From Methanoregula formicica SMSP (GTDB lineage: Archaea; Halobacteriota; Methanomicrobia; Methanomicrobiales; Methanospirillaceae): a DNA stretch of 64,000 nt. The stretch spans positions 1,674,001 through 1,738,000 of the forward strand of contig NC_019943.1 in assembly GCF_000327485.1 (NCBI RefSeq), in the 5' to 3' direction. The notes below the pieces were generated by a model. It was not told the origin of the DNA. It ran no database searches and was given only the letters and a program-made list of their open reading frames with translations. How positions within the stretch are numbered: position 1 is the first letter of the stretch; the number at the start of each line of letters is the position of its first letter. Shown piece by piece: positions 1-64,000 of this stretch. The position numbers were made by a program, and so were the translations under genes.

Positions 1-1
1 C

Positions 2-139
2 TTTGCAATGCCTATGCACTTCTCGTTCTACGCCTTTGCCATCTCGCTCATTGCGATGATCGTTGTCAGCATGGTGACAAAGAAGACCTCGGAGAAGGTA
101 CTGGACGAGACCATGACCGGCTGGTATATCCGGCGATAA
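2..139 (+). CDS. C-terminal end of a membrane transporter (partial)
   Basis: The reading frame is open from the window edge to TAA at 137-139, giving about 45 residues. A hydrophobic segment (FAISLIAMIVVSMV) is followed by a basic/acidic tail ending TMTGWYIRR. This ending resembles the last helix and cytoplasmic tail of sodium:solute symporter (SSS) family proteins, but only the end is visible, so the family is an inference. The gene starts outside the window. Confidence 0.55.
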   Translation, partial: FAMPMHFSFYAFAISLIAMIVVSMVTKKTSEKVLDETMTGWYIRR

Positions 140-244
140 TTTTTTTACAGCGGAGCGATCATTGCCGCTTTGCCAGAGGACTACAAAGAAACCTTTTTTC
201 TTCCTGCCGGGAAAGGAGTGTAAAGCGAGATCCGGTGATCCCTG

Positions 245-904
245 TTGCGTTCCTGCCCTTCCTGCGGTGCACCCGCAAAACCCGTTGACAAGTTCTGCGG
301 CCAGTGCGGTGCACAACTCGGGACAGTTACGGAGATTGACGGGAATGAACAAACCCCCCGTGCACCGGCCTTTTCGAAAAAGGTCCTGATTGTCATCCTT
401 GCAACCGGAATCATCATTGCCATTGCTGTTGGCGCGATTTTCCTGAAGAGCGAGGGAAATGCAACCGGAAATCCGGTCGCGGCCAACAGGACTCCGTCAT
501 CGTATGTCATTATTGAGACCGAAGCACCATTACCAGCGATCTCCACAACACCCCTGATTACTGCAACGCCGTCACCAACCGCAATCCCGACAACCGTGAC
601 GACCCCAAAGCATAGCACATGCCCGACAGACCGGCGGCTCTGCGGTACAAACTGTACGGACACCCTGACCGACAGCAGCAACTGCGGTTACTGCGGCAAT
701 GCATGCCCCCGGGGCCAGGCCTGTGTCAATGGCCACTGTATGCTGGACTGCCCGGCCGGGAAGACTGCGTGTGTCGAAGGGTGTTTCAACCTTGAAACCG
801 ACCCCGACCATTGCGGCATCTGCAGCAACAACTGCCCGGCCGGCCTTGTCTGTTCAAAAGGCCAGTGCGCACCGCCACCAACAACCATCAACAGGGCGCT
901 GTAG
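245..904 (+). CDS. Zinc-ribbon membrane protein with two extracellular Cys-rich repeats
   Basis: A 219-residue protein. The N terminus carries a zinc ribbon with two CxxC pairs (CPSC at about residues 4-7, CGQC at 18-21). One transmembrane helix follows (about 47-67), then a Thr/Pro-rich linker. The C terminus has two tandem cysteine-rich units of about 40 residues with the pattern C-x2-NC-x2-C or HC-x2-C, resembling Cys-rich secreted repeats of myxobacteria (MXAN_6577-like). TTG at 245 is taken as the start because GGTGAT (234-239) sits five bases before it and no ATG lies upstream of the first CxxC. Topology is probably zinc ribbon inside, Cys-rich repeats outside. Function is unknown. Confidence 0.75.
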   Translation: MRSCPSCGAPAKPVDKFCGQCGAQLGTVTEIDGNEQTPRAPAFSKKVLIVILATGIIIAIAVGAIFLKSEGNATGNPVAANRTPSSYVIIETEAPLPAISTTPLITATPSPTAIPTTVTTPKHSTCPTDRRLCGTNCTDTLTDSSNCGYCGNACPRGQACVNGHCMLDCPAGKTACVEGCFNLETDPDHCGICSNNCPAGLVCSKGQCAPPPTTINRAL

Positions 905-943
905 TCATTCTTCACATGCCGGAGTTTTCACCCCTATGAATAT

Positions 944-2287
944 ATGGCCGGCAGGCTAACCTATGGTGCAGTGACAACAGCAGTTCTTGGCGGAGGCTTG
1001 ACCGGGCTTACCCTTGCCCGGCTCCTGCACGAGCGGGGAGAAGAGGTAATTGTCCTTGAAGCGGAGCCGGAGATTGGCGGGCTCTGCCGTTCCGTGACAA
1101 GGGACGGTTTCACCTTTGACATCGGCGGGTCCCATATCATCTTCTCCCGCGACGCCGAAGTGCTCGCGTTCATGCGAAGGATGATTGCGGGAAACGAACA
1201 ACGCAACAACCGGAATACCAAGATCTTCTACAAGGGATCCTTTGTCAAGTACCCCTTCGAGAACGGTCTTTCTGAACTTCCTCCTGAAGACAGGTTCCTC
1301 TGCATCAATGGGTTTGTCCAGAACCTTATCGCAGTCGAGAAAGGAGAGGTAAAAGAACCCGGCAACTTCCGGGAGTGGATCTATTTCACATTCGGATCCG
1401 GTCTCGCAGAATGCTACATGGTGCCGTATAACGAGAAGATCTGGAAGTACCCCACGGAGAAGATGTCGCTCCACTGGGTGGACGGCCGCATCCCCCGCCC
1501 CCCGGTCGAGGACATCATCAAATCTGCAATCGGGATCGAGACCGAGGGTTATACCCACCAGGCGGTCTTCTCCTACCCGCTCGACGGGGGCATCGAAGCA
1601 CTTGTCAGGGCAATCGCAAAGCCCGTGGAGAAGTTCATCCGCACCGGCTTCCGCGTAACGTCTGTTAAGAAGACGGGCACGGCCTGGCTGGTCAGCAATG
1701 GCATCGAAACGATCCCTGCTGACCGGATCATCTGCACGATTCCGGTCCAGCACCTGCTCCCCTGCCTTGACCATGTCCCGGCAGAAGTACAAGCCGCCTG
1801 TAAAGCCCTGGTGTACAATTCCATCGCATGCATCACTATCGGCATACAGGGAACATTGCCCCCCATCTCCTGGATGTACATCCCGGACAAGAAACTCGGG
1901 ATGACCAACCGGCTCTCCTTCCCTTCGAACTTCAGCCGTCATGCTGCGCCGGAAGGATGCAGTTCCATCCTTGCCGAGATCACCTACCAGCCGGGCGACG
2001 AAGTCGCAACGCTGCCCGATGCAGCGCTGATCGGAGAGGCGACCCGTATGCTGGAAGAGATGGGATTCTGCACGCGGGATCAGGTTGTGTTCAGCGCTGT
2101 TGAACGCCAGCCTTTCGCGTATGTTGTGTACGACCTTGAGTACCAGAAGAACATCGCCATAGTCAAAGACTATTGCACCAGCGCCGGCATACCCCTCGTT
2201 GGACGCTTTGCCCAGTTCGAGTACCTGAACATGGACGGCGTCATCCGTTCTGTCTTCGATTTCCTCGGAAAGGACAGGACCGGCTGA
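944..2287 (+). CDS. FAD-dependent amine oxidase/protoporphyrinogen-oxidase-like protein
   Basis: A 447-residue flavoprotein. It has an N-terminal dinucleotide-binding fold with GGGLTG at residues 16-21, an acidic strand end (VLEAEPEIGG near 36-45) and FDIGGSHI near 63-70. This is the arrangement in the NAD(P)-binding_8/amine oxidase group that includes protoporphyrinogen oxidase and UDP-galactopyranose mutase. The following gene is a GT2 glycosyltransferase on the same strand, 64 bases away, so a role in glycan or isoprenoid-linked sugar chemistry is possible but not shown. ATG 944 lacks a good ribosome site; GTG 971 is an alternative start just before the Rossmann strand. Confidence 0.75.
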   Translation: MAGRLTYGAVTTAVLGGGLTGLTLARLLHERGEEVIVLEAEPEIGGLCRSVTRDGFTFDIGGSHIIFSRDAEVLAFMRRMIAGNEQRNNRNTKIFYKGSFVKYPFENGLSELPPEDRFLCINGFVQNLIAVEKGEVKEPGNFREWIYFTFGSGLAECYMVPYNEKIWKYPTEKMSLHWVDGRIPRPPVEDIIKSAIGIETEGYTHQAVFSYPLDGGIEALVRAIAKPVEKFIRTGFRVTSVKKTGTAWLVSNGIETIPADRIICTIPVQHLLPCLDHVPAEVQAACKALVYNSIACITIGIQGTLPPISWMYIPDKKLGMTNRLSFPSNFSRHAAPEGCSSILAEITYQPGDEVATLPDAALIGEATRMLEEMGFCTRDQVVFSAVERQPFAYVVYDLEYQKNIAIVKDYCTSAGIPLVGRFAQFEYLNMDGVIRSVFDFLGKDRTG

Positions 2288-2351
2288 CTACTATCCGGCA
2301 TCACCCTTATTATCCGCTGTGCCAAAAACCTAGGCAGGAGTCTGCATCCCG

Positions 2352-3056
2352 ATGATCTCAGTTGTCATCCCGACGTTCAATGAAGAAGAGAATATTGCCC
2401 AGTGCCTTGTCTCGCTCACGCACCAGACAATCCCGAGAACCGAGTACGAGATCATCGTTGTTGACGGCGGTTCAAAAGACAACACCTGCGAGATTGCAAG
2501 GAAGTACGCAGACAAGGTCTTTACCCAGACCAGCCGCAAGGTCGGGGGCGCCCGGAACGACGGGGTGATGGCAGCCAGGGGGGACATCATTGCAACAACC
2601 GATGCCGACTGCATCCTTCCCCCGGGCTGGATCAAGCGGATTGCCGATGACTTTGCGGCGGACCCCAGACTTGTCCAGCTCTACGGTCCGGTCTACCCTA
2701 TCGAGGAGGGGCTCCGGAACAAATTTTCCCTCTTCCTTGCCAACACCTTCTCGCGGATCGGCTATTACAGCCGGACCTTTTATTATACGCTCGGGTGCAA
2801 CACGGCGTTCCGGAAAGGCGCATTTATCAAGGCTGGAGGATACCGGTGCATTGACGCAGGCGATGACCTCGAGATCGCGATGCGGTTGAACGATCTCGGC
2901 AAGATAACGTTCGACGGCCGGCTCAAGGTTGGCTTTTCGATGCGCCGCTACCAGCAGTTCGGGACACTCCAGTCATTGTATGAATGGGTGTATATCGTAG
3001 CCGATGGCGGTGAGACAGACAAGTACTCCTATACCCGGAAAGATTACAAGGGATAA
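2352..3056 (+). CDS. Family 2 glycosyltransferase
   Basis: A 234-residue GT-A enzyme. The N terminus has the nucleotide-sugar-binding strand and loop (VVIPTFNEEENI, about 4-15), the conserved DGGSKDN near 38-44, and the metal-binding DAD near 79-81 (ATTDADC). A late acidic GDDLEIAMR segment matches the catalytic-base region of DPM1-like and DolP-glucose-synthase-like enzymes. No long C-terminal membrane region is present, so it is probably a soluble or peripheral glycosyltransferase. AGGAG lies about 10 bases before ATG 2352. It follows the FAD protein and may be co-transcribed with it. The donor and acceptor sugars cannot be told from sequence. Confidence 0.85.
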   Translation: MISVVIPTFNEEENIAQCLVSLTHQTIPRTEYEIIVVDGGSKDNTCEIARKYADKVFTQTSRKVGGARNDGVMAARGDIIATTDADCILPPGWIKRIADDFAADPRLVQLYGPVYPIEEGLRNKFSLFLANTFSRIGYYSRTFYYTLGCNTAFRKGAFIKAGGYRCIDAGDDLEIAMRLNDLGKITFDGRLKVGFSMRRYQQFGTLQSLYEWVYIVADGGETDKYSYTRKDYKG

Positions 3057-3078
3057 CTGCCGGGACTGTAATTTTACC

Positions 3079-3492
3079 ATGACTTCCATTCCTGAAACCA
3101 TGCCGGAAAATGACCCCATCAAGGCCAAGATCCGGGAATTCAATGTCAGTGAATTCGCCCGCCTCCTGGGGATGGTGATTGAGGAGGCCCGGGACGGTTA
3201 CGCGCGGGTTACCATGGACTGCACCGGAAAAGCAAACCCTTCCGGAGTAGTCCATGGCGGGGCGATAGCCGCCCTTGCCGACCAGGCATTCGGTATTGCC
3301 GAGAACTGTGCAGGCATCCACCGCGTTGCCGTCTCGATCCATATCCAGTACCTTGTCCCGGGGACAGGTTTGCTCGTTGCCATTGCAGAACGTGTTTGTG
3401 ACAACGGCTCCTGCGACACCTGCCGGGTGCTTGTATATGCCGGCGAGCGTGTCATAGCCGAGTTCACCGGGGTCGCATTCCGGGTTGACTGA
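3079..3492 (+). CDS. PaaI-family hotdog thioesterase
   Basis: A 137-residue single hotdog domain. The core helix segment NPSGVVHGGAIAALADQA (about 53-70) carries the HGG and the Asp/Glu region used for acyl-CoA thioester hydrolysis in the PaaI/YbgC class. The downstream VSIHIQYLVPG strand is also typical. ATG 3079 gives a family-like N terminus. A longer reading from 3004 would overlap the glycosyltransferase gene and adds residues with no family match, so it was not used. Probably a cytoplasmic acyl-CoA thioesterase; the substrate is unknown. Confidence 0.85.
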   Translation: MTSIPETMPENDPIKAKIREFNVSEFARLLGMVIEEARDGYARVTMDCTGKANPSGVVHGGAIAALADQAFGIAENCAGIHRVAVSIHIQYLVPGTGLLVAIAERVCDNGSCDTCRVLVYAGERVIAEFTGVAFRVD

Positions 3493-3554
3493 CAACCGCC
3501 ATCGCAGTATTATTATACGCATCCTTTTTTCTTTTTGGCAGCGCATATCCCTTT

Positions 3555-4115
3555 ATGACCCCGGAACAGAATGCGATACTGGCTGTTGCTGACCTGATGG
3601 CTCTTTCTGCCCGCACGGCTCCGAAAGGCAAAGGCGAGGATACCCTGGAGATCCGCGTGCTTGACAAGAAAGCAACAAAGAAGCTTGCTGCCCGGCTCGA
3701 AACGATTGGCGAAGAGATGCACATCGGGTTCTTCATCCGCGATGCAAAGAATATTGCTGCGTCCGATGCCTGTGTCGTTGTTGCCTCGCGCGGAGATACG
3801 ATTGCAGGCATCAACTGCGGGGGATGCGGCTTTCCCACCTGTGCCGCACTCGAGAAGGCAAGAAAAGCGAAGAAGAAGGGGGGTCCCTTCTTTGACGGCC
3901 CGAACTGTGTCATCCGCATGGCCGACCTTGGGATTGCCATCGGTTCCGCAGTGAAGACAGCCCAGGTCCATAATGCCGACAACCGGATCATGTACTCCGG
4001 AGGGGTTGCAGCCCGCAATCTCGGGATTGTGCCACAGGACTGCACGGTCGCCTACGCGATCCCGCTCTCGGCAACCGGCAAGAACATCTTCTTTGACCGG
4101 CCATCATCACGCTGA
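3555..4115 (+). CDS. DUF2148 ferredoxin-domain protein
   Basis: A 186-residue protein with the cysteine cluster INCGGCGFPTC at about residues 86-96 and a later NCVIRMADLGIAIGSA segment, features of the DUF2148 family (ferredoxin-like domain of unknown role in archaea and anaerobic bacteria). A lysine-rich loop (KARKAKKKGG) follows the Cys cluster. The cysteines suggest an iron-sulfur site, but no biochemical role is established. It stands between a thioesterase and a GHMP-family gene on the same strand, with no clear operon link. Confidence 0.75.
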   Translation: MTPEQNAILAVADLMALSARTAPKGKGEDTLEIRVLDKKATKKLAARLETIGEEMHIGFFIRDAKNIAASDACVVVASRGDTIAGINCGGCGFPTCAALEKARKAKKKGGPFFDGPNCVIRMADLGIAIGSAVKTAQVHNADNRIMYSGGVAARNLGIVPQDCTVAYAIPLSATGKNIFFDRPSSR

Positions 4116-4266
4116 TTCCCGGCAGATCCTTTGACAATAAGAAGCCCCCTTGCGTCATGGCTTGCACAGAGAGTCCTCCAACAACAGATGTTCCATCCCC
4201 GTGCACCAATTCACATGCGAATAAGAAACCTTATGCGCCGGATGTAACAAAGGGGATCTGATACCC

Positions 4267-5346
4267 ATGGCGATTATGAAGATACGCGGGGGCGATCTCG
4301 ATCTCGTTGAATACGAGTTTTCCACCTTCGCACCCGGCAAAAATCTCAAGACACTGGGACTTGAGAAGAAGAAATTCACTCTTCGCCCCATACGCGAGAA
4401 AGTGCATGTCAGGGCTCCGGCCCGCATCCACCTTACCGTTCTTGACATGAACCGTTTTGCGCCGGACCACCCGGGAGGGGGGGGCATCGGGTTTGCCATC
4501 CAGTGTTACTGTACCGCAGAAGTCCGGTGCACGAAGAAGGCAATCGATATCGACTACAACCGGGCTCCCATCATCGAGAATTTCATCCAGGTCTTCCGGA
4601 AAGTCACGGGATACAAGGGAGGGTTCTCGGTGAAAGTTACCGACCACGAGCACAAGCACGTGGGTCTCGGCTCCACGAGTACCGTCATGATCGCGGTTGC
4701 CACGGCCCTCAACGAAGCCGTTGGATCCCCGCTCACCGTCACCCAGCTCCGGCACCTCATCGGGCATAACTATGTCGAGGAGACTGCTGACGGGAACATT
4801 GCATTCGGGTTCGAGACCGGTGTCGGCCCTGCCGTGAGCGTTCACGGGGGTATGGCACTGATGGGAGACGAGCTCTCACTTGTGTACCACCATGCCTTTG
4901 CCGAAGGGAAGAATGTCTACATCATCATCCCGCCAACCGACATCTCCTCGGCCGGCACGCAGGAGTTCGACCTCCTGATGAACAAGGCCCGGACGCTCGA
5001 TTACCGGGACCGGGAGCTCAAGGCCTACTTCTTCTTAATGGACCTCGTCCCGGCACTGGAGCACGATGATCTCAAAAAGATCGGCGAGGTCATCTGGGAG
5101 ATCGAGTTCCGGGGATCGAAGCGGGCTGAAGTCGAGCACCACAGTTACGGCATCTACCATTACATGAATCTTTTGCGCGAGAAGAAACTCGAGTTCGTTG
5201 GCATGAGTTCAGTCGGGCCATCCATTGCAGTTGTGACCGGCCTTGACAAAAACGCGATGAAGAGATTAATCGACCCCCTCGGCCTGAAGATAGCCATCGC
5301 CACGAAGGTTGACAATACCGGGCTTATCATCACCCGGTCACCGTAA
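4267..5346 (+). CDS. GHMP-superfamily enzyme, beta-RFAP synthase-like
   Basis: A 359-residue protein of the GHMP kinase fold. It has an N-terminal strand PARIHLTVLDMN (about 58-69), a glycine-rich GGGGIGFAI loop, and the GHMP motif 2 equivalent GLGSTSTVMIAVATALNE near 135-152. These match the family of beta-ribofuranosylaminobenzene 5'-phosphate synthase, which condenses 4-hydroxybenzoate or pABA with PRPP at the start of methanopterin synthesis. It carries about 50 extra N-terminal residues compared with the Methanocaldococcus enzyme, so it may be a paralogue rather than the pathway enzyme. The ATG lies just after GGGATCTGATACCC. Confidence 0.6.
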   Translation: MAIMKIRGGDLDLVEYEFSTFAPGKNLKTLGLEKKKFTLRPIREKVHVRAPARIHLTVLDMNRFAPDHPGGGGIGFAIQCYCTAEVRCTKKAIDIDYNRAPIIENFIQVFRKVTGYKGGFSVKVTDHEHKHVGLGSTSTVMIAVATALNEAVGSPLTVTQLRHLIGHNYVEETADGNIAFGFETGVGPAVSVHGGMALMGDELSLVYHHAFAEGKNVYIIIPPTDISSAGTQEFDLLMNKARTLDYRDRELKAYFFLMDLVPALEHDDLKKIGEVIWEIEFRGSKRAEVEHHSYGIYHYMNLLREKKLEFVGMSSVGPSIAVVTGLDKNAMKRLIDPLGLKIAIATKVDNTGLIITRSP

Positions 5347-5400
5347 TTTTCCTGATCATTTTTCGCCAGGCGTTTATTGCACGAAGTTTAAGTCCGGGTG

Positions 5401-5900
5401 ATGTTTGCCCGGTTTTATGCCCTGCACTATATCAGTATCGTCGCGGTTGTCGCACTCTTTGCCGGCTCTGTCCTGATGTTTTGTCCGGTGCATTGCATAC
5501 CTTTGAAGCCTGGCAGGTCTTCTTTTTCGGCCGCAGCGTCATAACCCTGCCGGGTCACCTGAGTGAGAATGCAGCCGCCTCCGTTGCCCTCATCCAGGCG
5601 GTCGATGCATTCCTCTTTGCGCTTGTCCTCCTCATCTTCTCGTACGGGGTCTACACCTTGTTCATCAACCGGGAAGACGACGCTACATTGAAACTGCCGC
5701 AATGGCTGCATATCGAGACAATCAGCCAGCTCAAGACAACCCTTGTGCAGGCCATCATCGTTATCCTTGCGGTGAACCTGCTCGAATATGTCGTCGTTGT
5801 CGGCTCCGAATCGCTCCGGTGGGAGGCCCTCATTATTCCTGCCTCCATGGTCGGCCTTGCCTTAGCGCTTAAACTGATGCATACGGGAAAGGAAGTCTGA
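5401..5900 (+). pseudogene. UPF0114 (YqhA-like) membrane protein, frameshifted
   Basis: The C-terminal 139 residues, read from 5481, form a typical UPF0114 membrane protein with helices such as AVDAFLFALVLLIFSYGVY and TLVQAIIVILAVNLLEYVVV. The expected first membrane helix is absent from that frame. It is encoded just upstream in a different frame from ATG 5401 (HYISIVAVVALFAGSVLMF). The two frames join at the T run near 5478-5481: one additional T there would restore a continuous protein (MF-L-SGALHTF). Either a real indel, a sequencing error in the homopolymer, or less likely recoding. Confidence 0.7.
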
Positions 5901-6025
5901 TCCACCCACCTTTTTCCCTGCCCGACATCAGTAAAAACAGATACGAATCCTTCGTATTCCTTCGGGAAAAAGCCGGTGGGAGAAAACAAAGAGAGATGAA
6001 ATGCGGGTTAAGACACCCCGCGCGT

Positions 6026-6694
6026 TCACGGGAGGGACTCGCCGGTTTCCTTCTTCCGCTTCAGGTATGCTGCGACAAGATTACCGATAATAAAAATGAT
6101 TGTTCCCAGGGAGAGGAGAATGACACCGATCATGAGAAGACTCATGTTCTCTTTTACAATAGAGAAGGTGCCAAGGTAATATCCTGCCAATACAAGGCTG
6201 AAAGACCACGCTATTGCACCGAGGACATTCCAGAGGAGGAACCGGCGGTACTGCATGGTCCCTATGCCGGCAAGGCAGGGGGCAAACGTCCTCACCATGG
6301 GGACGAACCGGGCAACGAAGATGGTTGCCCCCCCGTACTTCTCGAAAAAACCGTTCGTCCGGTCAATGTACTCTTTCCTGACAAGGTTCGGGTACCGTTC
6401 GCAGAAAAAACGGAGGCCGATCCAGTTGCCGATCCAGTAGTTGAGCGTGTCGCCGAGCACTGCACCGGCAATGATCACGGTAATCAGGGACCAGAGATCC
6501 AGGATACCGCTTGCGGCAGCCGCACCCCCGACAAAGAGCAGGCTGTCACCCGGCAGAAACGGTGTGATCACAAGGCCGGTTTCAAAAAAGATGATGACAA
6601 ACAGGATGACATAGGTCCAGATCCCGTATTCGTTGACAACTGCAGGAAGCTGCTGGTCAATGGTCAGGAGAATCTGAAGGACCGAATCGATCAT
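6026..6694 (-). CDS. DedA-family membrane protein
   Basis: A 222-residue polytopic membrane protein. It shows the SNARE-associated/DedA (VTT) signature: FFETGLVITPFLPGDSLL (about 36-54), a GDTLNYWIGNWIG segment near 102, and the conserved FVARFVPMVRTFAPCLAG near 126-143 with the key arginines. DedA proteins are half-transporters or scramblases of lipid carriers and small cations at the cytoplasmic membrane. The gene stands alone on the minus strand between convergent and divergent neighbours. Its substrate here is unknown. Confidence 0.92.
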   Translation of the reverse strand: MIDSVLQILLTIDQQLPAVVNEYGIWTYVILFVIIFFETGLVITPFLPGDSLLFVGGAAAASGILDLWSLITVIIAGAVLGDTLNYWIGNWIGLRFFCERYPNLVRKEYIDRTNGFFEKYGGATIFVARFVPMVRTFAPCLAGIGTMQYRRFLLWNVLGAIAWSFSLVLAGYYLGTFSIVKENMSLLMIGVILLSLGTIIFIIGNLVAAYLKRKKETGESLP

Positions 6695-6868
6695 ATCTCT
6701 TGTACGTATGCGTCATTGGTCCACTTAAGGTCGGTGGTTATTCAAAGGAAATTACCGAAAGGAAAATACTTAACGGGTTTCCCAAGAAACCTCATAACCA
6801 GATATTGCGCCCCGGGCTGGTTCCGATAAAAGGATAATCCCGGATACCTGCGCAGAAGGAATTTCCTT

Positions 6869-7753
6869 ATGGCACGATACAGCGTTTCACACTCCCGCAT
6901 GGCAATTATCCTCCTGTGTATGGCACTTTTTCTTACTGTGCCGGTCCAGGCATTTACTGCCGATTCCCTAGACATCACGATAGACAAAAACGGGGATGCC
7001 ACCGCAGTCTTCCGGTTCACTCTCGAAGGCCTGATCGAGAATGCCATCCCGCAGTCCATGCTTGAGGAGCAGCTCATAAAAGGGCTCTCCAGCAGTTCCG
7101 AACCCCCGACACTCGTCTCGATGGACCGTTCCCGCGCCACCATTATCCTGAAAAAATTCGCCAGTACCTATGACACCCCCCAGGGAACCGATTACCAGAC
7201 CAGTTCCATGGACTTCCGGAAAGCTGAAATCGCTCTCCAGAACTCTGCCGTGAGCAGCGTCATTTCCGCTGATTTTTCACCGGCAACAGCAACCCTGATC
7301 TTTTCGGACGGGTACGTCCGTACCTTCTCGGATGTCGAATCGCTTCCTTCGATAACCCATACGATTATCGATCCGGTGAAGGCCGCTTCTGCAAAAGCCG
7401 CCGCAACCACAACCGCAACACTCCCTGCAACCCCCGCTGTCCCTGCACAGACAGGGGCCATCAATGTCACCTCATCACCGGATGGGATCGAGATCTGGCT
7501 TGACGGTGCCAGTATCGGTACTACACCCGCAGTCTTCAGAAATATCCCTGCCGGGGCACATTCACTCACCTTCAAAAAAGAGGGCTATACATCTGTAACA
7601 AAAGACGTTACCGTCAGTGATGGTGGGACAATCCGGCTCTCGGTCTATCTTGCACCTGTCGAAGCCACACCGACACAAGCGCCGGTTGGCGCGCTTGCCG
7701 CGGGTGCTGCCATCGCCCTCTGCATTGCGCTCTGGGCAGTTCGCAGAAGATAA
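6869..7753 (+). CDS. Secreted PEGA-domain protein with C-terminal membrane anchor
   Basis: A 294-residue surface protein. There is a signal peptide (AIILLCMALFLTVPVQAF, about 11-28), then a novel N-terminal domain of about 140 residues, a Thr/Ala/Pro linker, and one PEGA domain (about 195-260; INVTSSPDGIEIWLDG...GYTSVTKDVTV). The protein ends in a hydrophobic helix plus RRR, like archaeal C-terminal sorting/anchor tails. PEGA domains are common on methanogen surfaces and likely fold as small beta-sandwiches. AAGGAAT lies just before the ATG. Function beyond surface display is unknown. Confidence 0.8.
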   Translation: MARYSVSHSRMAIILLCMALFLTVPVQAFTADSLDITIDKNGDATAVFRFTLEGLIENAIPQSMLEEQLIKGLSSSSEPPTLVSMDRSRATIILKKFASTYDTPQGTDYQTSSMDFRKAEIALQNSAVSSVISADFSPATATLIFSDGYVRTFSDVESLPSITHTIIDPVKAASAKAAATTTATLPATPAVPAQTGAINVTSSPDGIEIWLDGASIGTTPAVFRNIPAGAHSLTFKKEGYTSVTKDVTVSDGGTIRLSVYLAPVEATPTQAPVGALAAGAAIALCIALWAVRRR

Positions 7754-8017
7754 TCTCCTTTCCTGTTTTTTGACGGGTATGAAAATCCCCATAATTTTCA
7801 TCCGCATTCTATGCCACTGGATGTCATAGCACGTTCTGGAGAAAACCTGTGTGGGCTATTGTTAGTCAGGGAGAAAGCCACGGGCGCTCGGTGTCTGCCG
7901 ATCCTCGCACCGCGAAGAGTCTTTCGGATTTTTCTCATCCTCACAGTCTGACAACGGTTCGGGCCGTGGAACCTGGCCGTATGCGAGCCAAGAAAAACTT
8001 TAAAAAAAGAGCGCTGT
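7754..8017. other. Intergenic region between two converging PEGA genes
   Basis: This 264-base stretch lies between the 3' ends of two convergent PEGA genes. It contains an A-rich tract (AACTTTAAAAAAAG near 7996-8010), which read on the minus strand is T-rich and could end the multi-PEGA transcript. No reading frame with a credible ribosome site or composition was found, and no RNA gene was recognised. Confidence 0.4.
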
Positions 8018-9325
8018 TCAGTCCTTCTTCCGGAGGAGGAGCAGAACTGCACCGATGATCGCTATGCCGGCAACGATGGGGGCCGGTGACGACTTTGGTG
8101 TCGGCGTCACTTTCGTGAGAGCTGCGGAGACTGTGCTGACTGCCCCGCTGTTCACCTGCGTTGAAACAGAGTACTCCTGGTACCCGTCCAGCTTCATGGA
8201 CACCGTGTGAGTCCCGGCCGTGACATCCGGCAGGGTGAGGGGGGAGATCCCGACAAAGACATTATCGAGGAAGACATTGGCACCGGCCGGGGTTGACGTT
8301 ACCGTGAGGCCGCCGGAACCGGTGGGCGCCACGGTCGGCTGGAGGAGCGCACTCACTTCCGTCACGGTATTTGGCAACACCGAGACCGTTGCAGAGTACT
8401 GCCGGTAGCCGGGGCGGTTTAAGACAACCGCATGGGTCCCGGTGGCAATGTTGTTCAGTTTCAGCGAGCCCGAGGACGGGGTCTCGCCCATGATGGTCCC
8501 GTCAAGCGTTACCGATGCCCCGCCGGGACTCGAAGAGACATAGACCCAGCCGGTTGTGGATGACGGCATCGGGTTCAGCGTTGCATCGATAGTGCGTGTG
8601 CCACCGGCAGGGACGTTGACCGTTGATTTCCAGTCATAATATCCGGCATGGTCGACCTCCAGGATATGGGTCCCGGAAGCGATGTTGCTGATCGTCAGGG
8701 GCGTGGTCCCCTTGTATGCAGCGTCAAGGTAAATGTTGGATCCGGTGGGTGAGGATATCACGTACAGCGAGCCGGTTGCCACGTGGGGAGTCAGCGGGCA
8801 GTGCACGGTTGTCTGCGTTCCGGACGAGACATATGCTGTTGTTGAATAGTCCTGGTAGCCGGTCTTCTCTGCCCGGATTGTATAACGCCCGGGCCAGACG
8901 TCGGCTATGGTCAGGGGCGAGAGACCGCGATAGTCGCCATTGAAATAGATCTCCGCACCGGAGGGCTGGGAACTCACGAAGATGGATCCGTACCGCACCG
9001 GGACCGGGGTCACGACCGGGTTTAAGGTTGTGTAGACCGTTGTTGTCTGGCCCTTCCCGGGCATAGTGAGCGATGCCGTTGCAGTGGTGTACCCGCTTTT
9101 TTCCACGGTTGCCATTGAGTAGGGTGCACCGGTTGTATAAACAACAGCCGTGTACGATCCGCCGCTGGTCTCTCCCATGTACTTACCGTCAAAGTACACG
9201 GAAGCGCCATCCACATTGCAACAGACCGTTATCCACCCTTCATCGCCACCGAGACCAGCTGCGCCGGGAATGCAGGTCAGCAGGGTGAGGAGAGCAATCC
9301 ATAACACCAGGTATGTCTTCTTCAT
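8018..9325 (-). CDS. Multi-PEGA surface protein
   Basis: A 435-residue protein: signal peptide (VLWIALLTLLTCIPGAAG), five tandem PEGA domains of about 70 residues each, a short Thr/Pro linker (TPTPKSSP) and a C-terminal hydrophobic helix ending LLLRKKD. Each repeat contains the PxGAxVxLDG-like strand and a GYxxYS turn. ATG 9325 is chosen because AGGAG lies about 8 bases upstream and the signal peptide follows directly; a longer form would add 13 unrelated residues. It converges with the single-PEGA gene at 6869, suggesting a small surface-protein locus. Confidence 0.88.
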   Translation of the reverse strand: MKKTYLVLWIALLTLLTCIPGAAGLGGDEGWITVCCNVDGASVYFDGKYMGETSGGSYTAVVYTTGAPYSMATVEKSGYTTATASLTMPGKGQTTTVYTTLNPVVTPVPVRYGSIFVSSQPSGAEIYFNGDYRGLSPLTIADVWPGRYTIRAEKTGYQDYSTTAYVSSGTQTTVHCPLTPHVATGSLYVISSPTGSNIYLDAAYKGTTPLTISNIASGTHILEVDHAGYYDWKSTVNVPAGGTRTIDATLNPMPSSTTGWVYVSSSPGGASVTLDGTIMGETPSSGSLKLNNIATGTHAVVLNRPGYRQYSATVSVLPNTVTEVSALLQPTVAPTGSGGLTVTSTPAGANVFLDNVFVGISPLTLPDVTAGTHTVSMKLDGYQEYSVSTQVNSGAVSTVSAALTKVTPTPKSSPAPIVAGIAIIGAVLLLLRKKD

Positions 9326-9388
9326 CGGGATTCTCCTGTGAGGGAAGATGGGCGCCGATAGCATAAAAATGATCCACGCCGGAATGCA

Positions 9389-10027
9389 TCATCCGGGCTT
9401 TGAGAACAGGGCAACGATCTCGGACCGGAGATACTCCCTTCCCCGGACACGGAGCATCCATTCGCAACGCTCAATAGACCGGATAGAATATCCTGGAAAG
9501 ACCAGGGAAACTTCCGGTTCCGTGAAATACCGTGTCATGATGCCGTTTCCCCGCACATACATTGCAGGGCCGGTCTCCTTACCGGTGCCGCAGCGAAAGT
9601 CCTGCTGCGAGAAGACCACTGCATAGATGCTTCCGCCCGGGCGAAGTACGCGGTCAATTTCGCGGGAAACGATACGCAATGTATCGCTATAACAATGCCC
9701 CAGCAGGTGGATAGCAGTCACGGCATCGAACGTCGTGTCGCGGAACGGGAGCAGCAGGGCATCTCCGACAACAAAAACCGCTGATCCCCTCCTCCCTGCC
9801 GCGTCTCTGGCAAGAGACACCGCCGCGGGAGAGAAATCTGTCGCAGTCACGTGCCACCCGGAATCCAGCATGGATACCACGGATTTGCCATCGCCGCAAC
9901 CGAGATCAAGGACCCGCGTTCCGGAAGGGAAGGGTGGCAGCTCTCTCGCCGAACCACCGTACAGCCGCCCCTTCGTCCGGTAATCTGCCTCCCAGGATGC
10001 CTGCAGCGAATCCTTGTTCACCGGCAT
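9389..10027 (-). CDS. Class I SAM-dependent methyltransferase
   Basis: A 212-residue Rossmann methyltransferase. Motif I is VLDLGCGDGKSV (about 40-51), followed by an acidic strand (TATDFS) and FVVGDALLLPF near 86-96. The family resemblance is to methyltransf_11/25 proteins; the substrate cannot be named. AAGGGG precedes ATG 10027 by about 9 bases. It lies 75 bases downstream of the corrinoid reactivase gene on the same strand and could be the last gene of the cdh transcript, but the gap and unrelated fold make a separate unit equally likely. Confidence 0.82.
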   Translation of the reverse strand: MPVNKDSLQASWEADYRTKGRLYGGSARELPPFPSGTRVLDLGCGDGKSVVSMLDSGWHVTATDFSPAAVSLARDAAGRRGSAVFVVGDALLLPFRDTTFDAVTAIHLLGHCYSDTLRIVSREIDRVLRPGGSIYAVVFSQQDFRCGTGKETGPAMYVRGNGIMTRYFTEPEVSLVFPGYSIRSIERCEWMLRVRGREYLRSEIVALFSKPG

Positions 10028-10102
10028 CGTTGTGTCCCCTTCAGTATCATGGCAATGACCGCTTCCTGCTAGCCGCCAGCCATAACGGAGCGTTCCGTGC
10101 AG

Positions 10103-11935
10103 TCAGCGGCGGGGGAAATACTCGGGTTTGCCCGGGATATAGACGGCAGCCGCATACTCCTCAATGAAATCGGCATCCACCAGCAGATCGATGTAGACCA
10201 TCCTCCGGGCAATATCCACTGCCTCTTCTCTCTTCTTTTGCGAGAGGAGCGCTGCACATGCTCCCGAAAGGGAGCCGTTGCCGATACCGTGGATGGTAGC
10301 ATGGATAAAATCCGGGATTATGCCGAATTCCACAACCTTCTTTGTATCCGCATATGCTCCGAATGCACCGGCAAGGAAGACCTGGCGGACATCGGAGGTC
10401 CCGACACGGTACGTATTCATCAGCACTCCGATTGCCCCGCATGCGGCTGCTTTGGAATCGATGAGGTAGGCCATGTCGTTTTTCGTAATCAGGATATCCT
10501 GCCCGGTGGCAGTTTTCTCTCCCGGTACCAGGACATACTCCGGACCCTCAGGCCCATCCCGTACACCGGGTTTGCCGGCAATGATCCGCCCGGTAAAATC
10601 GAGGATGCCCGCTGCCACCATGGCCGCAGCCGCATCGATGATCCCGGATCCGCAGATCCCCCGGGGCTTTGCACCGCCAATGGTCGTGAACGCGACAGCA
10701 CCCGTGGAAGGGTCGATGGTCACGTGGTCAATTGCCCCGCTCATGGCCCGCATCCCCGACGAGATACCGGCACCTTCGAATGCCGGGCCGGATGCGCACG
10801 AGACCGAGGCCATCCAGTCCGCATTGCCCAGGATCACCTCGCCATTGGTCCCGAGATCGACAATCAGGGAAAGTTCGCCGGAACGGTGCATGCCGGATGT
10901 GATGGCATCCCCCACGGCATCGCCCCCGACAAACCGGCTCACGTCGGGAAGGCAGAAAACCCGTGCATCGGGATTGATGGAGATGCCCAGCGTCCCGGCC
11001 AGGACAATGGCGGGCTCACGCGGGATCTCGGCATTTGCCAGCTCGAGCGGGGAGGGATCCCGCCCAAGAAGCAGCCAGGCCATGACCGTGTTGCCGGCAA
11101 TGCAGGTATCACAGATGTCTCCTGTATCGATGCCGGACGCTTTCGTGAGTTGCCGGATCACCGCATTAATGCTCCCGGTTGCAGCTGACTGGAGCTTTAC
11201 CCGCCCGGCCTCGGTTTTTGCCATGGCGATCCGGGTCAGGAGCTCCTCTCCGTGCGTGATCTGCTGGTTGAGGACAGATGCCCCGGCGCAAACCCTGCCG
11301 GTGTTCAGGTCAACGAGAAGGCCGACAACGGTCGTTGTGCCAAGATCGATTGCAAGCCCGTAATTCCGCGAAGTGGTATCGCCATCCTCAATGCGGATGA
11401 CCTCCGGGAATCCTCCGGACCGCGTGATGGTCACAGTACAGGTGTCATGGGCGGTTGTAATCCGCTGGAGCTGGTCCCGGGTCATGTGGGGACGGGGGCC
11501 CCGGTATCCTTCGAGCTGGATCGAACGGTGGGCAAGGTTATGGCTGTCCGTGCGGGTGATGGTGATCCGGTGTTTTGTCACCGCCGGATCGATCTCGCTG
11601 ATAGATTCATGGTGGTTTTGTAAGATCTTCGGGGAATCCGTGCGGCTCTCGATGGGGATGATGAATTCGCAGTCGCCAGAGACATGTGTCTGGCAGGCCC
11701 GGCAGTAGTGCTTCTGCACTTCCTGTTCGGTAAGCCCGCGGACTGCTGCCGGGGCATCCGCATCGCAGTCTCCCCGAACATGGATCACCCTGCATTTGTT
11801 GCACTCGCCCTTCCCCCCGCAGATGCTCTCAACGAGGATGCCGGCCGACCGGATTGCAGCAAGGACGGTTGAACCCGCCGCTACCGTTACCGTTTTCCCC
11901 ATTGGAGAGAAGAAGACCTGGCAAGTACCGGTCAT
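10103..11935 (-). CDS. RACo-type reductive activator of corrinoid protein (2Fe-2S + ASKHA ATPase)
   Basis: A 610-residue protein. The N-terminal plant-type ferredoxin domain has the cluster SICGGKGECNKC (CX5CX2C, about 38-49) with a further Cys in YCRAC. A linker domain follows, then an ASKHA ATPase region (AIDLGTTTVVGLL near 203-215; LIVDLGTNGEV near 360). This is the layout of RACo/AcsV and related proteins, which use ATP to drive reductive reactivation of Co(II) corrinoids. Its place about 93 bases after cdhE, on the same strand, suggests it reactivates the CdhD/CdhE corrinoid iron-sulfur protein. ATG 11935 is preferred: GGTG sits about 6 bases upstream. Confidence 0.85.
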   Translation of the reverse strand: MTGTCQVFFSPMGKTVTVAAGSTVLAAIRSAGILVESICGGKGECNKCRVIHVRGDCDADAPAAVRGLTEQEVQKHYCRACQTHVSGDCEFIIPIESRTDSPKILQNHHESISEIDPAVTKHRITITRTDSHNLAHRSIQLEGYRGPRPHMTRDQLQRITTAHDTCTVTITRSGGFPEVIRIEDGDTTSRNYGLAIDLGTTTVVGLLVDLNTGRVCAGASVLNQQITHGEELLTRIAMAKTEAGRVKLQSAATGSINAVIRQLTKASGIDTGDICDTCIAGNTVMAWLLLGRDPSPLELANAEIPREPAIVLAGTLGISINPDARVFCLPDVSRFVGGDAVGDAITSGMHRSGELSLIVDLGTNGEVILGNADWMASVSCASGPAFEGAGISSGMRAMSGAIDHVTIDPSTGAVAFTTIGGAKPRGICGSGIIDAAAAMVAAGILDFTGRIIAGKPGVRDGPEGPEYVLVPGEKTATGQDILITKNDMAYLIDSKAAACGAIGVLMNTYRVGTSDVRQVFLAGAFGAYADTKKVVEFGIIPDFIHATIHGIGNGSLSGACAALLSQKKREEAVDIARRMVYIDLLVDADFIEEYAAAVYIPGKPEYFPRR

Positions 11936-12028
11936 CTCAGACACCGCGGGAAGGTGGCGACTGGTAGCGTCGGGGGTAATAGATCACGATCATTATTGCA
12001 GGATTTCGGGTGGCCGGGAACATGGCGA

Positions 12029-13465
12029 TCAGCTTTCCACATGCCAGCGGTCGCGGAGGAACTGCGAGATCCCCGAGGAGTCCTTGGGCCCGACCAGGAT
12101 CTTCCAGCCGGTCGCCTCTTCGGTCTCCCCGCTCAGCCGTGCGGCAAGTCCCGGAATGATGAGGGTAGTGTGGCTGACAAGGCTGGCAGCATTGTTCTCC
12201 CGGAGTGCCTGCGCAATGCCCTCAGCCGTGAAATTCCGGCCGGCAACCGCGCTCTCGACACTGAGCCCCCCGGTATCTGCGACAATGAGATAGCAGTCAA
12301 GGTTCGCCGACTTGATGTCGGACTCAACCGTGAAATACGTGAGGGCATAGTTGGTGGTTATGAGAACCGGCGAACTCGAATCCGGCCGGCCGAATGTCCT
12401 GACACCGGCCTCGACCGAGACCGGTTTCCGCGGATCGGTGTAGAGGTTGAACCGCCAGATGAGTTGCGGGAGGAGCACCCAGCCGTCAAGGCTGTGCATA
12501 ATGAGAAGGTCGGAATAGCGCGAGATGAGCATGGATGCGGTGATAGCCTCCCGCCACTTGAGGACATCCTCGGAGAGCTCGCTGCCGGCCCAGACCGTGA
12601 GCGGGACACCGAGGAGCGGGAAGCCGAAGAGATCGTCAAACTGCTTTGTGGCTGCGGTGCGGACGGCCGTGAAATTGGCAATGGTATCGCCCAGCCCTTC
12701 GTCCGGGAACGTGCCGGGATCGAGAACAAGGTCGCGGACACCGCAGGCAAGCAGGGTTGCAGCAAGGGAACGGAGCAGTACAAGGTTGTCCGGGGCAAAG
12801 ACCGCGAGCGGGGCACTGTGGGCACGGGCAAGATCCGCCATCTCCTTCCAGTTGCTCTCCGTGGCAGCATAGATGAGGGGGCGCCGGCCTTTTGCAGCAT
12901 CGAGACCGGCAGACATGACCCGTGCGTCCAGTGCACAGAGGATGAGCGGGAAGCGGCTGGCCGAGGAAACCGCCTTTACAGTACTTCGGAACTTCTCCGG
13001 GTCGTTCGAGACCGAGCGGACGGCAATCGCATTGAGCGTCAGCTTCCTGCCAATGTAATTGTACGAAAAGTCCCCGATCCGGCGGACACGCTCGATGAGT
13101 TCCTCTTCTGGCATCAGGTCATTCACATCAATGGCTATCGGCGTCGGGTTATGGTACGTGAAGTCATGGCGCTGCAGCACGTATTTTCCGCCGACATCCA
13201 TGGCATAATCGCCGGTCCCGATGGTGACCGTCCGGACGGGCGGGGCAAGGAGAATCTCCAGTTTCTCCCGCGGACCCGGGTATTCGTCCGTATGGATCGG
13301 GGGGCAGTCAGTAAGGAGGAGTTCCCCGTTGACGAGCCGCGTGGCATAGGCCATGCAGTTTGCCTCGCCGCATTCCCCGCAGTTGGTCCGGGGGAGCAGC
13401 TTGTACACATCTATCGGGCTGATCTCGCGGATGCTCTTTTTCTTCTTTGGTGGTGCTGCGGTCAT
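12029..13465 (-). CDS. cdhE: Acetyl-CoA decarbonylase/synthase subunit gamma
   Basis: The 478-residue large subunit of the corrinoid iron-sulfur protein. The N terminus carries the 4Fe-4S motif TNCGECGEANC (Cys at about 29, 32, 37) plus a later DCPP cysteine. The central part is the TIM barrel and the C terminus binds the corrinoid. It passes the methyl group from tetrahydrosarcinapterin/methanopterin to the A cluster of CdhC. Its ATG overlaps the stop of cdhD in an ATGA (13462-13465), so translation is probably coupled. Length agrees with the family. Confidence 0.96.
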   Translation of the reverse strand: MTAAPPKKKKSIREISPIDVYKLLPRTNCGECGEANCMAYATRLVNGELLLTDCPPIHTDEYPGPREKLEILLAPPVRTVTIGTGDYAMDVGGKYVLQRHDFTYHNPTPIAIDVNDLMPEEELIERVRRIGDFSYNYIGRKLTLNAIAVRSVSNDPEKFRSTVKAVSSASRFPLILCALDARVMSAGLDAAKGRRPLIYAATESNWKEMADLARAHSAPLAVFAPDNLVLLRSLAATLLACGVRDLVLDPGTFPDEGLGDTIANFTAVRTAATKQFDDLFGFPLLGVPLTVWAGSELSEDVLKWREAITASMLISRYSDLLIMHSLDGWVLLPQLIWRFNLYTDPRKPVSVEAGVRTFGRPDSSSPVLITTNYALTYFTVESDIKSANLDCYLIVADTGGLSVESAVAGRNFTAEGIAQALRENNAASLVSHTTLIIPGLAARLSGETEEATGWKILVGPKDSSGISQFLRDRWHVES

Positions 13466-14718
13466 ATGCGCACCCCCACCCAGTTTGCGATCTGTCCGGC
13501 CTGGGCAGTCCCGACAGTCGGAAGCCGAGGGATGACCTCCCGCATGGTGAGGACTGCTGCGGGATGCATCATCAGGAAGAGGTCCACGCCGGAGAGGAGC
13601 AGCGTGAGCGCATTGACGGTCTCCCAGACCGGGCCGCGAAGCTGACGCGAACCGTATTCAGGGGCCATCTTCATCCATGCTTCCCGGGCAGCCCAGGCAT
13701 TGGTGGCGGCGGAGATGGTCGGGTGGGCGAGTTCAGCGTCCCCCATGAGGGCAGCATACCGGGCCCGCTCATGAATGGTGAAGGAATATTCAAGGCCGTA
13801 CCCGAGAGCGACCGTGGTCAGGTCCATGACGATCTGCTCCGGCGGGATATACTCGTACAGGCGGCGGTTGAGCTCCTTCGCATTATTCAGGTCAAGGCCG
13901 GTGAATGCAAGGAGGGCGTGCCCGTGGTCGCGTGCCGCGGTTGCAACCCGTTCAAGGGTCCCGGCCTCGGCCATGTCAAGGGTCACCGAGTTGATCAGGA
14001 GCCGTTCGCCTTCCGCCATTTCAGCGACTGCAGAGAAGACTTCAGCGTCCTTTCTCGGGTCGCCGCACCCGCCGATGATAAGCGGGACATCGACAGCCTG
14101 GAGGACCTCTTCGACTGTTTTTACCGCTGCCGAGGCCGGTGCATTGCGGAAGAGCGGGTCGGTGCTGGTCAGGTGGACCGTCACCACGTCAGCGCCGAAC
14201 TTCTTCACGTTCATCTTCGCCCATTCGGCAGGGTCCTCGATGACATCAGCAACATTCTCCCGGAGGACCCGGGGGAGGGTCACCGGCATGTCAAAGACAT
14301 CGAGCGAGATGACCGGGGAATGGAGCGGGGGCCGGGCCGGGTCCGAGTAGGCCGGGGCTGTTGCACCGCCAATGGTAATGGACCGGCAGCGGCTCCCTCC
14401 TTCCGCCTTTGTTGCACCCAGACGCACTTCGCGGATCCTGCCGGGGAAATCGGAACTTGTCCGGACATAGGACTCGCGGATCAGGTCTGCGGGTTTTACC
14501 GGAGGTTGTGCCGGTGCAGCAGGCACACCGGGGATTGCTGGTGCCGGATTGCCTCCCGACAGGGGGATGAAGAGATCGAGGTCGCCAATCTCCATCGAGA
14601 AATGTTCGAGCTCGACCTGGCTGACACCTTTCAGGAGCTCGCGGAGCTGCGGGGCAAGGGCAAAGAGCTGCGCTGCATCGATGGGCGGGGTGTTGTTCTC
14701 ACGGTTTCTGCGTGCCAT
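13462..14718 (-). CDS. cdhD: Acetyl-CoA decarbonylase/synthase subunit delta
   Basis: The 418-residue small subunit of the corrinoid iron-sulfur protein, a TIM-barrel partner of CdhE that helps take up the pterin-bound methyl group. Recognisable features are the FPGRIREVRLGATKAEGG segment (about 130-147) and the DVVTVHLTSTDP and PLIIGGCGDPRKD strands. ATG 14718 is chosen because GGAGGTGA lies directly upstream at ideal spacing. It overlaps the end of cdhC by 20 bases. In Methanosarcina operons a cooC-like gene sits before cdhD; here it does not. Confidence 0.95.
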   Translation of the reverse strand: MARRNRENNTPPIDAAQLFALAPQLRELLKGVSQVELEHFSMEIGDLDLFIPLSGGNPAPAIPGVPAAPAQPPVKPADLIRESYVRTSSDFPGRIREVRLGATKAEGGSRCRSITIGGATAPAYSDPARPPLHSPVISLDVFDMPVTLPRVLRENVADVIEDPAEWAKMNVKKFGADVVTVHLTSTDPLFRNAPASAAVKTVEEVLQAVDVPLIIGGCGDPRKDAEVFSAVAEMAEGERLLINSVTLDMAEAGTLERVATAARDHGHALLAFTGLDLNNAKELNRRLYEYIPPEQIVMDLTTVALGYGLEYSFTIHERARYAALMGDAELAHPTISAATNAWAAREAWMKMAPEYGSRQLRGPVWETVNALTLLLSGVDLFLMMHPAAVLTMREVIPRLPTVGTAQAGQIANWVGVRI

Positions 14719-16102
14719 GGCGCTCACCTCCCGGACGGATCGGCTGGATGATCACTTTCTCAGCAGTGATCCTGGCATTCTTGAGGATGATCCGGAACCC
14801 GCCGGCATTGAGCGGGATGTCGCGTCCCGAGAACAGACTGACTTCCTGTCGCCCGGGTGTCGTATCACCAGCATCAGCGGGAGTATCTTCTTCCCACCGC
14901 TTCGTAACCGGGTGATTATGGGACAGGAGGAACGATCTCAGCTCCTCAAGTGTCTTTGCGTCCTGCTCGGTGGCAATAGCCCCGTACACGGATTCCGGTA
15001 TAAACGACTTTAGCCGTTCCTTTGTCTCCTGCGGCATCCAGACAACGCGATCATACCCACCATCCGCCGCCATGAACTTCTGTGAACGCATGTACTCCAG
15101 GGATATGCCGTGGAAACCGTCGACCTGCCGTCCCCCGGCCGTTGAATCTGCCATCGTGGAGAAGGGGAGACCGTTCACGGTCACGTCCCGGAACCCGCGG
15201 AGGACGATGCCAAAGCCGTCCACTTCCGGGATGTAGAACGCAATGCCTTCGAAACACCCGCAGGACGTGTGGGGATAGCCGAACGCAGAGTAGAGGTGGA
15301 CCCGGCTTACTTCTCCCATGGAGCGCTGTTTTGCGCTCTCGTTCACGCCGGAATACTCTCCCTTCTCAGGATCAATGCACGAACCTTTTTCAATCGCATA
15401 GATCGGCCCCTTGGGATCAACTCCTGCTGCAGCACGCCCGTCGAACCAGCTGATGGCGCCACAGTTGGCATAGCGCTGGGGGGTGATGACGCAGACATGC
15501 GTGGGGGCAAACGACTGGCAGAGTGCGCAGCCATAGAAGACATCGACATCGTCATCGGAAAGCCCCCGGGCGCGGGCATCACGGGCCTCGTAGGTCTTCA
15601 TGGCCTCTTCATAGAGGGGTGTGACGAGTGCAGGGTCCGTGATGAACGTGACCTGGATCTTCTCGATGAGGGGCAGTTCCTTCCGGAAGAGATCGACCAT
15701 CACCTCCCCGATAAAACGGAGGGAGGCAAGGCCCTTCTTAAATGCCTTCTTCGATAGCCGTATCCAGATATCGTAGCGCTGGTTGAGGTGCATGAAGCCC
15801 TCGATATAGTTGCAATATTCATGGATCCGACGCTCGACAACACCTTCAAGGTCCGGCTCGAGTCTTGCACCGGCAATCTCGACAATGATGCCCAGCGGGT
15901 AATGCTTCCCCTCGGCCATATCCGAAAGGTCCGGGCCGTTGATGAGGATCTTCCCGTCTTCTACGGCATCTGCCGGGCGGACCCTGACGATCTCGAACTT
16001 TACGGGCTCCTGCGGGCCGCCCAGTTCCACCTGCATGTCGTTCTTCCGGACACGCTCCCCTTCATGGACAAGACCAACTTCCACCGGGATATTCTCAAAC
16101 AT
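14699..16102 (-). CDS. cdhC: Acetyl-CoA decarbonylase/synthase subunit beta
   Basis: The 467-residue acetyl-CoA synthase subunit with the Ni-Ni-Fe4S4 A cluster. Its ligands are visible in YGCALCQSFAPTHVC (about 189-203), in YANCG shortly after, and in SCGCFEG near 277-283. It joins methyl, CO and CoA to make acetyl-CoA, the anabolic carbon-fixation step in hydrogenotrophic methanogens. The acidic C-terminal region is like that of other archaeal proteins, and the bacterial N-terminal extension is absent. It follows cdhB by 15 bases and overlaps cdhD. Confidence 0.97.
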   Translation of the reverse strand: MFENIPVEVGLVHEGERVRKNDMQVELGGPQEPVKFEIVRVRPADAVEDGKILINGPDLSDMAEGKHYPLGIIVEIAGARLEPDLEGVVERRIHEYCNYIEGFMHLNQRYDIWIRLSKKAFKKGLASLRFIGEVMVDLFRKELPLIEKIQVTFITDPALVTPLYEEAMKTYEARDARARGLSDDDVDVFYGCALCQSFAPTHVCVITPQRYANCGAISWFDGRAAAGVDPKGPIYAIEKGSCIDPEKGEYSGVNESAKQRSMGEVSRVHLYSAFGYPHTSCGCFEGIAFYIPEVDGFGIVLRGFRDVTVNGLPFSTMADSTAGGRQVDGFHGISLEYMRSQKFMAADGGYDRVVWMPQETKERLKSFIPESVYGAIATEQDAKTLEELRSFLLSHNHPVTKRWEEDTPADAGDTTPGRQEVSLFSGRDIPLNAGGFRIILKNARITAEKVIIQPIRPGGERHGTQKP

Positions 16103-16117
16103 GGTATGCTCCGCGCC

Positions 16118-16657
16118 CTAGTCCTCAAGGTTCTCGACAATACCCTTCAGGTTCGCTGCCCAGTCTTTTATAGTACTGTTCGGGAACGACCAGCTTGCGT
16201 TGGGCTGGTACACGCAGTCGAAGGTCATGGTCTTGACATTCGGCGCAAAATGCTTGAGACCGGAGAGGATCGTCCACTCCATGGAGTACGGGAGGCCGAC
16301 AAAAATGGCAAGATCGTACGGCTCCTTCCCGTCAAGGCCCTTCCACTCCGGGTCGGTGAGCCGGCTGCTGATTTCGACTGCGGACATGACAGCAGCAGGC
16401 TCGAACTCGCGGGAGAGGAATTCGCGGTTGGTGCTTGCCGACACAACAACCGGAATGACCGCCTTCCGTGCAAGGGCGATCAGGCACTCGATCATCGGTT
16501 TGCCGTTGACTTCGTATTCAACGATACCATGGCCCACGATCATGATCGGGCGCTTGGCGCGGCTGATCAGGGCATCGGCGATATCCGGCTTGAGGATGAG
16601 CGAAGCTTTCTTCGGGCCGGCGATTTCCGCGGTCTGCCAGGCATCCGTCATCGGCAT
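16118..16657 (-). CDS. cdhB: Acetyl-CoA decarbonylase/synthase subunit epsilon
   Basis: The 179-residue small subunit, archaea-specific partner of CdhA in the CODH component. It has a DHS-like Rossmann fold with PIMIVGHGIVEYEVNGKP (about 37-54). It may bind FAD or help electron transfer between the CODH and its redox partner. It begins almost at the end of cdhA (stop at 16660-16662). AGGTGG lies about 8 bases before ATG 16657, which is preferred over the second ATG at 16651. Confidence 0.94.
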   Translation of the reverse strand: MPMTDAWQTAEIAGPKKASLILKPDIADALISRAKRPIMIVGHGIVEYEVNGKPMIECLIALARKAVIPVVVSASTNREFLSREFEPAAVMSAVEISSRLTDPEWKGLDGKEPYDLAIFVGLPYSMEWTILSGLKHFAPNVKTMTFDCVYQPNASWSFPNSTIKDWAANLKGIVENLED

Positions 16658-16659
16658 GG

Positions 16660-19011
16660 TCAGGCCACCTTCCGTGAATGCACCATGCGGGAGAGCAGCG
16701 TGGGATCGGGAATTGCCGACTCTTTCCAGTCATGCTCCGCGAGGTGGGCGTCCACCTCGTCTTTCAGCGTCAGGGGGATGTCGGCCGGCGTCCGGACAAG
16801 GCGGTACACATCCGACGGCATACCGCCAACGTGGCGCTTGTGGAGGTCGATATAATTTGCGAGCTTGTTTGCCCGGCCCTTCCCGGTATCGTTCGGCCGC
16901 ATGGCAAGTTTCGCGATCAGCACCATCGCCTCCTCCTTGGTCTCGGCCGCAATGAAGAGGTGTTCGGGAACCGGGCCGCCGTACACGCTCTCGCCGGTCC
17001 GGGCATCATGCACCATCCAGTCGCTGTCGCGGTCTGCACGGCCAAGCAGCATCCGGCGGTATTTCGTGCCGTGCGGGCCGACAATAACCGGGATGCCCAG
17101 CCGCCAGAACCCGGCTGCGATCGCTGCCGCCTTCTGGGACATGGCACCCCACGCAACGCCAACGGCACCGACACGGTTGTACACGTAATCGGCAATCTCC
17201 TCATAGTTCCCCCGCAGGGGTCTTTTGGCGAAGATACTGGCAATCTTGATCGCTGCACCGGCAATGTGGGCATTCGAAACGCAGGAGCCCACGTTGACGA
17301 CCCCGCCGGCCTCGAACGCGCCGGAGAACTGCTCGTACACGGTCTTCCCCTCATCGTTGCGGTACATACCGGCCGACATCGCTGCGCACCCGGAGGTGCA
17401 GACAATGTAACGCCGTTTTGCGAATTCGGCAACCATCTCGGCCACTTCCCGCGAACCTTTGGGGAAATTGGCGCAGCCAACAAAGGCGACAACGCCGGGG
17501 ATCTCCCCGAGCACGATAGGCCCGCCCACCTTCCGGATCTCGATGTCCTGGATGGCCCCGCGCCCGGTCCGGAGACAGTAGGTCTCATCAAGGGTCTGCT
17601 TTTCCGCTGCGGCGACAATGAGCGTATGGACCGGGAGTTTCTGCTTGCACGCGGACTCGCACCGGCCGCAGCCAAGGCACTCGTCATAGAGCTCGTCCAA
17701 ACCGGAGAGGTTCCCCGATGCCGCCAGTTTGACTGCCTGCGCCACCGGCAGGTCATTGGGGCAGGCCCGCCGGCACTGCATGCAAAGGGTGCACTTCTTT
17801 GCCATCTCGGCGACCTGGTGCTTCGTCGGGATGCTCCCGCGTTTTTTCCGCTTGGGATGGACCGCGAGGGCAACGCGGGATGCGACCTCCCCGACCTTCT
17901 CCGCATCAAGGATAAGTGCCCCCGTAATATCGCCGTGGGTGAAGGCAGCAACGATCGCTTCTGCTGGTTCGTCAGTCATGTCCGGCAGGCCCAGGCAGTT
18001 CTTCTCGCTCGTTGCGATGAGAGGTGCATGGATCTTCTCTGACTCTGTCAGCGTATCTGTGCGGATGCACTGCTCGTCAACAACAATCACGTCCGGCACG
18101 CCGCTCCGGATATAGCGGAGCTGCCAGGAGATCGGGCCGACGACTTTTGCTTTCGGCGCGTACCGGGTGAGGTCAAGCGCCGTGCAGCAGATGCCGGTCA
18201 CCTCGACATCGCCGGCATTGCCATGGTCGCGGAGGTAATCGATGATGGCCGCAGCCGGGGGAACGTTATGGCCGATAACAAGGATGACCGGCTTCTTCGC
18301 GTCAATGGTCCCAAGGCCGAGATCCGCGAGAGGGGACTCAGGGTCTGCTTTGGGAAACCCCAGTGCCGAGACCTGTGCAATGTCTGCTACTTCCATGCCG
18401 AGATGGTCAATCATGCCCGTATGGAAGACCTTGGACTCGAAATCAAGGCTGCTGCCTTCCTGCCCGGTATGGGTGACCGCGAGGAGCTGCGTCAGCTGGT
18501 TCTCGCAGTAGTCCAGCACCGGCTCAAGGTCGCCGAGCGTCTCGGGTTTTATCCCGCAGACAAGCCGTGTTATCGGGGCTTCCACCTCGACTCCGGTACC
18601 TCCCACGTTGATTTTGCATTCCCGGCCGAAGGTCTCAATCGTGTGGGTGAGGATCTCGCGGGCATGGCTCGTATGGGTCGCGGCACCGACACACGCGGCA
18701 AGGAGGACGATCCGGGACTGCTGGGCGGGCATGGAGATCCCGCAGGCCCCCTTCTTGCTTCCGGTCAGGTCGCATTTGCCGTACGTGCAGAGGCAGCAGA
18801 GGTCGCAGAACGGCATGTAGAACGGTTTATACCGGGAGAGGAGCCGGCGGTCCCACGGCCGGAGCGTTGTGAGCGACGGGAATGGAGAGGGGCCCATTGG
18901 TTCGTCCCAGCGCTCGCGGGTGATCGCGCCGATGGAAACCGTGAGATCGCGGAACTGTGCAAGATCTGAATTGATCTCCTTGATACTGAAACTGACACTC
19001 TTCCGGCTCAC
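16660..19011 (-). CDS. cdhA: Acetyl-CoA decarbonylase/synthase subunit alpha (CO dehydrogenase)
   Basis: The 783-residue nickel CO dehydrogenase. Near the N terminus the CDLCCLCTYGKC cluster (about 69-80) supplies B/D-cluster ligands. Midway, CTLCMQCRRACP and CLGCGRCESAC form the two extra ferredoxin 4Fe-4S sites typical of the archaeal subunit. C-cluster ligands follow (FVGCANF, CTSGCAAMSAG, GSCVSNAH). It oxidises or makes CO for acetyl-CoA synthesis. GTG 19011 is chosen: GGGGGAT lies about 7 bases upstream and the resulting N terminus matches the family. It is the first gene of the cdhABCDE-reactivase operon, with the promoter in the 406-base gap upstream. Confidence 0.96.
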   Translation of the reverse strand: MSRKSVSFSIKEINSDLAQFRDLTVSIGAITRERWDEPMGPSPFPSLTTLRPWDRRLLSRYKPFYMPFCDLCCLCTYGKCDLTGSKKGACGISMPAQQSRIVLLAACVGAATHTSHAREILTHTIETFGRECKINVGGTGVEVEAPITRLVCGIKPETLGDLEPVLDYCENQLTQLLAVTHTGQEGSSLDFESKVFHTGMIDHLGMEVADIAQVSALGFPKADPESPLADLGLGTIDAKKPVILVIGHNVPPAAAIIDYLRDHGNAGDVEVTGICCTALDLTRYAPKAKVVGPISWQLRYIRSGVPDVIVVDEQCIRTDTLTESEKIHAPLIATSEKNCLGLPDMTDEPAEAIVAAFTHGDITGALILDAEKVGEVASRVALAVHPKRKKRGSIPTKHQVAEMAKKCTLCMQCRRACPNDLPVAQAVKLAASGNLSGLDELYDECLGCGRCESACKQKLPVHTLIVAAAEKQTLDETYCLRTGRGAIQDIEIRKVGGPIVLGEIPGVVAFVGCANFPKGSREVAEMVAEFAKRRYIVCTSGCAAMSAGMYRNDEGKTVYEQFSGAFEAGGVVNVGSCVSNAHIAGAAIKIASIFAKRPLRGNYEEIADYVYNRVGAVGVAWGAMSQKAAAIAAGFWRLGIPVIVGPHGTKYRRMLLGRADRDSDWMVHDARTGESVYGGPVPEHLFIAAETKEEAMVLIAKLAMRPNDTGKGRANKLANYIDLHKRHVGGMPSDVYRLVRTPADIPLTLKDEVDAHLAEHDWKESAIPDPTLLSRMVHSRKVA

Positions 19012-19417
19012 CGTAACAATCCCCCAAAAGTTCAACTATACATTGTGATATGGGCAAAATAAGTGTATTGGAACGGTACAGGAGTGGCCTGAATGGCGGT
19101 GAGCACCCCGCCTTCTTCCGGTCATGAAATATGGTGAGTGCAATCCATGGGAGGGAAGCGGAGATCCTTTCCAGTACCAGCACCATCCGGGCGAGATGGA
19201 ATATACCAGTGAGGAATGAAACGGTGCCGGCCGGGATAACGATGCCGGGAAATCATTCTGTGCTGGTCTGGCGGATGCCAGCCCGACCATCCATGGGGAA
19301 ACAGCGAAAGGGTCTGGTTATCGCTGCATGTCAATCCTGTGTTCTTTTATGTCCATACGCCCAACTGACCCATCAGGATATCCATGAACAGCATGGCTTA
19401 TGCCGGAGGATCGGGTA
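19012..19417. promoter_or_regulatory. Divergent intergenic region of the cdh operon and the DUF2070 gene
   Basis: This 406-base gap must hold both promoters. For the cdh operon (minus strand), AT-rich candidates for a TATA element are TTATTTTG (complement of about 19055-19062) and the segment complementary to 19035-19044. For the DUF2070 gene (plus strand), TTCTTTTATG at about 19341-19350 is a candidate. A short inverted repeat (GCTGG...CCAGC) lies near 19261-19282. No protein with supporting evidence and no RNA gene was recognised. TATA assignments are tentative. Confidence 0.4.
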
Positions 19418-21169
19418 ATGTCCGGTGAGATGGACCTTAAGCTTGAGGCGCTTTCGAAATATATCGTGACCAGCCCCTCCTGGGTACGGTCGCTCGCCCT
19501 CATCCTGCTCCTCTCCGGGTGTGTCGAGATCATGTCGATTCTCGGAAACGGGGAGTCTTTCACCAATCCCAATCTCTTCCCGATTGCCGTATACCTCATC
19601 CCGGCGCTGGCTGCACTTGCATTCACTCCCGGGCTTGCCCGCCGGTTTGGCGGGAAACTCGACTATGGCTGGTCGGGGCTGACGGCCGCTCTCGGCCTCA
19701 TCATCTCGCTCTTCGTCTCGCTCTCGCCTATCCTCCTCTTCCGCTTCTCGTTCCCGCTCTTCTTTGCAATCTCGCTTGCCCTTGTCTTCGCGTTCCGTAT
19801 GCTCCTCCTAGCAGCCGTCGTCGACTTCCACCTCCGGAACGTGGTTGTCCCTGCGTTCCTCCACTCCGGCATCGCGATTCTCGGGGCGGCACCGTTCCTT
19901 GGCCTGTGGTTCGTGCAGGTCTCGATCCTGCTCCACATCAGTTTTGCCGTGGGAGTCTATGTCTTCATCATCGTTGTCGAGCGCCCGATGAAAGCGAATT
20001 TCAAGGTCGGCCCCCTGGAACTGGTGAACGCGTTCCTTCTCCACCTTTCGGAAGGGAGCCACAAACTCGACGACTTCTTCCGGAGCATCGGGGAGAGCGT
20101 TGTCGTGCCCCAGGTCTCGCTCGTGCTGCAGCGGGAAGGTAACGAGGAGATCTTTGTCACCATCCCGAATGTCCACCCGGGTCCGCTGGGCGAGATCGGG
20201 GGCAGCAACCTGCCGAAGATCCTCCACGGGCAGATCGGCGGCGCTGCGCTGGTCTTCCATGGCTCAGCCTCGCATGACTTCAACCCGGTCGATGAGACCG
20301 AAGTGAAAAAGGTCGGCGCTGCTGTCCTCGCATCCCGGCCGGAATCCTGCACCAGCACCCTCTGCACAAAAGCCGGCAGGTACCGTCACGGATCGGTGGA
20401 TGTGATGGCGCAGGCATTCGGCGACACGGTCATCGCTGTCGCAACCCGTTCACCGCTCGTGACAGAGGACCTTGATTTTGCCATGGGATTCTCCATCATG
20501 AAAGCCGGTGAAAAACAGTTCCGGCACGTCGGGTTTATCGACGCCCATAACTGCATGGACACCCTCGCAGACGGCGTTTATTCCGGTACTGCGCTGGGCA
20601 TGGAATATCTCGCTGCGGCAGAGGACGCCTTTTCCGGCACAGCACACCAGGAACAGGTCCCCTTCATGGCAGGCTATGCCCACCAGACCCTTCCCTGGTC
20701 GCGGACAGACGGGTTCGGTGACCTGGGTGTGCAGGTCCTCGTCATCACGGCGGGCGGGCAGAAGACCGCGTATGTCCTTTTTGACGGCAACAATATGCAC
20801 ACGGGCGCCCGCGACGAGATCCGCAGACGCCTGCTCTCCCTTGTTGACGAATGCGAGATCATGACCACTGACACGCACGTGGTCAACACCATCTCAGGAA
20901 GGAACCAGGTGGGGCTGAAAGTGCCGGTCAATGCATTTTATCCTCATGTCGAACGTGCGGTGCGGGAAGCAATCGCAGATTCCGCACCGGCCTGCTCTGC
21001 CGGCGCAACCACATGGTGCCGGGATGTTGTTGTCTTCGGCTCCCAGCGGATCTCCCAGATTGCATCAACGGTCAATGCCATGATAGGATTCCTTGTGCCG
21101 GTAGCTATCATCATCGTCGTCGGGGCATTTCTCACAACGGCGATGGCGTATTTCCTGCTGGTGTATTAA
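19418..21169 (+). CDS. DUF2070 archaeal membrane protein
   Basis: A 583-residue protein. The first 190 residues hold about six or seven membrane helices. A large soluble domain follows (about 200-540) with conserved patches NVHPGPLGEIGGSNLP, HGSASHDFNPVD, IDAHNCMD and TDTHVVNTI, rich in His/Asp as in a metal-dependent enzyme. A final helix ends the protein. This is the DUF2070 family, widespread in Euryarchaeota with no known function. ATG 19418 is chosen because GGAGG sits 8 bases upstream. The histidine-aspartate patches suggest hydrolysis of a membrane-associated substrate, which is an inference. Confidence 0.88.
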   Translation: MSGEMDLKLEALSKYIVTSPSWVRSLALILLLSGCVEIMSILGNGESFTNPNLFPIAVYLIPALAALAFTPGLARRFGGKLDYGWSGLTAALGLIISLFVSLSPILLFRFSFPLFFAISLALVFAFRMLLLAAVVDFHLRNVVVPAFLHSGIAILGAAPFLGLWFVQVSILLHISFAVGVYVFIIVVERPMKANFKVGPLELVNAFLLHLSEGSHKLDDFFRSIGESVVVPQVSLVLQREGNEEIFVTIPNVHPGPLGEIGGSNLPKILHGQIGGAALVFHGSASHDFNPVDETEVKKVGAAVLASRPESCTSTLCTKAGRYRHGSVDVMAQAFGDTVIAVATRSPLVTEDLDFAMGFSIMKAGEKQFRHVGFIDAHNCMDTLADGVYSGTALGMEYLAAAEDAFSGTAHQEQVPFMAGYAHQTLPWSRTDGFGDLGVQVLVITAGGQKTAYVLFDGNNMHTGARDEIRRRLLSLVDECEIMTTDTHVVNTISGRNQVGLKVPVNAFYPHVERAVREAIADSAPACSAGATTWCRDVVVFGSQRISQIASTVNAMIGFLVPVAIIIVVGAFLTTAMAYFLLVY

Positions 21170-21211
21170 AAGAGGACGGGAAAACGGGGAAAAAACCTTT
21201 TTTCCCGGTGT

Positions 21212-21997
21212 TCATTCCATTTTCTTTTCCTGTTTTTCTGACAGTGCTTTTCCGATAATTTCCCTGACTGACCGGTACGCCGGCGAACCGGCAGGAGCAT
21301 CAAGCAGGCATTTCCCGGAAAGCACCATCTGCGCAATGGTCTCGTCCTCTGCAATCCTCCCGATATAGGGCAGGCCGAGTCCCGCCAGCGCTTGAGGATC
21401 GGGAGCGTCCGTGAAGCCATAGCCCCCGATGACAAAGAAGCGGTCGAACCGGATCCCGACCTCGCTGATGACCCGGTGTGCACGTTTAACGTGGGCGAAA
21501 GATTTGGACGAAGGCCCCATGACATCGAAGATGACATCCACGTTGCTTGCGATCTTCCGGTTCAGGTGTTCAAGGCCGCCCGGAGAATCGATGAGGATAT
21601 AGGTGTACTGGCGCGTGATTGAGGAGAGCGCGTTCTTGAGCGCCGCGTCCGGCAGGCAGTAACACCCCTCAACCCACTTTGTCCCGACCGAGAAGAGGTC
21701 GAACTGCTCCCCTTCGTAGAGCCCCTCTTCCCAGATGCGGTTCTCGATCCGTTTCGAGGGGGGAATGCCGATTGTTGTCCCGCCCTGCTGGATGAAGGTC
21801 TCCGAGAGCAGTTCGGCGATGGTCTTTTTCCCGGCCGCTTCGAGGTCGACACCCACCATCTCGGCAAGGTTCTGGTCCGGATCAGCGTCAACGAGAAGGA
21901 TCGGGCCGTTGCCCGATTCAATGAGATATTTTGCCATGAGGGCAACAAACGTCGTCTTGCCGGTCCCGCCCCGTCCCATGGTCACGATTGTCTTCAT
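21212..21997 (-). CDS. CooC-like nickel-insertion ATPase, second of a pair
   Basis: A 261-residue MinD/ParA-type ATPase. The P-loop is MGRGGTGKTT at residues 7-16: the first lysine usual in this class (GKGG) is an arginine. The CooC metal-binding CxC motif is present as GCYC in WVEGCYCLPD near residue 112. LLVDADPDQNLAEMVG near 34-49 is the Walker A' strand. CooC proteins dimerise on ATP and deliver nickel to CO dehydrogenase. Its ATG overlaps the stop of the upstream cooC-like gene in ATGA (21994-21997), so the two are translationally coupled. Likely serves the nearby cdh operon. Confidence 0.85.
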   Translation of the reverse strand: MKTIVTMGRGGTGKTTFVALMAKYLIESGNGPILLVDADPDQNLAEMVGVDLEAAGKKTIAELLSETFIQQGGTTIGIPPSKRIENRIWEEGLYEGEQFDLFSVGTKWVEGCYCLPDAALKNALSSITRQYTYILIDSPGGLEHLNRKIASNVDVIFDVMGPSSKSFAHVKRAHRVISEVGIRFDRFFVIGGYGFTDAPDPQALAGLGLPYIGRIAEDETIAQMVLSGKCLLDAPAGSPAYRSVREIIGKALSEKQEKKME

Positions 21998-22815
21998 ACG
22001 GTCACCCCGTTCTTCCGGTTTCCCCGTGATTTGTCTTCCGGCCTCTTTGTTTTTTCCAAAGCACCGGCAAGTTCGCGCACGGCATTCCATGCAAGGGACT
22101 GCCGGGGACCGGCAGGCTCGCCCGCGATGCCTGCTGCCGTGACTGCCGGATCGTAGGGCACATTGCCCACTACGTGAAGGCCGTGCTGCTCTGCAAACGC
22201 CCGCACGATCCTCTCCTCTTCCGGCGTTGCATTCCGGTTCGCGACAATGCCTGCCACCGGAATTCCCGCCTCGTTCGCAAGCCGGCAGATGGTGGCTGCG
22301 GCAAGGAGCGATTTTTTGTTTGCGTCGGAGACCGCGAGGAGTACATCGACCCGCGCAGCAGTGCCCCGTCCGAGATGCTCGATGCCAGCCTCCATATCGA
22401 GGATGACAACTTCGTCCCGTTCGACAACGAGATGACGCATCAGGGCACGGACAACCGAGTGAGCGGGGCAGGTGCAGCCCGATCCCGCAGCCTTGATCGT
22501 CCCCATCACCAGCAGATGGGCGCCGGACGGGGTCCGCACCGCGTACTTCGCGATGATGTCGTCCACCGAGAACGAGAGCCGGAAAACGCCCGGGTGATCG
22601 GTCGCGGTCTTGACGCGGATCAGTTCTTCGTTTTCTGCAACCGGCTGGATCCGCGAGGCCTCTTCCTCGGTAAGCCCGAGCGTGAGCGCAAGGTTCGGGG
22701 AAGAATCCGCATCGATGGCAATGACCGGCCGGCTGATGGACGCGAAGTAAGCAGCAAGGCTCCCGGCAAGGAAGGTTTTTCCCACGCCGCCCTTGCCGCA
22801 GACCGCGATCTTCAT
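21994..22815 (-). CDS. CooC-like nickel-insertion ATPase, first of a pair
   Basis: A 273-residue P-loop ATPase of the MinD/CooC class. It has the deviant Walker A GKGGVGKT (about 7-14), the switch strand AIDADSSPNLALTLG and, near residue 128, GCTCPAHS, which carries the nickel-binding CxC of CooC. It should help insert nickel into the C cluster of CdhA. ATG 22815 is chosen because the family starts directly with MKIAVCGKGG; an upstream reading would add nine unmatched residues. It is followed by a second CooC-like gene with a four-base overlap. Confidence 0.87.
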   Translation of the reverse strand: MKIAVCGKGGVGKTFLAGSLAAYFASISRPVIAIDADSSPNLALTLGLTEEEASRIQPVAENEELIRVKTATDHPGVFRLSFSVDDIIAKYAVRTPSGAHLLVMGTIKAAGSGCTCPAHSVVRALMRHLVVERDEVVILDMEAGIEHLGRGTAARVDVLLAVSDANKKSLLAAATICRLANEAGIPVAGIVANRNATPEEERIVRAFAEQHGLHVVGNVPYDPAVTAAGIAGEPAGPRQSLAWNAVRELAGALEKTKRPEDKSRGNRKNGVTV

Positions 22816-22950
22816 GGTACATGGGGTACGGTGTCCCCCCACATAGACTATTGCCTCCCGATCATCCCCCGCGTTTCGGACACGGATGGTTTTAACTGAT
22901 GGGCGGGAAACCGGAAGTACAGGTTTTAAAACAGGAACGGTCGGGTCCGC

Positions 22951-23949
22951 ATGAAACTGCCATGGTCGCGCAAGAAGGATGAGCCGGGAAATCTGATATC
23001 CTGCCCGCGGTGCAATGCACCGGCACCGTCCGACAAGCCGTTCTGCGAGGCCTGCGGCGCGCGGATCGCCCCTCCCCCCTCCTGCTCGCTCTGCGGTACG
23101 CTCCTTGAACCGGGATCGCGCTTCTGCCCCTCGTGCGGGGCAATGATCGGGAGCACAAAGGACAAGCCCGATGCAGGATCTCCCAAAAAAACTCCGGCAA
23201 AGAAATCACGGGTGCCGGTAAGCGAAGAGTCACCGGCTCCGCATGAACCGGAGAACGCGAAGCATCCCGATTCCCCAAAGAACGTGCCGGACGATAAGGG
23301 GCCCGCCCATGAGCCCCCGGAAGAAAAGCCGGAACCGCGACCTGCCAAAAAAACTCCTGTGCCTCCCGCAAAAACAACCATTCCGCCCGGGCGATCGCAC
23401 GGGCTCGCCGCGCGCCTCGGGCAGGGGACCATGATGATTGCGGTAATCCTCGTTCTCATCCTCGCCGGGGCGGTCCTCATCTTCTCCGGTTTCCTCTCCC
23501 TCCCCGTTGTTTCATCCCAGCCGGTAGTTCCACCGGGGGTGGTCCCGGAAACGACACCCTCGCCTGTTCCGGTGGCGGCAACCACGGCGATGCCTGCGGT
23601 ATCAGTGGCACCAACCAGGAACATCTCGCTCGTGCCTGGCCCTACCCAGACACTCCCCGCGCACCTGGACATTGTCTTACAGACAGAGCGCGACCCGCGG
23701 ACACGGATGATCTCGGTCGAGTACATGGGGGGCAAGGGCCAGTACGGGGTGCGCGAAATCTTCGTCCGGCTCACCCGCTCCGATGGCGAGGTGCTGACCG
23801 GCTCCTTCAAGCCTATCCAGATCGGCAGCAGGATCGAACTCCAGGGAACCGAGCAGGCGGACCGGCTGGAAGTCGTGACCCGGCATTATTCCGGCGAGGA
23901 ATACACGGTCATTGACCGGGTATTCGAATACAAAGTCCGGACCGCGTAA
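22951..23949 (+). CDS. Double zinc-ribbon membrane protein
   Basis: A 332-residue protein. Two zinc ribbons stand near the N terminus (CPRC/CEAC about 18-34 and CSLC/CPSC about 47-63). A long charged and proline-rich linker follows (about 70-145), then one membrane helix (MMIAVILVLILAGAVLIFSG, about 161-180). An outer linker of Pro/Thr/Val leads to a C-terminal domain of about 90 residues (LDIVLQTERDPRTRMISVEY...). Zinc ribbons are predicted inside and the C-terminal domain outside. No function is known; the architecture parallels the proteins at 245 and 25684. Confidence 0.75.
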   Translation: MKLPWSRKKDEPGNLISCPRCNAPAPSDKPFCEACGARIAPPPSCSLCGTLLEPGSRFCPSCGAMIGSTKDKPDAGSPKKTPAKKSRVPVSEESPAPHEPENAKHPDSPKNVPDDKGPAHEPPEEKPEPRPAKKTPVPPAKTTIPPGRSHGLAARLGQGTMMIAVILVLILAGAVLIFSGFLSLPVVSSQPVVPPGVVPETTPSPVPVAATTAMPAVSVAPTRNISLVPGPTQTLPAHLDIVLQTERDPRTRMISVEYMGGKGQYGVREIFVRLTRSDGEVLTGSFKPIQIGSRIELQGTEQADRLEVVTRHYSGEEYTVIDRVFEYKVRTA

Positions 23950-23992
23950 TTCGTATCATATGCCGGGCTTGGCATTCTGAAAAACCGGGGAA

Positions 23993-24196
23993 TTATTTCC
24001 GCTTCCGTATCGAGAGGATCTTCAGGTAATCCGCAGCCGGGCAGAGACGCTTTCCCTCCGCTGCCGATTCTGCGGAGCCTGCAATGCAGTATTCGCCGGT
24101 CTCCAGGCTTTTTGCACAGGTGCCGATGCCGGACTCCTGCCCTTTTCCGGGTGCGGTCCCTTTCAGGTTTTTACAGATGAAGGTAAAATCGCCCAT
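23993..24196 (-). CDS. Small cysteine-containing protein of unknown function
   Basis: A 67-residue predicted protein with four cysteines (FICKNL, GTCAKS, EYCIAG, RLCPAAD) and a basic end (RKRK). Cysteine spacing could suit a metal or iron-sulfur site, but no family is recognised. GGCTGAT lies about 6 bases before the ATG, similar to the GGTGAT sites used elsewhere in this window. It converges with the zinc-ribbon gene at 22951 and is divergent from serS. Coding status is supported by the ribosome site and even codon composition only. Confidence 0.5.
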   Translation of the reverse strand: MGDFTFICKNLKGTAPGKGQESGIGTCAKSLETGEYCIAGSAESAAEGKRLCPAADYLKILSIRKRK

Positions 24197-24321
24197 GTCG
24201 TATCAGCCTTCTGTTGCACACAGGAGCTGATAAAGCGGACGGGCAGACCGCAAGGGAAAGCCGATAAATGAGATCGCAACAAACCTGTTGGTACTAACAA
24301 GGCAGGAGCGGAAAATTCCCG

Positions 24322-25599
24322 ATGCTTGACATAAAGTTCGTACGGGCCAGCCCGGATGTGGTGAAGGCAGATCTCACAAAAAGGAACGACCTAGAGAAGA
24401 TCGCATGGGTCGATGAGCTGCTCGCAAAGGACGCCCGTTCCCGCGAACTCAAAGTGGAGACCGACCAGCTCCGCCAGCGGAGAAACACCATTGCCCGCGA
24501 CATCAATGCGGCAAAGAAGGCAGGGCAGGATGCAAAACCGCTGATGGAAGAGGCCGCCTCGCTCCCGAAGAAGATCAAAGACCACGACACTGAACAGGAG
24601 GAGATCCGGACACGGATGCGCGAGATCCAGATGCGCCTGCCCAATATCCTGCACGAGAGCGTCCCGGTCGGTAAGGACGACTCGGAGAACGTAGAGGTGA
24701 AGCGGGTCGGGACTCCCCGCACCTTCTCCTTTGAAGTGAAGAACCACGGCCAGCTCGCGACAGAGAAAGGCTGGGCTGACTTCGAGCGTGCTGCCAAGAC
24801 CTCGGGTGCAGGCTTCTATTTCCTGAAAGGGAACCTCGTGCTCCTCGATATGGCGCTCCAGCGCTACGCGATAGACCTCCTGGAAAAGAAAGGCTACACT
24901 CCCGTCATCCCGCCCTACATGATCAACCGGACCTCATACGAGGGCGTGACCGATCTCGGCGACTTCGAGAAAGTGATGTACAAGATCGACGGGGATGACG
25001 CGTACCTCATCGCGACCAGCGAGCACCCCATCGGCGCGATGTACCAGGACGAGATCTTCGAAGAGAAAGACCTCCCGCTCCGGCTTGCCGGTATCTCTCC
25101 CTGCTTCCGGCGCGAGATCGGCGCCCACGGCCTTGACACCAAGGGGCTCTTCCGGGTCCACCAGTTCACCAAGGTCGAGCAGTTCGTCTTCTGCAAGCCG
25201 GAGGACTCCTGGACGATCCACGAAGAACTGCTCGCCAATGCCGAGGAGATCTTCCAGGGGCTTGACCTTCCCTACCATGTCGTGAACATCTGCACGGGCG
25301 ACATCGGTACGGTTGCGGCAAAGAAGTACGACATCGAGGTCTGGATGCCGCGCGAGAACGCGTACAAGGAGGTTGTCTCCTGCTCGAACTGCACGAGTTA
25401 CCAGGCAGTCCGGCTCAATATCCGGGTCCGGGACAAGAGTGACTTTGAGTCAAAGCAGCACGTGCACACCCTCAACTCAACAGCCATTGCCACCTCCCGC
25501 GTGCTGCGGGCGATCCTCGAGAACAACCAGCAGGAGGACGGCTCGGTCCTCATACCGGAAGTCCTGCGGCCGTACATGAACGGGCGGGAGTTCCTCTGA
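24322..25599 (+). CDS. serS: Seryl-tRNA synthetase (bacterial-type)
   Basis: A 425-residue class II synthetase. The N-terminal 100 residues form the antiparallel coiled-coil arm that contacts the long variable arm of tRNA-Ser. The catalytic core has motif 2 (ISPCFRREIGAHGLDTKGLFR, central portion near 260-280) and motif 3 (the late TLNSTAIATSRVLRAILEN region near 385-403). It is the common SerRS, not the rare methanogen SerRS with a zinc site. GGAG precedes the ATG by about 13 bases. A partly palindromic stretch (near 24284-24302) lies upstream. Confidence 0.97.
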   Translation: MLDIKFVRASPDVVKADLTKRNDLEKIAWVDELLAKDARSRELKVETDQLRQRRNTIARDINAAKKAGQDAKPLMEEAASLPKKIKDHDTEQEEIRTRMREIQMRLPNILHESVPVGKDDSENVEVKRVGTPRTFSFEVKNHGQLATEKGWADFERAAKTSGAGFYFLKGNLVLLDMALQRYAIDLLEKKGYTPVIPPYMINRTSYEGVTDLGDFEKVMYKIDGDDAYLIATSEHPIGAMYQDEIFEEKDLPLRLAGISPCFRREIGAHGLDTKGLFRVHQFTKVEQFVFCKPEDSWTIHEELLANAEEIFQGLDLPYHVVNICTGDIGTVAAKKYDIEVWMPRENAYKEVVSCSNCTSYQAVRLNIRVRDKSDFESKQHVHTLNSTAIATSRVLRAILENNQQEDGSVLIPEVLRPYMNGREFL

Positions 25600-25683
25600 A
25601 CGCAGGAACACACTCCATTCCGGTATTTCGCCCAAATCCTTTTTTTATCCATAGGACGCAGATATATTCAGGATTGTGGTCGC

Positions 25684-27423
25684 ATGGCATATCCTAACCT
25701 CTACAGTGACGAATCGATCGTCCTCAATGCACAGAATGTCAAGGTGAAGTCCGTATCGTTCGAAGCGGTGCTCACGACACGCAGGCTCATTCTCGTGGAC
25801 AGCAAGAAGCACCTGATAGCACCGCAGGAGATCCTGCTGGCAACCCTGCGGGACATCGAAGCTGGAGAGAATGCCATCCGCGACCCCACCATCACCCTCT
25901 CTATCATCACGACGACTGGCGCCACCCGCCAGATGATCCTCACGTTCTCGAAAACAAGCGGCGGGGACCGCAAGCGGGAACGCGACGAATGGATCAAGGC
26001 GCTCCGGCAGAACATGGCATCGGCCGGGCAGCACCCGATCATGCCCGACCAGCCAATCCCGGAAGAGGCCTATCCCCCCGGTGCCGATGAACGGCCATCA
26101 CCTGCCCGGGCTGCACCCGCTGTCCCGGCTCATTCTGGAAAGAAGAAGATCGAGATCGCCCGCCCGGGCCCGATCAAAAAGATCATCGATGCCCCCCCGG
26201 CCATCCCGAAACCCGTGGAGACAACAAGCCTTCCCACGGGTTCGTTCTGCAACAAGTGCGGCAGCCGCGTACCCCCGGACTCGGCGTTCTGCAACAAGTG
26301 CGGGACACCGGTCGTGACCGATGCAGACCTTGACGCACACCTCGCCACGACCTCCGCCCCTGCGCCCGCAGTCCCCCAGATCCAGGTGCAGGCCCGGCCA
26401 ACATTCGGGCAGGGCGACAAGAAAGAGCGACCTATCGAAGAGGTCATCCACTCGATCGAGCCGCTCATCGAGGACTCGGTCCCGCGGACCCAGCCCTACC
26501 CCATTGTGCCCAAACAGGTGTTCCAGCCCCGTGAACAGCAGGCGGCCGCACCGGAGCAGCAAGAGCCCTCACCGGAAGCTGCACCCGCCCCGGCACCCGA
26601 AGCCGCAGCGCCCGCGCCGGAATCCCCGACTCCCGGTGTGACCTGGCCGGTACTCGGTTCAGCCGGCGGCCCGGTTGAAGGGCAGGTCTCGATCCCGGCA
26701 CAACCGGAAGCAGCACCGGCCTCAGCGCCGCAGGCTCCTCCCGTCCCGCCTGCACCACCCGTACCACCGGTCCCGGGCGGGAAGAAGAAGTTCATCGCGA
26801 TCGGTGCTGTTGCACTGGTCCTCGTTCTCATCATTGCAGCGGTCTTCATCTTCGCAAACCCGCTGGGCGGAGGACAGCCGGCAACGACAACACCGGTCAC
26901 GACCGCCGTGCCCACGACCGCCGCAACCCCCACCCCGTCCACGCCAACGATGACCTATGTTCCGACCGAGACCACACCGGCCGTTGAACCCACAGAAACG
27001 CCGGCCGGTACAACCAGCTCGTCCGGAGGCACGATGATCGTCCCGGACCAGAACGTCTGGATCCACATCATCTATGACGGCGAATACAACGGTATCTATG
27101 GTGTTGCCGGAGGGTCCACAACGATTGCCGGAGAAGGGGAGAAAGTCCTCCAGATCCCGGTCAACGTGGGGATCGTGATTGCCTCGATCCAGAAACTGGA
27201 CGGGTCCGGTGACAAGCTGACCGTCGAGATCTGGAAAGACGGCAAACGGGTTGCGGAGAAATCCACGGTTTCACCCAAGGGGGTAATCGAGATCCAGACC
27301 GACTTACGGCCAACATCCACGCCAACCCCCACGTCAACCAAGATCCCGGTCCCGACAAAGACCACTGCAGCGGCAAACGAAACTGCCAACGCAACCGCAA
27401 CAATCACTGCGGCAGCCGAATAA
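25684..27423 (+). CDS. PH-like/zinc-ribbon membrane protein
   Basis: A 579-residue modular protein. The N-terminal 115 residues (LTTRRLILVDSKKHLIAPQE..., ending in a DEWIKALRQNM helix) look like a PH/GRAM-type domain. A Pro/Ala-rich linker, a zinc ribbon (CNKC at about 198-201 and 213-216), another very Ala/Pro-rich linker (about 280-365) and one membrane helix (FIAIGAVALVLVLIIAAVFIF) follow. Outside the membrane a Thr-rich stretch leads to a beta-rich domain (VWIHIIYDGEYNGIYGVAGG) and a Thr/Ala tail. Cytoplasmic sensing linked to a surface domain is possible; function is unknown. Confidence 0.75.
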   Translation: MAYPNLYSDESIVLNAQNVKVKSVSFEAVLTTRRLILVDSKKHLIAPQEILLATLRDIEAGENAIRDPTITLSIITTTGATRQMILTFSKTSGGDRKRERDEWIKALRQNMASAGQHPIMPDQPIPEEAYPPGADERPSPARAAPAVPAHSGKKKIEIARPGPIKKIIDAPPAIPKPVETTSLPTGSFCNKCGSRVPPDSAFCNKCGTPVVTDADLDAHLATTSAPAPAVPQIQVQARPTFGQGDKKERPIEEVIHSIEPLIEDSVPRTQPYPIVPKQVFQPREQQAAAPEQQEPSPEAAPAPAPEAAAPAPESPTPGVTWPVLGSAGGPVEGQVSIPAQPEAAPASAPQAPPVPPAPPVPPVPGGKKKFIAIGAVALVLVLIIAAVFIFANPLGGGQPATTTPVTTAVPTTAATPTPSTPTMTYVPTETTPAVEPTETPAGTTSSSGGTMIVPDQNVWIHIIYDGEYNGIYGVAGGSTTIAGEGEKVLQIPVNVGIVIASIQKLDGSGDKLTVEIWKDGKRVAEKSTVSPKGVIEIQTDLRPTSTPTPTSTKIPVPTKTTAAANETANATATITAAAE

Positions 27424-27452
27424 TCCTTCCCTTTTTTCGCATCTTCTTCTCA

Positions 27453-28625
27453 TCAGGGATTGTCCGGGTTAACTTCGACACCAGTCCCGACAACATACCG
27501 TTCGTCCCCGACAACCAGCCGGCTGCCGCGCAGGCGATAGTCCTTCACAACGTTATCCTTTCCCCTCACATGAACGCGTATTTCGCCAGACCCGCTGGAA
27601 AATACTTCCCTGATAGCCTTCTCAGCAGCATGCCGATCCTCTTCCACAACAAACGCGAGCGCGTTCATATCGGCTATCGCTTCCCCGGATTTTCCGAGCG
27701 ATTCCTCCATAAACCGGTTGGTCCGGATAAATTTCCCGTCCCGGTCCAGGACAAAGAAGATATTAGGGATGCAGTCGATGACCGCATCGAAGAACTCTTT
27801 CTCCCGCTGGAGGGAGTCCCTGACGATCTTCCGGTCCGTGACATCCCGGATCGATTCGATTGCTCCAATCATCGTTCCGGCATTATCATAGAGGGGTGAG
27901 GCGGTGAACCATAATAGGGCATCCCGGACTCCGGCAAAGCCCGGTACCGTGACCTCGGCATACAGGATGTTCCCGTTCCGTTTGATGAAAGGATACCGGG
28001 TTTTTATGGCCGGATCATTCTTCAGCACAAGATCGATCAGGAGGGGGCGGCGTTCTCCGTATAAGGAGACGGCATATGCGTACTTGCCTTCACCGATCAT
28101 CACAGATGCAGGGGTCCCGGTCAGCTTCTCCATGGCCCGGTTCCACGCAATCACGATCCCCTCCGTGTTGATGGCAAACGTTGCATCGGGCAGGAAGTTG
28201 AGGATATCCGACTGGAGCCGTTCCTGATCGGATATTTTCTTGTCGGCCCTCCGGTGCTCGACAACCAGCCGGATCTTGTGCGCAAGTTCCGCAAATTGGG
28301 AATTCGCCTCACCGCCTTTCTGGAGATAGGAATCTGCCCCTTCGTTGAGGGCCTGAATGACAACCTCCTCCCGGCCTTTTCCGGTAAAAATGATAAATGG
28401 GATGGTATTGCCGGAAGCCCGGATCTTTTTTAAGAATGCTATGCCGTCCATGACCGGCATCTGGTAATCGGAGACGATGGCTTCGTAGTTGCCGGACTCA
28501 AGGAGAGTCATCGCTTCAGGCGCAGAGGTCGCTGTGTCGACACGGAACTTTCCGTGCCCCTCAAGAAAGATCTTGCCGATCTGGAGCAACTCGGGCTCAT
28601 CATCCACATACAGGACCTGGAACAT
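27453..28625 (-). CDS. Response regulator with two PAS domains
   Basis: A 390-residue signalling protein. A receiver domain (about 1-120) has the acidic pair DDE near 8-10, the phosphoacceptor Asp in VSDYQMPVMDG near 53 and the conserved Lys in LQKGG. Two PAS domains follow (about 140-265 and 270-385). There is no histidine kinase, DNA-binding or cyclase output, so it probably passes signals by protein contact, as many single-chain methanogen REC-PAS proteins do. ATG 28625 follows GGTGCGT; a GTG six bases upstream is an alternative start. Confidence 0.87.
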   Translation of the reverse strand: MFQVLYVDDEPELLQIGKIFLEGHGKFRVDTATSAPEAMTLLESGNYEAIVSDYQMPVMDGIAFLKKIRASGNTIPFIIFTGKGREEVVIQALNEGADSYLQKGGEANSQFAELAHKIRLVVEHRRADKKISDQERLQSDILNFLPDATFAINTEGIVIAWNRAMEKLTGTPASVMIGEGKYAYAVSLYGERRPLLIDLVLKNDPAIKTRYPFIKRNGNILYAEVTVPGFAGVRDALLWFTASPLYDNAGTMIGAIESIRDVTDRKIVRDSLQREKEFFDAVIDCIPNIFFVLDRDGKFIRTNRFMEESLGKSGEAIADMNALAFVVEEDRHAAEKAIREVFSSGSGEIRVHVRGKDNVVKDYRLRGSRLVVGDERYVVGTGVEVNPDNP

Positions 28626-28741
28626 ACGCACCGGAAATGCTTTACAGTGAATGACTATACGTCACCATTAATATTTTCTTTGTATGCCGGGCACTGAAGA
28701 TGTACATCCGCCCGGTTTTTGTTTCATACCCATTTCCGGAT

Positions 28742-29305
28742 CTACAGGACGCCGGTACGGCCGAGCTTTTCCCGGAAGATTTCTAACCCTTTCCGGATAT
28801 CGGCAAGGTTTGTCCCCCCGGTGATGACGGCTTTCCCGGAAGAGAAGAGGAGGAAGACGACTTTGGGGTCGGTAAGCCGGCAGACCAGCCCCGGGAAACT
28901 CTCCGGTTCGTACTCCACCCAGTCGCTGTCCATGAGGGAAGCGACCATCCGGACCAGGTTGCATTCCCGGCCGAAACTGCAGGTACAGACAATGTTCCGG
29001 ACCGAGACGCGGGGCTCATCATGGCAGGCGATGTTGGCGGTTTTGAGCACTGCAAGAAGGTTCTTTGTGGCAGGCACAAGGTCTTCCTGCCGGGCAATGC
29101 CGGTGATGACAACCTTCCCGGATCCAAAGATGAGGGCAACGGCTTTGGGGTCCTGCATATAGTACACGGCGCCGGGAAACCGCTTCTTGTCGAACCTGCA
29201 CTCCGGTACTGCATTGAGGAGATGCGTCAGGTCAATGGAATCCGCAACCGGTCCGGCGGCAACGATATTCTGGATCCTGATCGGATCGTCCTGCATTTTT
29301 TTCAT
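28742..29305 (-). CDS. tbp: TATA-box-binding protein
   Basis: A 187-residue archaeal TBP made of two imperfect repeats of about 90 residues. Each repeat shows the saddle pattern, such as FPGAVYYMQDPKAVALIFGSGK in parts and FPGLVCRLTDPKVVFLLFSSGK in parts, followed by a K(A/V)VITG strand. It binds promoters with TFB to start transcription. The protein lacks the strongly acidic C-terminal tail of many archaeal TBPs and contains several extra cysteines (CTCSFGREC), so it may be one of several TBP paralogues. Confidence 0.92.
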   Translation of the reverse strand: MKKMQDDPIRIQNIVAAGPVADSIDLTHLLNAVPECRFDKKRFPGAVYYMQDPKAVALIFGSGKVVITGIARQEDLVPATKNLLAVLKTANIACHDEPRVSVRNIVCTCSFGRECNLVRMVASLMDSDWVEYEPESFPGLVCRLTDPKVVFLLFSSGKAVITGGTNLADIRKGLEIFREKLGRTGVL

Positions 29306-29432
29306 GGTACCCGGTTTGATTGGAAGTACCTATTTATCGGTAACCCGGATCCAGCGCAATGCAGGAAGGCCTGTTTCATAAAAGGTTCCACCCGCTGGCC
29401 GGCAACCGCGCGAGAAAAAAACACTGCCCGGT

Positions 29433-29472
29433 AATTTTCCGGAGAACCGGAAATTAGTTGCGCGATCAACTA
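29433..29472. promoter_or_regulatory. Two adjacent palindromes upstream of marR (candidate operators)
   Basis: A nearly perfect inverted repeat (AATTTTCCGG-agaa-CCGGAAATT, 29433-29455) abuts a second perfect one, TAGTTG-CGCGAT-CAACTA (29455-29472). The second has the TAGTTG/CAACTA arms seen in MarR-family operators. An AT-rich box (TACGTATTTG) follows at once. Position about 120 bases before the MarR gene fits autoregulation of the marR-MFS unit. The sequence is seen directly; the binding protein is inferred. Confidence 0.55.
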
Positions 29473-29590
29473 CGTATTTGTGGAAATCCCATCATGATGG
29501 TTGCATCAGCCGGGATCCGGACTCGGCACATCACGGGAGTAAACCCGCAGATTGCGTCTGCACCCGGACCGGGCCGGTACGGTGAAATCC

Positions 29591-30031
29591 TTGGAAACGA
29601 GAGAACGGGAATTTTTAGGAAAAGACATTGCGTTGCTCTACCGGGCAAGCCAGAAGAACCTTGACGACCGGCTCCGGCCCTGCGGGATCGGCTCGGGACA
29701 GTTTTACGTGCTGATGCCCCTCTTCCGCGAGGACGGGATCAACCAGGACGCGATAACCCGGATCATCCAGGTGGACAAGGCGTCCGTCACCCGGGCGGTC
29801 CAGAAACTGGTTGACGAAGGCTACGTTGTCCGGAAACGTGACGAGACCGACCGGCGCTCCTGCCGGGTCTTTCTCACAAAAAAAGGCCGGGGGATCCAAC
29901 TTGCGATGACAACGATTGCGCAGGAATGGGAAGACCTGCTCCCCTCCGGTTTTGATCCGGTGGAGCGCGGGGGGGTCCGTGGCTCGTTTGAAACAATGAT
30001 CAACACCATCTTCCGGGATACGGGAGAGTAA
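29591..30031 (+). CDS. MarR-family transcriptional regulator
   Basis: A winged-helix regulator of about 146 residues. The recognition helix region (ITRIIQVDKASVTRAVQKLVDEGYVVRKRD) and the wing DETDRRSCRVFLTKKG are typical MarR. The start is uncertain: TTG 29591 follows GGTGAAAT at good spacing; GTG 29582 is possible. It ends 11 bases before an MFS transporter, a classic efflux pump-repressor pair. It is likely to bind the palindromes at 29433-29472 and release on binding a small toxic compound. Confidence 0.9.
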   Translation: METREREFLGKDIALLYRASQKNLDDRLRPCGIGSGQFYVLMPLFREDGINQDAITRIIQVDKASVTRAVQKLVDEGYVVRKRDETDRRSCRVFLTKKGRGIQLAMTTIAQEWEDLLPSGFDPVERGGVRGSFETMINTIFRDTGE

Positions 30032-30042
30032 CGGAGGATATC

Positions 30043-31221
30043 ATGGAATTCAGGAAATCCCACCAGTTCATGCTCTGCATCACGGCATTCTTCGGCATGG
30101 CCGGGGGCACGCATCTTGCCCCGGTCCTGCCGGAGATGGTAGCGCCCCTGCACACGACCAGTGCGGAAGTCGCCCTGCTGATGTCGGTGCTGACCATCTC
30201 GACTGCCATCTTCACCCTGCTGATTGCGCACTACATTGACCGGGTCAACCGCAAGACAGTCCTCATCCCCTGCCTCGTGGTCTACGGCCTGACCGGCCTC
30301 TTCTGTTTCTTTGCCTCCGACATGCAGTCGCTCCTCGTCCTCCGGTTCCTGCAGGGGATTGGCGTTGCGGGGATGCTGACCCTGCCCCTTCTCATGATTG
30401 GGGACGTGTTCAAAGGCCACGACAGCGTGAAGCCGATCAGCACCATCAGTATCTCGTTTGCGATCGGTGCCATATCGGTCCCGCTCATCGGGGGGTTCAT
30501 GGCAATGGTGGCGTGGAACCTCCCGTTCCTGTTCTACGCGCTCGCGCTCCCGTTCGCCCTTGTGGTCTGGGCATTTCTCCCGGAGACACGCGGGGCGGAG
30601 CATGCCGGTAACCGCAACGGGATCAAAGAGGCGTTTTGTGCGCTCCGGGATATCCGGGTTTTCTCTGCGGTCTTCATGGGATTTGCCGTATACGTCCTGC
30701 TGTTTGCCATGGTCATCTACGTCCCCTTCCTGCTCAAGAGCCTCTTCTCGTATTCCTCCGGCTCTTCCGGCATCATGCTCGCGATCGAAGGGCTCGCGGT
30801 CATTCTTGTGGCGTCCCGGGTGCACAGCCTTACGCGGAGATATTCCGTGCTCCCGGTCATCACCCTCGGGTTCGCGCTCGTTGGCGCATCGCTCGTGCTC
30901 ATGGCATTCTTCCCCTTCCTAGCCGCTATCGTCCTCCTGCTCATCCTGTTCGGGGCCGGGTATGGTCTTGCCCAGACGTCCGTTGATGTCCTCACGGTCC
31001 AGGTCCCCCCGCCGGAAAACCGGGGCGGCATCCTCTCCATCCACACCTGCGGGAAATACCTTGGCGGGAGCATCGCCCCGGTCATCCTCGGGATCGTTCT
31101 CGTCTTCTTGGGCATGGAAGGCGTCTTTGTGCTGGCCGGGATCTTCGGGCTCGTTATGGCCGCAATCGCGTACGGGATCCGGAATAAATTCGCGGGGCCG
31201 GCCGGTGCTGCGGGGCAGTGA
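30043..31221 (+). CDS. MFS transporter (drug efflux type)
   Basis: A 392-residue transporter with about 12 membrane helices. The loop after helix 2 is DRVNRKTVLIPCL (about 66-78), the MFS signature loop; the helix 4 region contains RFLQGIGVAGMLTLPL. GGAGG lies 5-8 bases before ATG 30043. The gene directly follows marR, which suggests an inducible multidrug or metabolite exporter. Its 3' end is followed by a T-rich tract (31230-31294) and then the accessory island. Confidence 0.92.
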   Translation: MEFRKSHQFMLCITAFFGMAGGTHLAPVLPEMVAPLHTTSAEVALLMSVLTISTAIFTLLIAHYIDRVNRKTVLIPCLVVYGLTGLFCFFASDMQSLLVLRFLQGIGVAGMLTLPLLMIGDVFKGHDSVKPISTISISFAIGAISVPLIGGFMAMVAWNLPFLFYALALPFALVVWAFLPETRGAEHAGNRNGIKEAFCALRDIRVFSAVFMGFAVYVLLFAMVIYVPFLLKSLFSYSSGSSGIMLAIEGLAVILVASRVHSLTRRYSVLPVITLGFALVGASLVLMAFFPFLAAIVLLLILFGAGYGLAQTSVDVLTVQVPPPENRGGILSIHTCGKYLGGSIAPVILGIVLVFLGMEGVFVLAGIFGLVMAAIAYGIRNKFAGPAGAAGQ

Positions 31222-31227
31222 CGCTGC

Positions 31228-31294
31228 GGGATTTTTAGAAAATTTTTGAAAAATTTTTCTGGTTTTTTTCTGGGATTTTGTTTTTCTTTTTTAG
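31228..31294 (+). terminator. T-rich terminator tract after the MFS gene
   Basis: Several T runs (TTTTT, TTTTTTT, TTTTT, TTTTTT) follow the MFS stop codon closely on the plus strand, interleaved with AAAATTTTT units. Runs of T downstream of a gene are the main intrinsic termination signal in archaea. Assignment is from composition and position only. Confidence 0.55.
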
Positions 31295-31500
31295 ATCAAC
31301 AAATTTTTTCAAGAAAATTTCCGGCTCGTGAAAAATTTTCGGAACTAATTTTCTCTCTAAAATCTTTGCCGGAGAATTTTCGGATGCCGGATCTTCCGTA
31401 ATCAAAGGCCAGGCGCTCCATGCCGGGAGACGGGCCGAGGAGTAAGGGTACCCGGGAATGCAAGTGTGCCCGCCAGAAAGATACGACGGTGGAAGTTATC

Positions 31501-31614
31501 TCTCCGTCGGAGACCCGGGTCGAAGAGCCCTTCGGACTCTTCGAAGACCGGTTGGTCTTCTCATCTCTCAGGTCTGATGACCATCGAGTTCTCCTGCTCC
31601 AGGTCAAGCGACCT
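31501..31614. repeat. Hairpin train, member of a dispersed GAAGA/TCTTC hairpin family
   Basis: Consecutive short inverted repeats with small loops: GAAGAG...CTCTTC (31522-31542), GAAGACC...GGTCTTC (31543-31560), GGTC-tgat-GACC (31571-31582) and AGGTC...GACCT (31601-31614). The words GAAGACC, GGTCTTCTC and CAGGTCTGATGA recur in the train at 49020-49184. The hairpins are seen directly. Whether they act in RNA or are mobile DNA repeats is not known. Confidence 0.7.
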
Positions 31615-31770
31615 GTCGCACCCGAAAACCCCCTTTCTTTTCGTTTCGCGTGCTCCCCATGCGAAAAAAGAGCGATCGGCCGCTGGAAGGGCACTATTTA
31701 GTTAATTTTTAAAGCCAGAAATAGACGCCGTTCGTAAAAATACAGGCAAAATATCAGTATTTTCCAAATG

Positions 31771-31876
31771 AGGTACTGTAATTCGCAAAAAAATGCGACT
31801 ATCCCAAAACCTGTTTCCTAAAATGAACCCGGATCCGAAAACGGAGCGATTATAAGAGAGATTGGACTTAGGGGGA
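31771..31876. repeat. Imperfect direct repeat, copy A
   Basis: About 106 bases that align with 32048-32155 along their length. Both begin AGGTACTGTAATTCGC, contain a small inverted repeat (TCGC...GCGA around an A-rich loop), AAAATGA(A/G)CCCGGAT(C/T)CGAAAAC and CGATT(A/T)AT, and end in a G run. The two copies differ by substitutions spread throughout. Not coding. Could be a duplicated regulatory element or the remnant of a mobile element. Confidence 0.75.
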
Positions 31877-32047
31877 TTGTCTCTGGCGGAAGTCATCCGG
31901 AATATCCTCCTGCCAGTTTGTTTAGCGTGCCCATGCCAGGAAAAACCCGTGATCGTTGAACCGGGAGTGCCTATATTGGCATTTTTCCGGGGTATATCCT
32001 GCTCCGTTAAGGGAAAAAATCCCCTAAAATTCATTCGTTAAAAATCC

Positions 32048-32155
32048 AGGTACTGTAATTCGCGAAAAAGTGCGATCCTCCAAAAGTCGGTTTTTCAAAA
32101 TGAGCCCGGATTCGAAAACAAAACGATTTATGGGGAGATTAGTTTTCAGGGGGGG
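32048..32155. repeat. Imperfect direct repeat, copy B
   Basis: Second copy of the repeat at 31771-31876, with the same opening word and the same small TCGC/GCGA inverted repeat. It ends about 120 bases before the TATA-like box of the restriction-modification gene. The unit spacing of 277 bases is larger than the unit itself, so this is not a simple tandem slippage product. Confidence 0.75.
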
Positions 32156-32175
32156 CCTTGCGTACAGGCCGTTGC

Positions 32176-32206
32176 CCAGCGAGGGGGCGGCAAGCCCCCC
32201 GAGCGA
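32176..32206. repeat. GC-rich hairpin
   Basis: An inverted repeat, GAGGGGGC-ggcaa-GCCCCCC-like, upstream of the restriction-modification gene. It can form a stem of about seven G-C pairs. It does not share the GAAGA/TCTTC stem of the other hairpins in the island. Role unknown; possible transcription-blocking or terminator-like structure. Confidence 0.5.
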
Positions 32207-32323
32207 CTCCGAGCATAAGCGAGGAGGGGGTGGAATCGTATTTTCAATTTGAATTCCCGTTCCCGTAAAATCTAAAAATATATTTCAACATCTTTAACGC
32301 GATTGAGCGCACCACCTTCTTCA

Positions 32324-35300
32324 ATGGCAGTCCCCGAATCCATCCAGCCACTTGTTGAAAAGTACACGTACCATCGCGAAGCCTACATCCGCGGGCAGGA
32401 GAAATACAATGAATCACAACTCCGCCAGGATTTCACTGATCCGTTTTTCCACGCGCTCGGCTGGGACGTGAACAACAACAAGGGACATTCGGAAGCGTAC
32501 CGGGAAGTGCTGCATGAGGAGCCGGTCCGGATCCGGGGGACTACCAAATATTTCGACTACACGTTCAGGATCGGGGGCGTGCGGAAGTTCATTGTCGAGA
32601 CCAAGAAGCCGTCCGTGCACATCAGGGATGATGCGGATGCAGCTCTCCAGCTCCGAAGGTATGCGTGGAACGCAAAACTCCCGCTCTCTATCCTGACGAA
32701 CTTCGAGGAGTGGGCGATCTATGATTGTACGATCAAGCCGGAGAATGGCGACACGGCTGCGAAGGGACGGATCGAGTATTTCACGTACAAGGATATTCCG
32801 GCCAAGTGGGACTATCTGGTCAGTGTCTTCTCGCAGGACTGTATCCTGAAAGGATCGTTCGACCGGTACGCTGCATCGCACAAAGGGAAGAAAGGGACGG
32901 CTGCGGTTGATGACGATATCCTTTCCGAGATCGAGTCATGGCGGGACGCACTCGCGAAGAACATCGCGATCCGGAACGACAAACTCTCGGTTGCCGAGCT
33001 GAACACCGTTGTCCAGCGCACGATCGACCGGCTCCTCTTCCTGCGGATCTGCGAAGACCGGGGGATCGAGGAGTACACAACGCTCCACAAACTTCTCGAA
33101 GGCGAGAACGTGTATGCCCGGCTCTGCGAACTGTTCCGGAACGCTGACGCGAAGTACAACTCCGGCCTCTTCCATTTCGATGACGAGCCCGGCAGGAATG
33201 AACTGCCGGACAACCTCTCCCTCTCCGTTTCCGTGGACGATAAGGTCTTGAAAGGGATCATCAAACGGCTTTACTATCCTGAAACCCCGTACCTCTTCTC
33301 GGTCATCCCTCCCGCAATCCTCGGGCACGTTTACGAGCAGTTCCTCGGGAAAGTTATCCGGCTTACGGAAGGTCACCAGGCAAAAGTGGAGTTCAAGCCG
33401 GAGGTGAAGAAGGCGGGCGGCGTCTTCTACACCCCGCAGTACATCGTGGAATACATTGTTGCGCACACGGTCGGCGAACTCGTGATGGACAAGACCCCCC
33501 GCGACGTGGCAAAGCTCCGCGTCCTCGACCCTGCGTGCGGCTCCGGTTCGTTTTTGATCGGGGCGTACCAGTTCCTCCTTGACTGGCACCGCGACTGGTA
33601 CATCGCAAACCTTGTCCCGGTTTTTATCGATAAGAAATCCGTGACCGACCCGGCCGTCCTCGCCCTGCTTCCCGAGCCCACGCCGCGGGGCAAGAAGAAA
33701 CTCACGCAGGTCGAGCTCCCGGTGTACAAGGCCGGCAAGACCGGCGATGCAACACGCTCGCGGAGCGACTGGCGCCTGACTACGGCCGAGAAGAAACGCA
33801 TTCTCTTGAACACCATCTACGGTGTGGACATCGACCAGGCCGCAGTCGAGGTGACGAAACTCTCGCTCCTCTTAAAAGTGCTTGAAGAAGAGAATGAGGA
33901 GAACATCGATAAGCAGCTGAAACTGTTCGCGGAGCGGGCGCTCCCCTCGCTGCACGAGAACATCAAGTGCGGGAACTCGCTGATCGGTACCGACATCATT
34001 ACACCTGAGATGGTGCAGGAAGAAGTGAAGCGGATCAACCCGTTCGACTGGGACCGGGAGTTTGCGGATGTGATGAAGGCGGGCGGGTTCGATGCTGTGA
34101 TCGGGAATCCGCCGTACATCCGGATCCAGACCTTGAAGGAATGGGCGCCGCAAGAAGTAGAATTCTACAAGAAAAAATTCATTTCCGCAAGCAAGGGAAA
34201 CTACGATATCTATGTTGTATTTGTTGAGAGGGGACTATCACTGCTCAACAAGAATGGCTTACTTGGGTACATTCTCCCGCATAAATTCTTCAACGCCAAA
34301 TATGGCGAGCCAGTGCGTTCAGTAATTGCGAAGGGAAAACATCTGAAAGAGATTGTTCATTTCGGACATCAGCAAATCTTTGAGAATGCAACAACCTATA
34401 CGTGTCTGCTATTTCTCGGAAAGAAAGACTATGATGATTTCGGATTTATCAACGTCGGGGATCTTACTTTATGGCGCTCCTCACATATCGCAATCGAAGG
34501 AAATATTTCGTGTAAAGATGTTTCCAAAAATGAGTGGAATTTTGTTGTAGGTAATGATTCAGGACTTTTCAAAAAATTAGACTCTGAAAGAATAAAACTG
34601 AAAGATGTTACAGCAAAAATTTTCCAAGGATTAGTAACGGGTGCTGATCCAGTTTTTCTTGTCATTAATCAAGAGGATGGATCATTTTACTCAGATGCAA
34701 CGGGAAAGACACATTTGCTTGAGAAAGATTTACTCCATCCATTATGCAAAGGCGCATTAAACATTCGTCGTTATTATATCGATAACATTACCAAATCGAT
34801 TCTTTTTCCGTATAAAATTGAAGAAAATACTGCAATTCTTATCTCAACAAAAGAACTCGCAGAAAAATATCCAAACACCTGGGAATATTTCAAACAAAAT
34901 AGATCTTTGTTAGAGGCACGAGAAAACGGAAAATGGAAAAACGAACAATGGTATGCATTTGGTCGGAATCAAAATTTAACCGAAATGAATCGTGAAAAAA
35001 TTCTCTCGCCAAGTATCGCTAACGGTGCATGTTTCACTTTTGATTCAAAAGATTTCTTTTACTTCATGGGTAGTGGCGGTGGCGGCGGTGGCGGCTATGG
35101 TATTATTTTAAAACCCGAAGAGAAAATGTCCTATTACTATCTGTTAGGTCTCCTCAACTCAGCATTATCAACATTCTATCTGAAGAAGATTAGTTCCACA
35201 TTTAGGGGAGGGTACATCGCCTTGAACCGGCAATATATAGAGCAACTCCCCATACGCACCATCAACTTCGCCGACCCTGCCGACAAGACCCGGCATGATC

Positions 35301-35488
35301 GCATGGTTCAGCTCGTAACGCAGATGCTTGACCTCAATAAGAAAATACAGGATGCCCGCGTTGATCACGACAGGACCCTGCTCCAGCGGCAGATCGAGGC
35401 AACGGATGCTTCCATCGATAAACTGGTGAACGAGCTGTACGGGCTGACGGAGGAGGAGATTGCGGTTGTGGATGGTGTCGGCCGATGA
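32324..35488 (+). CDS. Type IIG-like restriction-modification enzyme (nuclease, N6-adenine methylase and specificity domains)
   Basis: About 1054 residues. The N-terminal domain has a PD-(D/E)XK-like nuclease core (FDYTFRIGGVRKFIVETKKP, near 85-104). The methylase has motif I DPACGSGSFLIGAYQF (about 402-417) and motif IV VIGNPPYIRI (near 592). The C-terminal part is a TaqI/Eco57I-like target-recognition domain with a run of glycines (GSGGGGGGGYG) and an end helix pair. Bases about 34150-35210, the specificity region, are clearly more AT-rich than the flanks, suggesting domain replacement. ATG 32324 is preferred; TTG 32303 is possible. One intact gene; its 3' end is duplicated twice downstream. 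Confidence 0.88.
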   Translation: MAVPESIQPLVEKYTYHREAYIRGQEKYNESQLRQDFTDPFFHALGWDVNNNKGHSEAYREVLHEEPVRIRGTTKYFDYTFRIGGVRKFIVETKKPSVHIRDDADAALQLRRYAWNAKLPLSILTNFEEWAIYDCTIKPENGDTAAKGRIEYFTYKDIPAKWDYLVSVFSQDCILKGSFDRYAASHKGKKGTAAVDDDILSEIESWRDALAKNIAIRNDKLSVAELNTVVQRTIDRLLFLRICEDRGIEEYTTLHKLLEGENVYARLCELFRNADAKYNSGLFHFDDEPGRNELPDNLSLSVSVDDKVLKGIIKRLYYPETPYLFSVIPPAILGHVYEQFLGKVIRLTEGHQAKVEFKPEVKKAGGVFYTPQYIVEYIVAHTVGELVMDKTPRDVAKLRVLDPACGSGSFLIGAYQFLLDWHRDWYIANLVPVFIDKKSVTDPAVLALLPEPTPRGKKKLTQVELPVYKAGKTGDATRSRSDWRLTTAEKKRILLNTIYGVDIDQAAVEVTKLSLLLKVLEEENEENIDKQLKLFAERALPSLHENIKCGNSLIGTDIITPEMVQEEVKRINPFDWDREFADVMKAGGFDAVIGNPPYIRIQTLKEWAPQEVEFYKKKFISASKGNYDIYVVFVERGLSLLNKNGLLGYILPHKFFNAKYGEPVRSVIAKGKHLKEIVHFGHQQIFENATTYTCLLFLGKKDYDDFGFINVGDLTLWRSSHIAIEGNISCKDVSKNEWNFVVGNDSGLFKKLDSERIKLKDVTAKIFQGLVTGADPVFLVINQEDGSFYSDATGKTHLLEKDLLHPLCKGALNIRRYYIDNITKSILFPYKIEENTAILISTKELAEKYPNTWEYFKQNRSLLEARENGKWKNEQWYAFGRNQNLTEMNREKILSPSIANGACFTFDSKDFFYFMGSGGGGGGGYGIILKPEEKMSYYYLLGLLNSALSTFYLKKISSTFRGGYIALNRQYIEQLPIRTINFADPADKTRHDRMVQLVTQMLDLNKKIQDARVDHDRTLLQRQIEATDASIDKLVNELYGLTEEEIAVVDGVGR

Positions 35489-35512
35489 CCCGACGGGAAG
35501 CGGCTGACATGA

Positions 35513-35534
35513 GAAGAACCCCTCAGGGTTCTTC
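35513..35534. repeat. GAAGAACCC/GGGTTCTTC hairpin
   Basis: A perfect nine-base-pair hairpin with loop CTCA, just after the restriction gene and 12 bases before the RhuM start. The following GAGGAG supplies the ribosome-binding site of the RhuM gene. Same family as the hairpins at 38670, 38729, 39477 and 49020. It may also act as a processing or attenuation structure between the two genes. Confidence 0.75.
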
Positions 35535-35546
35535 GAGGAGCGGGAA

Positions 35547-36566
35547 ATGACCGGACATGAAAAGAACCTGATACGAAACAGCACAGCAGAATTCCTGATT
35601 TTTACGTCAACCGTTGGCGAGGAATCAATCGAAGTCAGGTACGAGGATGAAACAGTCTGGCTCAGCCAGAAGATGATGGCTGCGCTCTTCGATGTAAAGA
35701 CCCCGACAATAAACGAACACTTAAAAAACATCTACGAGAGCGGCGAACTGACCCGGAAAGCAACTATTCGGAAATTCCGAATAGTTCGCACCGAAGGAAA
35801 CCGCGAGGTAAAGCGGGATCTCGAATACTACAGTCTCGATGCCATAATCTCGGTCGGGTACCGCGTCAATTCCAAGAGGGCCACCCAGTTCCGCCAGTGG
35901 GCAACGCAGGTATTGCGGGAATTCGCCATCAGGGGATATGTCCTTGACAAAAAGCGGATGGAAAACGGTACGTTCTTAGGCGAAGATTACTTCGAGCGTC
36001 TGCTTGCAGAGATACGGGAGATCCGCCTCAGCGAGAGACGATTCTACCAGAAGATCACCGACATCTATGCCACAAGCATCGATTACAACAGGGATGCCCC
36101 GACGACCCGCGATTTTTTTGCAAACGTCCAGAACAAATTGCATTTCGCCATTCACGGGCATACCGCAGCCGAACTGATACTACAGCGGGCGGACAGCAGA
36201 AACGATCACATGGGTCTGACCACCTGGGAGAACAGTCCTGACGGGAAGATCCTGAAGACCGATGTGGTGGTTGCAAAAAATTATCTGACATCGCAGGAAC
36301 TCGAATCACTCGGGCGGATCGTCAATGCATGGCTTGATCTTGCTGAAGATCGCGCCAGACGACAGATTCCCATGACCATGGAAGACTGGGCAAAACGTCT
36401 CGACCGGTTCCTTGAATCCGATGACCGGAACCTTCTGGAAGATGGCGGGAACGTAACCGCAGAGATGGCAAAAGAGTTTGCGGAGACGGAATTTGAAAAA
36501 TACCGTATTGTTCAGGACCGGCTTTTTGAAAGCGATTTCGACCGGATATTAAAAGAGACAAAATAA
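35547..36566 (+). CDS. RhuM-family protein
   Basis: A 339-residue protein of the RhuM family. The N-terminal winged-helix-like part has VWLSQKMMAALFDVKTPTIN (about 32-51), with the strongly conserved YYSLDAIISVGYRVNSKRA near 93-111 and FRQWATQVLREFAIRGYVLD near 114-133. The C-terminal part is helical and charged. RhuM was named in a Salmonella pathogenicity island; its biochemical role is not known, but the family is common beside restriction systems and in mobile islands, as here. The ribosome site is within the tail of a hairpin element. Confidence 0.88.
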   Translation: MTGHEKNLIRNSTAEFLIFTSTVGEESIEVRYEDETVWLSQKMMAALFDVKTPTINEHLKNIYESGELTRKATIRKFRIVRTEGNREVKRDLEYYSLDAIISVGYRVNSKRATQFRQWATQVLREFAIRGYVLDKKRMENGTFLGEDYFERLLAEIREIRLSERRFYQKITDIYATSIDYNRDAPTTRDFFANVQNKLHFAIHGHTAAELILQRADSRNDHMGLTTWENSPDGKILKTDVVVAKNYLTSQELESLGRIVNAWLDLAEDRARRQIPMTMEDWAKRLDRFLESDDRNLLEDGGNVTAEMAKEFAETEFEKYRIVQDRLFESDFDRILKETK

Positions 36567-36580
36567 GCATGAGACCCGGA

Positions 36581-36715
36581 CGCCAAACTAGATCACGACA
36601 AGACGCTGCTCAGCGGCAGATCGAAACGACGGATGCGGTGATCGATAAACAGGTGTACGAGCTGTACGGGCTGGCGGAAGAGGAGAACACGGCGGTGGAA
36701 GGAAACGGGAAATGA
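36581..36715 (+). pseudogene. Fragment of the restriction-modification gene 3' end (copy 2)
   Basis: Matches the last 45 or so codons of the enzyme at 32324-35488 (the DARVDHDRTLLQRQIEATDASIDKL region in parts, through ELYGLTEEE to the stop). It lacks one base in the CTGCTCCAG position, so the frame is broken. Bases 36591-36686 are identical to 38787-38882. It lies between RhuM and the small gene at 36719. It is a remnant of a duplicated gene end, not a functional gene. Confidence 0.85.
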
Positions 36716-36718
36716 AAA

Positions 36719-36991
36719 ATGGCAATCATTAAACTTATAGATTCTGACCAGGACCTTTTAGAGGGCTATGGTATTGGGCCCGGATCGTATCCCGCAGCCG
36801 GTAACCATGAATTCATATTTCCTGCTGATACGCCGGATTTTCACATCCGTTTCTTTGAAAAGAACGGTGCCCTGTTTGCAGAACTACCGGATGATCTGGA
36901 ACCTGCATTTGAAGGAACAACACTGGACCTCAATAATGGCGGAGATGTTGCAAAAGAATACGAAGGAAAGATCTTTGCCATATATGTCTGA
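36719..36991 (+). CDS. Small acidic protein of unknown function
   Basis: A 90-residue acidic protein (DSDQDLLEGYGIGPGSYP..., FHIRFFEKNGALFAELPDDLEP). It looks like a compact soluble domain with alternating strands. No family is recognised. It starts four bases after the remnant stop of the restriction-gene fragment and precedes the AlbA_2/ATPase gene by about 50 bases on the same strand, so the pair may be co-transcribed cargo of the island. It could be a partner or modulator of that protein; this is only inferred from position. Confidence 0.6.
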   Translation: MAIIKLIDSDQDLLEGYGIGPGSYPAAGNHEFIFPADTPDFHIRFFEKNGALFAELPDDLEPAFEGTTLDLNNGGDVAKEYEGKIFAIYV

Positions 36992-37040
36992 TAGTTCATA
37001 GAGGGAGAACAAAAAAAACAGAATACGGGAACCAGATGTC

Positions 37041-38411
37041 ATGACCCTTGACCACTTCCTCAAAGAAATTGAATCCCGTGAGCTCGAATTCAAGGAAAAG
37101 CCGAATCCCGCACTCTTCAAGACGCTATCAGCATTTGCCAACACCGATGGGGGCGTTGCACTCATCGGGGTATCTGACAAAAAAGAGATCACCGGGTACC
37201 GTTGCTCAAATGCAGACCTCAAGGATTTATCCGATACCATCGTCAACAAACTCGCCATCCATCCTGTGATTGAACCGGTCAAATGTGAAGGGAAAACGGT
37301 TGTACGGATTGAGGTAAAGAAGAGCAAAGTCCCGGTCGCATACGAAGGCAGGTATTACACGCGGGTGGGAAACACAACAAGACTGATGGACACTGAAGAA
37401 CTCAAAGAATTCCTCGTTTCCGAAATCGAATGGGATCGCCTTCCTTCAGAGCGCGGACTTGCGGATATCGATATGGAAACCGTCAGGCTCTTCGTTCGCT
37501 TGGCAAAAAGTGCCGGCAGGCTTCCCGGCGCTGACGAGCGTGAACCGGTTGCAGCGATACTCACGCGGCTCGGTCTCATGACCGGGGATCAACTGACTAA
37601 CGCAGCATTCCTGCTCTTCGGAAAAAAACAGGAGTCCTATCTTTCAGATACGGTGCTTCGCATCGGCCGGTTCAAAGACGGAGTAACCATCATAGGTGAC
37701 CGCTGGATTGCCGGGAATCTCTTCCGCCAGCTCAGCGAAGGGGAAGAAGCGCTCAGGAATTTTATCAATGTACGCTACGAAATATCGGGAGAAACTCCGG
37801 AACGTAAAGAACATTGGGATTACCCGCTTCCCGCACTCAGAGAAGCGCTTATGAATGCGCTTGTCCACCGGGATTATTTCAAAAAGAACGAACAGATCAT
37901 GATAAAAATCTATGACGATGCGATCTGGTTCCATAATCCCGGGGGTTTTCCCAAGGGGCTGTCAATTGCACAGCTGAAAGCAATGCCCCAGTCAATTCCC
38001 CGAAATCCGCTGATCGCAAGGATCTTCTATCTCTCCGGGTATATCGAGCGGTACGGTTCCGGCATCCAGAGAATACTCACATCGTTTGCGGACGCAGGAC
38101 TTCCCGAGCCGGAATTCCAGACCGATGCGTGGGGATTGACCCTGACAATGCAGAAAGATATCTTCACTGAAGAATACCTTGCGCAGATGGGACTGAATGA
38201 ACGGCAACTTCAGGCAATCCCCATTATGAGGAAACAGGGAAGCATTTCCAAACGCGAATACGAGGATCTCGTGTCGGTTTCCACAAGAACCGCGCTCTAC
38301 GATCTGACTGCATTAGTTAACAAAGGAGTACTGGTTAGGATAGGTTCCGGCAAATCCTCCAGGTATTCACTATCTTCCAAACCAAAGAATACCCAAACCG
38401 GAGGATCATGA
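37041..38411 (+). CDS. AlbA_2 (Schlafen-like) and GHKL-ATPase domain protein
   Basis: A 456-residue protein. The N-terminal AlbA_2 domain (ESRELEFKEKPN..., FANTDGGVALIGVSD about 32-46, YYTRVGNTTRLMD near 110-122) resembles the Schlafen divergent AAA_4 fold. The middle has a GHKL-like ATPase part (ALREALMNALVHRDY near 270-284; FHNPGGFPKG; GYIERYGSGIQRIL). The C terminus looks like a winged helix. Such proteins are found with toxin or defence cargo in bacteria and archaea and may act as ATP-dependent regulators. It sits between two identical 96-base repeats in the island. Confidence 0.85.
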   Translation: MTLDHFLKEIESRELEFKEKPNPALFKTLSAFANTDGGVALIGVSDKKEITGYRCSNADLKDLSDTIVNKLAIHPVIEPVKCEGKTVVRIEVKKSKVPVAYEGRYYTRVGNTTRLMDTEELKEFLVSEIEWDRLPSERGLADIDMETVRLFVRLAKSAGRLPGADEREPVAAILTRLGLMTGDQLTNAAFLLFGKKQESYLSDTVLRIGRFKDGVTIIGDRWIAGNLFRQLSEGEEALRNFINVRYEISGETPERKEHWDYPLPALREALMNALVHRDYFKKNEQIMIKIYDDAIWFHNPGGFPKGLSIAQLKAMPQSIPRNPLIARIFYLSGYIERYGSGIQRILTSFADAGLPEPEFQTDAWGLTLTMQKDIFTEEYLAQMGLNERQLQAIPIMRKQGSISKREYEDLVSVSTRTALYDLTALVNKGVLVRIGSGKSSRYSLSSKPKNTQTGGS

Positions 38412-38525
38412 TGGAGATTCCCGATGCCTAAGGCATTGCGCGTATTGCGCGAAAATTGCGTGGATCCATCTGAAGAGGGCATAATGGGGACATGAATGAG
38501 ACAGATATCACATCTATCGGGATAT

Positions 38526-38911
38526 GAACAATACACAGACACTCCTATTGGTATCCCGGCCATCCGCACCATCAACTTCGCCGACAAAGCCCGGCACGAC
38601 CGCATGGTCTCGCTCGTCACGCGGATGCTGGAAATCCGTTTTTGGCCATCAGGACAAAGATGGATTCGAGAAGAACGCCTCAGCGTTCTTCGCTGTGGCG
38701 AATCCCGTATCTGCGGGATGAGACTGAAGAAGAATCCTGAAAGGATTCTTCGCTGTTTAAACAAAAAGTTACAGAACGCCCGCGTCGATCACGACAAGAC
38801 GCTGCTCAGCGGCAGATCGAAACGACGGATGCGGTGATCGATAAACAGGTGTACGAGCTGTACGGGCTGGCGGAAGAGGAGATCAAGATCGCTGAAGGAG
38901 CGGGTAAATAA
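38526..38911 (+). pseudogene. Fragment of the restriction-modification gene 3' end (copy 3), interrupted by hairpins
   Basis: Matches the end of the enzyme at 32324-35488 in two blocks: the IRTINFAD...RHDRM..LVT.ML segment (38563-38632) and the KLQNARVDHDKTLL...ELYGLAEEE segment (38756-38911). About 123 bases that are absent from the intact gene separate the blocks and carry three hairpins. The same one-base deletion as in copy 2 is present (CTGCTCAG). The 96 bases 38787-38882 are identical to copy 2. Confidence 0.85.
38633..38755. mobile_element. Hairpin element inserted in the restriction-gene remnant
   Basis: About 123 bases found between the two conserved blocks of copy 3, with no counterpart in the intact gene. 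They hold three inverted repeats: GAAGAACGC...GCGTTCTTC (38670-38691), ATCCCG...CGGGAT (38702-38719) and GAAGAATCC...GGATTCTTC (38729-38751). The first and third have the GAAGAA/TTCTTC stem of the family. No transposase is encoded, so it would depend on another system. The interruption is observed directly; mobility is inferred from it. Confidence 0.65.
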
Positions 38912-38976
38912 TCCGCCGGATTTTTTTGCCAGGTTTTGATTCTGAAATGGTAAACTGGTGTACTTTTTATTGAGTT

Positions 38977-39237
38977 GTGATGTCCTGCGCACTTACCGGT
39001 TCGGATTCTCCGCTGACAAATACTCTTATTATCCATTGTGCGAGAAATCGAATAACCGGAGATGTACCCCTGTCTGAAAACCAGCGGTCCGATGCAGTGA
39101 AAAGCCTTGTGAAATTCATGATCTGCCTTGCGATAGCAGGCACGATCATTGCGCTCGTATGGTATTTCGCCATTGACCTGCCGGTCCAGCAGGCAGCAGC
39201 AATCCACGTGCCCACGAATACACTCGTTCCCTTGTAG
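38977..39237 (+). CDS. Small membrane protein
   Basis: An 86-residue reading with one clear membrane helix (LVKFMICLAIAGTIIALVWYFAI) preceded by a charged stretch and followed by a short outer tail (DLPVQQAAAIHVPTN). The start is uncertain; the first 30 residues look less protein-like than the rest, so translation may begin later. Not assigned to any family. It stands alone between two pseudogene regions in the island. Confidence 0.5.
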   Translation: MMSCALTGSDSPLTNTLIIHCARNRITGDVPLSENQRSDAVKSLVKFMICLAIAGTIIALVWYFAIDLPVQQAAAIHVPTNTLVPL

Positions 39238-39364
39238 ACCGGGAAAACCCCTGCAGGGAGATGGACACTCGTGCAAAACGAGTGTTCTCAAGCATTCCTT
39301 CTTTACTCCTCCTTGTTTTCGAGATTCGTCTGTAAAAATACTATACCTGACTTACCCAACAAAA

Positions 39365-39548
39365 GTCAGCCGGCATGTCGGCTTGCTATTCGAGCGTGCG
39401 GATGCCATTGATCACGAGGTTGCGGCGGCGGACCGGCGAAGTGAGATGCCGTCACCCACCCGGGGCGACAGTTTGAGAAGAATGCTGGGGCGTTCTTCGA
39501 GGGATGACGCAGGCGGTGCTGGCGCGAGCCTTCGCTGGCAGATTTTGA
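39365..39548 (+). pseudogene. Remnant of a type I restriction specificity subunit (HsdS)
   Basis: The segment VSRHVGLLFERADAIDHEVAAADRR (39368-39442 in parts) matches the C-terminal coiled coil of HsdS proteins. The expected continuation, MTQAVLARAFAGRF and a stop (39504-39548), is present but in another frame. Between them lie about 60 bases with a GAAGAA/TTCTTC-family hairpin. The rest of HsdS and the R and M genes are absent. It shows a former type I system in this island. Confidence 0.7.
39477..39498. repeat. GAAGAATGC/GCGTTCTTC hairpin inside the HsdS remnant
   Basis: A nine-pair stem (one T-G pair) with a short G-rich loop, flanked by GTTTGA and GAGG. It lies in the extra sequence that separates the two HsdS blocks. 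Same stem type as at 35513, 38670 and 49020, again inside a broken restriction gene. Confidence 0.65.
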
Positions 39549-39733
39549 CAGTGGATGAGAGAGGTACCTACCCCTTCCATGCCATGGGGGGTGGGTAGGG
39601 GTCCCTGAGTGGGAGGGGGGACCCTGCTGCCGGTTCCGGGCCGGGACACTGGGAGGGGGGGACACCCCTCCCCATTTTCGCACCGCACGGGACCCCCATT
39701 ACGTGGCATCATGAGAAGCGTTGTTGTACGAGC
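39549..39733. other. G-rich intergenic stretch
   Basis: About 185 bases without a gene between the HsdS remnant and the PIN gene. Several runs of four to six G occur on the plus strand (39587-39660), with GTGGGAGGGGGGACCC and CTGGGAGGGGGGACACCCC as near repeats and an inverted GGGAGGGG/CCCTCCCC. G-quadruplex or hairpin formation is possible. No RNA gene or protein is recognised. Confidence 0.5.
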
Positions 39734-40187
39734 ATGACCGTAAAAATCTACATGGATGTCTGCTGTTTGTGCAGACCATTTGATGACCAGAACAACCGGA
39801 AGATCCGGCTTGAAGCAGAAGCCGTCCTGGCAGTATTAGACCGGTGTTCCAGGGACTGGGATCTTGTCGGAAGCGTCATCATTGACGATGAAATATCACG
39901 CCTTGCAGATATTGAAAAACGATTAAAACTGGAACAGAAACTCATGCTCGTCAGGGATTATATCGAACTGAATGAATCCATTTTCAACCGGGCATTACAA
40001 TACCAGAAAGAAGGTATCAAATTGTTCGATGCACTCCATCTCGCATGTGCAGAGATCGGAGAAACTATTTTCCTCACACAGATAACAGGGTAATTACTAC
40101 CGTAAGGAAAATCCCGGCACTATCCACCGGGTAAATAACCCGGTTCACTGGTTCATGGAGGTGTCAGCCGATGAAAACTATAAGTGA
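39734..40187 (+). pseudogene. PIN-domain toxin gene with two frameshifts
   Basis: The first 119 residues (KIYMDVCCLCRPFDDQ..., FDALHLACAEIGETIFLT) are a PIN nuclease with the first acidic residue in YMDVC and the later Asp in FDALH. After FLT the frame runs into a stop, but the usual continuation is seen in the other frames: DNRVITTVRKIPALSTG, then VNNPVHWFMEVSADENYK with a stop at 40185-40187. Two one-base deletions, near 40075-40080 and 40130-40135, explain this. The toxin would lose its last acidic region and helix. Confidence 0.75.
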
Positions 40188-40413
40188 AGTAAGAAAAGAG
40201 GGCATCCAGGCACTTACCAAGACCCTCGGACCCGTCGATATGGCCAGGTTTATCCAGAGTTTCGAGACCGGATCCGGCGATTATACCAAAGAACGTCATG
40301 AATGGCTGCCGGAAAACCTCGATGAGATTAAAAACGGTCTCATGGAACGACAGAAGAACGTAAAACGCAGAAGCAAATCCAATCACACACGAGATCGTGA
40401 AAAACGGATTTGA
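40171..40413 (+). CDS. Partner protein of the PIN toxin (probable antitoxin)
   Basis: An 80-residue basic/acidic protein (MKTISEVRKEGIQALTKTLG, then DMARFIQSFETGSGDYTKER). It overlaps the ancestral end of the PIN gene by 17 bases, as expected for a coupled toxin-antitoxin pair, here with the toxin gene first. GGAGGTG lies upstream at 40157-40163. No DNA-binding fold was recognised with certainty. With the toxin frameshifted, it may be an orphan antitoxin. Confidence 0.6.
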   Translation: MKTISEVRKEGIQALTKTLGPVDMARFIQSFETGSGDYTKERHEWLPENLDEIKNGLMERQKNVKRRSKSNHTRDREKRI

Positions 40414-40433
40414 AATATTTTTTTTAAATTGCG

Positions 40434-40462
40434 GTCCGGAATTTTTTAAAATTTTTCCGGAC
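40434..40462. terminator. Hairpin with A/T-rich loop
   Basis: GTCCGGAA...TTCCGGAC, an eight-pair inverted repeat around TTTTTTAAAATTT, lying between the converging antitoxin gene and SDR gene. The T run and symmetry suit a bidirectional terminator. A second AAAAATTTT tract follows. Similar AT-rich units stand at the other border of the island (31233-31390). Confidence 0.5.
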
Positions 40463-40511
40463 GCCGCTGGAAAAATTTTGTTCGCGATCGATTCGAAGAA
40501 TCCGGCACCCA

Positions 40512-41327
40512 TCACCGCTTCTTCTGCCCGGCTAAAAATTTCCGGTATTCCGGCGATTCGAACATCTCGCGGGTCTCCTTCTCGGCCTGTTTGTGCGCCA
40601 TATCCCGGAAGACCGGGTCTTTGCATTTCTCCAGCAGTTCCCTCATGGCCTCCGGGAAGACGACCATCGGCTCTTTCTTTGCAACCCCGTCAAGGATGAT
40701 CCGGGCTGCATCCTCTACCGGGATCGCATCCTTCGGGACTCTGCCCCGGAAGATCGGCGTGGCCACATCCCCCGGGCAGACCACTGTGAAGAAAATGTTC
40801 CTGGGTGCATACTCGTAGTACAGACAGTCGGTCAGGCCGATCACTGCGTTCTTGGTGGCAACGTACAGGGTCTGGTAGGGTGTGCCAAAGAGTGAGGCAA
40901 CCGATGACGTGTTGACGATATGGCCGCTGCCCTGCTTTTTCATGACCTCAAGAGCGGCGTTCACTCCGTAGATCACGCCCCAGAGGTTGATGTCGATCAT
41001 CTCCTTCCAGTCTGCAAGGGTGCTTGCCTCGTACGGGTTCTTCTGGCTGATGCCGGCATTGTTGAACAGGTAGTCGAGATGGCCGGAGAGAGCAACACAG
41101 TCCCTGACCATGGCTTCGACCGCAGCAGGATCTTTCACATCAACCGCAGCAAACTTCGCCTGCGGATATGCCGCAAGGGTGGCTTTTGCTTTCTCTACGC
41201 TCTCCGCCCGGCTGCCGATCACCCAGACAACCGCGCCCTGTTTGAGCAGTTCTTCTGACACTGCATAGCCAATGCCGGAGGTTCCTCCGGTCACAATCGC
41301 AATCTTTCCCTCAAATGGTGTGGTCAT
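40512..41327 (-). CDS. Short-chain dehydrogenase/reductase
   Basis: A 271-residue classical SDR. The cofactor motif is TGGTSGIG (about 13-20), the NNAG equivalent is LFNNAGIS (about 90-97) and the catalytic Ser-Tyr-Lys are in NTSSVASLF and YVATKNAV (about 142-163). It probably reduces a ketone or alcohol with NAD(P)H; substrate unknown. ATG 41327 is chosen because the conserved N terminus (EGKIAIVTGG) follows directly; an upstream reading adds 14 unmatched residues. Confidence 0.9.
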   Translation of the reverse strand: MTTPFEGKIAIVTGGTSGIGYAVSEELLKQGAVVWVIGSRAESVEKAKATLAAYPQAKFAAVDVKDPAAVEAMVRDCVALSGHLDYLFNNAGISQKNPYEASTLADWKEMIDINLWGVIYGVNAALEVMKKQGSGHIVNTSSVASLFGTPYQTLYVATKNAVIGLTDCLYYEYAPRNIFFTVVCPGDVATPIFRGRVPKDAIPVEDAARIILDGVAKKEPMVVFPEAMRELLEKCKDPVFRDMAHKQAEKETREMFESPEYRKFLAGQKKR

Positions 41328-41528
41328 GGTTTCGCCTTGTACACGTCTGAATATGCAGGATTCCTGCATATCGTGAAAATCATCAGATTTTTATTGATAC
41401 GTTCTTTTGCTCACGTTCCTATATGCTGGTTTATATTTAGTTCCCGTAGGGGATTTGCAGGAATCATGGGAGTCTGGTTCAGGGAAGACGGCAGCCTGAA
41501 GGTGGGGATTCTAACCAGAAGAGTAGAT

Positions 41529-41602
41529 GCTGCTATGGGGATTCGAACCCCAGTCGCGGGCGTGAAAGGCCCGCATGATTGGCCGGACTACACTATAGCA
41601 GC
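41529..41602 (-). tRNA. tRNA-Glu (anticodon UUC)
   Basis: The reverse strand folds as a tRNA of 74 bases. The acceptor stem is GCTGCTA/TAGCAGC, the T arm contains GGTTCGAATCC within a five-pair stem, and the anticodon loop is CTTTCAC with anticodon TTC (41564-41566). CCA is not encoded. A TATA-like CTATTTATGA lies upstream on the minus strand (complement of about 41630-41640), roughly 30-40 bases before the 5' end. Confidence 0.95.
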
Positions 41603-41703
41603 AAATTGTCCTACTTAATTTCTCGCAACGTCATAAATAGGTTATGGAGGAGGGCACGCCATGAACGGGATGATCCTCCCGAAACATGAAAAACCGGAAA
41701 AAA

Positions 41704-42681
41704 TTATCGCTTCTTTGCCTTCGACTTGAATTTTTCTGCTGCTTTCACCGGCTTTTTCACTGCTTTCTTCACCGCGGTCTTTCCTGCTGCTTTCACTGCA
41801 AGCTTCTTCGGCTTGCCGTGGATGGGATAGCCTTCCTTTTTTGTCAGGGGCCCGAATGCGGCTGCCAGCTGCCGGAAAACCGGGCCGGGCTTACCGGACC
41901 CGATCGTGCGTCCGTCAACCCAGACAATGGGGGCGACTTCCGCAGCAGTACCCGAGCAGATCAGCTCGTCGGCCGTGTACAGATCGAAGTACCCGAGGTT
42001 CTGCTCGCGGACGGTGATTCCCAGCGATTTTGCGATCTCGAGCACGACAAGGCGGGTGACGCCCCGGAGGTTGTTGAGTGTGGGGGGCGTGATGATCTCG
42101 CCGTTCTTGACAATGTACAGGTTGTCACCCGAGCCCTCGGAGATGTAGCCGTTCGTGTCAAAGAAGATCGCCTCGTCCCCGCCCTTGTAGTTTGCCTCGA
42201 TCTTGGCAAGGATGTTATTCAGGTAATTCAGGCTCTTGACATTCGGGGGCATGCACTCGGCCGGGTTGCGCCGGACCGACACGGTCACGGCCTTTAAGCC
42301 CTTCTCGTACAGGTCGCCGTACATCGCACCCCAGGTCACGGCAATGATGATGACCGAAGGCTTCGGGCACTTGCGCGGGTCAAGGCCGAGATCCCCCTTG
42401 CCACGGGTGATGATCGGCCGGATGTACGCATTGTCCAGCTTGTTCCTCCGGAGCACCTCGCAGATCGCCTCGGTCATCTCCTCTTTTGTCATCGGGGGTT
42501 TGATGTCGATGGTCTTGGCTGAATCGTACAACCGGTCGATATGTTCCTTCAGCCGGAAGATCCTGCCATTGTACGCCCGGATCCCTTCAAAGCAGCCATC
42601 GCCATAGAGGAACCCGTGGTCGAACACGGAGACGCTTGCCTTGTCCTCCGGCAGGAATTTCCCATCATAATAAATGATCAT
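41704..42681 (-). CDS. ilvE: Branched-chain amino acid aminotransferase with a lysine-rich tail
   Basis: A 325-residue class IV PLP aminotransferase. It has [20 protein letters not shown] (about 4-23), [12 protein letters not shown], the catalytic lysine in VKSLNYLNN (near 154) and the late [10 protein letters not shown]. It transfers the amino group of valine, leucine or isoleucine. The enzyme core ends near residue 290. The last 35 residues are almost only Lys, Ala, Val and Pro ([15 protein letters not shown] at the end), like a histone H1 tail, and are not part of the family domain. Confidence 0.92.
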
Positions 42682-42725
42682 GACAGGGTATGGGTGGCAC
42701 GAGGTTTTGTAGTTTTTTCTTTAAT

Positions 42726-42805
42726 CTCACGAGCGAAGCGAGTGACTGGTCACGTTAGTAACCGGCTCACGAGCGAAGCGAGTGACCGGCTACGATAGTT
42801 GCCGG
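42726..42805. repeat. Two tandem 40-base units with a covarying hairpin
   Basis: Units at 42726-42765 and 42766-42805 begin with the identical 21 bases of CTCACGAGCGAAGCGAGTGA plus C. The second half of each forms a small hairpin: CTGGT...ACCGG in unit one and CCGGC...GCCGG in unit two. The stem differs at two pairs but stays paired (T-G to C-G, T-A to C-G). Located between ilvE and the PAS gene, upstream of both. Function unknown. Confidence 0.75.
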
Positions 42806-42916
42806 CCTAAGACTGTACCACCGCTCTGCTTGGCACGGCACAAGAATGATATAGAATCCGGGTGTATCACACCATAACGAATTGAGGATTCTACAACGGG
42901 AGGATATAACGGTTTT

Positions 42917-43582
42917 ATGCCAGGCAAAAAGGCAGGTCTGACAGACCGGACACCGGATGGTTCAGTTCAGGACATCTTCCGTACGATATTCGAGCGTATC
43001 CAGACCGCGATCCTGATTGTGGATCCGGCAGCCCACGAGATCGTTGATGCAAACCCCCTCATGGAGTCACTCACCGGACTCACAAAAGACCAGATGCTGG
43101 GGAAAGGCTGTCAGGGATTCGTCTGTCCGGCCAAGTGCGGCGAGTGTCCCGTCACGGATCTCCATAAAAATATCCTGAACATCGAACGCGAAGTCATCAA
43201 TGCGAAAGGCGAACGGGTACCGGTGCTGAAGACCGTGGCAAAGGCAGACTTCGGGGGAAAAGAGTACCTGGTTGAGAGTTATGTGGACATCACCTCCCAT
43301 AAAAAGGCCGAGGAGCGCCAGGCCGCGCTCCTTGCCTACCTCTCGGAATCGATCCTGAGGGCAAAGAAGCCGCTCGAACTGATGCAGAATGACTTCCAGG
43401 ATATCGTAAAGAAGGCAGAGAGTGGTGATTACGATGCCGAGGACATCCGGATGCAGCTGGCCTTGCATGCAAAGAACCTTGCACAGATCGTAAAAAACCT
43501 GGAAGAACTCCAGGCAAAGGCTCTTAAGGGCAAGTCTGCTGAAATTCCCCCGGAATTCCGGGAGTTCCTCCTCAGGAAGTGA
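42917..43582 (+). CDS. Cysteine-containing PAS sensor protein
   Basis: A 221-residue protein. One PAS domain (about 15-140) contains the cluster GCQGFVCPAKCGECPV (about 59-74), four cysteines that could bind a metal, haem or Fe-S group. A helical region follows (about 145-210). It has no kinase or other output. The next gene, seven bases on, encodes a RecA-like protein without a P-loop; the two probably form one signalling unit. GGAGG lies about 13 bases before ATG 42917. Confidence 0.82.
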   Translation: MPGKKAGLTDRTPDGSVQDIFRTIFERIQTAILIVDPAAHEIVDANPLMESLTGLTKDQMLGKGCQGFVCPAKCGECPVTDLHKNILNIEREVINAKGERVPVLKTVAKADFGGKEYLVESYVDITSHKKAEERQAALLAYLSESILRAKKPLELMQNDFQDIVKKAESGDYDAEDIRMQLALHAKNLAQIVKNLEELQAKALKGKSAEIPPEFREFLLRK

Positions 43583-43589
43583 AATTCCC

Positions 43590-44165
43590 GTGGAAGGACC
43601 GTCCCCCGATCAGGAGCAGCAGGAAAGCATGCTCTGCCTCCTCGTGGCACAGCCGGAGCAGATCCAGGACATGAACCTGATGGTCATGAAGAAGATCCTG
43701 GCAAGCGGGTGCACACCACTCATCGTGACCGTGAACAAGCCCTACAAAGTCCTGACAAAGATCTATGCAAAAGAGGGCATCGGCCCGGAATCCTACTTTG
43801 TCATTGATGCCGTCACCCAGTATTCCGGCGGCGTGTGTCCGCCCAGCCCCCGGGTGAAATATGTCAACAACCCGTCCAACCTCACTGACCTTGGCATCGC
43901 GATCACTGAACTCTTGAAGCAGATGCCGGAGGGTAAAAAATGCATCCTCTTCGATTCGGTGAGCATGCTTTTGATCCACATCCCGTCGGCAACGGCATCG
44001 AAGTTCCTCCACTTCGTGGTCAACAAGCTCCAGCTCTCGGACGTCTCCGGGATCTTTCTCTCCGTTGAGAAAGGGCTCGACCCGGTGGTCATGTCCCAGA
44101 TGAGCGCGTTCGTGGACCACGTCATGGACTATGAACAGGCGCAGAAACAAACCTGCCTGCTGTGA
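43590..44165 (+). CDS. RecA/KaiC-like protein without P-loop
   Basis: A 191-residue protein with the strand order of RecA-superfamily signalling ATPases: TPLIVTVNKPYKVL, SYFVIDAVTQY, KCILFDSVSMLLIHI (Walker B-like Asp) and SGIFLSVEKGLD. The Walker A loop is missing, so it should not hydrolyse ATP by the normal route. It follows the PAS protein by seven bases, starting at GTG 43590. In archaea such proteins are linked to two-component-like signalling. The ligand and partner are unknown. Confidence 0.65.
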   Translation: MEGPSPDQEQQESMLCLLVAQPEQIQDMNLMVMKKILASGCTPLIVTVNKPYKVLTKIYAKEGIGPESYFVIDAVTQYSGGVCPPSPRVKYVNNPSNLTDLGIAITELLKQMPEGKKCILFDSVSMLLIHIPSATASKFLHFVVNKLQLSDVSGIFLSVEKGLDPVVMSQMSAFVDHVMDYEQAQKQTCLL

Positions 44166-44183
44166 ATTTCCAAAAAGAGACGC

Positions 44184-45557
44184 TTACATTTTCTGCCGGC
44201 ACTTCTCCACGAAATGCCGGAACATTCCTGCGCTCCCCACCGGGTGGAGGTGCGTGTAGCTCCCCAGCGTATTTTTCACAACCGCACCGTCACAGTTATC
44301 CCGGATGCCGACGCCCCGCGAGAGCGTATATGCATAGCGGGTTGCCTTGTCCAGCACCACTTCCGAATAATGGAATTCGTGGCCCCGGAACACCGCACTG
44401 CCCATGGGAGAGTCCGCTGAACTTTTCCCTTCCACATAGCTTACGACCCGCCGGGCCGGCATCCGGGTCTCCCCGGAGAATACCCCGCACATCGCGGTGG
44501 ACTGATCACGGTTGGAGCCCTGCCACCCCTTCTTCAGCACCATCCGCTCCGTAAGGTACATCAGACCGCCGCACTCCGCATAAACGGGCGTGCCGTTGCG
44601 CGATACCTCCCGCACCGCCTCCCGCATACGGTCGTTGGCTTCGAGTTCCTTTGTGAAGAGCTCGGGATAACCGCCGCCAATGATGTAGCCGTCTGCTTCC
44701 GGGAGCCGGTCGTGGACCGGGCTGAACGGCACCGTCTCCGCACCGCAGGTTTTGAGAATGTCGAAGAGGTCCGCGTAATAGAAGTTGAACGCCTCGTCGA
44801 ATGCAACGCCGATCTTCACGTCCGGTGCCGGGACCGCGTCAAAGAGTGTTGGGGCAGGATTGTCCGGGATCTCTTTCATCAGGGACCGGAGTTTGTCCAG
44901 GTCAACATACTGGCCGATCATCTTCGTGATGGTCTCGATCCGGGCATCGAAGTCTCCCCGGCCCGCTCCCTCGCGGTAGGGCACGAGCCCGAGGTGGCGC
45001 ATGGCAAGCTGCATCTCTTCCATCCGGGGGATGGCCCCGAGGACCGGGACGCCGCAGTAGTGCTCGATCGCGGTCACGGCCTTGGCCTTGTGCGACCCGC
45101 CCTTGATATTGTTGAGGATGACACCCGCAATCCGGATCTTCGGGTCAAAAGACTGGAAGCCTTTGACGATCGCAGCTGCGCTCCGCGTGATGCTCTGGGC
45201 CGAGACTACAAGCACGACCGGAAGGTCGAGCTCTTTTGCGATCGCGGCCGTGCTGCCGGTGTCGCCCAGCGCCTCGGCCCCCTCATATAATCCTCTCACA
45301 CCTTCTACGAGTGCAATGTCAGCGCCCCGGCACCCGAACCGGAAGATGTCCTGCACCTGCGCCCCGTTGAGGGTGAACGTGTCCAGGTTCCGGCAGGGCC
45401 GGTGCGAGACTGCCGCAAGATAGGACGGGTCGATGTAGTCCATCCCCACCTTGAAGGTCTGTACCTTGTCCGTTTTCGAAAGAAGGGCCGCGAGCGCGAG
45501 CGTGATGCTGGTCTTGCCGCTGCCCGAGCGGTCACCGGTGATCAGGACCGCCTTCAT
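44184..45557 (-). CDS. cfbB: Ni-sirohydrochlorin a,c-diamide synthase
   Basis: A 457-residue CobB/CbiA-type amidotransferase. The N-terminal ATPase has the P-loop GDRSGSGKTS (about 8-17). The C-terminal class I glutamine amidotransferase-like part has YAECGGLMYL (Cys nucleophile near 327). It amidates Ni-sirohydrochlorin in F430 synthesis. The identification as cfbB, not cbiA, follows from the cfbA-E-D neighbours. It overlaps cfbD by four bases (ATGA). It is the last gene of the operon. Confidence 0.9.
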   Translation of the reverse strand: MKAVLITGDRSGSGKTSITLALAALLSKTDKVQTFKVGMDYIDPSYLAAVSHRPCRNLDTFTLNGAQVQDIFRFGCRGADIALVEGVRGLYEGAEALGDTGSTAAIAKELDLPVVLVVSAQSITRSAAAIVKGFQSFDPKIRIAGVILNNIKGGSHKAKAVTAIEHYCGVPVLGAIPRMEEMQLAMRHLGLVPYREGAGRGDFDARIETITKMIGQYVDLDKLRSLMKEIPDNPAPTLFDAVPAPDVKIGVAFDEAFNFYYADLFDILKTCGAETVPFSPVHDRLPEADGYIIGGGYPELFTKELEANDRMREAVREVSRNGTPVYAECGGLMYLTERMVLKKGWQGSNRDQSTAMCGVFSGETRMPARRVVSYVEGKSSADSPMGSAVFRGHEFHYSEVVLDKATRYAYTLSRGVGIRDNCDGAVVKNTLGSYTHLHPVGSAGMFRHFVEKCRQKM

Positions 45558-46618
45558 GGGAGGCTCCGGAGGACCGCCCCGAACTCGCTCTCGACAATCG
45601 AGCGTACGCCGAGTGTCTTGGGGTGGAGGTCAATCTCCACCATCACATGCTGGTGGCCGATGGCCCGGAGGGGGGCTACCTGCCGCGGGCCGTTCGTGAT
45701 CGAGAAGCACTCGACGCCTTTCGTGTACTCCGGCGGGATGGCATGGGGGACGCCGGTGATCAGCGCGAAGTCCGGTCTGATCTCGCGGATCCGCCTACCG
45801 AGCCGGTTCCCGTTTGCCCCGTACTCGTCCAGCGCACCGATGAGCTCCGCGTTCACGCCCCGTTCCGCCAGTTCTGTTGCGATCCGCTCTGCATCTCCGC
45901 GCGTCTTCGGAAGCCCTCGCTGTTCAAGGTTCGCGATATAGGTTATGTCCGCGTCCGGACACTTGTCGTGAAACGCGATGAGCGCGTCCACGAACATGTA
46001 TGCGGTCTCCTTCTTTGCGTTCAGGATCGCGACACCCTTTTTACCGGACCGGGCAAGACGGAGAAGTTCCTGCGCTGCAACGTGCTTAAGATCGCCCCGC
46101 GATGCCTCGATGTACGACTGGGATGCTGCGCCCCGGAGACGCTCGACCTCGTTTGCCGCCCGCATCATCTGCCGCTGCCGGGCCAGCTCCTCCTGCGTGA
46201 TCCAGCCGGCCTCCGCAGCGGCTTCGAGCGTTGACAGGACCCCGGCAATGTTTTCCAGGTAGCCCGCGTGGATGTCCACGGCAATGGTCGGCGTCGTGAT
46301 ACCGGCGCCGTCAATTGCTGACTGGAGGTCCTCGCCGATGATCATGGCAACACAGGTCCCGATAACAGCCATGCGTTTGGGGTGGAACATCTCCTCCGCG
46401 TACCGGAGCACATCTTCGAGCGGCTTCTGTCCGCCGAAGATGAACTCGTTGTCGGCAAGCGATGTGGTGAGTGTCCGCATCCCGTCCTCTTCAAGGAGAC
46501 GGGCGTGCTTGAACGAGCAGCCGGAGGGGCCGTGGAGGATGGCAACGTCTACGTTGAGGTCGCGGGCAGTGTAAAGGGCGGCAACGATCGAGCTCGGGCG
46601 GGGGTGCATGTACTTCAT
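45554..46618 (-). CDS. cfbD: Ni-sirohydrochlorin a,c-diamide reductive cyclase, NifD-like subunit
   Basis: A 354-residue nitrogenase-like protein (NflD). Conserved features are HGPSGCSFKHAR (Cys ligand near 33), VIGTCVAMIIGEDLQ (second Cys near 88) and AVDIHAGYLENIAG. With the NifH-like CfbC it reduces and cyclises Ni-sirohydrochlorin a,c-diamide during F430 synthesis. It begins nine bases after the end of cfbE and is coupled to cfbB. The gene for its partner CfbC is not in this window. Confidence 0.93.
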   Translation of the reverse strand: MKYMHPRPSSIVAALYTARDLNVDVAILHGPSGCSFKHARLLEEDGMRTLTTSLADNEFIFGGQKPLEDVLRYAEEMFHPKRMAVIGTCVAMIIGEDLQSAIDGAGITTPTIAVDIHAGYLENIAGVLSTLEAAAEAGWITQEELARQRQMMRAANEVERLRGAASQSYIEASRGDLKHVAAQELLRLARSGKKGVAILNAKKETAYMFVDALIAFHDKCPDADITYIANLEQRGLPKTRGDAERIATELAERGVNAELIGALDEYGANGNRLGRRIREIRPDFALITGVPHAIPPEYTKGVECFSITNGPRQVAPLRAIGHQHVMVEIDLHPKTLGVRSIVESEFGAVLRSLP

Positions 46619-46627
46619 GGGCGCTGT

Positions 46628-47848
46628 TCATCTCCAGGTCTTGACGGCAAGGACAATCGATCCCTGTACCGTTTTTTGTCGTGCAAGGATATATCCTTCT
46701 TCAAATGTGGCTGCCCGTACCGGGGCCAGCGGGATGAGTGCGGCATGGTCTGGCGTCCCGGGCTCCGGAAACCTCCCGACCCAGATGAGGCTGGAGGGCC
46801 GGATCGCCTCCATTGCGGCAAGGATCTGGTCGAAGGCAAACCCTTCGCAGACCGCCCCGTCGCCTTCCTGCTGGCCGATGACGAGCGTGATCTCGTTTCT
46901 GCCGGCAACATTCCTGGCATACTGGGCCGCATCAATGGTCGTTCGGAAATTCGTACCGCTGTTGGCATTGTCCACAACAAGAATGCCCCCCACGTACCGG
47001 GCCTCCATTCGGCCGGTGAGCGCCGTGAACCCGGAGAGGGGAGACGGGTCGATCCCAAGCATCACCGCGGCCGTGGCGGCAAGAGCAAGCGAGTCGCGGT
47101 ACGCCGGCAGGGCAATGAGGGGATTGATGAACCGGCGGGTTGTGGTGCCGAGCGAGATTGTGCATTCCGTTCCGGTGCACGAGGCAGTGTTTTCCAGGTG
47201 CATGACGTTGTTCAGCGGGTTCTCCGTAATCCCTTCCGCAAGCAGGAGGTTTTTGCAGGACCGGGCTGATGCAAGTTTTGCCGAAAGAGCCGACTTTTTC
47301 CCGGCTGCGAACCGGAAATCGCCAGCGGAGGTGATGATGCCAAGCGTGCCGGCGCAGGTGAGGCCAAGCGACTCCTCGGCTATCAGCCAGCCACCGGTCT
47401 CCTTCGCGAGCCGGACTGCTTCCAGTACCGAGCCGGGCGTGATGCTGGAGCGGGAGATGAATTCTTTTTCGGGATACCGGAAAGTCCCCGATGAGGTGTG
47501 CAGGATGCCGGGGCCTGGCAGGAGCGAGGCAAGTGCATGTGCTGTGGTGGTCTTGCCCCGGGCACCGGTTATCTCTACCATGATCCCGGGGACATAACTG
47601 CCCAGCAGCTGCCGGATTGCCTCGTGATGGGTGATGACGGGGGCCTTTGCCGTCCTAATCAGGGGGTGGTCGGGGTCCAGGTGTACGGGCGCAACGATGA
47701 GATCGTATTTCCTGGAGCGGGCCACTTCAACGCTGACCGGGCCGGTCCCACGGTATACATCAACAAGATCAACCTGGTCGCCGCGGGAGACGAACGCAGC
47801 GGCGATCGGTTGCCCGCCGTGGATCGAGTCCAGCACCAGGATATTCAT
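46628..47848 (-). CDS. cfbE: Coenzyme F430 synthase (MurC/D-like ligase)
   Basis: A 406-residue ATP-grasp-like Mur ligase homologue. The P-loop is ITGARGKTTTAHAL (about 92-105); the middle domain includes EESLGLTCAGTLGIITSAGD. It closes the last ring of F430 from its precursor using ATP. ATG 47848 is chosen because MNILVLDSIHGG is a natural N terminus and the upstream reading would overlap cfbA entirely. The upstream gene cfbA ends 11 bases before this start. Confidence 0.9.
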   Translation of the reverse strand: MNILVLDSIHGGQPIAAAFVSRGDQVDLVDVYRGTGPVSVEVARSRKYDLIVAPVHLDPDHPLIRTAKAPVITHHEAIRQLLGSYVPGIMVEITGARGKTTTAHALASLLPGPGILHTSSGTFRYPEKEFISRSSITPGSVLEAVRLAKETGGWLIAEESLGLTCAGTLGIITSAGDFRFAAGKKSALSAKLASARSCKNLLLAEGITENPLNNVMHLENTASCTGTECTISLGTTTRRFINPLIALPAYRDSLALAATAAVMLGIDPSPLSGFTALTGRMEARYVGGILVVDNANSGTNFRTTIDAAQYARNVAGRNEITLVIGQQEGDGAVCEGFAFDQILAAMEAIRPSSLIWVGRFPEPGTPDHAALIPLAPVRAATFEEGYILARQKTVQGSIVLAVKTWR

Positions 47849-47859
47849 ACAAAAAAGGA

Positions 47860-48258
47860 TCAGAGGGTGAGGGCCTTGTTCGCGTTCTTCACCATGAGAT
47901 CGGCAAGCAGCGGGTCGCTGCCGATGGGATTGGCGTACACGAGCGGGATGCTCTTCCCGTTCAGCTGGAACGCACCCTTCTTGACACCCTCGGGCAGGCC
48001 GATCTCTCCGGGAATATCCTTTTCGATGTGGACGCCCTTTGCAAGGAAGAGGGGGACGACAACCAGAGCGTCGATCTGCTCTTTTCTGAATGCATCCATC
48101 GACTCCCTGATGGTTGGCTTGTTTATGTTCATGAAGCCACACTTGACGATGAAGTCATTGTTCTTCGCCTGTATCATGGCCGCGGTCTTCTCAACAAGTT
48201 CCTGGTTGTAGGGCATCGTGCTCCCGTGCCCGACAAGTAACATTCCCTTCTTGCTCAT
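47860..48258 (-). CDS. cfbA: Sirohydrochlorin nickelochelatase (small CbiX type)
   Basis: A 132-residue homodimeric chelatase. MLLVGHGSTMPYN near 6-18 supplies the first metal-binding histidine and LAKGVHIEKD near 72-81 the second. It inserts Ni(II) into sirohydrochlorin, the first step to F430. GGAGAT lies about 5-6 bases before the ATG. First gene of cfbA-cfbE-cfbD-cfbB. The upstream gap (48259-48491) would hold the promoter and is divergent from the nuclease gene at 48492. Confidence 0.94.
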   Translation of the reverse strand: MSKKGMLLVGHGSTMPYNQELVEKTAAMIQAKNNDFIVKCGFMNINKPTIRESMDAFRKEQIDALVVVPLFLAKGVHIEKDIPGEIGLPEGVKKGAFQLNGKSIPLVYANPIGSDPLLADLMVKNANKALTL

Positions 48259-48491
48259 GGGGGTATCTCCACTGGATCCAAGCTCGGACTGTGCCCGTTC
48301 GCCCGGATTAACGTCTTTCCGTATGCCAAAAAACCAGCATAAGAAAATACTACGTATGAAAATCTACCTGTAATCGTAATAACTTTCGTATTTGAATCGG
48401 GAGAGTGGGTGGAGGCAGACCCGGTCGTCCGCAATCACTTTCGGCCTGCCCACCCAATGGTTTTATTCTCTGGCCATCGCACCGGTAATAA

Positions 48492-48944
48492 ATGAGTGAT
48501 TTCGAGCGGGAGATCGTCCACTGCCTGAACCGTTTTTTTAAAACGCACCACATCCAGGGATTTGCGTACCGCCTCAAGCAGCACAAGTTCACGAGCCAGT
48601 ACGTCGATGTGCTGGTTGACTCGCTCAATCCTTCCTATTACCTCTCAATCGAGTGCAAGTCGATCATTGACAAGAAACTCTACTTTTCGCAGCACTTTCA
48701 TGCCGATAAGAAGAATGTGCACCAGGTCGATGCGATCTCGGACTTCCTTGCAAAGACCGGCCGGATCGGATTTCTTGCGGTCGAGTTCCGGCAGGGGCCG
48801 GGAAAGCCAAGCGAAGCATTCCTGATCCCATGGGCCACCGTTGTTGCGCATTTCAAAGAGAACAAGGGGATCACGATCGACGACGCCCGTTCGGGGATAG
48901 CACTGGCAAAGTGCAAGGAGGGGTACGTGCTGGAGAGGATGTGA
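48492..48944 (+). CDS. PD-(D/E)XK nuclease-fold protein (Holliday junction resolvase-like)
   Basis: A 150-residue protein. The catalytic pattern is an early Glu (FEREIVHCL, residue about 4-6), VDVLVD (Asp near 39) and YLSIECKS (E-x-K near 53-55), as in Hjc and related archaeal nucleases. The following FSQHFHADKKNVHQVDAISDF helix is also typical. It may resolve recombination intermediates or process damaged DNA. An AT-rich box (TTTTATTC, about 48461-48468) close to the start suggests a nearly leaderless transcript. Confidence 0.7.
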   Translation: MSDFEREIVHCLNRFFKTHHIQGFAYRLKQHKFTSQYVDVLVDSLNPSYYLSIECKSIIDKKLYFSQHFHADKKNVHQVDAISDFLAKTGRIGFLAVEFRQGPGKPSEAFLIPWATVVAHFKENKGITIDDARSGIALAKCKEGYVLERM

Positions 48945-49243
48945 TGAGAGAGCCGGGCATGGATTGAAGTGCGCCTATGTAGTTTCCTTTTTTCTCATCC
49001 CTTCGGGGTTCGGCAACTCGAAGAACCCTGAAGGGTTCTTCTCCTGCTTCAGGTCTGATGACCTTCAGCAACTCGAAGAACACTTTACTTTCGGTCGAAG
49101 ACCTGATGGTCTTCTCCTGCTTCAGGTCTGATGAATCCGAGACCTTCAAAGGAAGGTCGAGAAGGAGAGGATTTCCACGGAAATCTTCGACCACTTGGCA
49201 ACCCAAACCTCTTTCTTCCGGTATATGCAACGAATATGAACTT
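48945..49243. other. Intergenic region with a hairpin train
   Basis: A 299-base gap between the nuclease gene and the marker-9 gene. Most of it (49020-49184) is a train of short hairpins (see the separate entry). Close to the marker-9 start a GTATATG box (about 49221-49227) could be the TATA element for an almost leaderless transcript. Open frames across the hairpins are not credible proteins. Confidence 0.6.
49020..49184. repeat. Train of six short hairpins with an internal direct repeat
   Basis: Consecutive perfect inverted repeats: GAAGAACCC...GGGTTCTTC (49020-49041), AGGTC...GACCT (49051-49064), GAAGACC...GGTCTTC (49097-49114), GACCTTC...GAAGGTC (49141-49158) and ATTTCC...GGAAAT (49171-49184); a further AGGTCTGATGA half-unit lies at 49124-49134. 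A 25-base stretch is repeated exactly at 49037-49061 and 49110-49134. The words match the train at 31501-31614 and single hairpins in the island. Confidence 0.75.
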
Positions 49244-50383
49244 ATGATGGATGCATTCGACCGTTTCGGCCTTTTGATCAATGACCGCGTGGTCAGGACG
49301 CCGGTTGCGGTGGCGTCCATGGCCGGGATTGTCGATGCCGATTACCTCCTTGCACGGAAAGACCACATCGGCCTCGGGTTCATCGGGGGCTACTCGATCG
49401 ATGCGCCCACGATGGAAGCGGCGAAGGTTGTTGCCGCTGAAGACGGGCGAAAGGAGTTCATCACTGAAGATCCCATTGCTGAACTGAAAATGCAGGCCGC
49501 AAAGATGGAGAGAAGTGATGTCGTCCTCGGGATCAACCTCCGCGGGAGCTCGCCGGAATCATTCTCCCGTGTGGCGCAGGCCCTTGGCGACAAGGTTGTC
49601 TACGAGATCGATGCCCACTGCCGGCAGCCGGCAGTGGTCGCTGCGGGCTGCGGGGAATTTTACCTGAAGAACACGGGAAAACTTGTTGCAGCAGTGAGGG
49701 CACTGAAAAACGAAGGAGTCACGGTCTCGGTCAAGATCCGCGCCGGTGTTGCCGGAGACGACCGGGCGCTCGCAGAGCAGCTCTGGGAAGCCGGCGCCGA
49801 CATCCTGCATATTGACCTGATGGATTTTGGCACTGCGAAGCTTCGCCAGATCCGGAACAGCTGCCCCCTCATGATCATCGCCAACAATGGCATCACCACG
49901 TTCGAGCGGATGAAGGACATGCTCTCGCACGGTGCAGACATGGTCTCGGTTGCGCGGAAATCCGATGAGCGGACGCTTGCCGGGCTGGATGCCGCGATCA
50001 CGCGGTATGCTGACGAGGAGGGGTGGTACAATGCCCCCAAGCAGCTCTGCCGGGGAGGCGACATCCGGTCGCTCACCTTCTGCTGCATGCCGGTCAAGGA
50101 GTGTCCGCTTATACCGATGCTCTCGCGGACCGGCATCTCTCATGATGACTTTGTTAAAATGAAGCTGGGCGGCGTTGCAGATACGCCACTCGACACCGGC
50201 CGCCAGACCTGTTTTGGCAGCCTTGCCTGGTGCTGCAAGACCTCATCGCCCTGCATGTTCCGGGATATGACCTTAAAACAGGCCGGGATCGCAAAGAAAG
50301 AGTATATGCGGCTGAAACGCGAGCTCTCTGATACGATAATGGCGCAGGTGTTTCATGACGTGCCTCCGGTTAAGCGCAGTTGA
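49244..50383 (+). CDS. Methanogenesis marker protein 9 (Dus-like TIM barrel with Cys-rich C terminus)
   Basis: A 379-residue protein. The first 270 residues form a TIM barrel resembling tRNA-dihydrouridine synthase and dihydroorotate dehydrogenase (NDRVVRTPVAVASMAG, VSVKIRAGVAGDD, MIIANNGITTFERMKDMLSHGADMVSVAR). The C-terminal domain has about nine cysteines (FCCMPVKECPL, CFGSLAWCCKTSSPC) and matches methanogenesis marker 9, found only in methanogens. It may bind flavin and Fe-S clusters. The function is unknown. The next two genes overlap it in turn and form an operon. Confidence 0.78.
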   Translation: MMDAFDRFGLLINDRVVRTPVAVASMAGIVDADYLLARKDHIGLGFIGGYSIDAPTMEAAKVVAAEDGRKEFITEDPIAELKMQAAKMERSDVVLGINLRGSSPESFSRVAQALGDKVVYEIDAHCRQPAVVAAGCGEFYLKNTGKLVAAVRALKNEGVTVSVKIRAGVAGDDRALAEQLWEAGADILHIDLMDFGTAKLRQIRNSCPLMIIANNGITTFERMKDMLSHGADMVSVARKSDERTLAGLDAAITRYADEEGWYNAPKQLCRGGDIRSLTFCCMPVKECPLIPMLSRTGISHDDFVKMKLGGVADTPLDTGRQTCFGSLAWCCKTSSPCMFRDMTLKQAGIAKKEYMRLKRELSDTIMAQVFHDVPPVKRS

Positions 50384-51176
50384 ACGGGCCCAACTGGCAA
50401 TGATGCTCGAGGTCACGGCCTTCCCGAAGCCGGGGAACGTTGACCGGTGTCACGATTATCCCGAGACGCGGCTCGAGCATTTCCTTGCTTCCACCATCTT
50501 TGCCCGCCCGGCACTGGAGGAGGCCGAACTCGGGAAGGGCAGGCTGGGTGAGATCATCAAGCACGCGGTCCGCGACACCAACTGCCATGCCGGGGGCAAC
50601 ACGCATTTTGGGGCATTCATCCTCCTCATCCCGCTGGTCTACGGTAAAACGATTGAAGGGGCGATGGCTGCGATCGCAAATACTGAGTCCTCCGATGCAG
50701 TAGCCTTCTACAAGGCGTTCGCAATGACGGCCGTCAAGATGAACGCAACTGACGATCTCGATGTCAACGATCCCCACACGCTCACCCTCATCCGCGAGCG
50801 CGACATGAACCTCCTCGACATCATGCAGCACTCCGCGGCAAACGACATGGTTGCGCGGGAATGGGTGACCGGGTTTCCGCTCTCCCGCAGGGGTGCGGAC
50901 CTCTTAAAGGAGAACGGGCCGGGACGCGATTCCATTGTCCGTACGTTCCTCACCCTGCTCGCCATGGAGCCGGACACGTTCATTGCAAAGAAGCATGGAA
51001 TGGAGGTTGCGCGGGAGACGATGATGGCTGCCCGCGATGTGCTTGACGGGAAACGCTCCATCGAAGACCTTGATGAGGAATGCATCCGGCGGAACATCAA
51101 CCCGGGCTCCATTGCAGACATCACCATCGCGGCAATCTTTCTCGCCCTGGGGGAGGGCTGGTCATGGGACTCTTAA
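50355..51176 (+). CDS. CitG-family (triphosphoribosyl-dephospho-CoA synthase-like) protein
   Basis: A 273-residue helical protein of the CitG family. Conserved sites are AFPKPGNVDRCHDY (about 23-36) and NCHAGGNTHFGAFILLIPL (about 75-93), which in CitG bind ATP and the dephospho-CoA. Methanogens do not use citrate lyase, so the substrate must differ; involvement in cofactor synthesis is likely but unproven. AGGTG lies five bases before ATG 50355. It overlaps the marker-9 gene by 29 bases and the DUF447 gene by 13. Confidence 0.8.
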   Translation: MTCLRLSAVERAQLAMMLEVTAFPKPGNVDRCHDYPETRLEHFLASTIFARPALEEAELGKGRLGEIIKHAVRDTNCHAGGNTHFGAFILLIPLVYGKTIEGAMAAIANTESSDAVAFYKAFAMTAVKMNATDDLDVNDPHTLTLIRERDMNLLDIMQHSAANDMVAREWVTGFPLSRRGADLLKENGPGRDSIVRTFLTLLAMEPDTFIAKKHGMEVARETMMAARDVLDGKRSIEDLDEECIRRNINPGSIADITIAAIFLALGEGWSWDS

Positions 51177-51730
51177 AGGGCGGGATCAACGAGGTCATCG
51201 CCACCACGGGGTTCAATGCCGCACCGATGGGCATCCACTACCGGGACGGGAAGGCCACGATGGTTCTCTTCTCGGGGAGCCACACTGCGGAAAATGTGCG
51301 GACGGAGAGATGGCTGGTCGCCAATTTTATTCACGATCCGGTCCTCTATGTTCGGACGGCTTTCGAAGACCTCCCCCGCGACATGTTTGTCAGCGAACCG
51401 GTTGCCGGTATGACCATGCAGCGCCTTGCCGGAGCGGATGCCTGGGCAGCCTTCACCGCAACGGTCGACCGGACAACAGCCGGGACGCTCATCGTTTCGC
51501 TCACGCCCCAGCGGGAGATCATTGAGAACGCGATAATCCACCCGGTCAACCGGGGCTTTGGCAGCATCATCGACGCTACTGTGCATGCTACGCGGTACGT
51601 GAAGAACCGCGACCCGGAACTGAAAGATCTCATCAATTACCACACCGGGATCGTCCGTAAGTGCGGGGGAAAGCGCGAGCTCGCTGCACTCGACATTTTA
51701 CGCAGATTTATCGAAAACCGCCCTGAATAA
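51164..51730 (+). CDS. DUF447 flavin-binding-fold protein
   Basis: A 188-residue protein of the DUF447 family, which has a split-barrel FMN-binding fold (NEVIATTGFNAAPMGI about 9-24; ENVRTERWLVANFIHDP near 43-59; ENAIIHPVNRGFGSIIDATVHATRY in parts). The closely related proteins bind FMN but their reaction is unknown. GGGGGAGG precedes ATG 51164. It is the third gene of the marker-9/CitG/DUF447 operon, supporting a shared methanogen-specific pathway. Confidence 0.82.
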   Translation: MGLLKGGINEVIATTGFNAAPMGIHYRDGKATMVLFSGSHTAENVRTERWLVANFIHDPVLYVRTAFEDLPRDMFVSEPVAGMTMQRLAGADAWAAFTATVDRTTAGTLIVSLTPQREIIENAIIHPVNRGFGSIIDATVHATRYVKNRDPELKDLINYHTGIVRKCGGKRELAALDILRRFIENRPE

Positions 51731-51759
51731 TCCTGTTTTGGGTGCTTTCCGGAGAATCA

Positions 51760-51767
51760 TTATATAT
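51760..51767 (+). promoter_or_regulatory. TATA-like box of the histidine kinase gene
   Basis: TTATATAT in an AT-rich stretch about 60 bases before ATG 51827, preceded by a purine-rich run (GGAGAA). This fits a box A with a start site about 25 bases later and a leader of about 35 bases. Position and composition only. Confidence 0.55.
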
Positions 51768-51826
51768 CTTGTGTCCCCACTTGTCATTAGTGTCCGGCCC
51801 CTGACGGGGTAGTTCCAGGGAAAACT

Positions 51827-53194
51827 ATGACAATGCGGCCTTTGACCCGGAAGCGGCAGATGCTCTTTGACGTCTGCATCGTCTCCAGCATTCTCGCCGC
51901 CATGGTCATCACGTTCTTCTCGATCTCCCATGGCATCTATGATGTATTCCCGTACTTCTACCTCATCCCTATCATCCTGATCGCGTTCGCCCGGCCGAAC
52001 CTCGCCATCTACAGTACCGTTGCCGTCGGCTGGATCTACGTGGCTCTGGTCTTCACGCTCGGCCTTCCCGACCTCAAGCTCTACGCCCTTGCAACGATCT
52101 GGTTCTACATCTTCGTCTCGCTGGGTGTCCTCATCTCCACGTATTCCCAGGTATATCGGAAAGAGGGTGAGAAGAGCTGCGGAGCATATTACAACTCGCA
52201 GGCCGGGGTTTTCAGTTACGACAAGCGGACGTTCAAGATCCGGGATGCAAACCGGAAGTTCGCCAATATGATCCGGTACGATTGCGATGACCTGATGGCC
52301 AAATCCCTGCCGGACCTTATCCCTGACAAGGAAGAGCGGGAGAGTTTCATAACAAAGGTCCGGGACCTCCGGAGGGTCGGCGATATCGAGGTAAAGTTCC
52401 GGGCCTGGGACGGCAGCATGCGGTGGGCGCTGGTCTCGGCGGCCGAGACCGGTGACCCGGGGGTCATCTGTACCGTTGTTGACATAACCGACAACAAGCT
52501 TGCTCAGGAAGCCCTGACGCAGGCGAACAAGAAGCTGAACCTGTTAAACAACGTCACCCGGCACGATATCCTCAACCAGCTGACCGCACTGCTGGGTTAC
52601 CTGGAGATCTCGAAGGCGGATAACAAGGATCCGTCCATGGAGAAATATTTCGAGCGCGAACTGCAGGCAGCAACCGCTATCCGGAACCAGATCCTCTTCA
52701 CCCGCGACTACCAGAACATTGGCGTCCACTCGCCACTCTGGCACAATGTGGCGGAGACCGTCTCTCTTGCCACCGCAAGCATCGATCCCCGTGCGATCCT
52801 AGTCAACGTCAACATCCCCCCGGTCGAGATCTACGCAGACCCGCTGCTTGAGAAGGTGTTCTACAACTTGATCGAGAACTCGATCCGCCATGGCGAGCAC
52901 GTGACGGAGATCTCGGTACGAACGGTCGAGCGGGCAGACTCACTTGACATCATTGTCGAGGACAATGGTGTGGGAATTCCCGAGGCAAACAAGGAGAAGA
53001 TCTTCCGGCGTGAGTTCTTCAAGAACACCGGATTCGGCCTCTTCCTGTCAAGAGAGATTCTTGCCATCACGAACCTTGTCATCACCGAGAACGGGACTCC
53101 GGGAAAAGGGGCGCGTTTTGTCATCCGGGTGCCCCGCGAACATTTCCGTTCCATCCCGGGTCATGGCAGCGGGATATCCCCGCAGAAGAAATAG
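51827..53194 (+). CDS. Membrane histidine kinase with PAS domain
   Basis: A 455-residue sensor kinase. Four membrane helices lie in the first 110 residues, then a PAS domain (about 120-230), an H-box NNVTRHDILNQLTALLGYL (His near 246) and an HATPase_c domain with N box NLIENSIRHG, G1 DNGVGIP and G2 FGLFLSREIL. It probably autophosphorylates in response to a membrane or cytoplasmic signal. No response regulator is adjacent; the REC-PAS protein at 27453 is distant. ATG 51827 follows CAGGGAAAACT. Confidence 0.93.
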   Translation: MTMRPLTRKRQMLFDVCIVSSILAAMVITFFSISHGIYDVFPYFYLIPIILIAFARPNLAIYSTVAVGWIYVALVFTLGLPDLKLYALATIWFYIFVSLGVLISTYSQVYRKEGEKSCGAYYNSQAGVFSYDKRTFKIRDANRKFANMIRYDCDDLMAKSLPDLIPDKEERESFITKVRDLRRVGDIEVKFRAWDGSMRWALVSAAETGDPGVICTVVDITDNKLAQEALTQANKKLNLLNNVTRHDILNQLTALLGYLEISKADNKDPSMEKYFERELQAATAIRNQILFTRDYQNIGVHSPLWHNVAETVSLATASIDPRAILVNVNIPPVEIYADPLLEKVFYNLIENSIRHGEHVTEISVRTVERADSLDIIVEDNGVGIPEANKEKIFRREFFKNTGFGLFLSREILAITNLVITENGTPGKGARFVIRVPREHFRSIPGHGSGISPQKK

Positions 53195-53259
53195 TCCTTT
53201 AACGGCTTAACAGTCCACCGTATACCGGGCCGAAAAAAAGGAGACGGGAATTGTCGCTT

Positions 53260-54255
53260 TCAGCAGACCCGGGGCACCGGGTCGCCCATCGGGGGTTCGA
53301 TGAACCGTTCGCCGCCGATTGCCGTTTCCATGATTACGTGAGCGCCTGTGGTGACCGTACCGATAACGGTCGCGTCCTTCCCGTACTTGTGCGACCGGAG
53401 TGCAGCAAGGATGGCATCGGCATCCATGGCCGGAACGCCCATGACGACCTTACCCTCGTTTGCCACTTCAAGCGGGTCGATACCGAGCATGGCCGCAGCA
53501 CTCTTCACGCTCTTCCGTATCGGGACCTGATCCTCGCGGATCCGGACGCAGACCCCGGCTTTTTTTGCCATCTCGTTGATGGCGCTGGCAAAGCCGCCGC
53601 GGGTCGGATCCTTCATCGCATGGATGGTGCCGGCTTCCATGACCTTCTCCATCATCTTCGAGAGCGGGGCAACGTCCGAGTGGATCTGCTCGCCGAGATC
53701 AAAGCCCTCACGGTGTGCCATGATGGCAAGGCCGTGATCGCCAAGCGTACCGGAAACGATGATCACGTCACCGGGCACGAGCCCATTGTCCCGGACAATC
53801 CTTTTGGCGATGCCGATACCGGCCGTGTTGATCGCGATGCCGTCCAGCGCCCCGCGTTCGACGACCTTGGTATCACCAGTGACAATGCTTGCACCTGCTT
53901 CGCCCAGGGCCTCGTCCATGGAGGCGACAATCCGCTCCAGGTTCGCAGTCTCGAACCCTTCCTCTATGATCATACCGCAGGAGAGCGCAATGGGCCTGCC
54001 CCCCATCATGGCAAGGTCGTTGACGGTCCCGCAGACCGAAATCCTGCCGATGTCCCCGCCGGGGAAGAAGATGGGGCGTACAACGTGCGAGTCCGTTGTG
54101 AAGACAAGGTTTTCCCCGGCAAACGGGATCACGGCCCCGTCGTCAAGGGCCTCAAGGCCGATCCCGCCGGCATTGTTGTGCGTAAATTTCGTGAGCGTCT
54201 GCAAAAGCTCGCCCATCACTTCGCCCCCGGCCCCGTGCATCATGTTGACTTTCAT
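53260..54255 (-). CDS. hypE: Hydrogenase maturation protein HypE
   Basis: A 331-residue PurM-like ATPase. It starts MHGAGGEVM (about 5-13) and has the ATP-binding GGIGLEALDDGAVIP and PTRGGFASAINEMAKKAG. It ends exactly PRVC, the C-terminal cysteine that carries the carbamoyl and then cyano group for [NiFe]-hydrogenase. Its ATG overlaps the hypA stop (ATGA, 54252-54255). Third gene in hypC-hypA-hypE. Confidence 0.96.
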   Translation of the reverse strand: MKVNMMHGAGGEVMGELLQTLTKFTHNNAGGIGLEALDDGAVIPFAGENLVFTTDSHVVRPIFFPGGDIGRISVCGTVNDLAMMGGRPIALSCGMIIEEGFETANLERIVASMDEALGEAGASIVTGDTKVVERGALDGIAINTAGIGIAKRIVRDNGLVPGDVIIVSGTLGDHGLAIMAHREGFDLGEQIHSDVAPLSKMMEKVMEAGTIHAMKDPTRGGFASAINEMAKKAGVCVRIREDQVPIRKSVKSAAAMLGIDPLEVANEGKVVMGVPAMDADAILAALRSHKYGKDATVIGTVTTGAHVIMETAIGGERFIEPPMGDPVPRVC

Positions 54256-54596
54256 GGTTCATCCTCTGCGTCGATCTCGATATTGGTCACAACGATCTCC
54301 CGACCTTTTACCAGCTCAGGCAGCGCCCCGCACTTCGGGCAGACATAAACCTCGGTGCCTTCGTACCCGCACGGGCACCGTGTCTGCGGCTCGGTCTCCT
54401 TACAGTCCAGCACGGCCTCATGGAACAGGGGGTCGTCCTCCTTGATGGTGTCAAACAGGTAGACAACCTGCTCCGGGTTCACCATCGCCATTTTACCGAC
54501 TTCGACGTTTATTTTCATGACCTTTGTCGCCTTGTGCCCGAGCGCTGCCGTACGGGCGGTGGCGTACAGGTCATAGGCGATGGAGTACTCGTGCAT
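54252..54596 (-). CDS. hypA: Hydrogenase nickel-incorporation protein HypA
   Basis: A 114-residue metallochaperone. The N-terminal MHEYSIAYDLY binds nickel; the zinc site is CPCGYEG...CPKCGALPEL with two CxxC-like pairs (about 74-93). It passes nickel to the large subunit of [NiFe]-hydrogenase. It overlaps hypC by one base and hypE by four. Confidence 0.95.
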   Translation of the reverse strand: MHEYSIAYDLYATARTAALGHKATKVMKINVEVGKMAMVNPEQVVYLFDTIKEDDPLFHEAVLDCKETEPQTRCPCGYEGTEVYVCPKCGALPELVKGREIVVTNIEIDAEDEP

Positions 54597-54820
54597 CAGT
54601 TCTCCATCGCGGAAAAAACGTCCTTGAAGAGCGCCCGGGTCTCAAGACCCTCTTCGCGGGAGAGGCGCTGGATGGCAAAACCGACATGGACGAGCACGAA
54701 CTCTCCGACCTTGACATCCACGAGATCGAGCCGTACCTCCTGCTTGAGTTCCCCATAATCTACAAGTCCGATATTTCCGTCCCTGATCTCAAGGACTTCC
54801 GCGGGAATTGCAACGCACAT
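54596..54820 (-). CDS. hypC: Hydrogenase maturation chaperone HypC
   Basis: A 74-residue protein starting MCVAIPAEVLEI; the Cys after the initiator Met is required to carry the Fe(CN)2CO unit with HypD. The strand VKVGEFVLVHVGFAIQRLS is diagnostic. AGGAT lies just before the ATG; a longer reading to 54976 was rejected because HypC must begin at this Met-Cys. First gene of hypC-hypA-hypE. A TTTTTATGTA box lies upstream on the minus strand, near 54861-54873. Confidence 0.95.
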   Translation of the reverse strand: MCVAIPAEVLEIRDGNIGLVDYGELKQEVRLDLVDVKVGEFVLVHVGFAIQRLSREEGLETRALFKDVFSAMEN

Positions 54821-54937
54821 CGATGATCCTCTCTGGTATCTGAGAAGTACTGTGGGTGTTCCCATTACATAAAAACACTGAAACGGGAATGGGCATACAC
54901 CGCGAGCGGGAAACAACCCCATGGGGAAAACAGACAA

Positions 54938-55022
54938 CGCCGGGGAAGAGATTTGAACTCTTGAGGTGCAGGGCACCAGTAGCTTTCAAGGCTACCGCCT
55001 TCCCGGACTAGACTACCCCGGC
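54938..55022 (-). tRNA. tRNA-Ser (anticodon UGA)
   Basis: An 85-base tRNA with a long variable arm. The acceptor stem is GCCGGGG/CCCCGGC with discriminator G, the anticodon loop is CTTGAAA (anticodon TGA at 54986-54988) and the variable arm GGTGCCCTGCACC forms its own stem. The T arm has AGTTCAAATCT. CCA is not encoded. It reads UCA and UCN serine codons. Confidence 0.95.
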
Positions 55023-55114
55023 AGTGCTCCATATGTTGGTTCCGGGATATAAAAAAGGCTTCTTTAAAATGGCGGAGATACGGTGATCCGGGGGAATGCC
55101 CGGGTGCCGGCCGG

Positions 55115-56218
55115 TCAGTCGCGGGGACGGTTCCGGAAGAGGGCGACCGCTGCAAGCGCTGCTGCCCCGAGCAGGGGGAGCAGGGACGCCCGTTGCGTCT
55201 CCGAGGCAGACATGTCCCCGGATGACCGGAACGGTGCCGGGATCGTGCGGCTCACGTCAATCGATCCAACGTTCTCACCGAAGAGGAAAACGTCATCCGT
55301 TACGGAGTACTGGTACGGGTAGATCTTGAAATAAAAGGTCTGGCCGTTCCCGAGGATTTCGACGCGTTCCGGGTTCTGGTCCCCCTGCCCGTTCACCATG
55401 TGGAGGATCCCGCTGTCATCGCTGTACTCGACAACCCAGTCAAGGGTTTTCGAGGTATACAGGGCAACGGGGCCGCTTCCGGCCCGGACAATAAAATAGG
55501 CCGGCGATCCCCGCGAGGATCGGGCCTGGGCCGACACAATCCCTGAGGTGCCACCCGCTGTCACAACAGTCTGCACGGGCGTGGCGATGACGCCGCTTCC
55601 GGACGTCGTAGTGGTGATGGTGCGTGAACCGACATACCCGCGTGCATCCGTGAAACTCACCTCATAGGAGCCCGGGGCGGGAACCGTCACTTCGAACGCG
55701 AAATGGGCATTATTGTCCGTATGGACGTACTGCGGCCCGAACACCACGGCTCCCGAGGGATCGATGACCTCGACCTGGATGCCGGCATTCTCCAGTCCCC
55801 GGATGTCCCCGGAAAGATAAATCTTGCCGGAGAATTCCTGGGTTAAGGGGGTGTCGAGATGGATGTCGGCTGACCGGTCATAGATCGTGACCATGCGTAT
55901 GGTGACATCGTCACTGTTTGCCGTTGACGGGACCTCGACCTTGTAGGTCCCGGTCTTCAGGCCGGTGGTGTCAAAAACCGTCCGGAAACTCTTATCGGAA
56001 AGGACATAGGCGATCTTGCGCTGCACTTCCGTGGTAGTCGTCAGCTGGTAATACAGAACTACATCAATAGGAGTCCCGGTCCCAAACGTTGTTGTGCCGG
56101 TCACGATAAGAGGTTTACCTACTGATACGGAATCCGGTGCTTCGATGTTGATCTGGTACGCCAGTACGGGGGCTGACAACAACAGAAGTCCCATAATCAG
56201 TAGTACAGCCTTTTTCAT
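55115..56218 (-). CDS. Secreted surface protein with C-terminal anchor helix
   Basis: A 367-residue protein. Signal peptide (KKAVLLIMGLLLLSAPVLAY), then beta-rich repeats like Ig or MG2-type modules (about 25-200; INIEAPDSVSVGKPLIVTG), and a domain with DWVVEYSDDSGILHMV near 255. The end is a hydrophobic helix and basic tail (LPLLGAAALAAVALFRNRPRD), like archaeal C-terminal sorting signals. ATG 56218 is used because the signal peptide follows directly. Function unknown. Confidence 0.75.
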   Translation of the reverse strand: MKKAVLLIMGLLLLSAPVLAYQINIEAPDSVSVGKPLIVTGTTTFGTGTPIDVVLYYQLTTTTEVQRKIAYVLSDKSFRTVFDTTGLKTGTYKVEVPSTANSDDVTIRMVTIYDRSADIHLDTPLTQEFSGKIYLSGDIRGLENAGIQVEVIDPSGAVVFGPQYVHTDNNAHFAFEVTVPAPGSYEVSFTDARGYVGSRTITTTTSGSGVIATPVQTVVTAGGTSGIVSAQARSSRGSPAYFIVRAGSGPVALYTSKTLDWVVEYSDDSGILHMVNGQGDQNPERVEILGNGQTFYFKIYPYQYSVTDDVFLFGENVGSIDVSRTIPAPFRSSGDMSASETQRASLLPLLGAAALAAVALFRNRPRD

Positions 56219-56474
56219 TCGATACTCCCGTTGATCCCGGAATTTCACCTCCCTGAGCGAAAGCGTGCTTCCGGGAGGGTGTTTCGATCAATGGTAAGCC
56301 TCCCGGCTATAATAGCATTCTCCTGATGCCAAATTCGCGGAAAAACCAAGATAATTCTATTTTCGGATTCCAAATGGCCTATTGCTTTCCCATTCTTTTT
56401 CACAACAGGAAACTGGCTACGGGGATTCCCAGCAGAGTGTATTTCATCCCGCCAGACCAACAGATAGGATAGAA

Positions 56475-57461
56475 ATGAACGTGGAAACACCGGAAAAACC
56501 CCTCGCATCCTGGCGGGGGAAAGAGAGGTATGACTGTGAACAACTGGACTGCCTCACTATCATCTTCAAAAGCGGAGGCTGCAGCTGGTCGAAGTGCTGG
56601 ATGTGCAGTTACCGGCACGAGCGATATGGGAAAACCGACTGCGCCGAGCTGCTCTCCCGCCTCCGCGCCCAGCTGGCATGGGTGATCCGGGAGAACAAGC
56701 CGGAAGAGTACCGGATGGTGAAGATCTTCACTTCCGGCAGCTTTTTCGATCCCGTGGAGGTTCCCCCGGCATTTCTTGCCGATGTTGCCACTGCGTTCCG
56801 GGGAAAACTGCTCATTGCGGAGACACGCCCTGAATATGTCAGCCGGGAAACGCTGGTCTCATTCATTGAAGGTCTTGATGATGGGAGCTGGAAGACGCCG
56901 CTCTACTGCGCCATCGGCCTTGAGACGAGCAATGATTTCATCCGGGAAAAATGCATCAACAAGGGCTTTTCCTTCTCTGACTTTACGAGCGCCTCTTCAG
57001 TGGCCCGTTCTGCCGGTGCCGGGGTTAAAGCATACCTTCTCTTCAAACCGCTCTTCCTGACGGAAGGGGAAGCAATAAAGGACATGGAGACGACCATTCG
57101 GGATATCCTTCCGTATGCCGATCTCGTCTCTATGAATCCCTGCACGGTCCAGCGGAACACGGAACTGGAATACTACTGGAAACGCAGGGCATTCCGGCCG
57201 CCCTACCTCTGGAGTGTTCTGATGTTGCTGAAGAATGCGCCAGTCCATATGACCTGCGACCCCCTTGGCGGCGGGCAGAAACGCGGCCCGCACAATTGCG
57301 GGAAGTGCGACTACGAACTCGTCAGGGGCATACGGGATTATTCCCTGAACGCCGACCGTGAGCTCATTGCGGCTCTGTTGGAAACGGAATGCACGTGTAA
57401 AAACGAGTGGCAGTATGTCCTCGGAAATGAGAGCCCGTACTGCATGCCGCTGACGCGGTGA
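56475..57461 (+). CDS. Radical SAM protein, archaeosine-synthase (RaSEA)-like
   Basis: A 328-residue radical SAM enzyme. The cluster motif is GGCSWSKCWMCSY (CxxxCxxC, about 36-46). The following GSFFDPVEVPP, IAETRPEYVS and IGLETSNDFIREKCINKGF regions match the TIGR01210/RaSEA type. It would act on preQ0-lysine tRNA with ArcS to form archaeosine. Late cysteines (CGKCDYEL, CTCKNEW) may hold a second site. AGGAT lies just before ATG 56475; a longer reading from 56382 gives an unlikely N terminus. Confidence 0.8.
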   Translation: MNVETPEKPLASWRGKERYDCEQLDCLTIIFKSGGCSWSKCWMCSYRHERYGKTDCAELLSRLRAQLAWVIRENKPEEYRMVKIFTSGSFFDPVEVPPAFLADVATAFRGKLLIAETRPEYVSRETLVSFIEGLDDGSWKTPLYCAIGLETSNDFIREKCINKGFSFSDFTSASSVARSAGAGVKAYLLFKPLFLTEGEAIKDMETTIRDILPYADLVSMNPCTVQRNTELEYYWKRRAFRPPYLWSVLMLLKNAPVHMTCDPLGGGQKRGPHNCGKCDYELVRGIRDYSLNADRELIAALLETECTCKNEWQYVLGNESPYCMPLTR

Positions 57462-57464
57462 GGA

Positions 57465-58709
57465 TCACTTTTTTCCGGGAGCTGCCTGGCTTTGGATCTC
57501 CAGCTGCTGCGCGAGCAGCGGGAGGAAGGTGCCGGCATCGGAGACAATGCCGATGGCCTGCGTGGTGCCCCGGTCCATCAGTTTCGTGACATGGGCGGGA
57601 TTGATGTCCACGCAGATTGTCTTGACGCTTGACGGGAGGCAGTTGCCCACGGCAATGGAATGCAGGAGCGTTGCCACCATCAGGACCATGCTGCACCCCT
57701 CGATCTGCTTGCGCATGGCGTCCTGCGCTGCCATCACGTCCTGGATCACGTCTGGCAGCGGGCCGTCGTCCCGGATGGAGCCGGCAAGGACATAGGGGAC
57801 GTTGTTTTTAATGCACTCATACATGATCCCGCTTTTGATAACACCCTTCTCAACGGCTTTCCGGATCGAGCCGGCCCGCATGATCTCGCTGATGGCATAG
57901 AGGTGGTGCTTGTGGCCGCCCATCACGGGCTTGCCGGTGGTGATGTCCATCCCGAGGGAAGTCCCGTACAGGCAGTTCTCGATGTCATGGGTCGCGAGGG
58001 CATTGCCGGCAAAGAGCACATTCACGTACCCGTTACGGACCATGGAGGCAAGGGCCTTTGCCGCCCCGGTGTGGATGATGGCCGGGCCACCGACAACCGC
58101 GATCTTTCCACCGTTTTTCCGGACTTCTATAATCTCCTTTGCGATCTGGGCGATGAGGGTCTCGCTGGGGCGCTCCGAAGAGACGGTCCCGTGCATGAAC
58201 TCAAACGTGCTCTGCTCGCGGGGACGCTCGGGGTAGGTGACGCTGACTCCCTGCTCGCCGACAACGACAAGGTTGCCCTTCCGGATCTTGCCCAGAGCCT
58301 CTGCCTTTGCAGTCTTCTTCACCGGATCGACAACAATAAGGAAGTCCATCTCGATTGCCTCAACGGGAATCCATTCCCCGTTGTACTTCACCTGGGTCGG
58401 GTGGTTCGAGGTGGTATAGAATCCCTTGGGCACCACATGATCGGCTTCAGCCGGGACCAGGTGGACATCCATGACCTCGACCGGGCGGGCGCCGAGCCGG
58501 TGGACTTCCGACAGGATTGCTTTGAGCTTCTCCTTACCGGTAGCCGCGATGCGCAGGCGGGCATAGCTCGTGTCGGTCTTCTTCTTGCCGACCTCAAAGA
58601 CAAGGATCTCGAAGTTGCCACCCAGATCCATGACCCGGTCCATGAGCTGCATCATGATGCCGGAATCGATGATGTGGCCCCGGAGCTCGATCTCCTGCGT
58701 CTCGACCAT
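57465..58709 (-). CDS. Archaeal ornithine-cyclodeaminase-type protein (LOR/SDH-like, TIGR00300)
   Basis: A 414-residue protein. The N-terminal 110 residues form the small LOR/SDH-like domain (IELRGHIIDSG, EVMDVHLVPAEADHVVPKGFY in parts). The C-terminal Rossmann-like part has IAVVGGPAIIHTGAAKALASM and GNALATHDIENCLYGTSLGMD in parts. This family includes the ornithine cyclodeaminase of Methanococcus (MMP1218 type), which makes proline from ornithine. Assignment to that reaction is by family. It stands alone, minus strand. Confidence 0.82.
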   Translation of the reverse strand: MVETQEIELRGHIIDSGIMMQLMDRVMDLGGNFEILVFEVGKKKTDTSYARLRIAATGKEKLKAILSEVHRLGARPVEVMDVHLVPAEADHVVPKGFYTTSNHPTQVKYNGEWIPVEAIEMDFLIVVDPVKKTAKAEALGKIRKGNLVVVGEQGVSVTYPERPREQSTFEFMHGTVSSERPSETLIAQIAKEIIEVRKNGGKIAVVGGPAIIHTGAAKALASMVRNGYVNVLFAGNALATHDIENCLYGTSLGMDITTGKPVMGGHKHHLYAISEIMRAGSIRKAVEKGVIKSGIMYECIKNNVPYVLAGSIRDDGPLPDVIQDVMAAQDAMRKQIEGCSMVLMVATLLHSIAVGNCLPSSVKTICVDINPAHVTKLMDRGTTQAIGIVSDAGTFLPLLAQQLEIQSQAAPGKK

Positions 58710-58831
58710 AGTACAGTGATCTAGGGCGATGATCCTTAATATGCATTCCTGAATAAACCCGATCTACCCGTATTTTGTTTTGATAACCGCAATTTGGAAA
58801 GAACTGGAATATTTTTCGGTTACCGGCCCGG

Positions 58832-59434
58832 TCAGGGAGGCGGGTTCTGCCAGAGGAAGGCTTCAGCCCGCTCACGGTCCCCCTGCGTGTTGATATTCAG
58901 GGAAAGACGGGGCTCGCTTAAGAGAAGGCGGAACTCATCCTGTTCGTCGCCGGCGTGATCCCCACGAATGATATTGATACCAGCAGGGCACGCTTCTATG
59001 CCCCCGATCTTTTCCCGATAGGGCATGCTCTCCCGGCAGCTGGTTATGGTTGCTGCGGGCACCCAGGTGGAGAGGGCATCTTTCCCATTGGCCATGTATG
59101 CATCCTCAATGGTTTTGATTATTTCTGCCGTGATGCAGGGGATATCTGCAACCGATACAAAGAGGGCCCCGTCCTCATCAAGCGAGCAAACGGCCTGGAC
59201 CATGTCATCAACATAGCCACGGCCATCTGTCCGGCAGAAGGCAATGCCATTGGCCCGGCACCAGTTTGCGGTCATGGGGGTCTTTGAGGATCCGGCAACA
59301 ACCGGTTCGCACCCGGCATTCTGGAAAGCCCGGATGACATACGCGATCATGGGCTGGCCACAGATGAGAGCAAGCGGCTTTTCCCCGCTGTTGAGCCGGC
59401 TGCCGGAACCCCCGGCCATGATCAGTGCACGCAT
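58832..59434 (-). CDS. cobY: GTP:adenosylcobinamide-phosphate guanylyltransferase
   Basis: A 200-residue NTP transferase. The N-terminal GTP loop is MAGGSGSRLNSGEKPLAL (about 6-23), and VSVADIPCITAEI near 93-105 carries the metal Asp. The archaeal CobY replaces bacterial CobU in the nucleotide-loop assembly of cobamides. It overlaps the end of cobD by 13 bases, so both act in the same pathway and are coupled. The C terminus PRLSLNINTQGD is typical. Confidence 0.9.
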   Translation of the reverse strand: MRALIMAGGSGSRLNSGEKPLALICGQPMIAYVIRAFQNAGCEPVVAGSSKTPMTANWCRANGIAFCRTDGRGYVDDMVQAVCSLDEDGALFVSVADIPCITAEIIKTIEDAYMANGKDALSTWVPAATITSCRESMPYREKIGGIEACPAGINIIRGDHAGDEQDEFRLLLSEPRLSLNINTQGDRERAEAFLWQNPPP

Positions 59435-60429
59435 GCTGCAAATGCCTCAACAAGGGCCCGGTTTTCTTCACGGGACATGACCGCGACCCGGATACAGGTT
59501 GGCAGGCCAAAGGACGTACAGTCACGGACAAGAACGCCACGGCCCGCAAGCGCCTCACAGAGCGGGGATGCATTCCGTCCGCAATCGAACAGGATGTAGT
59601 TTGCACGGGAGGGCGTGCACTTCATGCCGAGCGCTTCCAGCTCTGCCACCAGGAATTCCCGCTCGTTTTCTATGGCCGCTCTGGACGCAGCCAGTTCATC
59701 AAGGTGAAGGAGTGCTTCCATGGCATAGGCCTCGGCATAGGCATTCACGCACCAGGGCGAGCGGGCAGTCTCGATCTTCAGGACGAGATCCTGATCGCCA
59801 AAACCGTACCCGAACCGGATCCCCGGGACGGCAAAGCACTTGGTGATAGAGCGCAGAACAAAAAGCGCAGGATCGCGGATGTCTGCCACACTCTGCAGCG
59901 GGTCCGAGAGCTCGATGAACGCCTCATCGCAGAAGAGGATGGAGCCGGAATCTTTTGCGGCGGAGAGTTTTACCCTGACTTCATCCTTTGACAGCAGCTG
60001 CCCCGTGGGATTATTGGGATTGCAGAGGAACTGCACGGAAGCGCTGCGGGGATCTGTGACGCGGGATGCCCCGGCAAGGGCGGCGGAGAGCTCGTATTCA
60101 CCGAATGTCGGGGATTCTGTAAAGAAGGTGCGGGGAATGGCCGGGTCGCGATAGCGTGCTGCACAGAATGCCCGGAGCACTTCGATGGATCCATTCCCCA
60201 CGCAAATCTCCTCAGGATTGCGGTGGAAGACCTTCCCTATCTGGTCCTTGAGCGCAGAGTATGAGTCATCCGGATAATATTTCAGGCATTCAGGGTCCAG
60301 GTGCCACGCGAACTGAGGGACGCAGGGGTTGACGCTCGCGCTGAAATCCAGCACCGATTTATGGGTTTTTTCCAGCTGCTGCTTTCCCAATCCCCCATGC
60401 ACGACCCGTTTCGGAAAGCCAACAACCAA
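59422..60429 (-). CDS. cobD: L-threonine-O-3-phosphate decarboxylase
   Basis: A 335-residue PLP fold I enzyme of the HisC/CobD group. It has LCNPNNPTGQLLSKDE (about 133-148), the Asp in FCDEAFIEL near 170, the PLP lysine in RSITKCFAVPGIRFGYG near 196 and ANYILFDCG. It makes aminopropanol phosphate for the cobamide loop. Its pairing with cobY favours CobD over histidinol-phosphate aminotransferase. TTG 60429 is accepted because AGGAG lies 9 bases upstream; GTG 60402 is the alternative. Confidence 0.87.
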   Translation of the reverse strand: MVVGFPKRVVHGGLGKQQLEKTHKSVLDFSASVNPCVPQFAWHLDPECLKYYPDDSYSALKDQIGKVFHRNPEEICVGNGSIEVLRAFCAARYRDPAIPRTFFTESPTFGEYELSAALAGASRVTDPRSASVQFLCNPNNPTGQLLSKDEVRVKLSAAKDSGSILFCDEAFIELSDPLQSVADIRDPALFVLRSITKCFAVPGIRFGYGFGDQDLVLKIETARSPWCVNAYAEAYAMEALLHLDELAASRAAIENEREFLVAELEALGMKCTPSRANYILFDCGRNASPLCEALAGRGVLVRDCTSFGLPTCIRVAVMSREENRALVEAFAACVH

Positions 60430-60625
60430 AGAATTCCGCTCCTTTTCTCAAATACTAGGCTATTCTGTCATAAATGCGTTGTGAAGCCGCGTTTACCGGC
60501 AGAGAAAAAAGTATTTATAGGCAAACGTGTTAGTTAGAATCATCTGGTTAAGTCAGACACAAGGGTTCTCTTTGTCTGACATATGCATGACAAGAGCCAG
60601 ACATATGTCAGAAATGTGAGATACA
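60430..60625 (+). promoter_or_regulatory. ftsZ operon leader with TATA box and interlocking inverted repeats
   Basis: TATTTATA at 60512-60519 is a good archaeal box A, giving a start near 60540. The following leader holds an inverted repeat GTCAGACA...TGTCTGAC (60552-60580) and a perfect 11-base inverted repeat TCTGACATATG...CATATGTCAGA (60575-60612). They share the middle arm. These are candidate operators for the RHH protein encoded just downstream, or alternative hairpins in the mRNA. Confidence 0.6.
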
Positions 60626-60805
60626 ATGATGCAAAGAATCACGCTCCGGTTGCCCGAACAGCAGATCAACCTGCTCCAGCAGATGGTAGATTCGGGGGAA
60701 TACCCGAATGTATCCGAAGCGGTCCGGGCAGCAGTCCGTGAACTTGTAGAAAAGCGAGCGAGTCGTGTCCTTAAGGAAAGTGACCAGGTTTCATTCAAGG
60801 TTTGA
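60626..60805 (+). CDS. Ribbon-helix-helix (CopG-like) regulator upstream of ftsZ
   Basis: A 59-residue protein ([20 protein letters not shown]..., ending ESDQVSFKV). The first strand RITLRLPEQ, the helix-turn region and [11 protein letters not shown] are typical of RHH regulators, which bind DNA as dimers of paired strands. It ends 10 bases before the ftsZ ATG and lies downstream of two inverted repeats that may be its operators. Short genes of this type before ftsZ are known in archaea. Start may be the first or second ATG. Confidence 0.82.
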
Positions 60806-60815
60806 GAGGGTAGAT

Positions 60816-61985
60816 ATGCAGAGTATTATCAACGACGCTTTAAAAAATGCCGAGCTGGAGAAAGAGATCAACAAGCCCGGCAGCGCAAATGCAATGGAAG
60901 ATGACTTTGTCGGCCAGCCGCGGATCGTTATCATCGGCTGCGGTGGTGCAGGAAACAACACCGTGAACCGTATCCACCACATGGGCGTTTCCGGTGCAGA
61001 GACCATCGCGATCAACACCGACAAGCAGCACCTGGACATGATCCAGGCTGACAAGCGCATCCTGATCGGCAAGTCCCTGACCAAGGGTCTCGGTGCCGGG
61101 GGTTACCCCGATGTCGGTAAGAGAGCAGCCGAGATGGCACGCCCGACACTCGAGGCAATCCTCGAATCCGCAGACCTCGTCTTCATCACGGCAGGTATGG
61201 GAGGAGGTACCGGTACCGGCTCCGCACCCGTTGTCGCACAGATCGCAAAGGAACAGGGCGCAATCGTCGTCGGGATGGTCAGCTACCCGTTCCAGGTCGA
61301 GAAAGCCCGCCTGATCCGTGCAGAAGAAGGTCTCGAAGCGTTCGCCGCCGCCGCAGACTCTGTCATTGTCCTCGATAACAACCGCCTGAAGAACTTCGTC
61401 CCGAACCTCCCGCTCGGGCAGGCGTTCTCCGTCATGGACCAGCTCATCGGTGAGACCGTCAAGGGCATCTCCGAGACCATCACCGAACCCTCGCTCATCA
61501 ATATCGATTACGCAGATGTCCGTGCCATCATGTCCAAGGGCGGCGTCGCCGTCATGCTCGTTGGCGAGAGCAAGCAGCAGAACAAGGCAGAGAGCGTTGT
61601 CCGCGAGTGCCTGTCCAACCCGATGCTCGACATCGACTACCGCGGCGCAACCGGAAGCCTGATCCACATCACCGGCGGCACGGACCTCACCCTGCAGGAT
61701 GCAGAAGAAGTCGCAACCTCGCTCACCTACGAACTCGACCCCCACGCAGATGTCATCTGGGGAGCCCGGGTCCGGCCCGATATGGAAGGCAAGATCCGTG
61801 TCCTCGCCATCATGACCGGCGTCAAGAGCGCCCAGATCCTTGGCACCCGCCAGTCCTACAAGACCGTTGTGCAGGAGATTGACAACAAGCGCTCCAACCC
61901 CCGGGCAGTTGAGATGCCCGTCCAGCGCAGGACCAGCAGCAGGGACCAGCCCAGCGGTGGCGGCGTCCTTGAATGGGTCGGTTAA
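60816..61985 (+). CDS. ftsZ: Cell division protein FtsZ (FtsZ1-like)
   Basis: A 389-residue tubulin-fold GTPase. The GTP-binding part has [19 protein letters not shown] (about 37-55) and the tubulin signature [13 protein letters not shown] (about 130-142). The T7 loop is [20 protein letters not shown] in parts. It polymerises into the division ring. ATG 60816 is preferred because GAGGG lies upstream; a reading from 60765 would overlap the RHH gene. The C terminus ends LEWVG after a short linker. Confidence 0.97.
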
Positions 61986-62088
61986 ACCACGCACAACCTG
62001 AATCAATCACCATTCCAGCCTAACCCCGAATCCATAATCCAAAACTGTTGGTCCCTCTAATACCAACACCCTTTTTGTCATTTTCAAA

Positions 62089-62358
62089 ATGCAGAAGATG
62101 GTCGCCATGGCATCACGACGGTACATCACAAACGAGAACCCGGTGAGGGAAGTGAACCTGCAGAGCGCAAAACTCTTTAAAAGCGACTTGGAATTCCTCC
62201 AGGCACGAAAGATCCCGGTGCGTACAGCGCTGCGCGAAGCCCTCCATGAGCACGTGAAGAAAATCCAGTCCCGCGGCCTCCCGGCCATGACCGCAGAACA
62301 GCGGGCAGCATTCATCCTGAACGGCAAGGTACCGGCGGGAGACGCTCCCCGGGAATAA
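62089..62358 (+). CDS. Small basic protein of unknown function
   Basis: An 89-residue protein (ASRRYITNENPVREVNLQSA..., KIPVRTALREALHEHVKKIQ). It is basic and largely helical, with no recognised family. It may bind nucleic acid, but nothing in the sequence proves this. Start uncertain among ATG 62089, 62098 and 62107. It follows ftsZ by about 100 bases on the same strand, with its own AT-rich upstream region. Confidence 0.55.
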   Translation: MQKMVAMASRRYITNENPVREVNLQSAKLFKSDLEFLQARKIPVRTALREALHEHVKKIQSRGLPAMTAEQRAAFILNGKVPAGDAPRE

Positions 62359-62478
62359 TCCCATATCCCCGAAACGTGCATGCAGTTGTAAAAACGGGAC
62401 CTGCAACATCCTTTACAACATACCTGTTTTGTTTTTCAGCCGGAATCACGGCGAAACACTTAATAGCACACTCTTCCT

Positions 62479-62488
62479 TTAAAATATA
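62479..62488 (+). promoter_or_regulatory. TATA-like box before the COG1340 gene
   Basis: TTAAAATATA in a short AT-rich block, about 305 bases before the COG1340 start at 62794. If it is the promoter, the transcript has a leader of about 280 bases, which also contains a possible small reading frame at 62641-62790. No known riboswitch fold was recognised in it. Confidence 0.45.
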
Positions 62489-62640
62489 GTACATTCGACC
62501 AATCCTTCGCTGGGAGGATGGGGGCAAAATCCGCAGGAGCGGTATGCCCCGGTATCGGGAGTTGAACATCATGAACAGAGTGTCGAACAAAGACTTCAAA
62601 GCGGAGTCTTCCCTGAATTCTGCGCTAAGTATCTTTTCTG

Positions 62641-62790
62641 ATGTTTTTCGCCCTGCATCCTGTATGCAGAGTATTTACACTGGCACGACGGGAGGCCGGA
62701 CGGAATACCACGGCCTTCCTGGTTCCGGAAGCCTCATACGAGCGGGTGTGCGCCTCCCTTGAAGGGACAATCAAAATGAGGAGTTGGTAA
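62641..62790 (+). CDS. Possible 49-residue small protein before the COG1340 gene
   Basis: A short reading (MFFALHPVCRVFTLARREAG..., TTAFLVPEASYERVCASLEG, ending MRSW). Its stop TAA is three bases before the ATG at 62794, which suggests translational coupling. The C-terminal half looks protein-like, but no ribosome site is visible before ATG 62641. Another frame (62571-62762) has a better ribosome site but a less protein-like sequence. Very tentative. Confidence 0.3.
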   Translation: MFFALHPVCRVFTLARREAGRNTTAFLVPEASYERVCASLEGTIKMRSW

Positions 62791-62793
62791 CGC

Positions 62794-63654
62794 ATGTTGA
62801 ATGACCTGATGGAAAAGAGAAAGAAAACCCTTGCTGAGTCTGAAGAACACAAGAACCGCCGGAACGAGCTGAACGCGAATGCCAGCAAGTTCGCCCGCGA
62901 GCGGAACACCTTAAATAACCAGACCCGCGAGTTTGTAGAAGAGGCGCAGAAGAACAAGGACCTCCGGGACAAGTACAACCAGGAAGTCCTTGACATCAAG
63001 GCCCAGAGAAACGAGCTCAACGACAAGGCAAACGTCCTGTTCGAGGACATTGAGTCCTTCAAGAAGGAGCACGGCACCCAGAAGAACCGCGGCGTCAAGG
63101 AACTCCAGAAGCAGATCGAGTACATGGAGTACCGCCAGCAGACCGAGGTCTTCACCACCGACAAGGAACGCGAGCTGATCGAGAAGATCAAGCAGATGAA
63201 AGGCCAGGTCCGCGAGCAGGAAGCCGAGCTCGAGCAGAACAAGGAGATGCGGACCAAGATCACCGAGGCCCGCGAGTTCCGCAAGCAGGCATCGGACCTG
63301 CACGCGAAGGTAACCGAGGTCGCCGAGCTTGCCCAGAAACACCACGACCTGATGGTCGAGTCCTACCGCAAGGCCGACAAGTCCCGGGAAGCTGCCGATG
63401 CCGCCCACAAGAGCTTTGTCGAGGCACAGGAGTCCGCTGACTCCGAACACAAGTTCTTCATTGCCTGCCAGAAGGAGCTCCGCGACTACGACAAGGTCAT
63501 CTCCGGCCTGCGCAAGAAGACCAAGAAGGTCAAGGTCACCAAGGAACAGAAGGCGGTCAGGAAAGAGGCAGAGAGCCTGTTCAAGAACTTCCGCGCCGGC
63601 GAGAAACTCACCACTGACGACATCCTGCTCCTCCAGCGCTCAAAACTTATCTGA
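62794..63654 (+). CDS. COG1340 archaeal coiled-coil protein
   Basis: A 286-residue, almost fully helical, highly charged protein. Long heptad stretches run from about residue 5 to 245 (KRKKTLAESEEHKNRRNELN, then further Lys/Glu-rich helices), interrupted by VFTTDKERELIEKIKQMK. The tail (RAGEKLTTDDILLLQRSKLI) is conserved. It belongs to the uncharacterised archaeal COG1340 group. It may act as a structural or tethering protein; no function is established. GAGG lies upstream of the start. Confidence 0.85.
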   Translation: MLNDLMEKRKKTLAESEEHKNRRNELNANASKFARERNTLNNQTREFVEEAQKNKDLRDKYNQEVLDIKAQRNELNDKANVLFEDIESFKKEHGTQKNRGVKELQKQIEYMEYRQQTEVFTTDKERELIEKIKQMKGQVREQEAELEQNKEMRTKITEAREFRKQASDLHAKVTEVAELAQKHHDLMVESYRKADKSREAADAAHKSFVEAQESADSEHKFFIACQKELRDYDKVISGLRKKTKKVKVTKEQKAVRKEAESLFKNFRAGEKLTTDDILLLQRSKLI

Positions 63655-63727
63655 TTTCCATCCCCCATTTTCCTGTTTTTCTGCCGTCAGCAATGATTTA
63701 ATAGATTTACGGCATTTTTATAGTACA

Positions 63728-64000
63728 ATGACAGAGGGGCGGACGCTGGTCCTGAGCGTTGACCGGGACGACGATATCGGCTGGAAGGCCCAGGTCGAAA
63801 GCCCGTGCATCGGCCGGGCCGCATGCCTGAAAGCGGCCAACACCCTGGCACTCACCGATCCCGAGGATTCCGATGTCAATGCGATCTTCTCTGCGATCAA
63901 GATCTATGACGAGCTGACGGCAAAAGGAGAGGACGCGGCAGTCGCGGTCGTTGCTGGCAACCACCTGCACATGATCGAGGGGGACCGCCGGATTGCAGCC
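63728..64000 (+). CDS. DUF373 family protein (N-terminal part)
   Basis: An open frame of 91 residues from ATG 63728 to the window edge: LVLSVDRDDDIGWKAQVESP, SDVNAIFSAIKIYDEL, VAVVAGNHLHMIEGDRRIA. This is the N-terminal soluble domain of DUF373 archaeal membrane proteins, which have predicted membrane helices further on. Function is unknown. An AT-rich TTTAATAG about 30 bases before the start suggests a leaderless transcript. Confidence 0.8.
   Translation, partial: MTEGRTLVLSVDRDDDIGWKAQVESPCIGRAACLKAANTLALTDPEDSDVNAIFSAIKIYDELTAKGEDAAVAVVAGNHLHMIEGDRRIAA

Follow-up and report, generated by a model that had tools for sequence, protein, structure and literature searches.

A DNA unit of about 53 nt, made of two adjacent hairpins, is gained or lost as exactly one piece at orthologous sites in Methanoregula, without target duplication, and the tip of one of its hairpins is replaced en bloc at a site that is otherwise unchanged. 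Its copies are dispersed, conserve their structure with strong covariation, nest within one another and form tandem arrays. We lean towards reading the unit as a small non-autonomous mobile element of DNA, which would take a folded single-stranded form and swap its hairpin tips.

The two-hairpin unit and its copies

The window, which is the whole stretch of 64,000 nt analysed here, comprises positions 1,674,001-1,738,000 of the one-contig genome of Methanoregula formicica SMSP (2,820,858 bp). A preliminary description, made from the letters of the window, had reported six perfect hairpins in a row at 49020-49184. Those at 49020-49041, 49097-49114 and 49141-49158 are indeed perfect (stems of 9, 7 and 7 bp), that at 49167-49188 pairs at 9 of 10 positions, and that at 49051-49064 is a 5-bp AGGTC/GACCT hairpin; the second AGGTCTGATGA hairpin did not stand, as it is broken by an inserted unit (49135-49190). 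The hairpins are real, but they do not form a free train; they belong to a unit of two hairpins, whose order is fixed and whose GA/GA is conserved. The exact 25-base internal repeat was found as described (49037-49061 and 49110-49134), as were the same elements at 31501-31614 and the single copies at 35513, 38670, 38729 and 39477, the last with one G.T pair. Beyond what that description held, the family is larger, and its unit moves and swaps hairpin tips. Eight of the entries in Table 1 have a score from R1, a covariance model built from 11 units; a weak additional match lies on the minus strand at 7912-7963 (19.8 bits, E 0.015).

Table 1. Units, partial units and single hairpins of the family in the window
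Position	Strand	Feature	Basis
49018..49070	-	unit 1, intact	R1 78.6 bits; predicted fold holds as DNA and RNA
49072..49094	-	remnant of decayed hairpin A (TCGAAGAACACTTTACTTTCGG), ahead of unit 2	sequence reading
49095..49134	-	unit 2, 5' part on + strand	R1 31.6 bits over 49095-49150; sequence
49135..49190	+	unit 3, orientation opposite to unit 2	R1 24.8 bits
31541..31589	-	unit: hairpin A GA-GAAGACC-aacc-GGTCTTC-GA and hairpin B	R1 45.0 bits
31520..31545	-	additional hairpin A copy TCGAAGAGCCCTTCGGACTCTTCGA, imperfect	sequence reading, predicted fold
31594..31620	-	additional hairpin B, GC-GA-CAGGTC-gctt-GACCTG-GA-GC (genome position 1705600)	flank tally entry, predicted fold
35476..35536	+	unit; perfect hairpin A at 35513-35534, degenerate hairpin B	R1 41.4 bits
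38637..38693	+	unit; hairpin A at 38670-38691, degenerate B	R1 27.5 bits
38696..38753	+	unit; hairpin A at 38729-38751, degenerate B	R1 24.9 bits
39464..39500	+	hairpin A alone (GAGAAGAATGCTGGGGCGTTCTTCGA), one G.T pair	R1 23.1 bits; foot-pattern match

Read on the strand that carries GA, the unit consists of hairpin B, one linking base and hairpin A. Hairpin B has the form outer stem-GA-inner stem-loop-inner stem-GA-outer stem, and hairpin A the form GA-GAAGA-NNN-loop-NNN-TCTTC-GA, so that GA/GA occupies fixed places, within the B stem and at the foot of hairpin A. These places, the GAAGA/TCTTC foot and the loops are kept between copies, while the stem sequences vary, as do the bases before and after the GA-GAAGA...TCTTC-GA foot. 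In unit 1 (minus strand) the layout is hairpin B TGCT-GA-AGGTC-atca-GACCT-GA-AGCA, a linking G, and hairpin A GA-GAAGAACCC-ttca-GGGTTCTTC-GA. The neighbouring remnant has an intact counterpart in L062, TCGAAGAACCCTTTCGGGTTCGG. The 5' part of unit 2 comprises hairpin A (49095-49116) and then most of hairpin B as far as CTGATGA, where B is broken by unit 3; its remainder lies at about 49191-49200. Unit 3 is thereby nested in the loop and 3' arm of its host hairpin (CTGATGA^ATCCGAGACC...ATCTTCGA^CC).

GA/GA was present in 36 of 54 distinct B hairpins that had been located without presupposing it, and 41 of the 54 had C-G or T-A as the outer pair. On the GA strand, three-base A loops read GNA in 23 of 32 cases, and the 41 four-base loops read NTCA in 19 and GNNA in 12. 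The GA/GA and loop preferences are present on this strand only, which is also predicted to fold slightly better (-15.2 versus -14.3 kcal/mol as DNA, -27.4 versus -25.2 as RNA); the loops, together with these small energy differences, suggest that the GA strand is the one that folds. Among 144 hairpins with stems of at least 7 bp, GA stood on both flanks in 59 and the next commonest flank in 7, an enrichment that is partly circular because the tally covered the family's own loci and the window, and most of these loci came from a similarity search.

The dispersal of the family, proposed from the window, extends far beyond chance across the genome. With the 49020 train as the query, blastn returned 56 genome matches at E up to 1, the pattern GAGAAGA-N6-18-TCTTCGA had 107 matches against 1 for its reversed control, and R1 detected 130 units or more with E below 0.01 in the 2.82 Mb, a lower bound since only 150 candidates were scored. 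Copies are evenly spread along the chromosome, with no strand bias relative to replication. They are mostly intergenic: 7 of 53 sampled hairpins lay inside ORFs, while 65% of the sequence is coding by crude ORF calls. Between co-directional genes the units showed no orientation bias (13 same, 12 opposite).

That the stems vary and yet stay paired was borne out in an alignment of 126 distinct units fitted to the R1 model, in which 94.6% of cells were standard pairs, and changes on both sides occurred at 15 of 18 pairs. Such double-sided changes numbered 417 cells; shuffling left 107, and sliding the partners 21-67. A MAFFT alignment of the seed concurred (98.5% paired; 36 double changes versus 0-4 slid). 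G.U made up only 2.4% of standard pairs, and the mismatches (12 G.T versus 7 A.C) showed no clear excess of G.T. These figures fit pairing at the DNA level, or exchange of whole tips, better than stepwise RNA evolution; the stem conservation itself could also reflect a function at the RNA level.

Other features of the region and of the genomes were also observed. The part of the window from about 26500 to 41800, which contains most of its other units, is a variable island without a long syntenic match in the compared stretches of relatives, and 41800-64000 is syntenic. A direct repeat of 96-115 bp occurs at 35346-35460, 36591-36686 and 38787-38882, the last two copies being 100% identical. Another dispersed repeat, some 90-200 bp long and containing the words CAGGTAATRCNGAGGCATC and GCGCCCCC...GGCGCAAGGGGGG, is present in many copies (genome positions 790735-790823, 1154736-1154826, 1847849-1847938, 1931172, 2226925, 2275682 and 2709462; L074, L082, L093, L096 and others). 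It resembles a separate MITE family, and hairpin units often lie within its CCCCC/GGGGG palindrome. In G108, a repeat ending GTTTTGGGATGACCTC (L163-L173) was found at many contig ends, and one copy adjoins a frame resembling an IS256-type transposase.

Gain, loss and exchange of tips

The preliminary description had proposed a comparison of copy locations between strains; made here between species, it found copies at different places. The relatives that bear the motif are Methanoregula, and some of their genomes are draft metagenome assemblies. Between conserved flanking genes, the 49020 locus holds units in four close species, which do not agree in the number, order or orientation of these units; in four others it is a short gap free of units. 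Elsewhere in the genome, a single unit with sharp ends at 1744715 corresponds to an empty site in G143, and a 59-nt unit at 1435490 to an empty site in L131; conversely, G143 has one unit on its contig 7 (about 32474) where the orthologous site 2628609 is empty. Paralogous sites likewise show presence and absence of units, and none of the compared junctions, orthologous or paralogous, carried a target duplication.

Nesting like that of unit 3 was found at other loci, and the uninterrupted form of another such host occurs in two relatives. At 2553818, 54 nt break hairpin B of a resident unit, and the inserted unit is a gain in the lineage of the window, because the host hairpin is whole in both L126 (about 95% identical) and L132. 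Polarity is clear for one single-unit case and, through outgroups, at the 49020 locus; at some sites the comparisons are pairwise, and therefore fit insertion and precise loss alike. The nested position CTGATGA^ATYCGA... recurs in several different host hairpins, including that at 49134-49135 of the window. Since the inner units resemble each other, it is possible that some nested copies are one spreading composite. This CTGATGA^ target is common to the nested sites only, and no clear insertion-site consensus emerged over all sites. In relatives, exact tandem arrays occur, with units of 52-55 bp or dimers of 107 bp.

The exchange of tips is seen when 295037 is compared with its G143 orthologue (L220): hairpin B is identical (28/28) and the flanks are 0.94 and 0.96 identical, but the tip of hairpin A differs (ACCCgtcaGGGT versus TTTTCCatcgGGTAAA). 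The G143 unit resembles one that lies elsewhere in the M. formicica genome, at 195810-195867 (90% over 58 nt). A pair of paralogous 136-bp repeats at 1091334 and 1207800, 88% identical, carries units (1091359 and 1207824) with identical B hairpins (28/28) and unrelated tips. At 1534785, compared with L122, B is again identical (28/28) and the tip is changed, with only one flank well conserved; 591531 versus L120 and 993453 versus L129 are weaker cases. Overall, the tip differed in 20 of 44 pairs of units with near-identical B hairpins. Tips therefore change as blocks.

The family is patchy in its distribution. Copy number in Methanomicrobiales ranges from 0 to over 100, even within one genus, and clear cases come from several genera in three families of this order. 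Among 295 genomes of the phylum, a threshold of E 1e-4 was passed by only four genera, all Methanomicrobiales, and the family was not found in the rest of the phylum. Viral contigs, phages and plasmids yielded no convincing carriers; phage matches at E 0.09 were put down to chance.

Explanations for the spread of the unit

Under the reading that we favour, of a mobile unit moving as DNA, the mobile form would be a folded single strand, most likely ssDNA and the GA strand. It may be recognised through the conserved foot, the GA/GA mismatches and the loops, and its insertion would be favoured at exposed loops, those of resident copies included. The tips would be swapped when dispersed copies undergo homologous exchange or template switching by way of the conserved GAAGA/TCTTC arms, and slippage would give rise to tandem arrays. 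The mover would be something other than a Y1 HUH transposase or reverse transcriptase encoded in the genome, and any host function would be secondary, as with bacterial REP/BIME elements. Searches for Y1 HUH/RAYT transposases (PF01797) gave no match in the M. formicica genome (G000) or in the other high-copy genomes (G093, G011 and G064), and were positive in control genomes. Reverse transcriptase (PF00078) was absent from G000 and most high-copy genomes, and no recurrent gene adjoining the units was found. Targeting of the lagging strand in the manner of IS608 was rejected, as there was no strand bias by replication half, whichever origin was assumed. A more far-reaching version, which we hold to be possible but rather doubtful, is that the family represents an archaeal class of mobile DNA, defined by a pair of unlike hairpins with tandem GA, moved by a non-RAYT enzyme or by none, and using its tips as an exchanged cassette in which pairing is kept.

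It is also conceivable, with a lower probability again, that no transposase is involved and that the units spread and change through events at hairpins, namely recombination and template switching in replication. Using microhomology at GAAGA/TCTTC or GA, a stalled 3' end would move to another copy, copy the unit or its tip, and return. The junctions, none with target duplication, the several insertions within or beside existing hairpins, the tip swaps ending at conserved arms, the exact tandem arrays, and a genome that lacks Y1 and RT genes all speak for such a process. However, insertions also occurred where no copy is recognisable (1744715 and 1435490), and what appears is always a complete unit, 51-59 nt long and with constant ends, which random switching would not yield. 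The GA/GA mismatches persist as well, although a repair that perfects palindromes would pair them; for the same reason, palindrome perfecting by template switch was rejected as the sole cause.

Selection on RNA, with the spread being secondary, is an unlikely explanation. It would make the unit a small RNA or UTR motif, bound for example by an L7Ae-like reader of tandem GA. The strong covariation would suit it, as would some GNRA-type loops and the tandem GA/GA, accompanied in 41 of the 54 B hairpins by an outer pyrimidine-purine pair, which is the context of sheared G.A pairs. Against this, G.U accounts for just 2.4% of standard pairs, G.T mismatches (12) are not clearly commoner than A.C (7), and the units have no orientation bias to genes, which also led to the rejection of intrinsic terminators and mRNA stabilisers. 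The range from zero to over 100 copies among species of one genus means that the unit is not essential. Rfam offered no match at gathering score and no convincing weak one: only two tRNAs were recovered in the window at that cut-off, and the arrays of five relatives gave sub-threshold chance matches only. Box C/D-like (TGATGA) and hammerhead-like (CUGAUGA) readings were dropped, with their other motifs missing and Rfam silent, as was a K-turn, for which GA/GA is there and the three-base bulge absent.

That the hairpins are subterminal parts of larger IS or MITE transposons and move along with them is very improbable and, as a general explanation, largely refuted: identical copies in G108 lie within the multi-copy repeat ending GTTTTGGGATGACCTC, and many units of the M. 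formicica genome within a composite repeat with GCGCCCCC...GGCGCAAGGGGGG ends, so it is possible for part of the copies, but most sites have no common flank, and single units are gained or lost with neither a flanking repeat nor a target duplication.

Relation to known palindromic elements

In the best reading, the unit behaves like the REPINs and BIMEs of bacteria without belonging to them. In the REPINs of Pseudomonas, a single REP with a GTAG/GTGG foot is present as two inverted copies, and a RAYT transposase is associated with them (PMC3116915). Like these and the BIMEs of E. coli, the Methanoregula unit is a mobile doublet of short palindromes, intergenic and in over 100 copies per genome, that is gained or lost as one B-A piece; it also clusters through insertion into or beside existing copies and forms tandem arrays, and in both cases no target duplication is expected. 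It is not a member, since it lacks both the GT[AG]G foot and a RAYT and its two hairpins are unlike: the GTAG/GTGG tetranucleotide was not seen 5' of the foot in Methanoregula units, B and A differ in architecture and are not inverted copies, their order is fixed with GA/GA, and tips are exchanged en bloc. The CGTC-tagged REPs have likewise been reported without a dedicated transposase (PMC3733652), but they are bacterial, carry the tag CGTC, and are single palindromes with no conserved internal GA/GA. The ends of IS200/IS605 elements (HUH Y1) have subterminal hairpins recognised as ssDNA and insert without target duplication (PMC6006769); unlike them, the unit is only 53 nt long, and the Methanoregula genome has no TnpA gene.

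Several other systems were compared. The unit does not correspond to a MITE of a DDE transposase, with terminal inverted repeats and target-site duplication, as no duplication occurs at the compared junctions; nor to an RNA retro-element, as the genome lacks a reverse transcriptase; nor to CRISPR, as the unit is not identical from site to site and spacers are missing from its tandem arrays. BOX elements of Streptococcus pneumoniae are modular hairpin trains of variable number, built from the sequence-conserved modules boxA, boxB and boxC. Both families are modular trains, but the Methanoregula stems differ between copies, and only the foot, GA/GA and loops are kept. The RepRanger survey (PMC12306157) lists REP-like palindromes in the archaea Methanocaldococcus, Pyrococcus, Pyrolobus and two others; these are generic palindromes, with no Methanomicrobiales and no family of the present kind. 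The preliminary description knew of no name for the family, in agreement with Rfam 15, which holds nothing similar, and with a literature search, most subscription journals being outside its reach, that found no published description.

The well-described mobile palindromes of REP type come from bacteria with RAYT transposases, and the present family is archaeal, abundant and recently mobile. Its presence without a Y1 transposase suggests that hairpin DNA can also spread by a different route. The exchange of tips offers a direct, testable case of perfect palindromes altering their sequence without an unpaired intermediate, and so bears on palindromic repeats and on how covariation in alignments is read.
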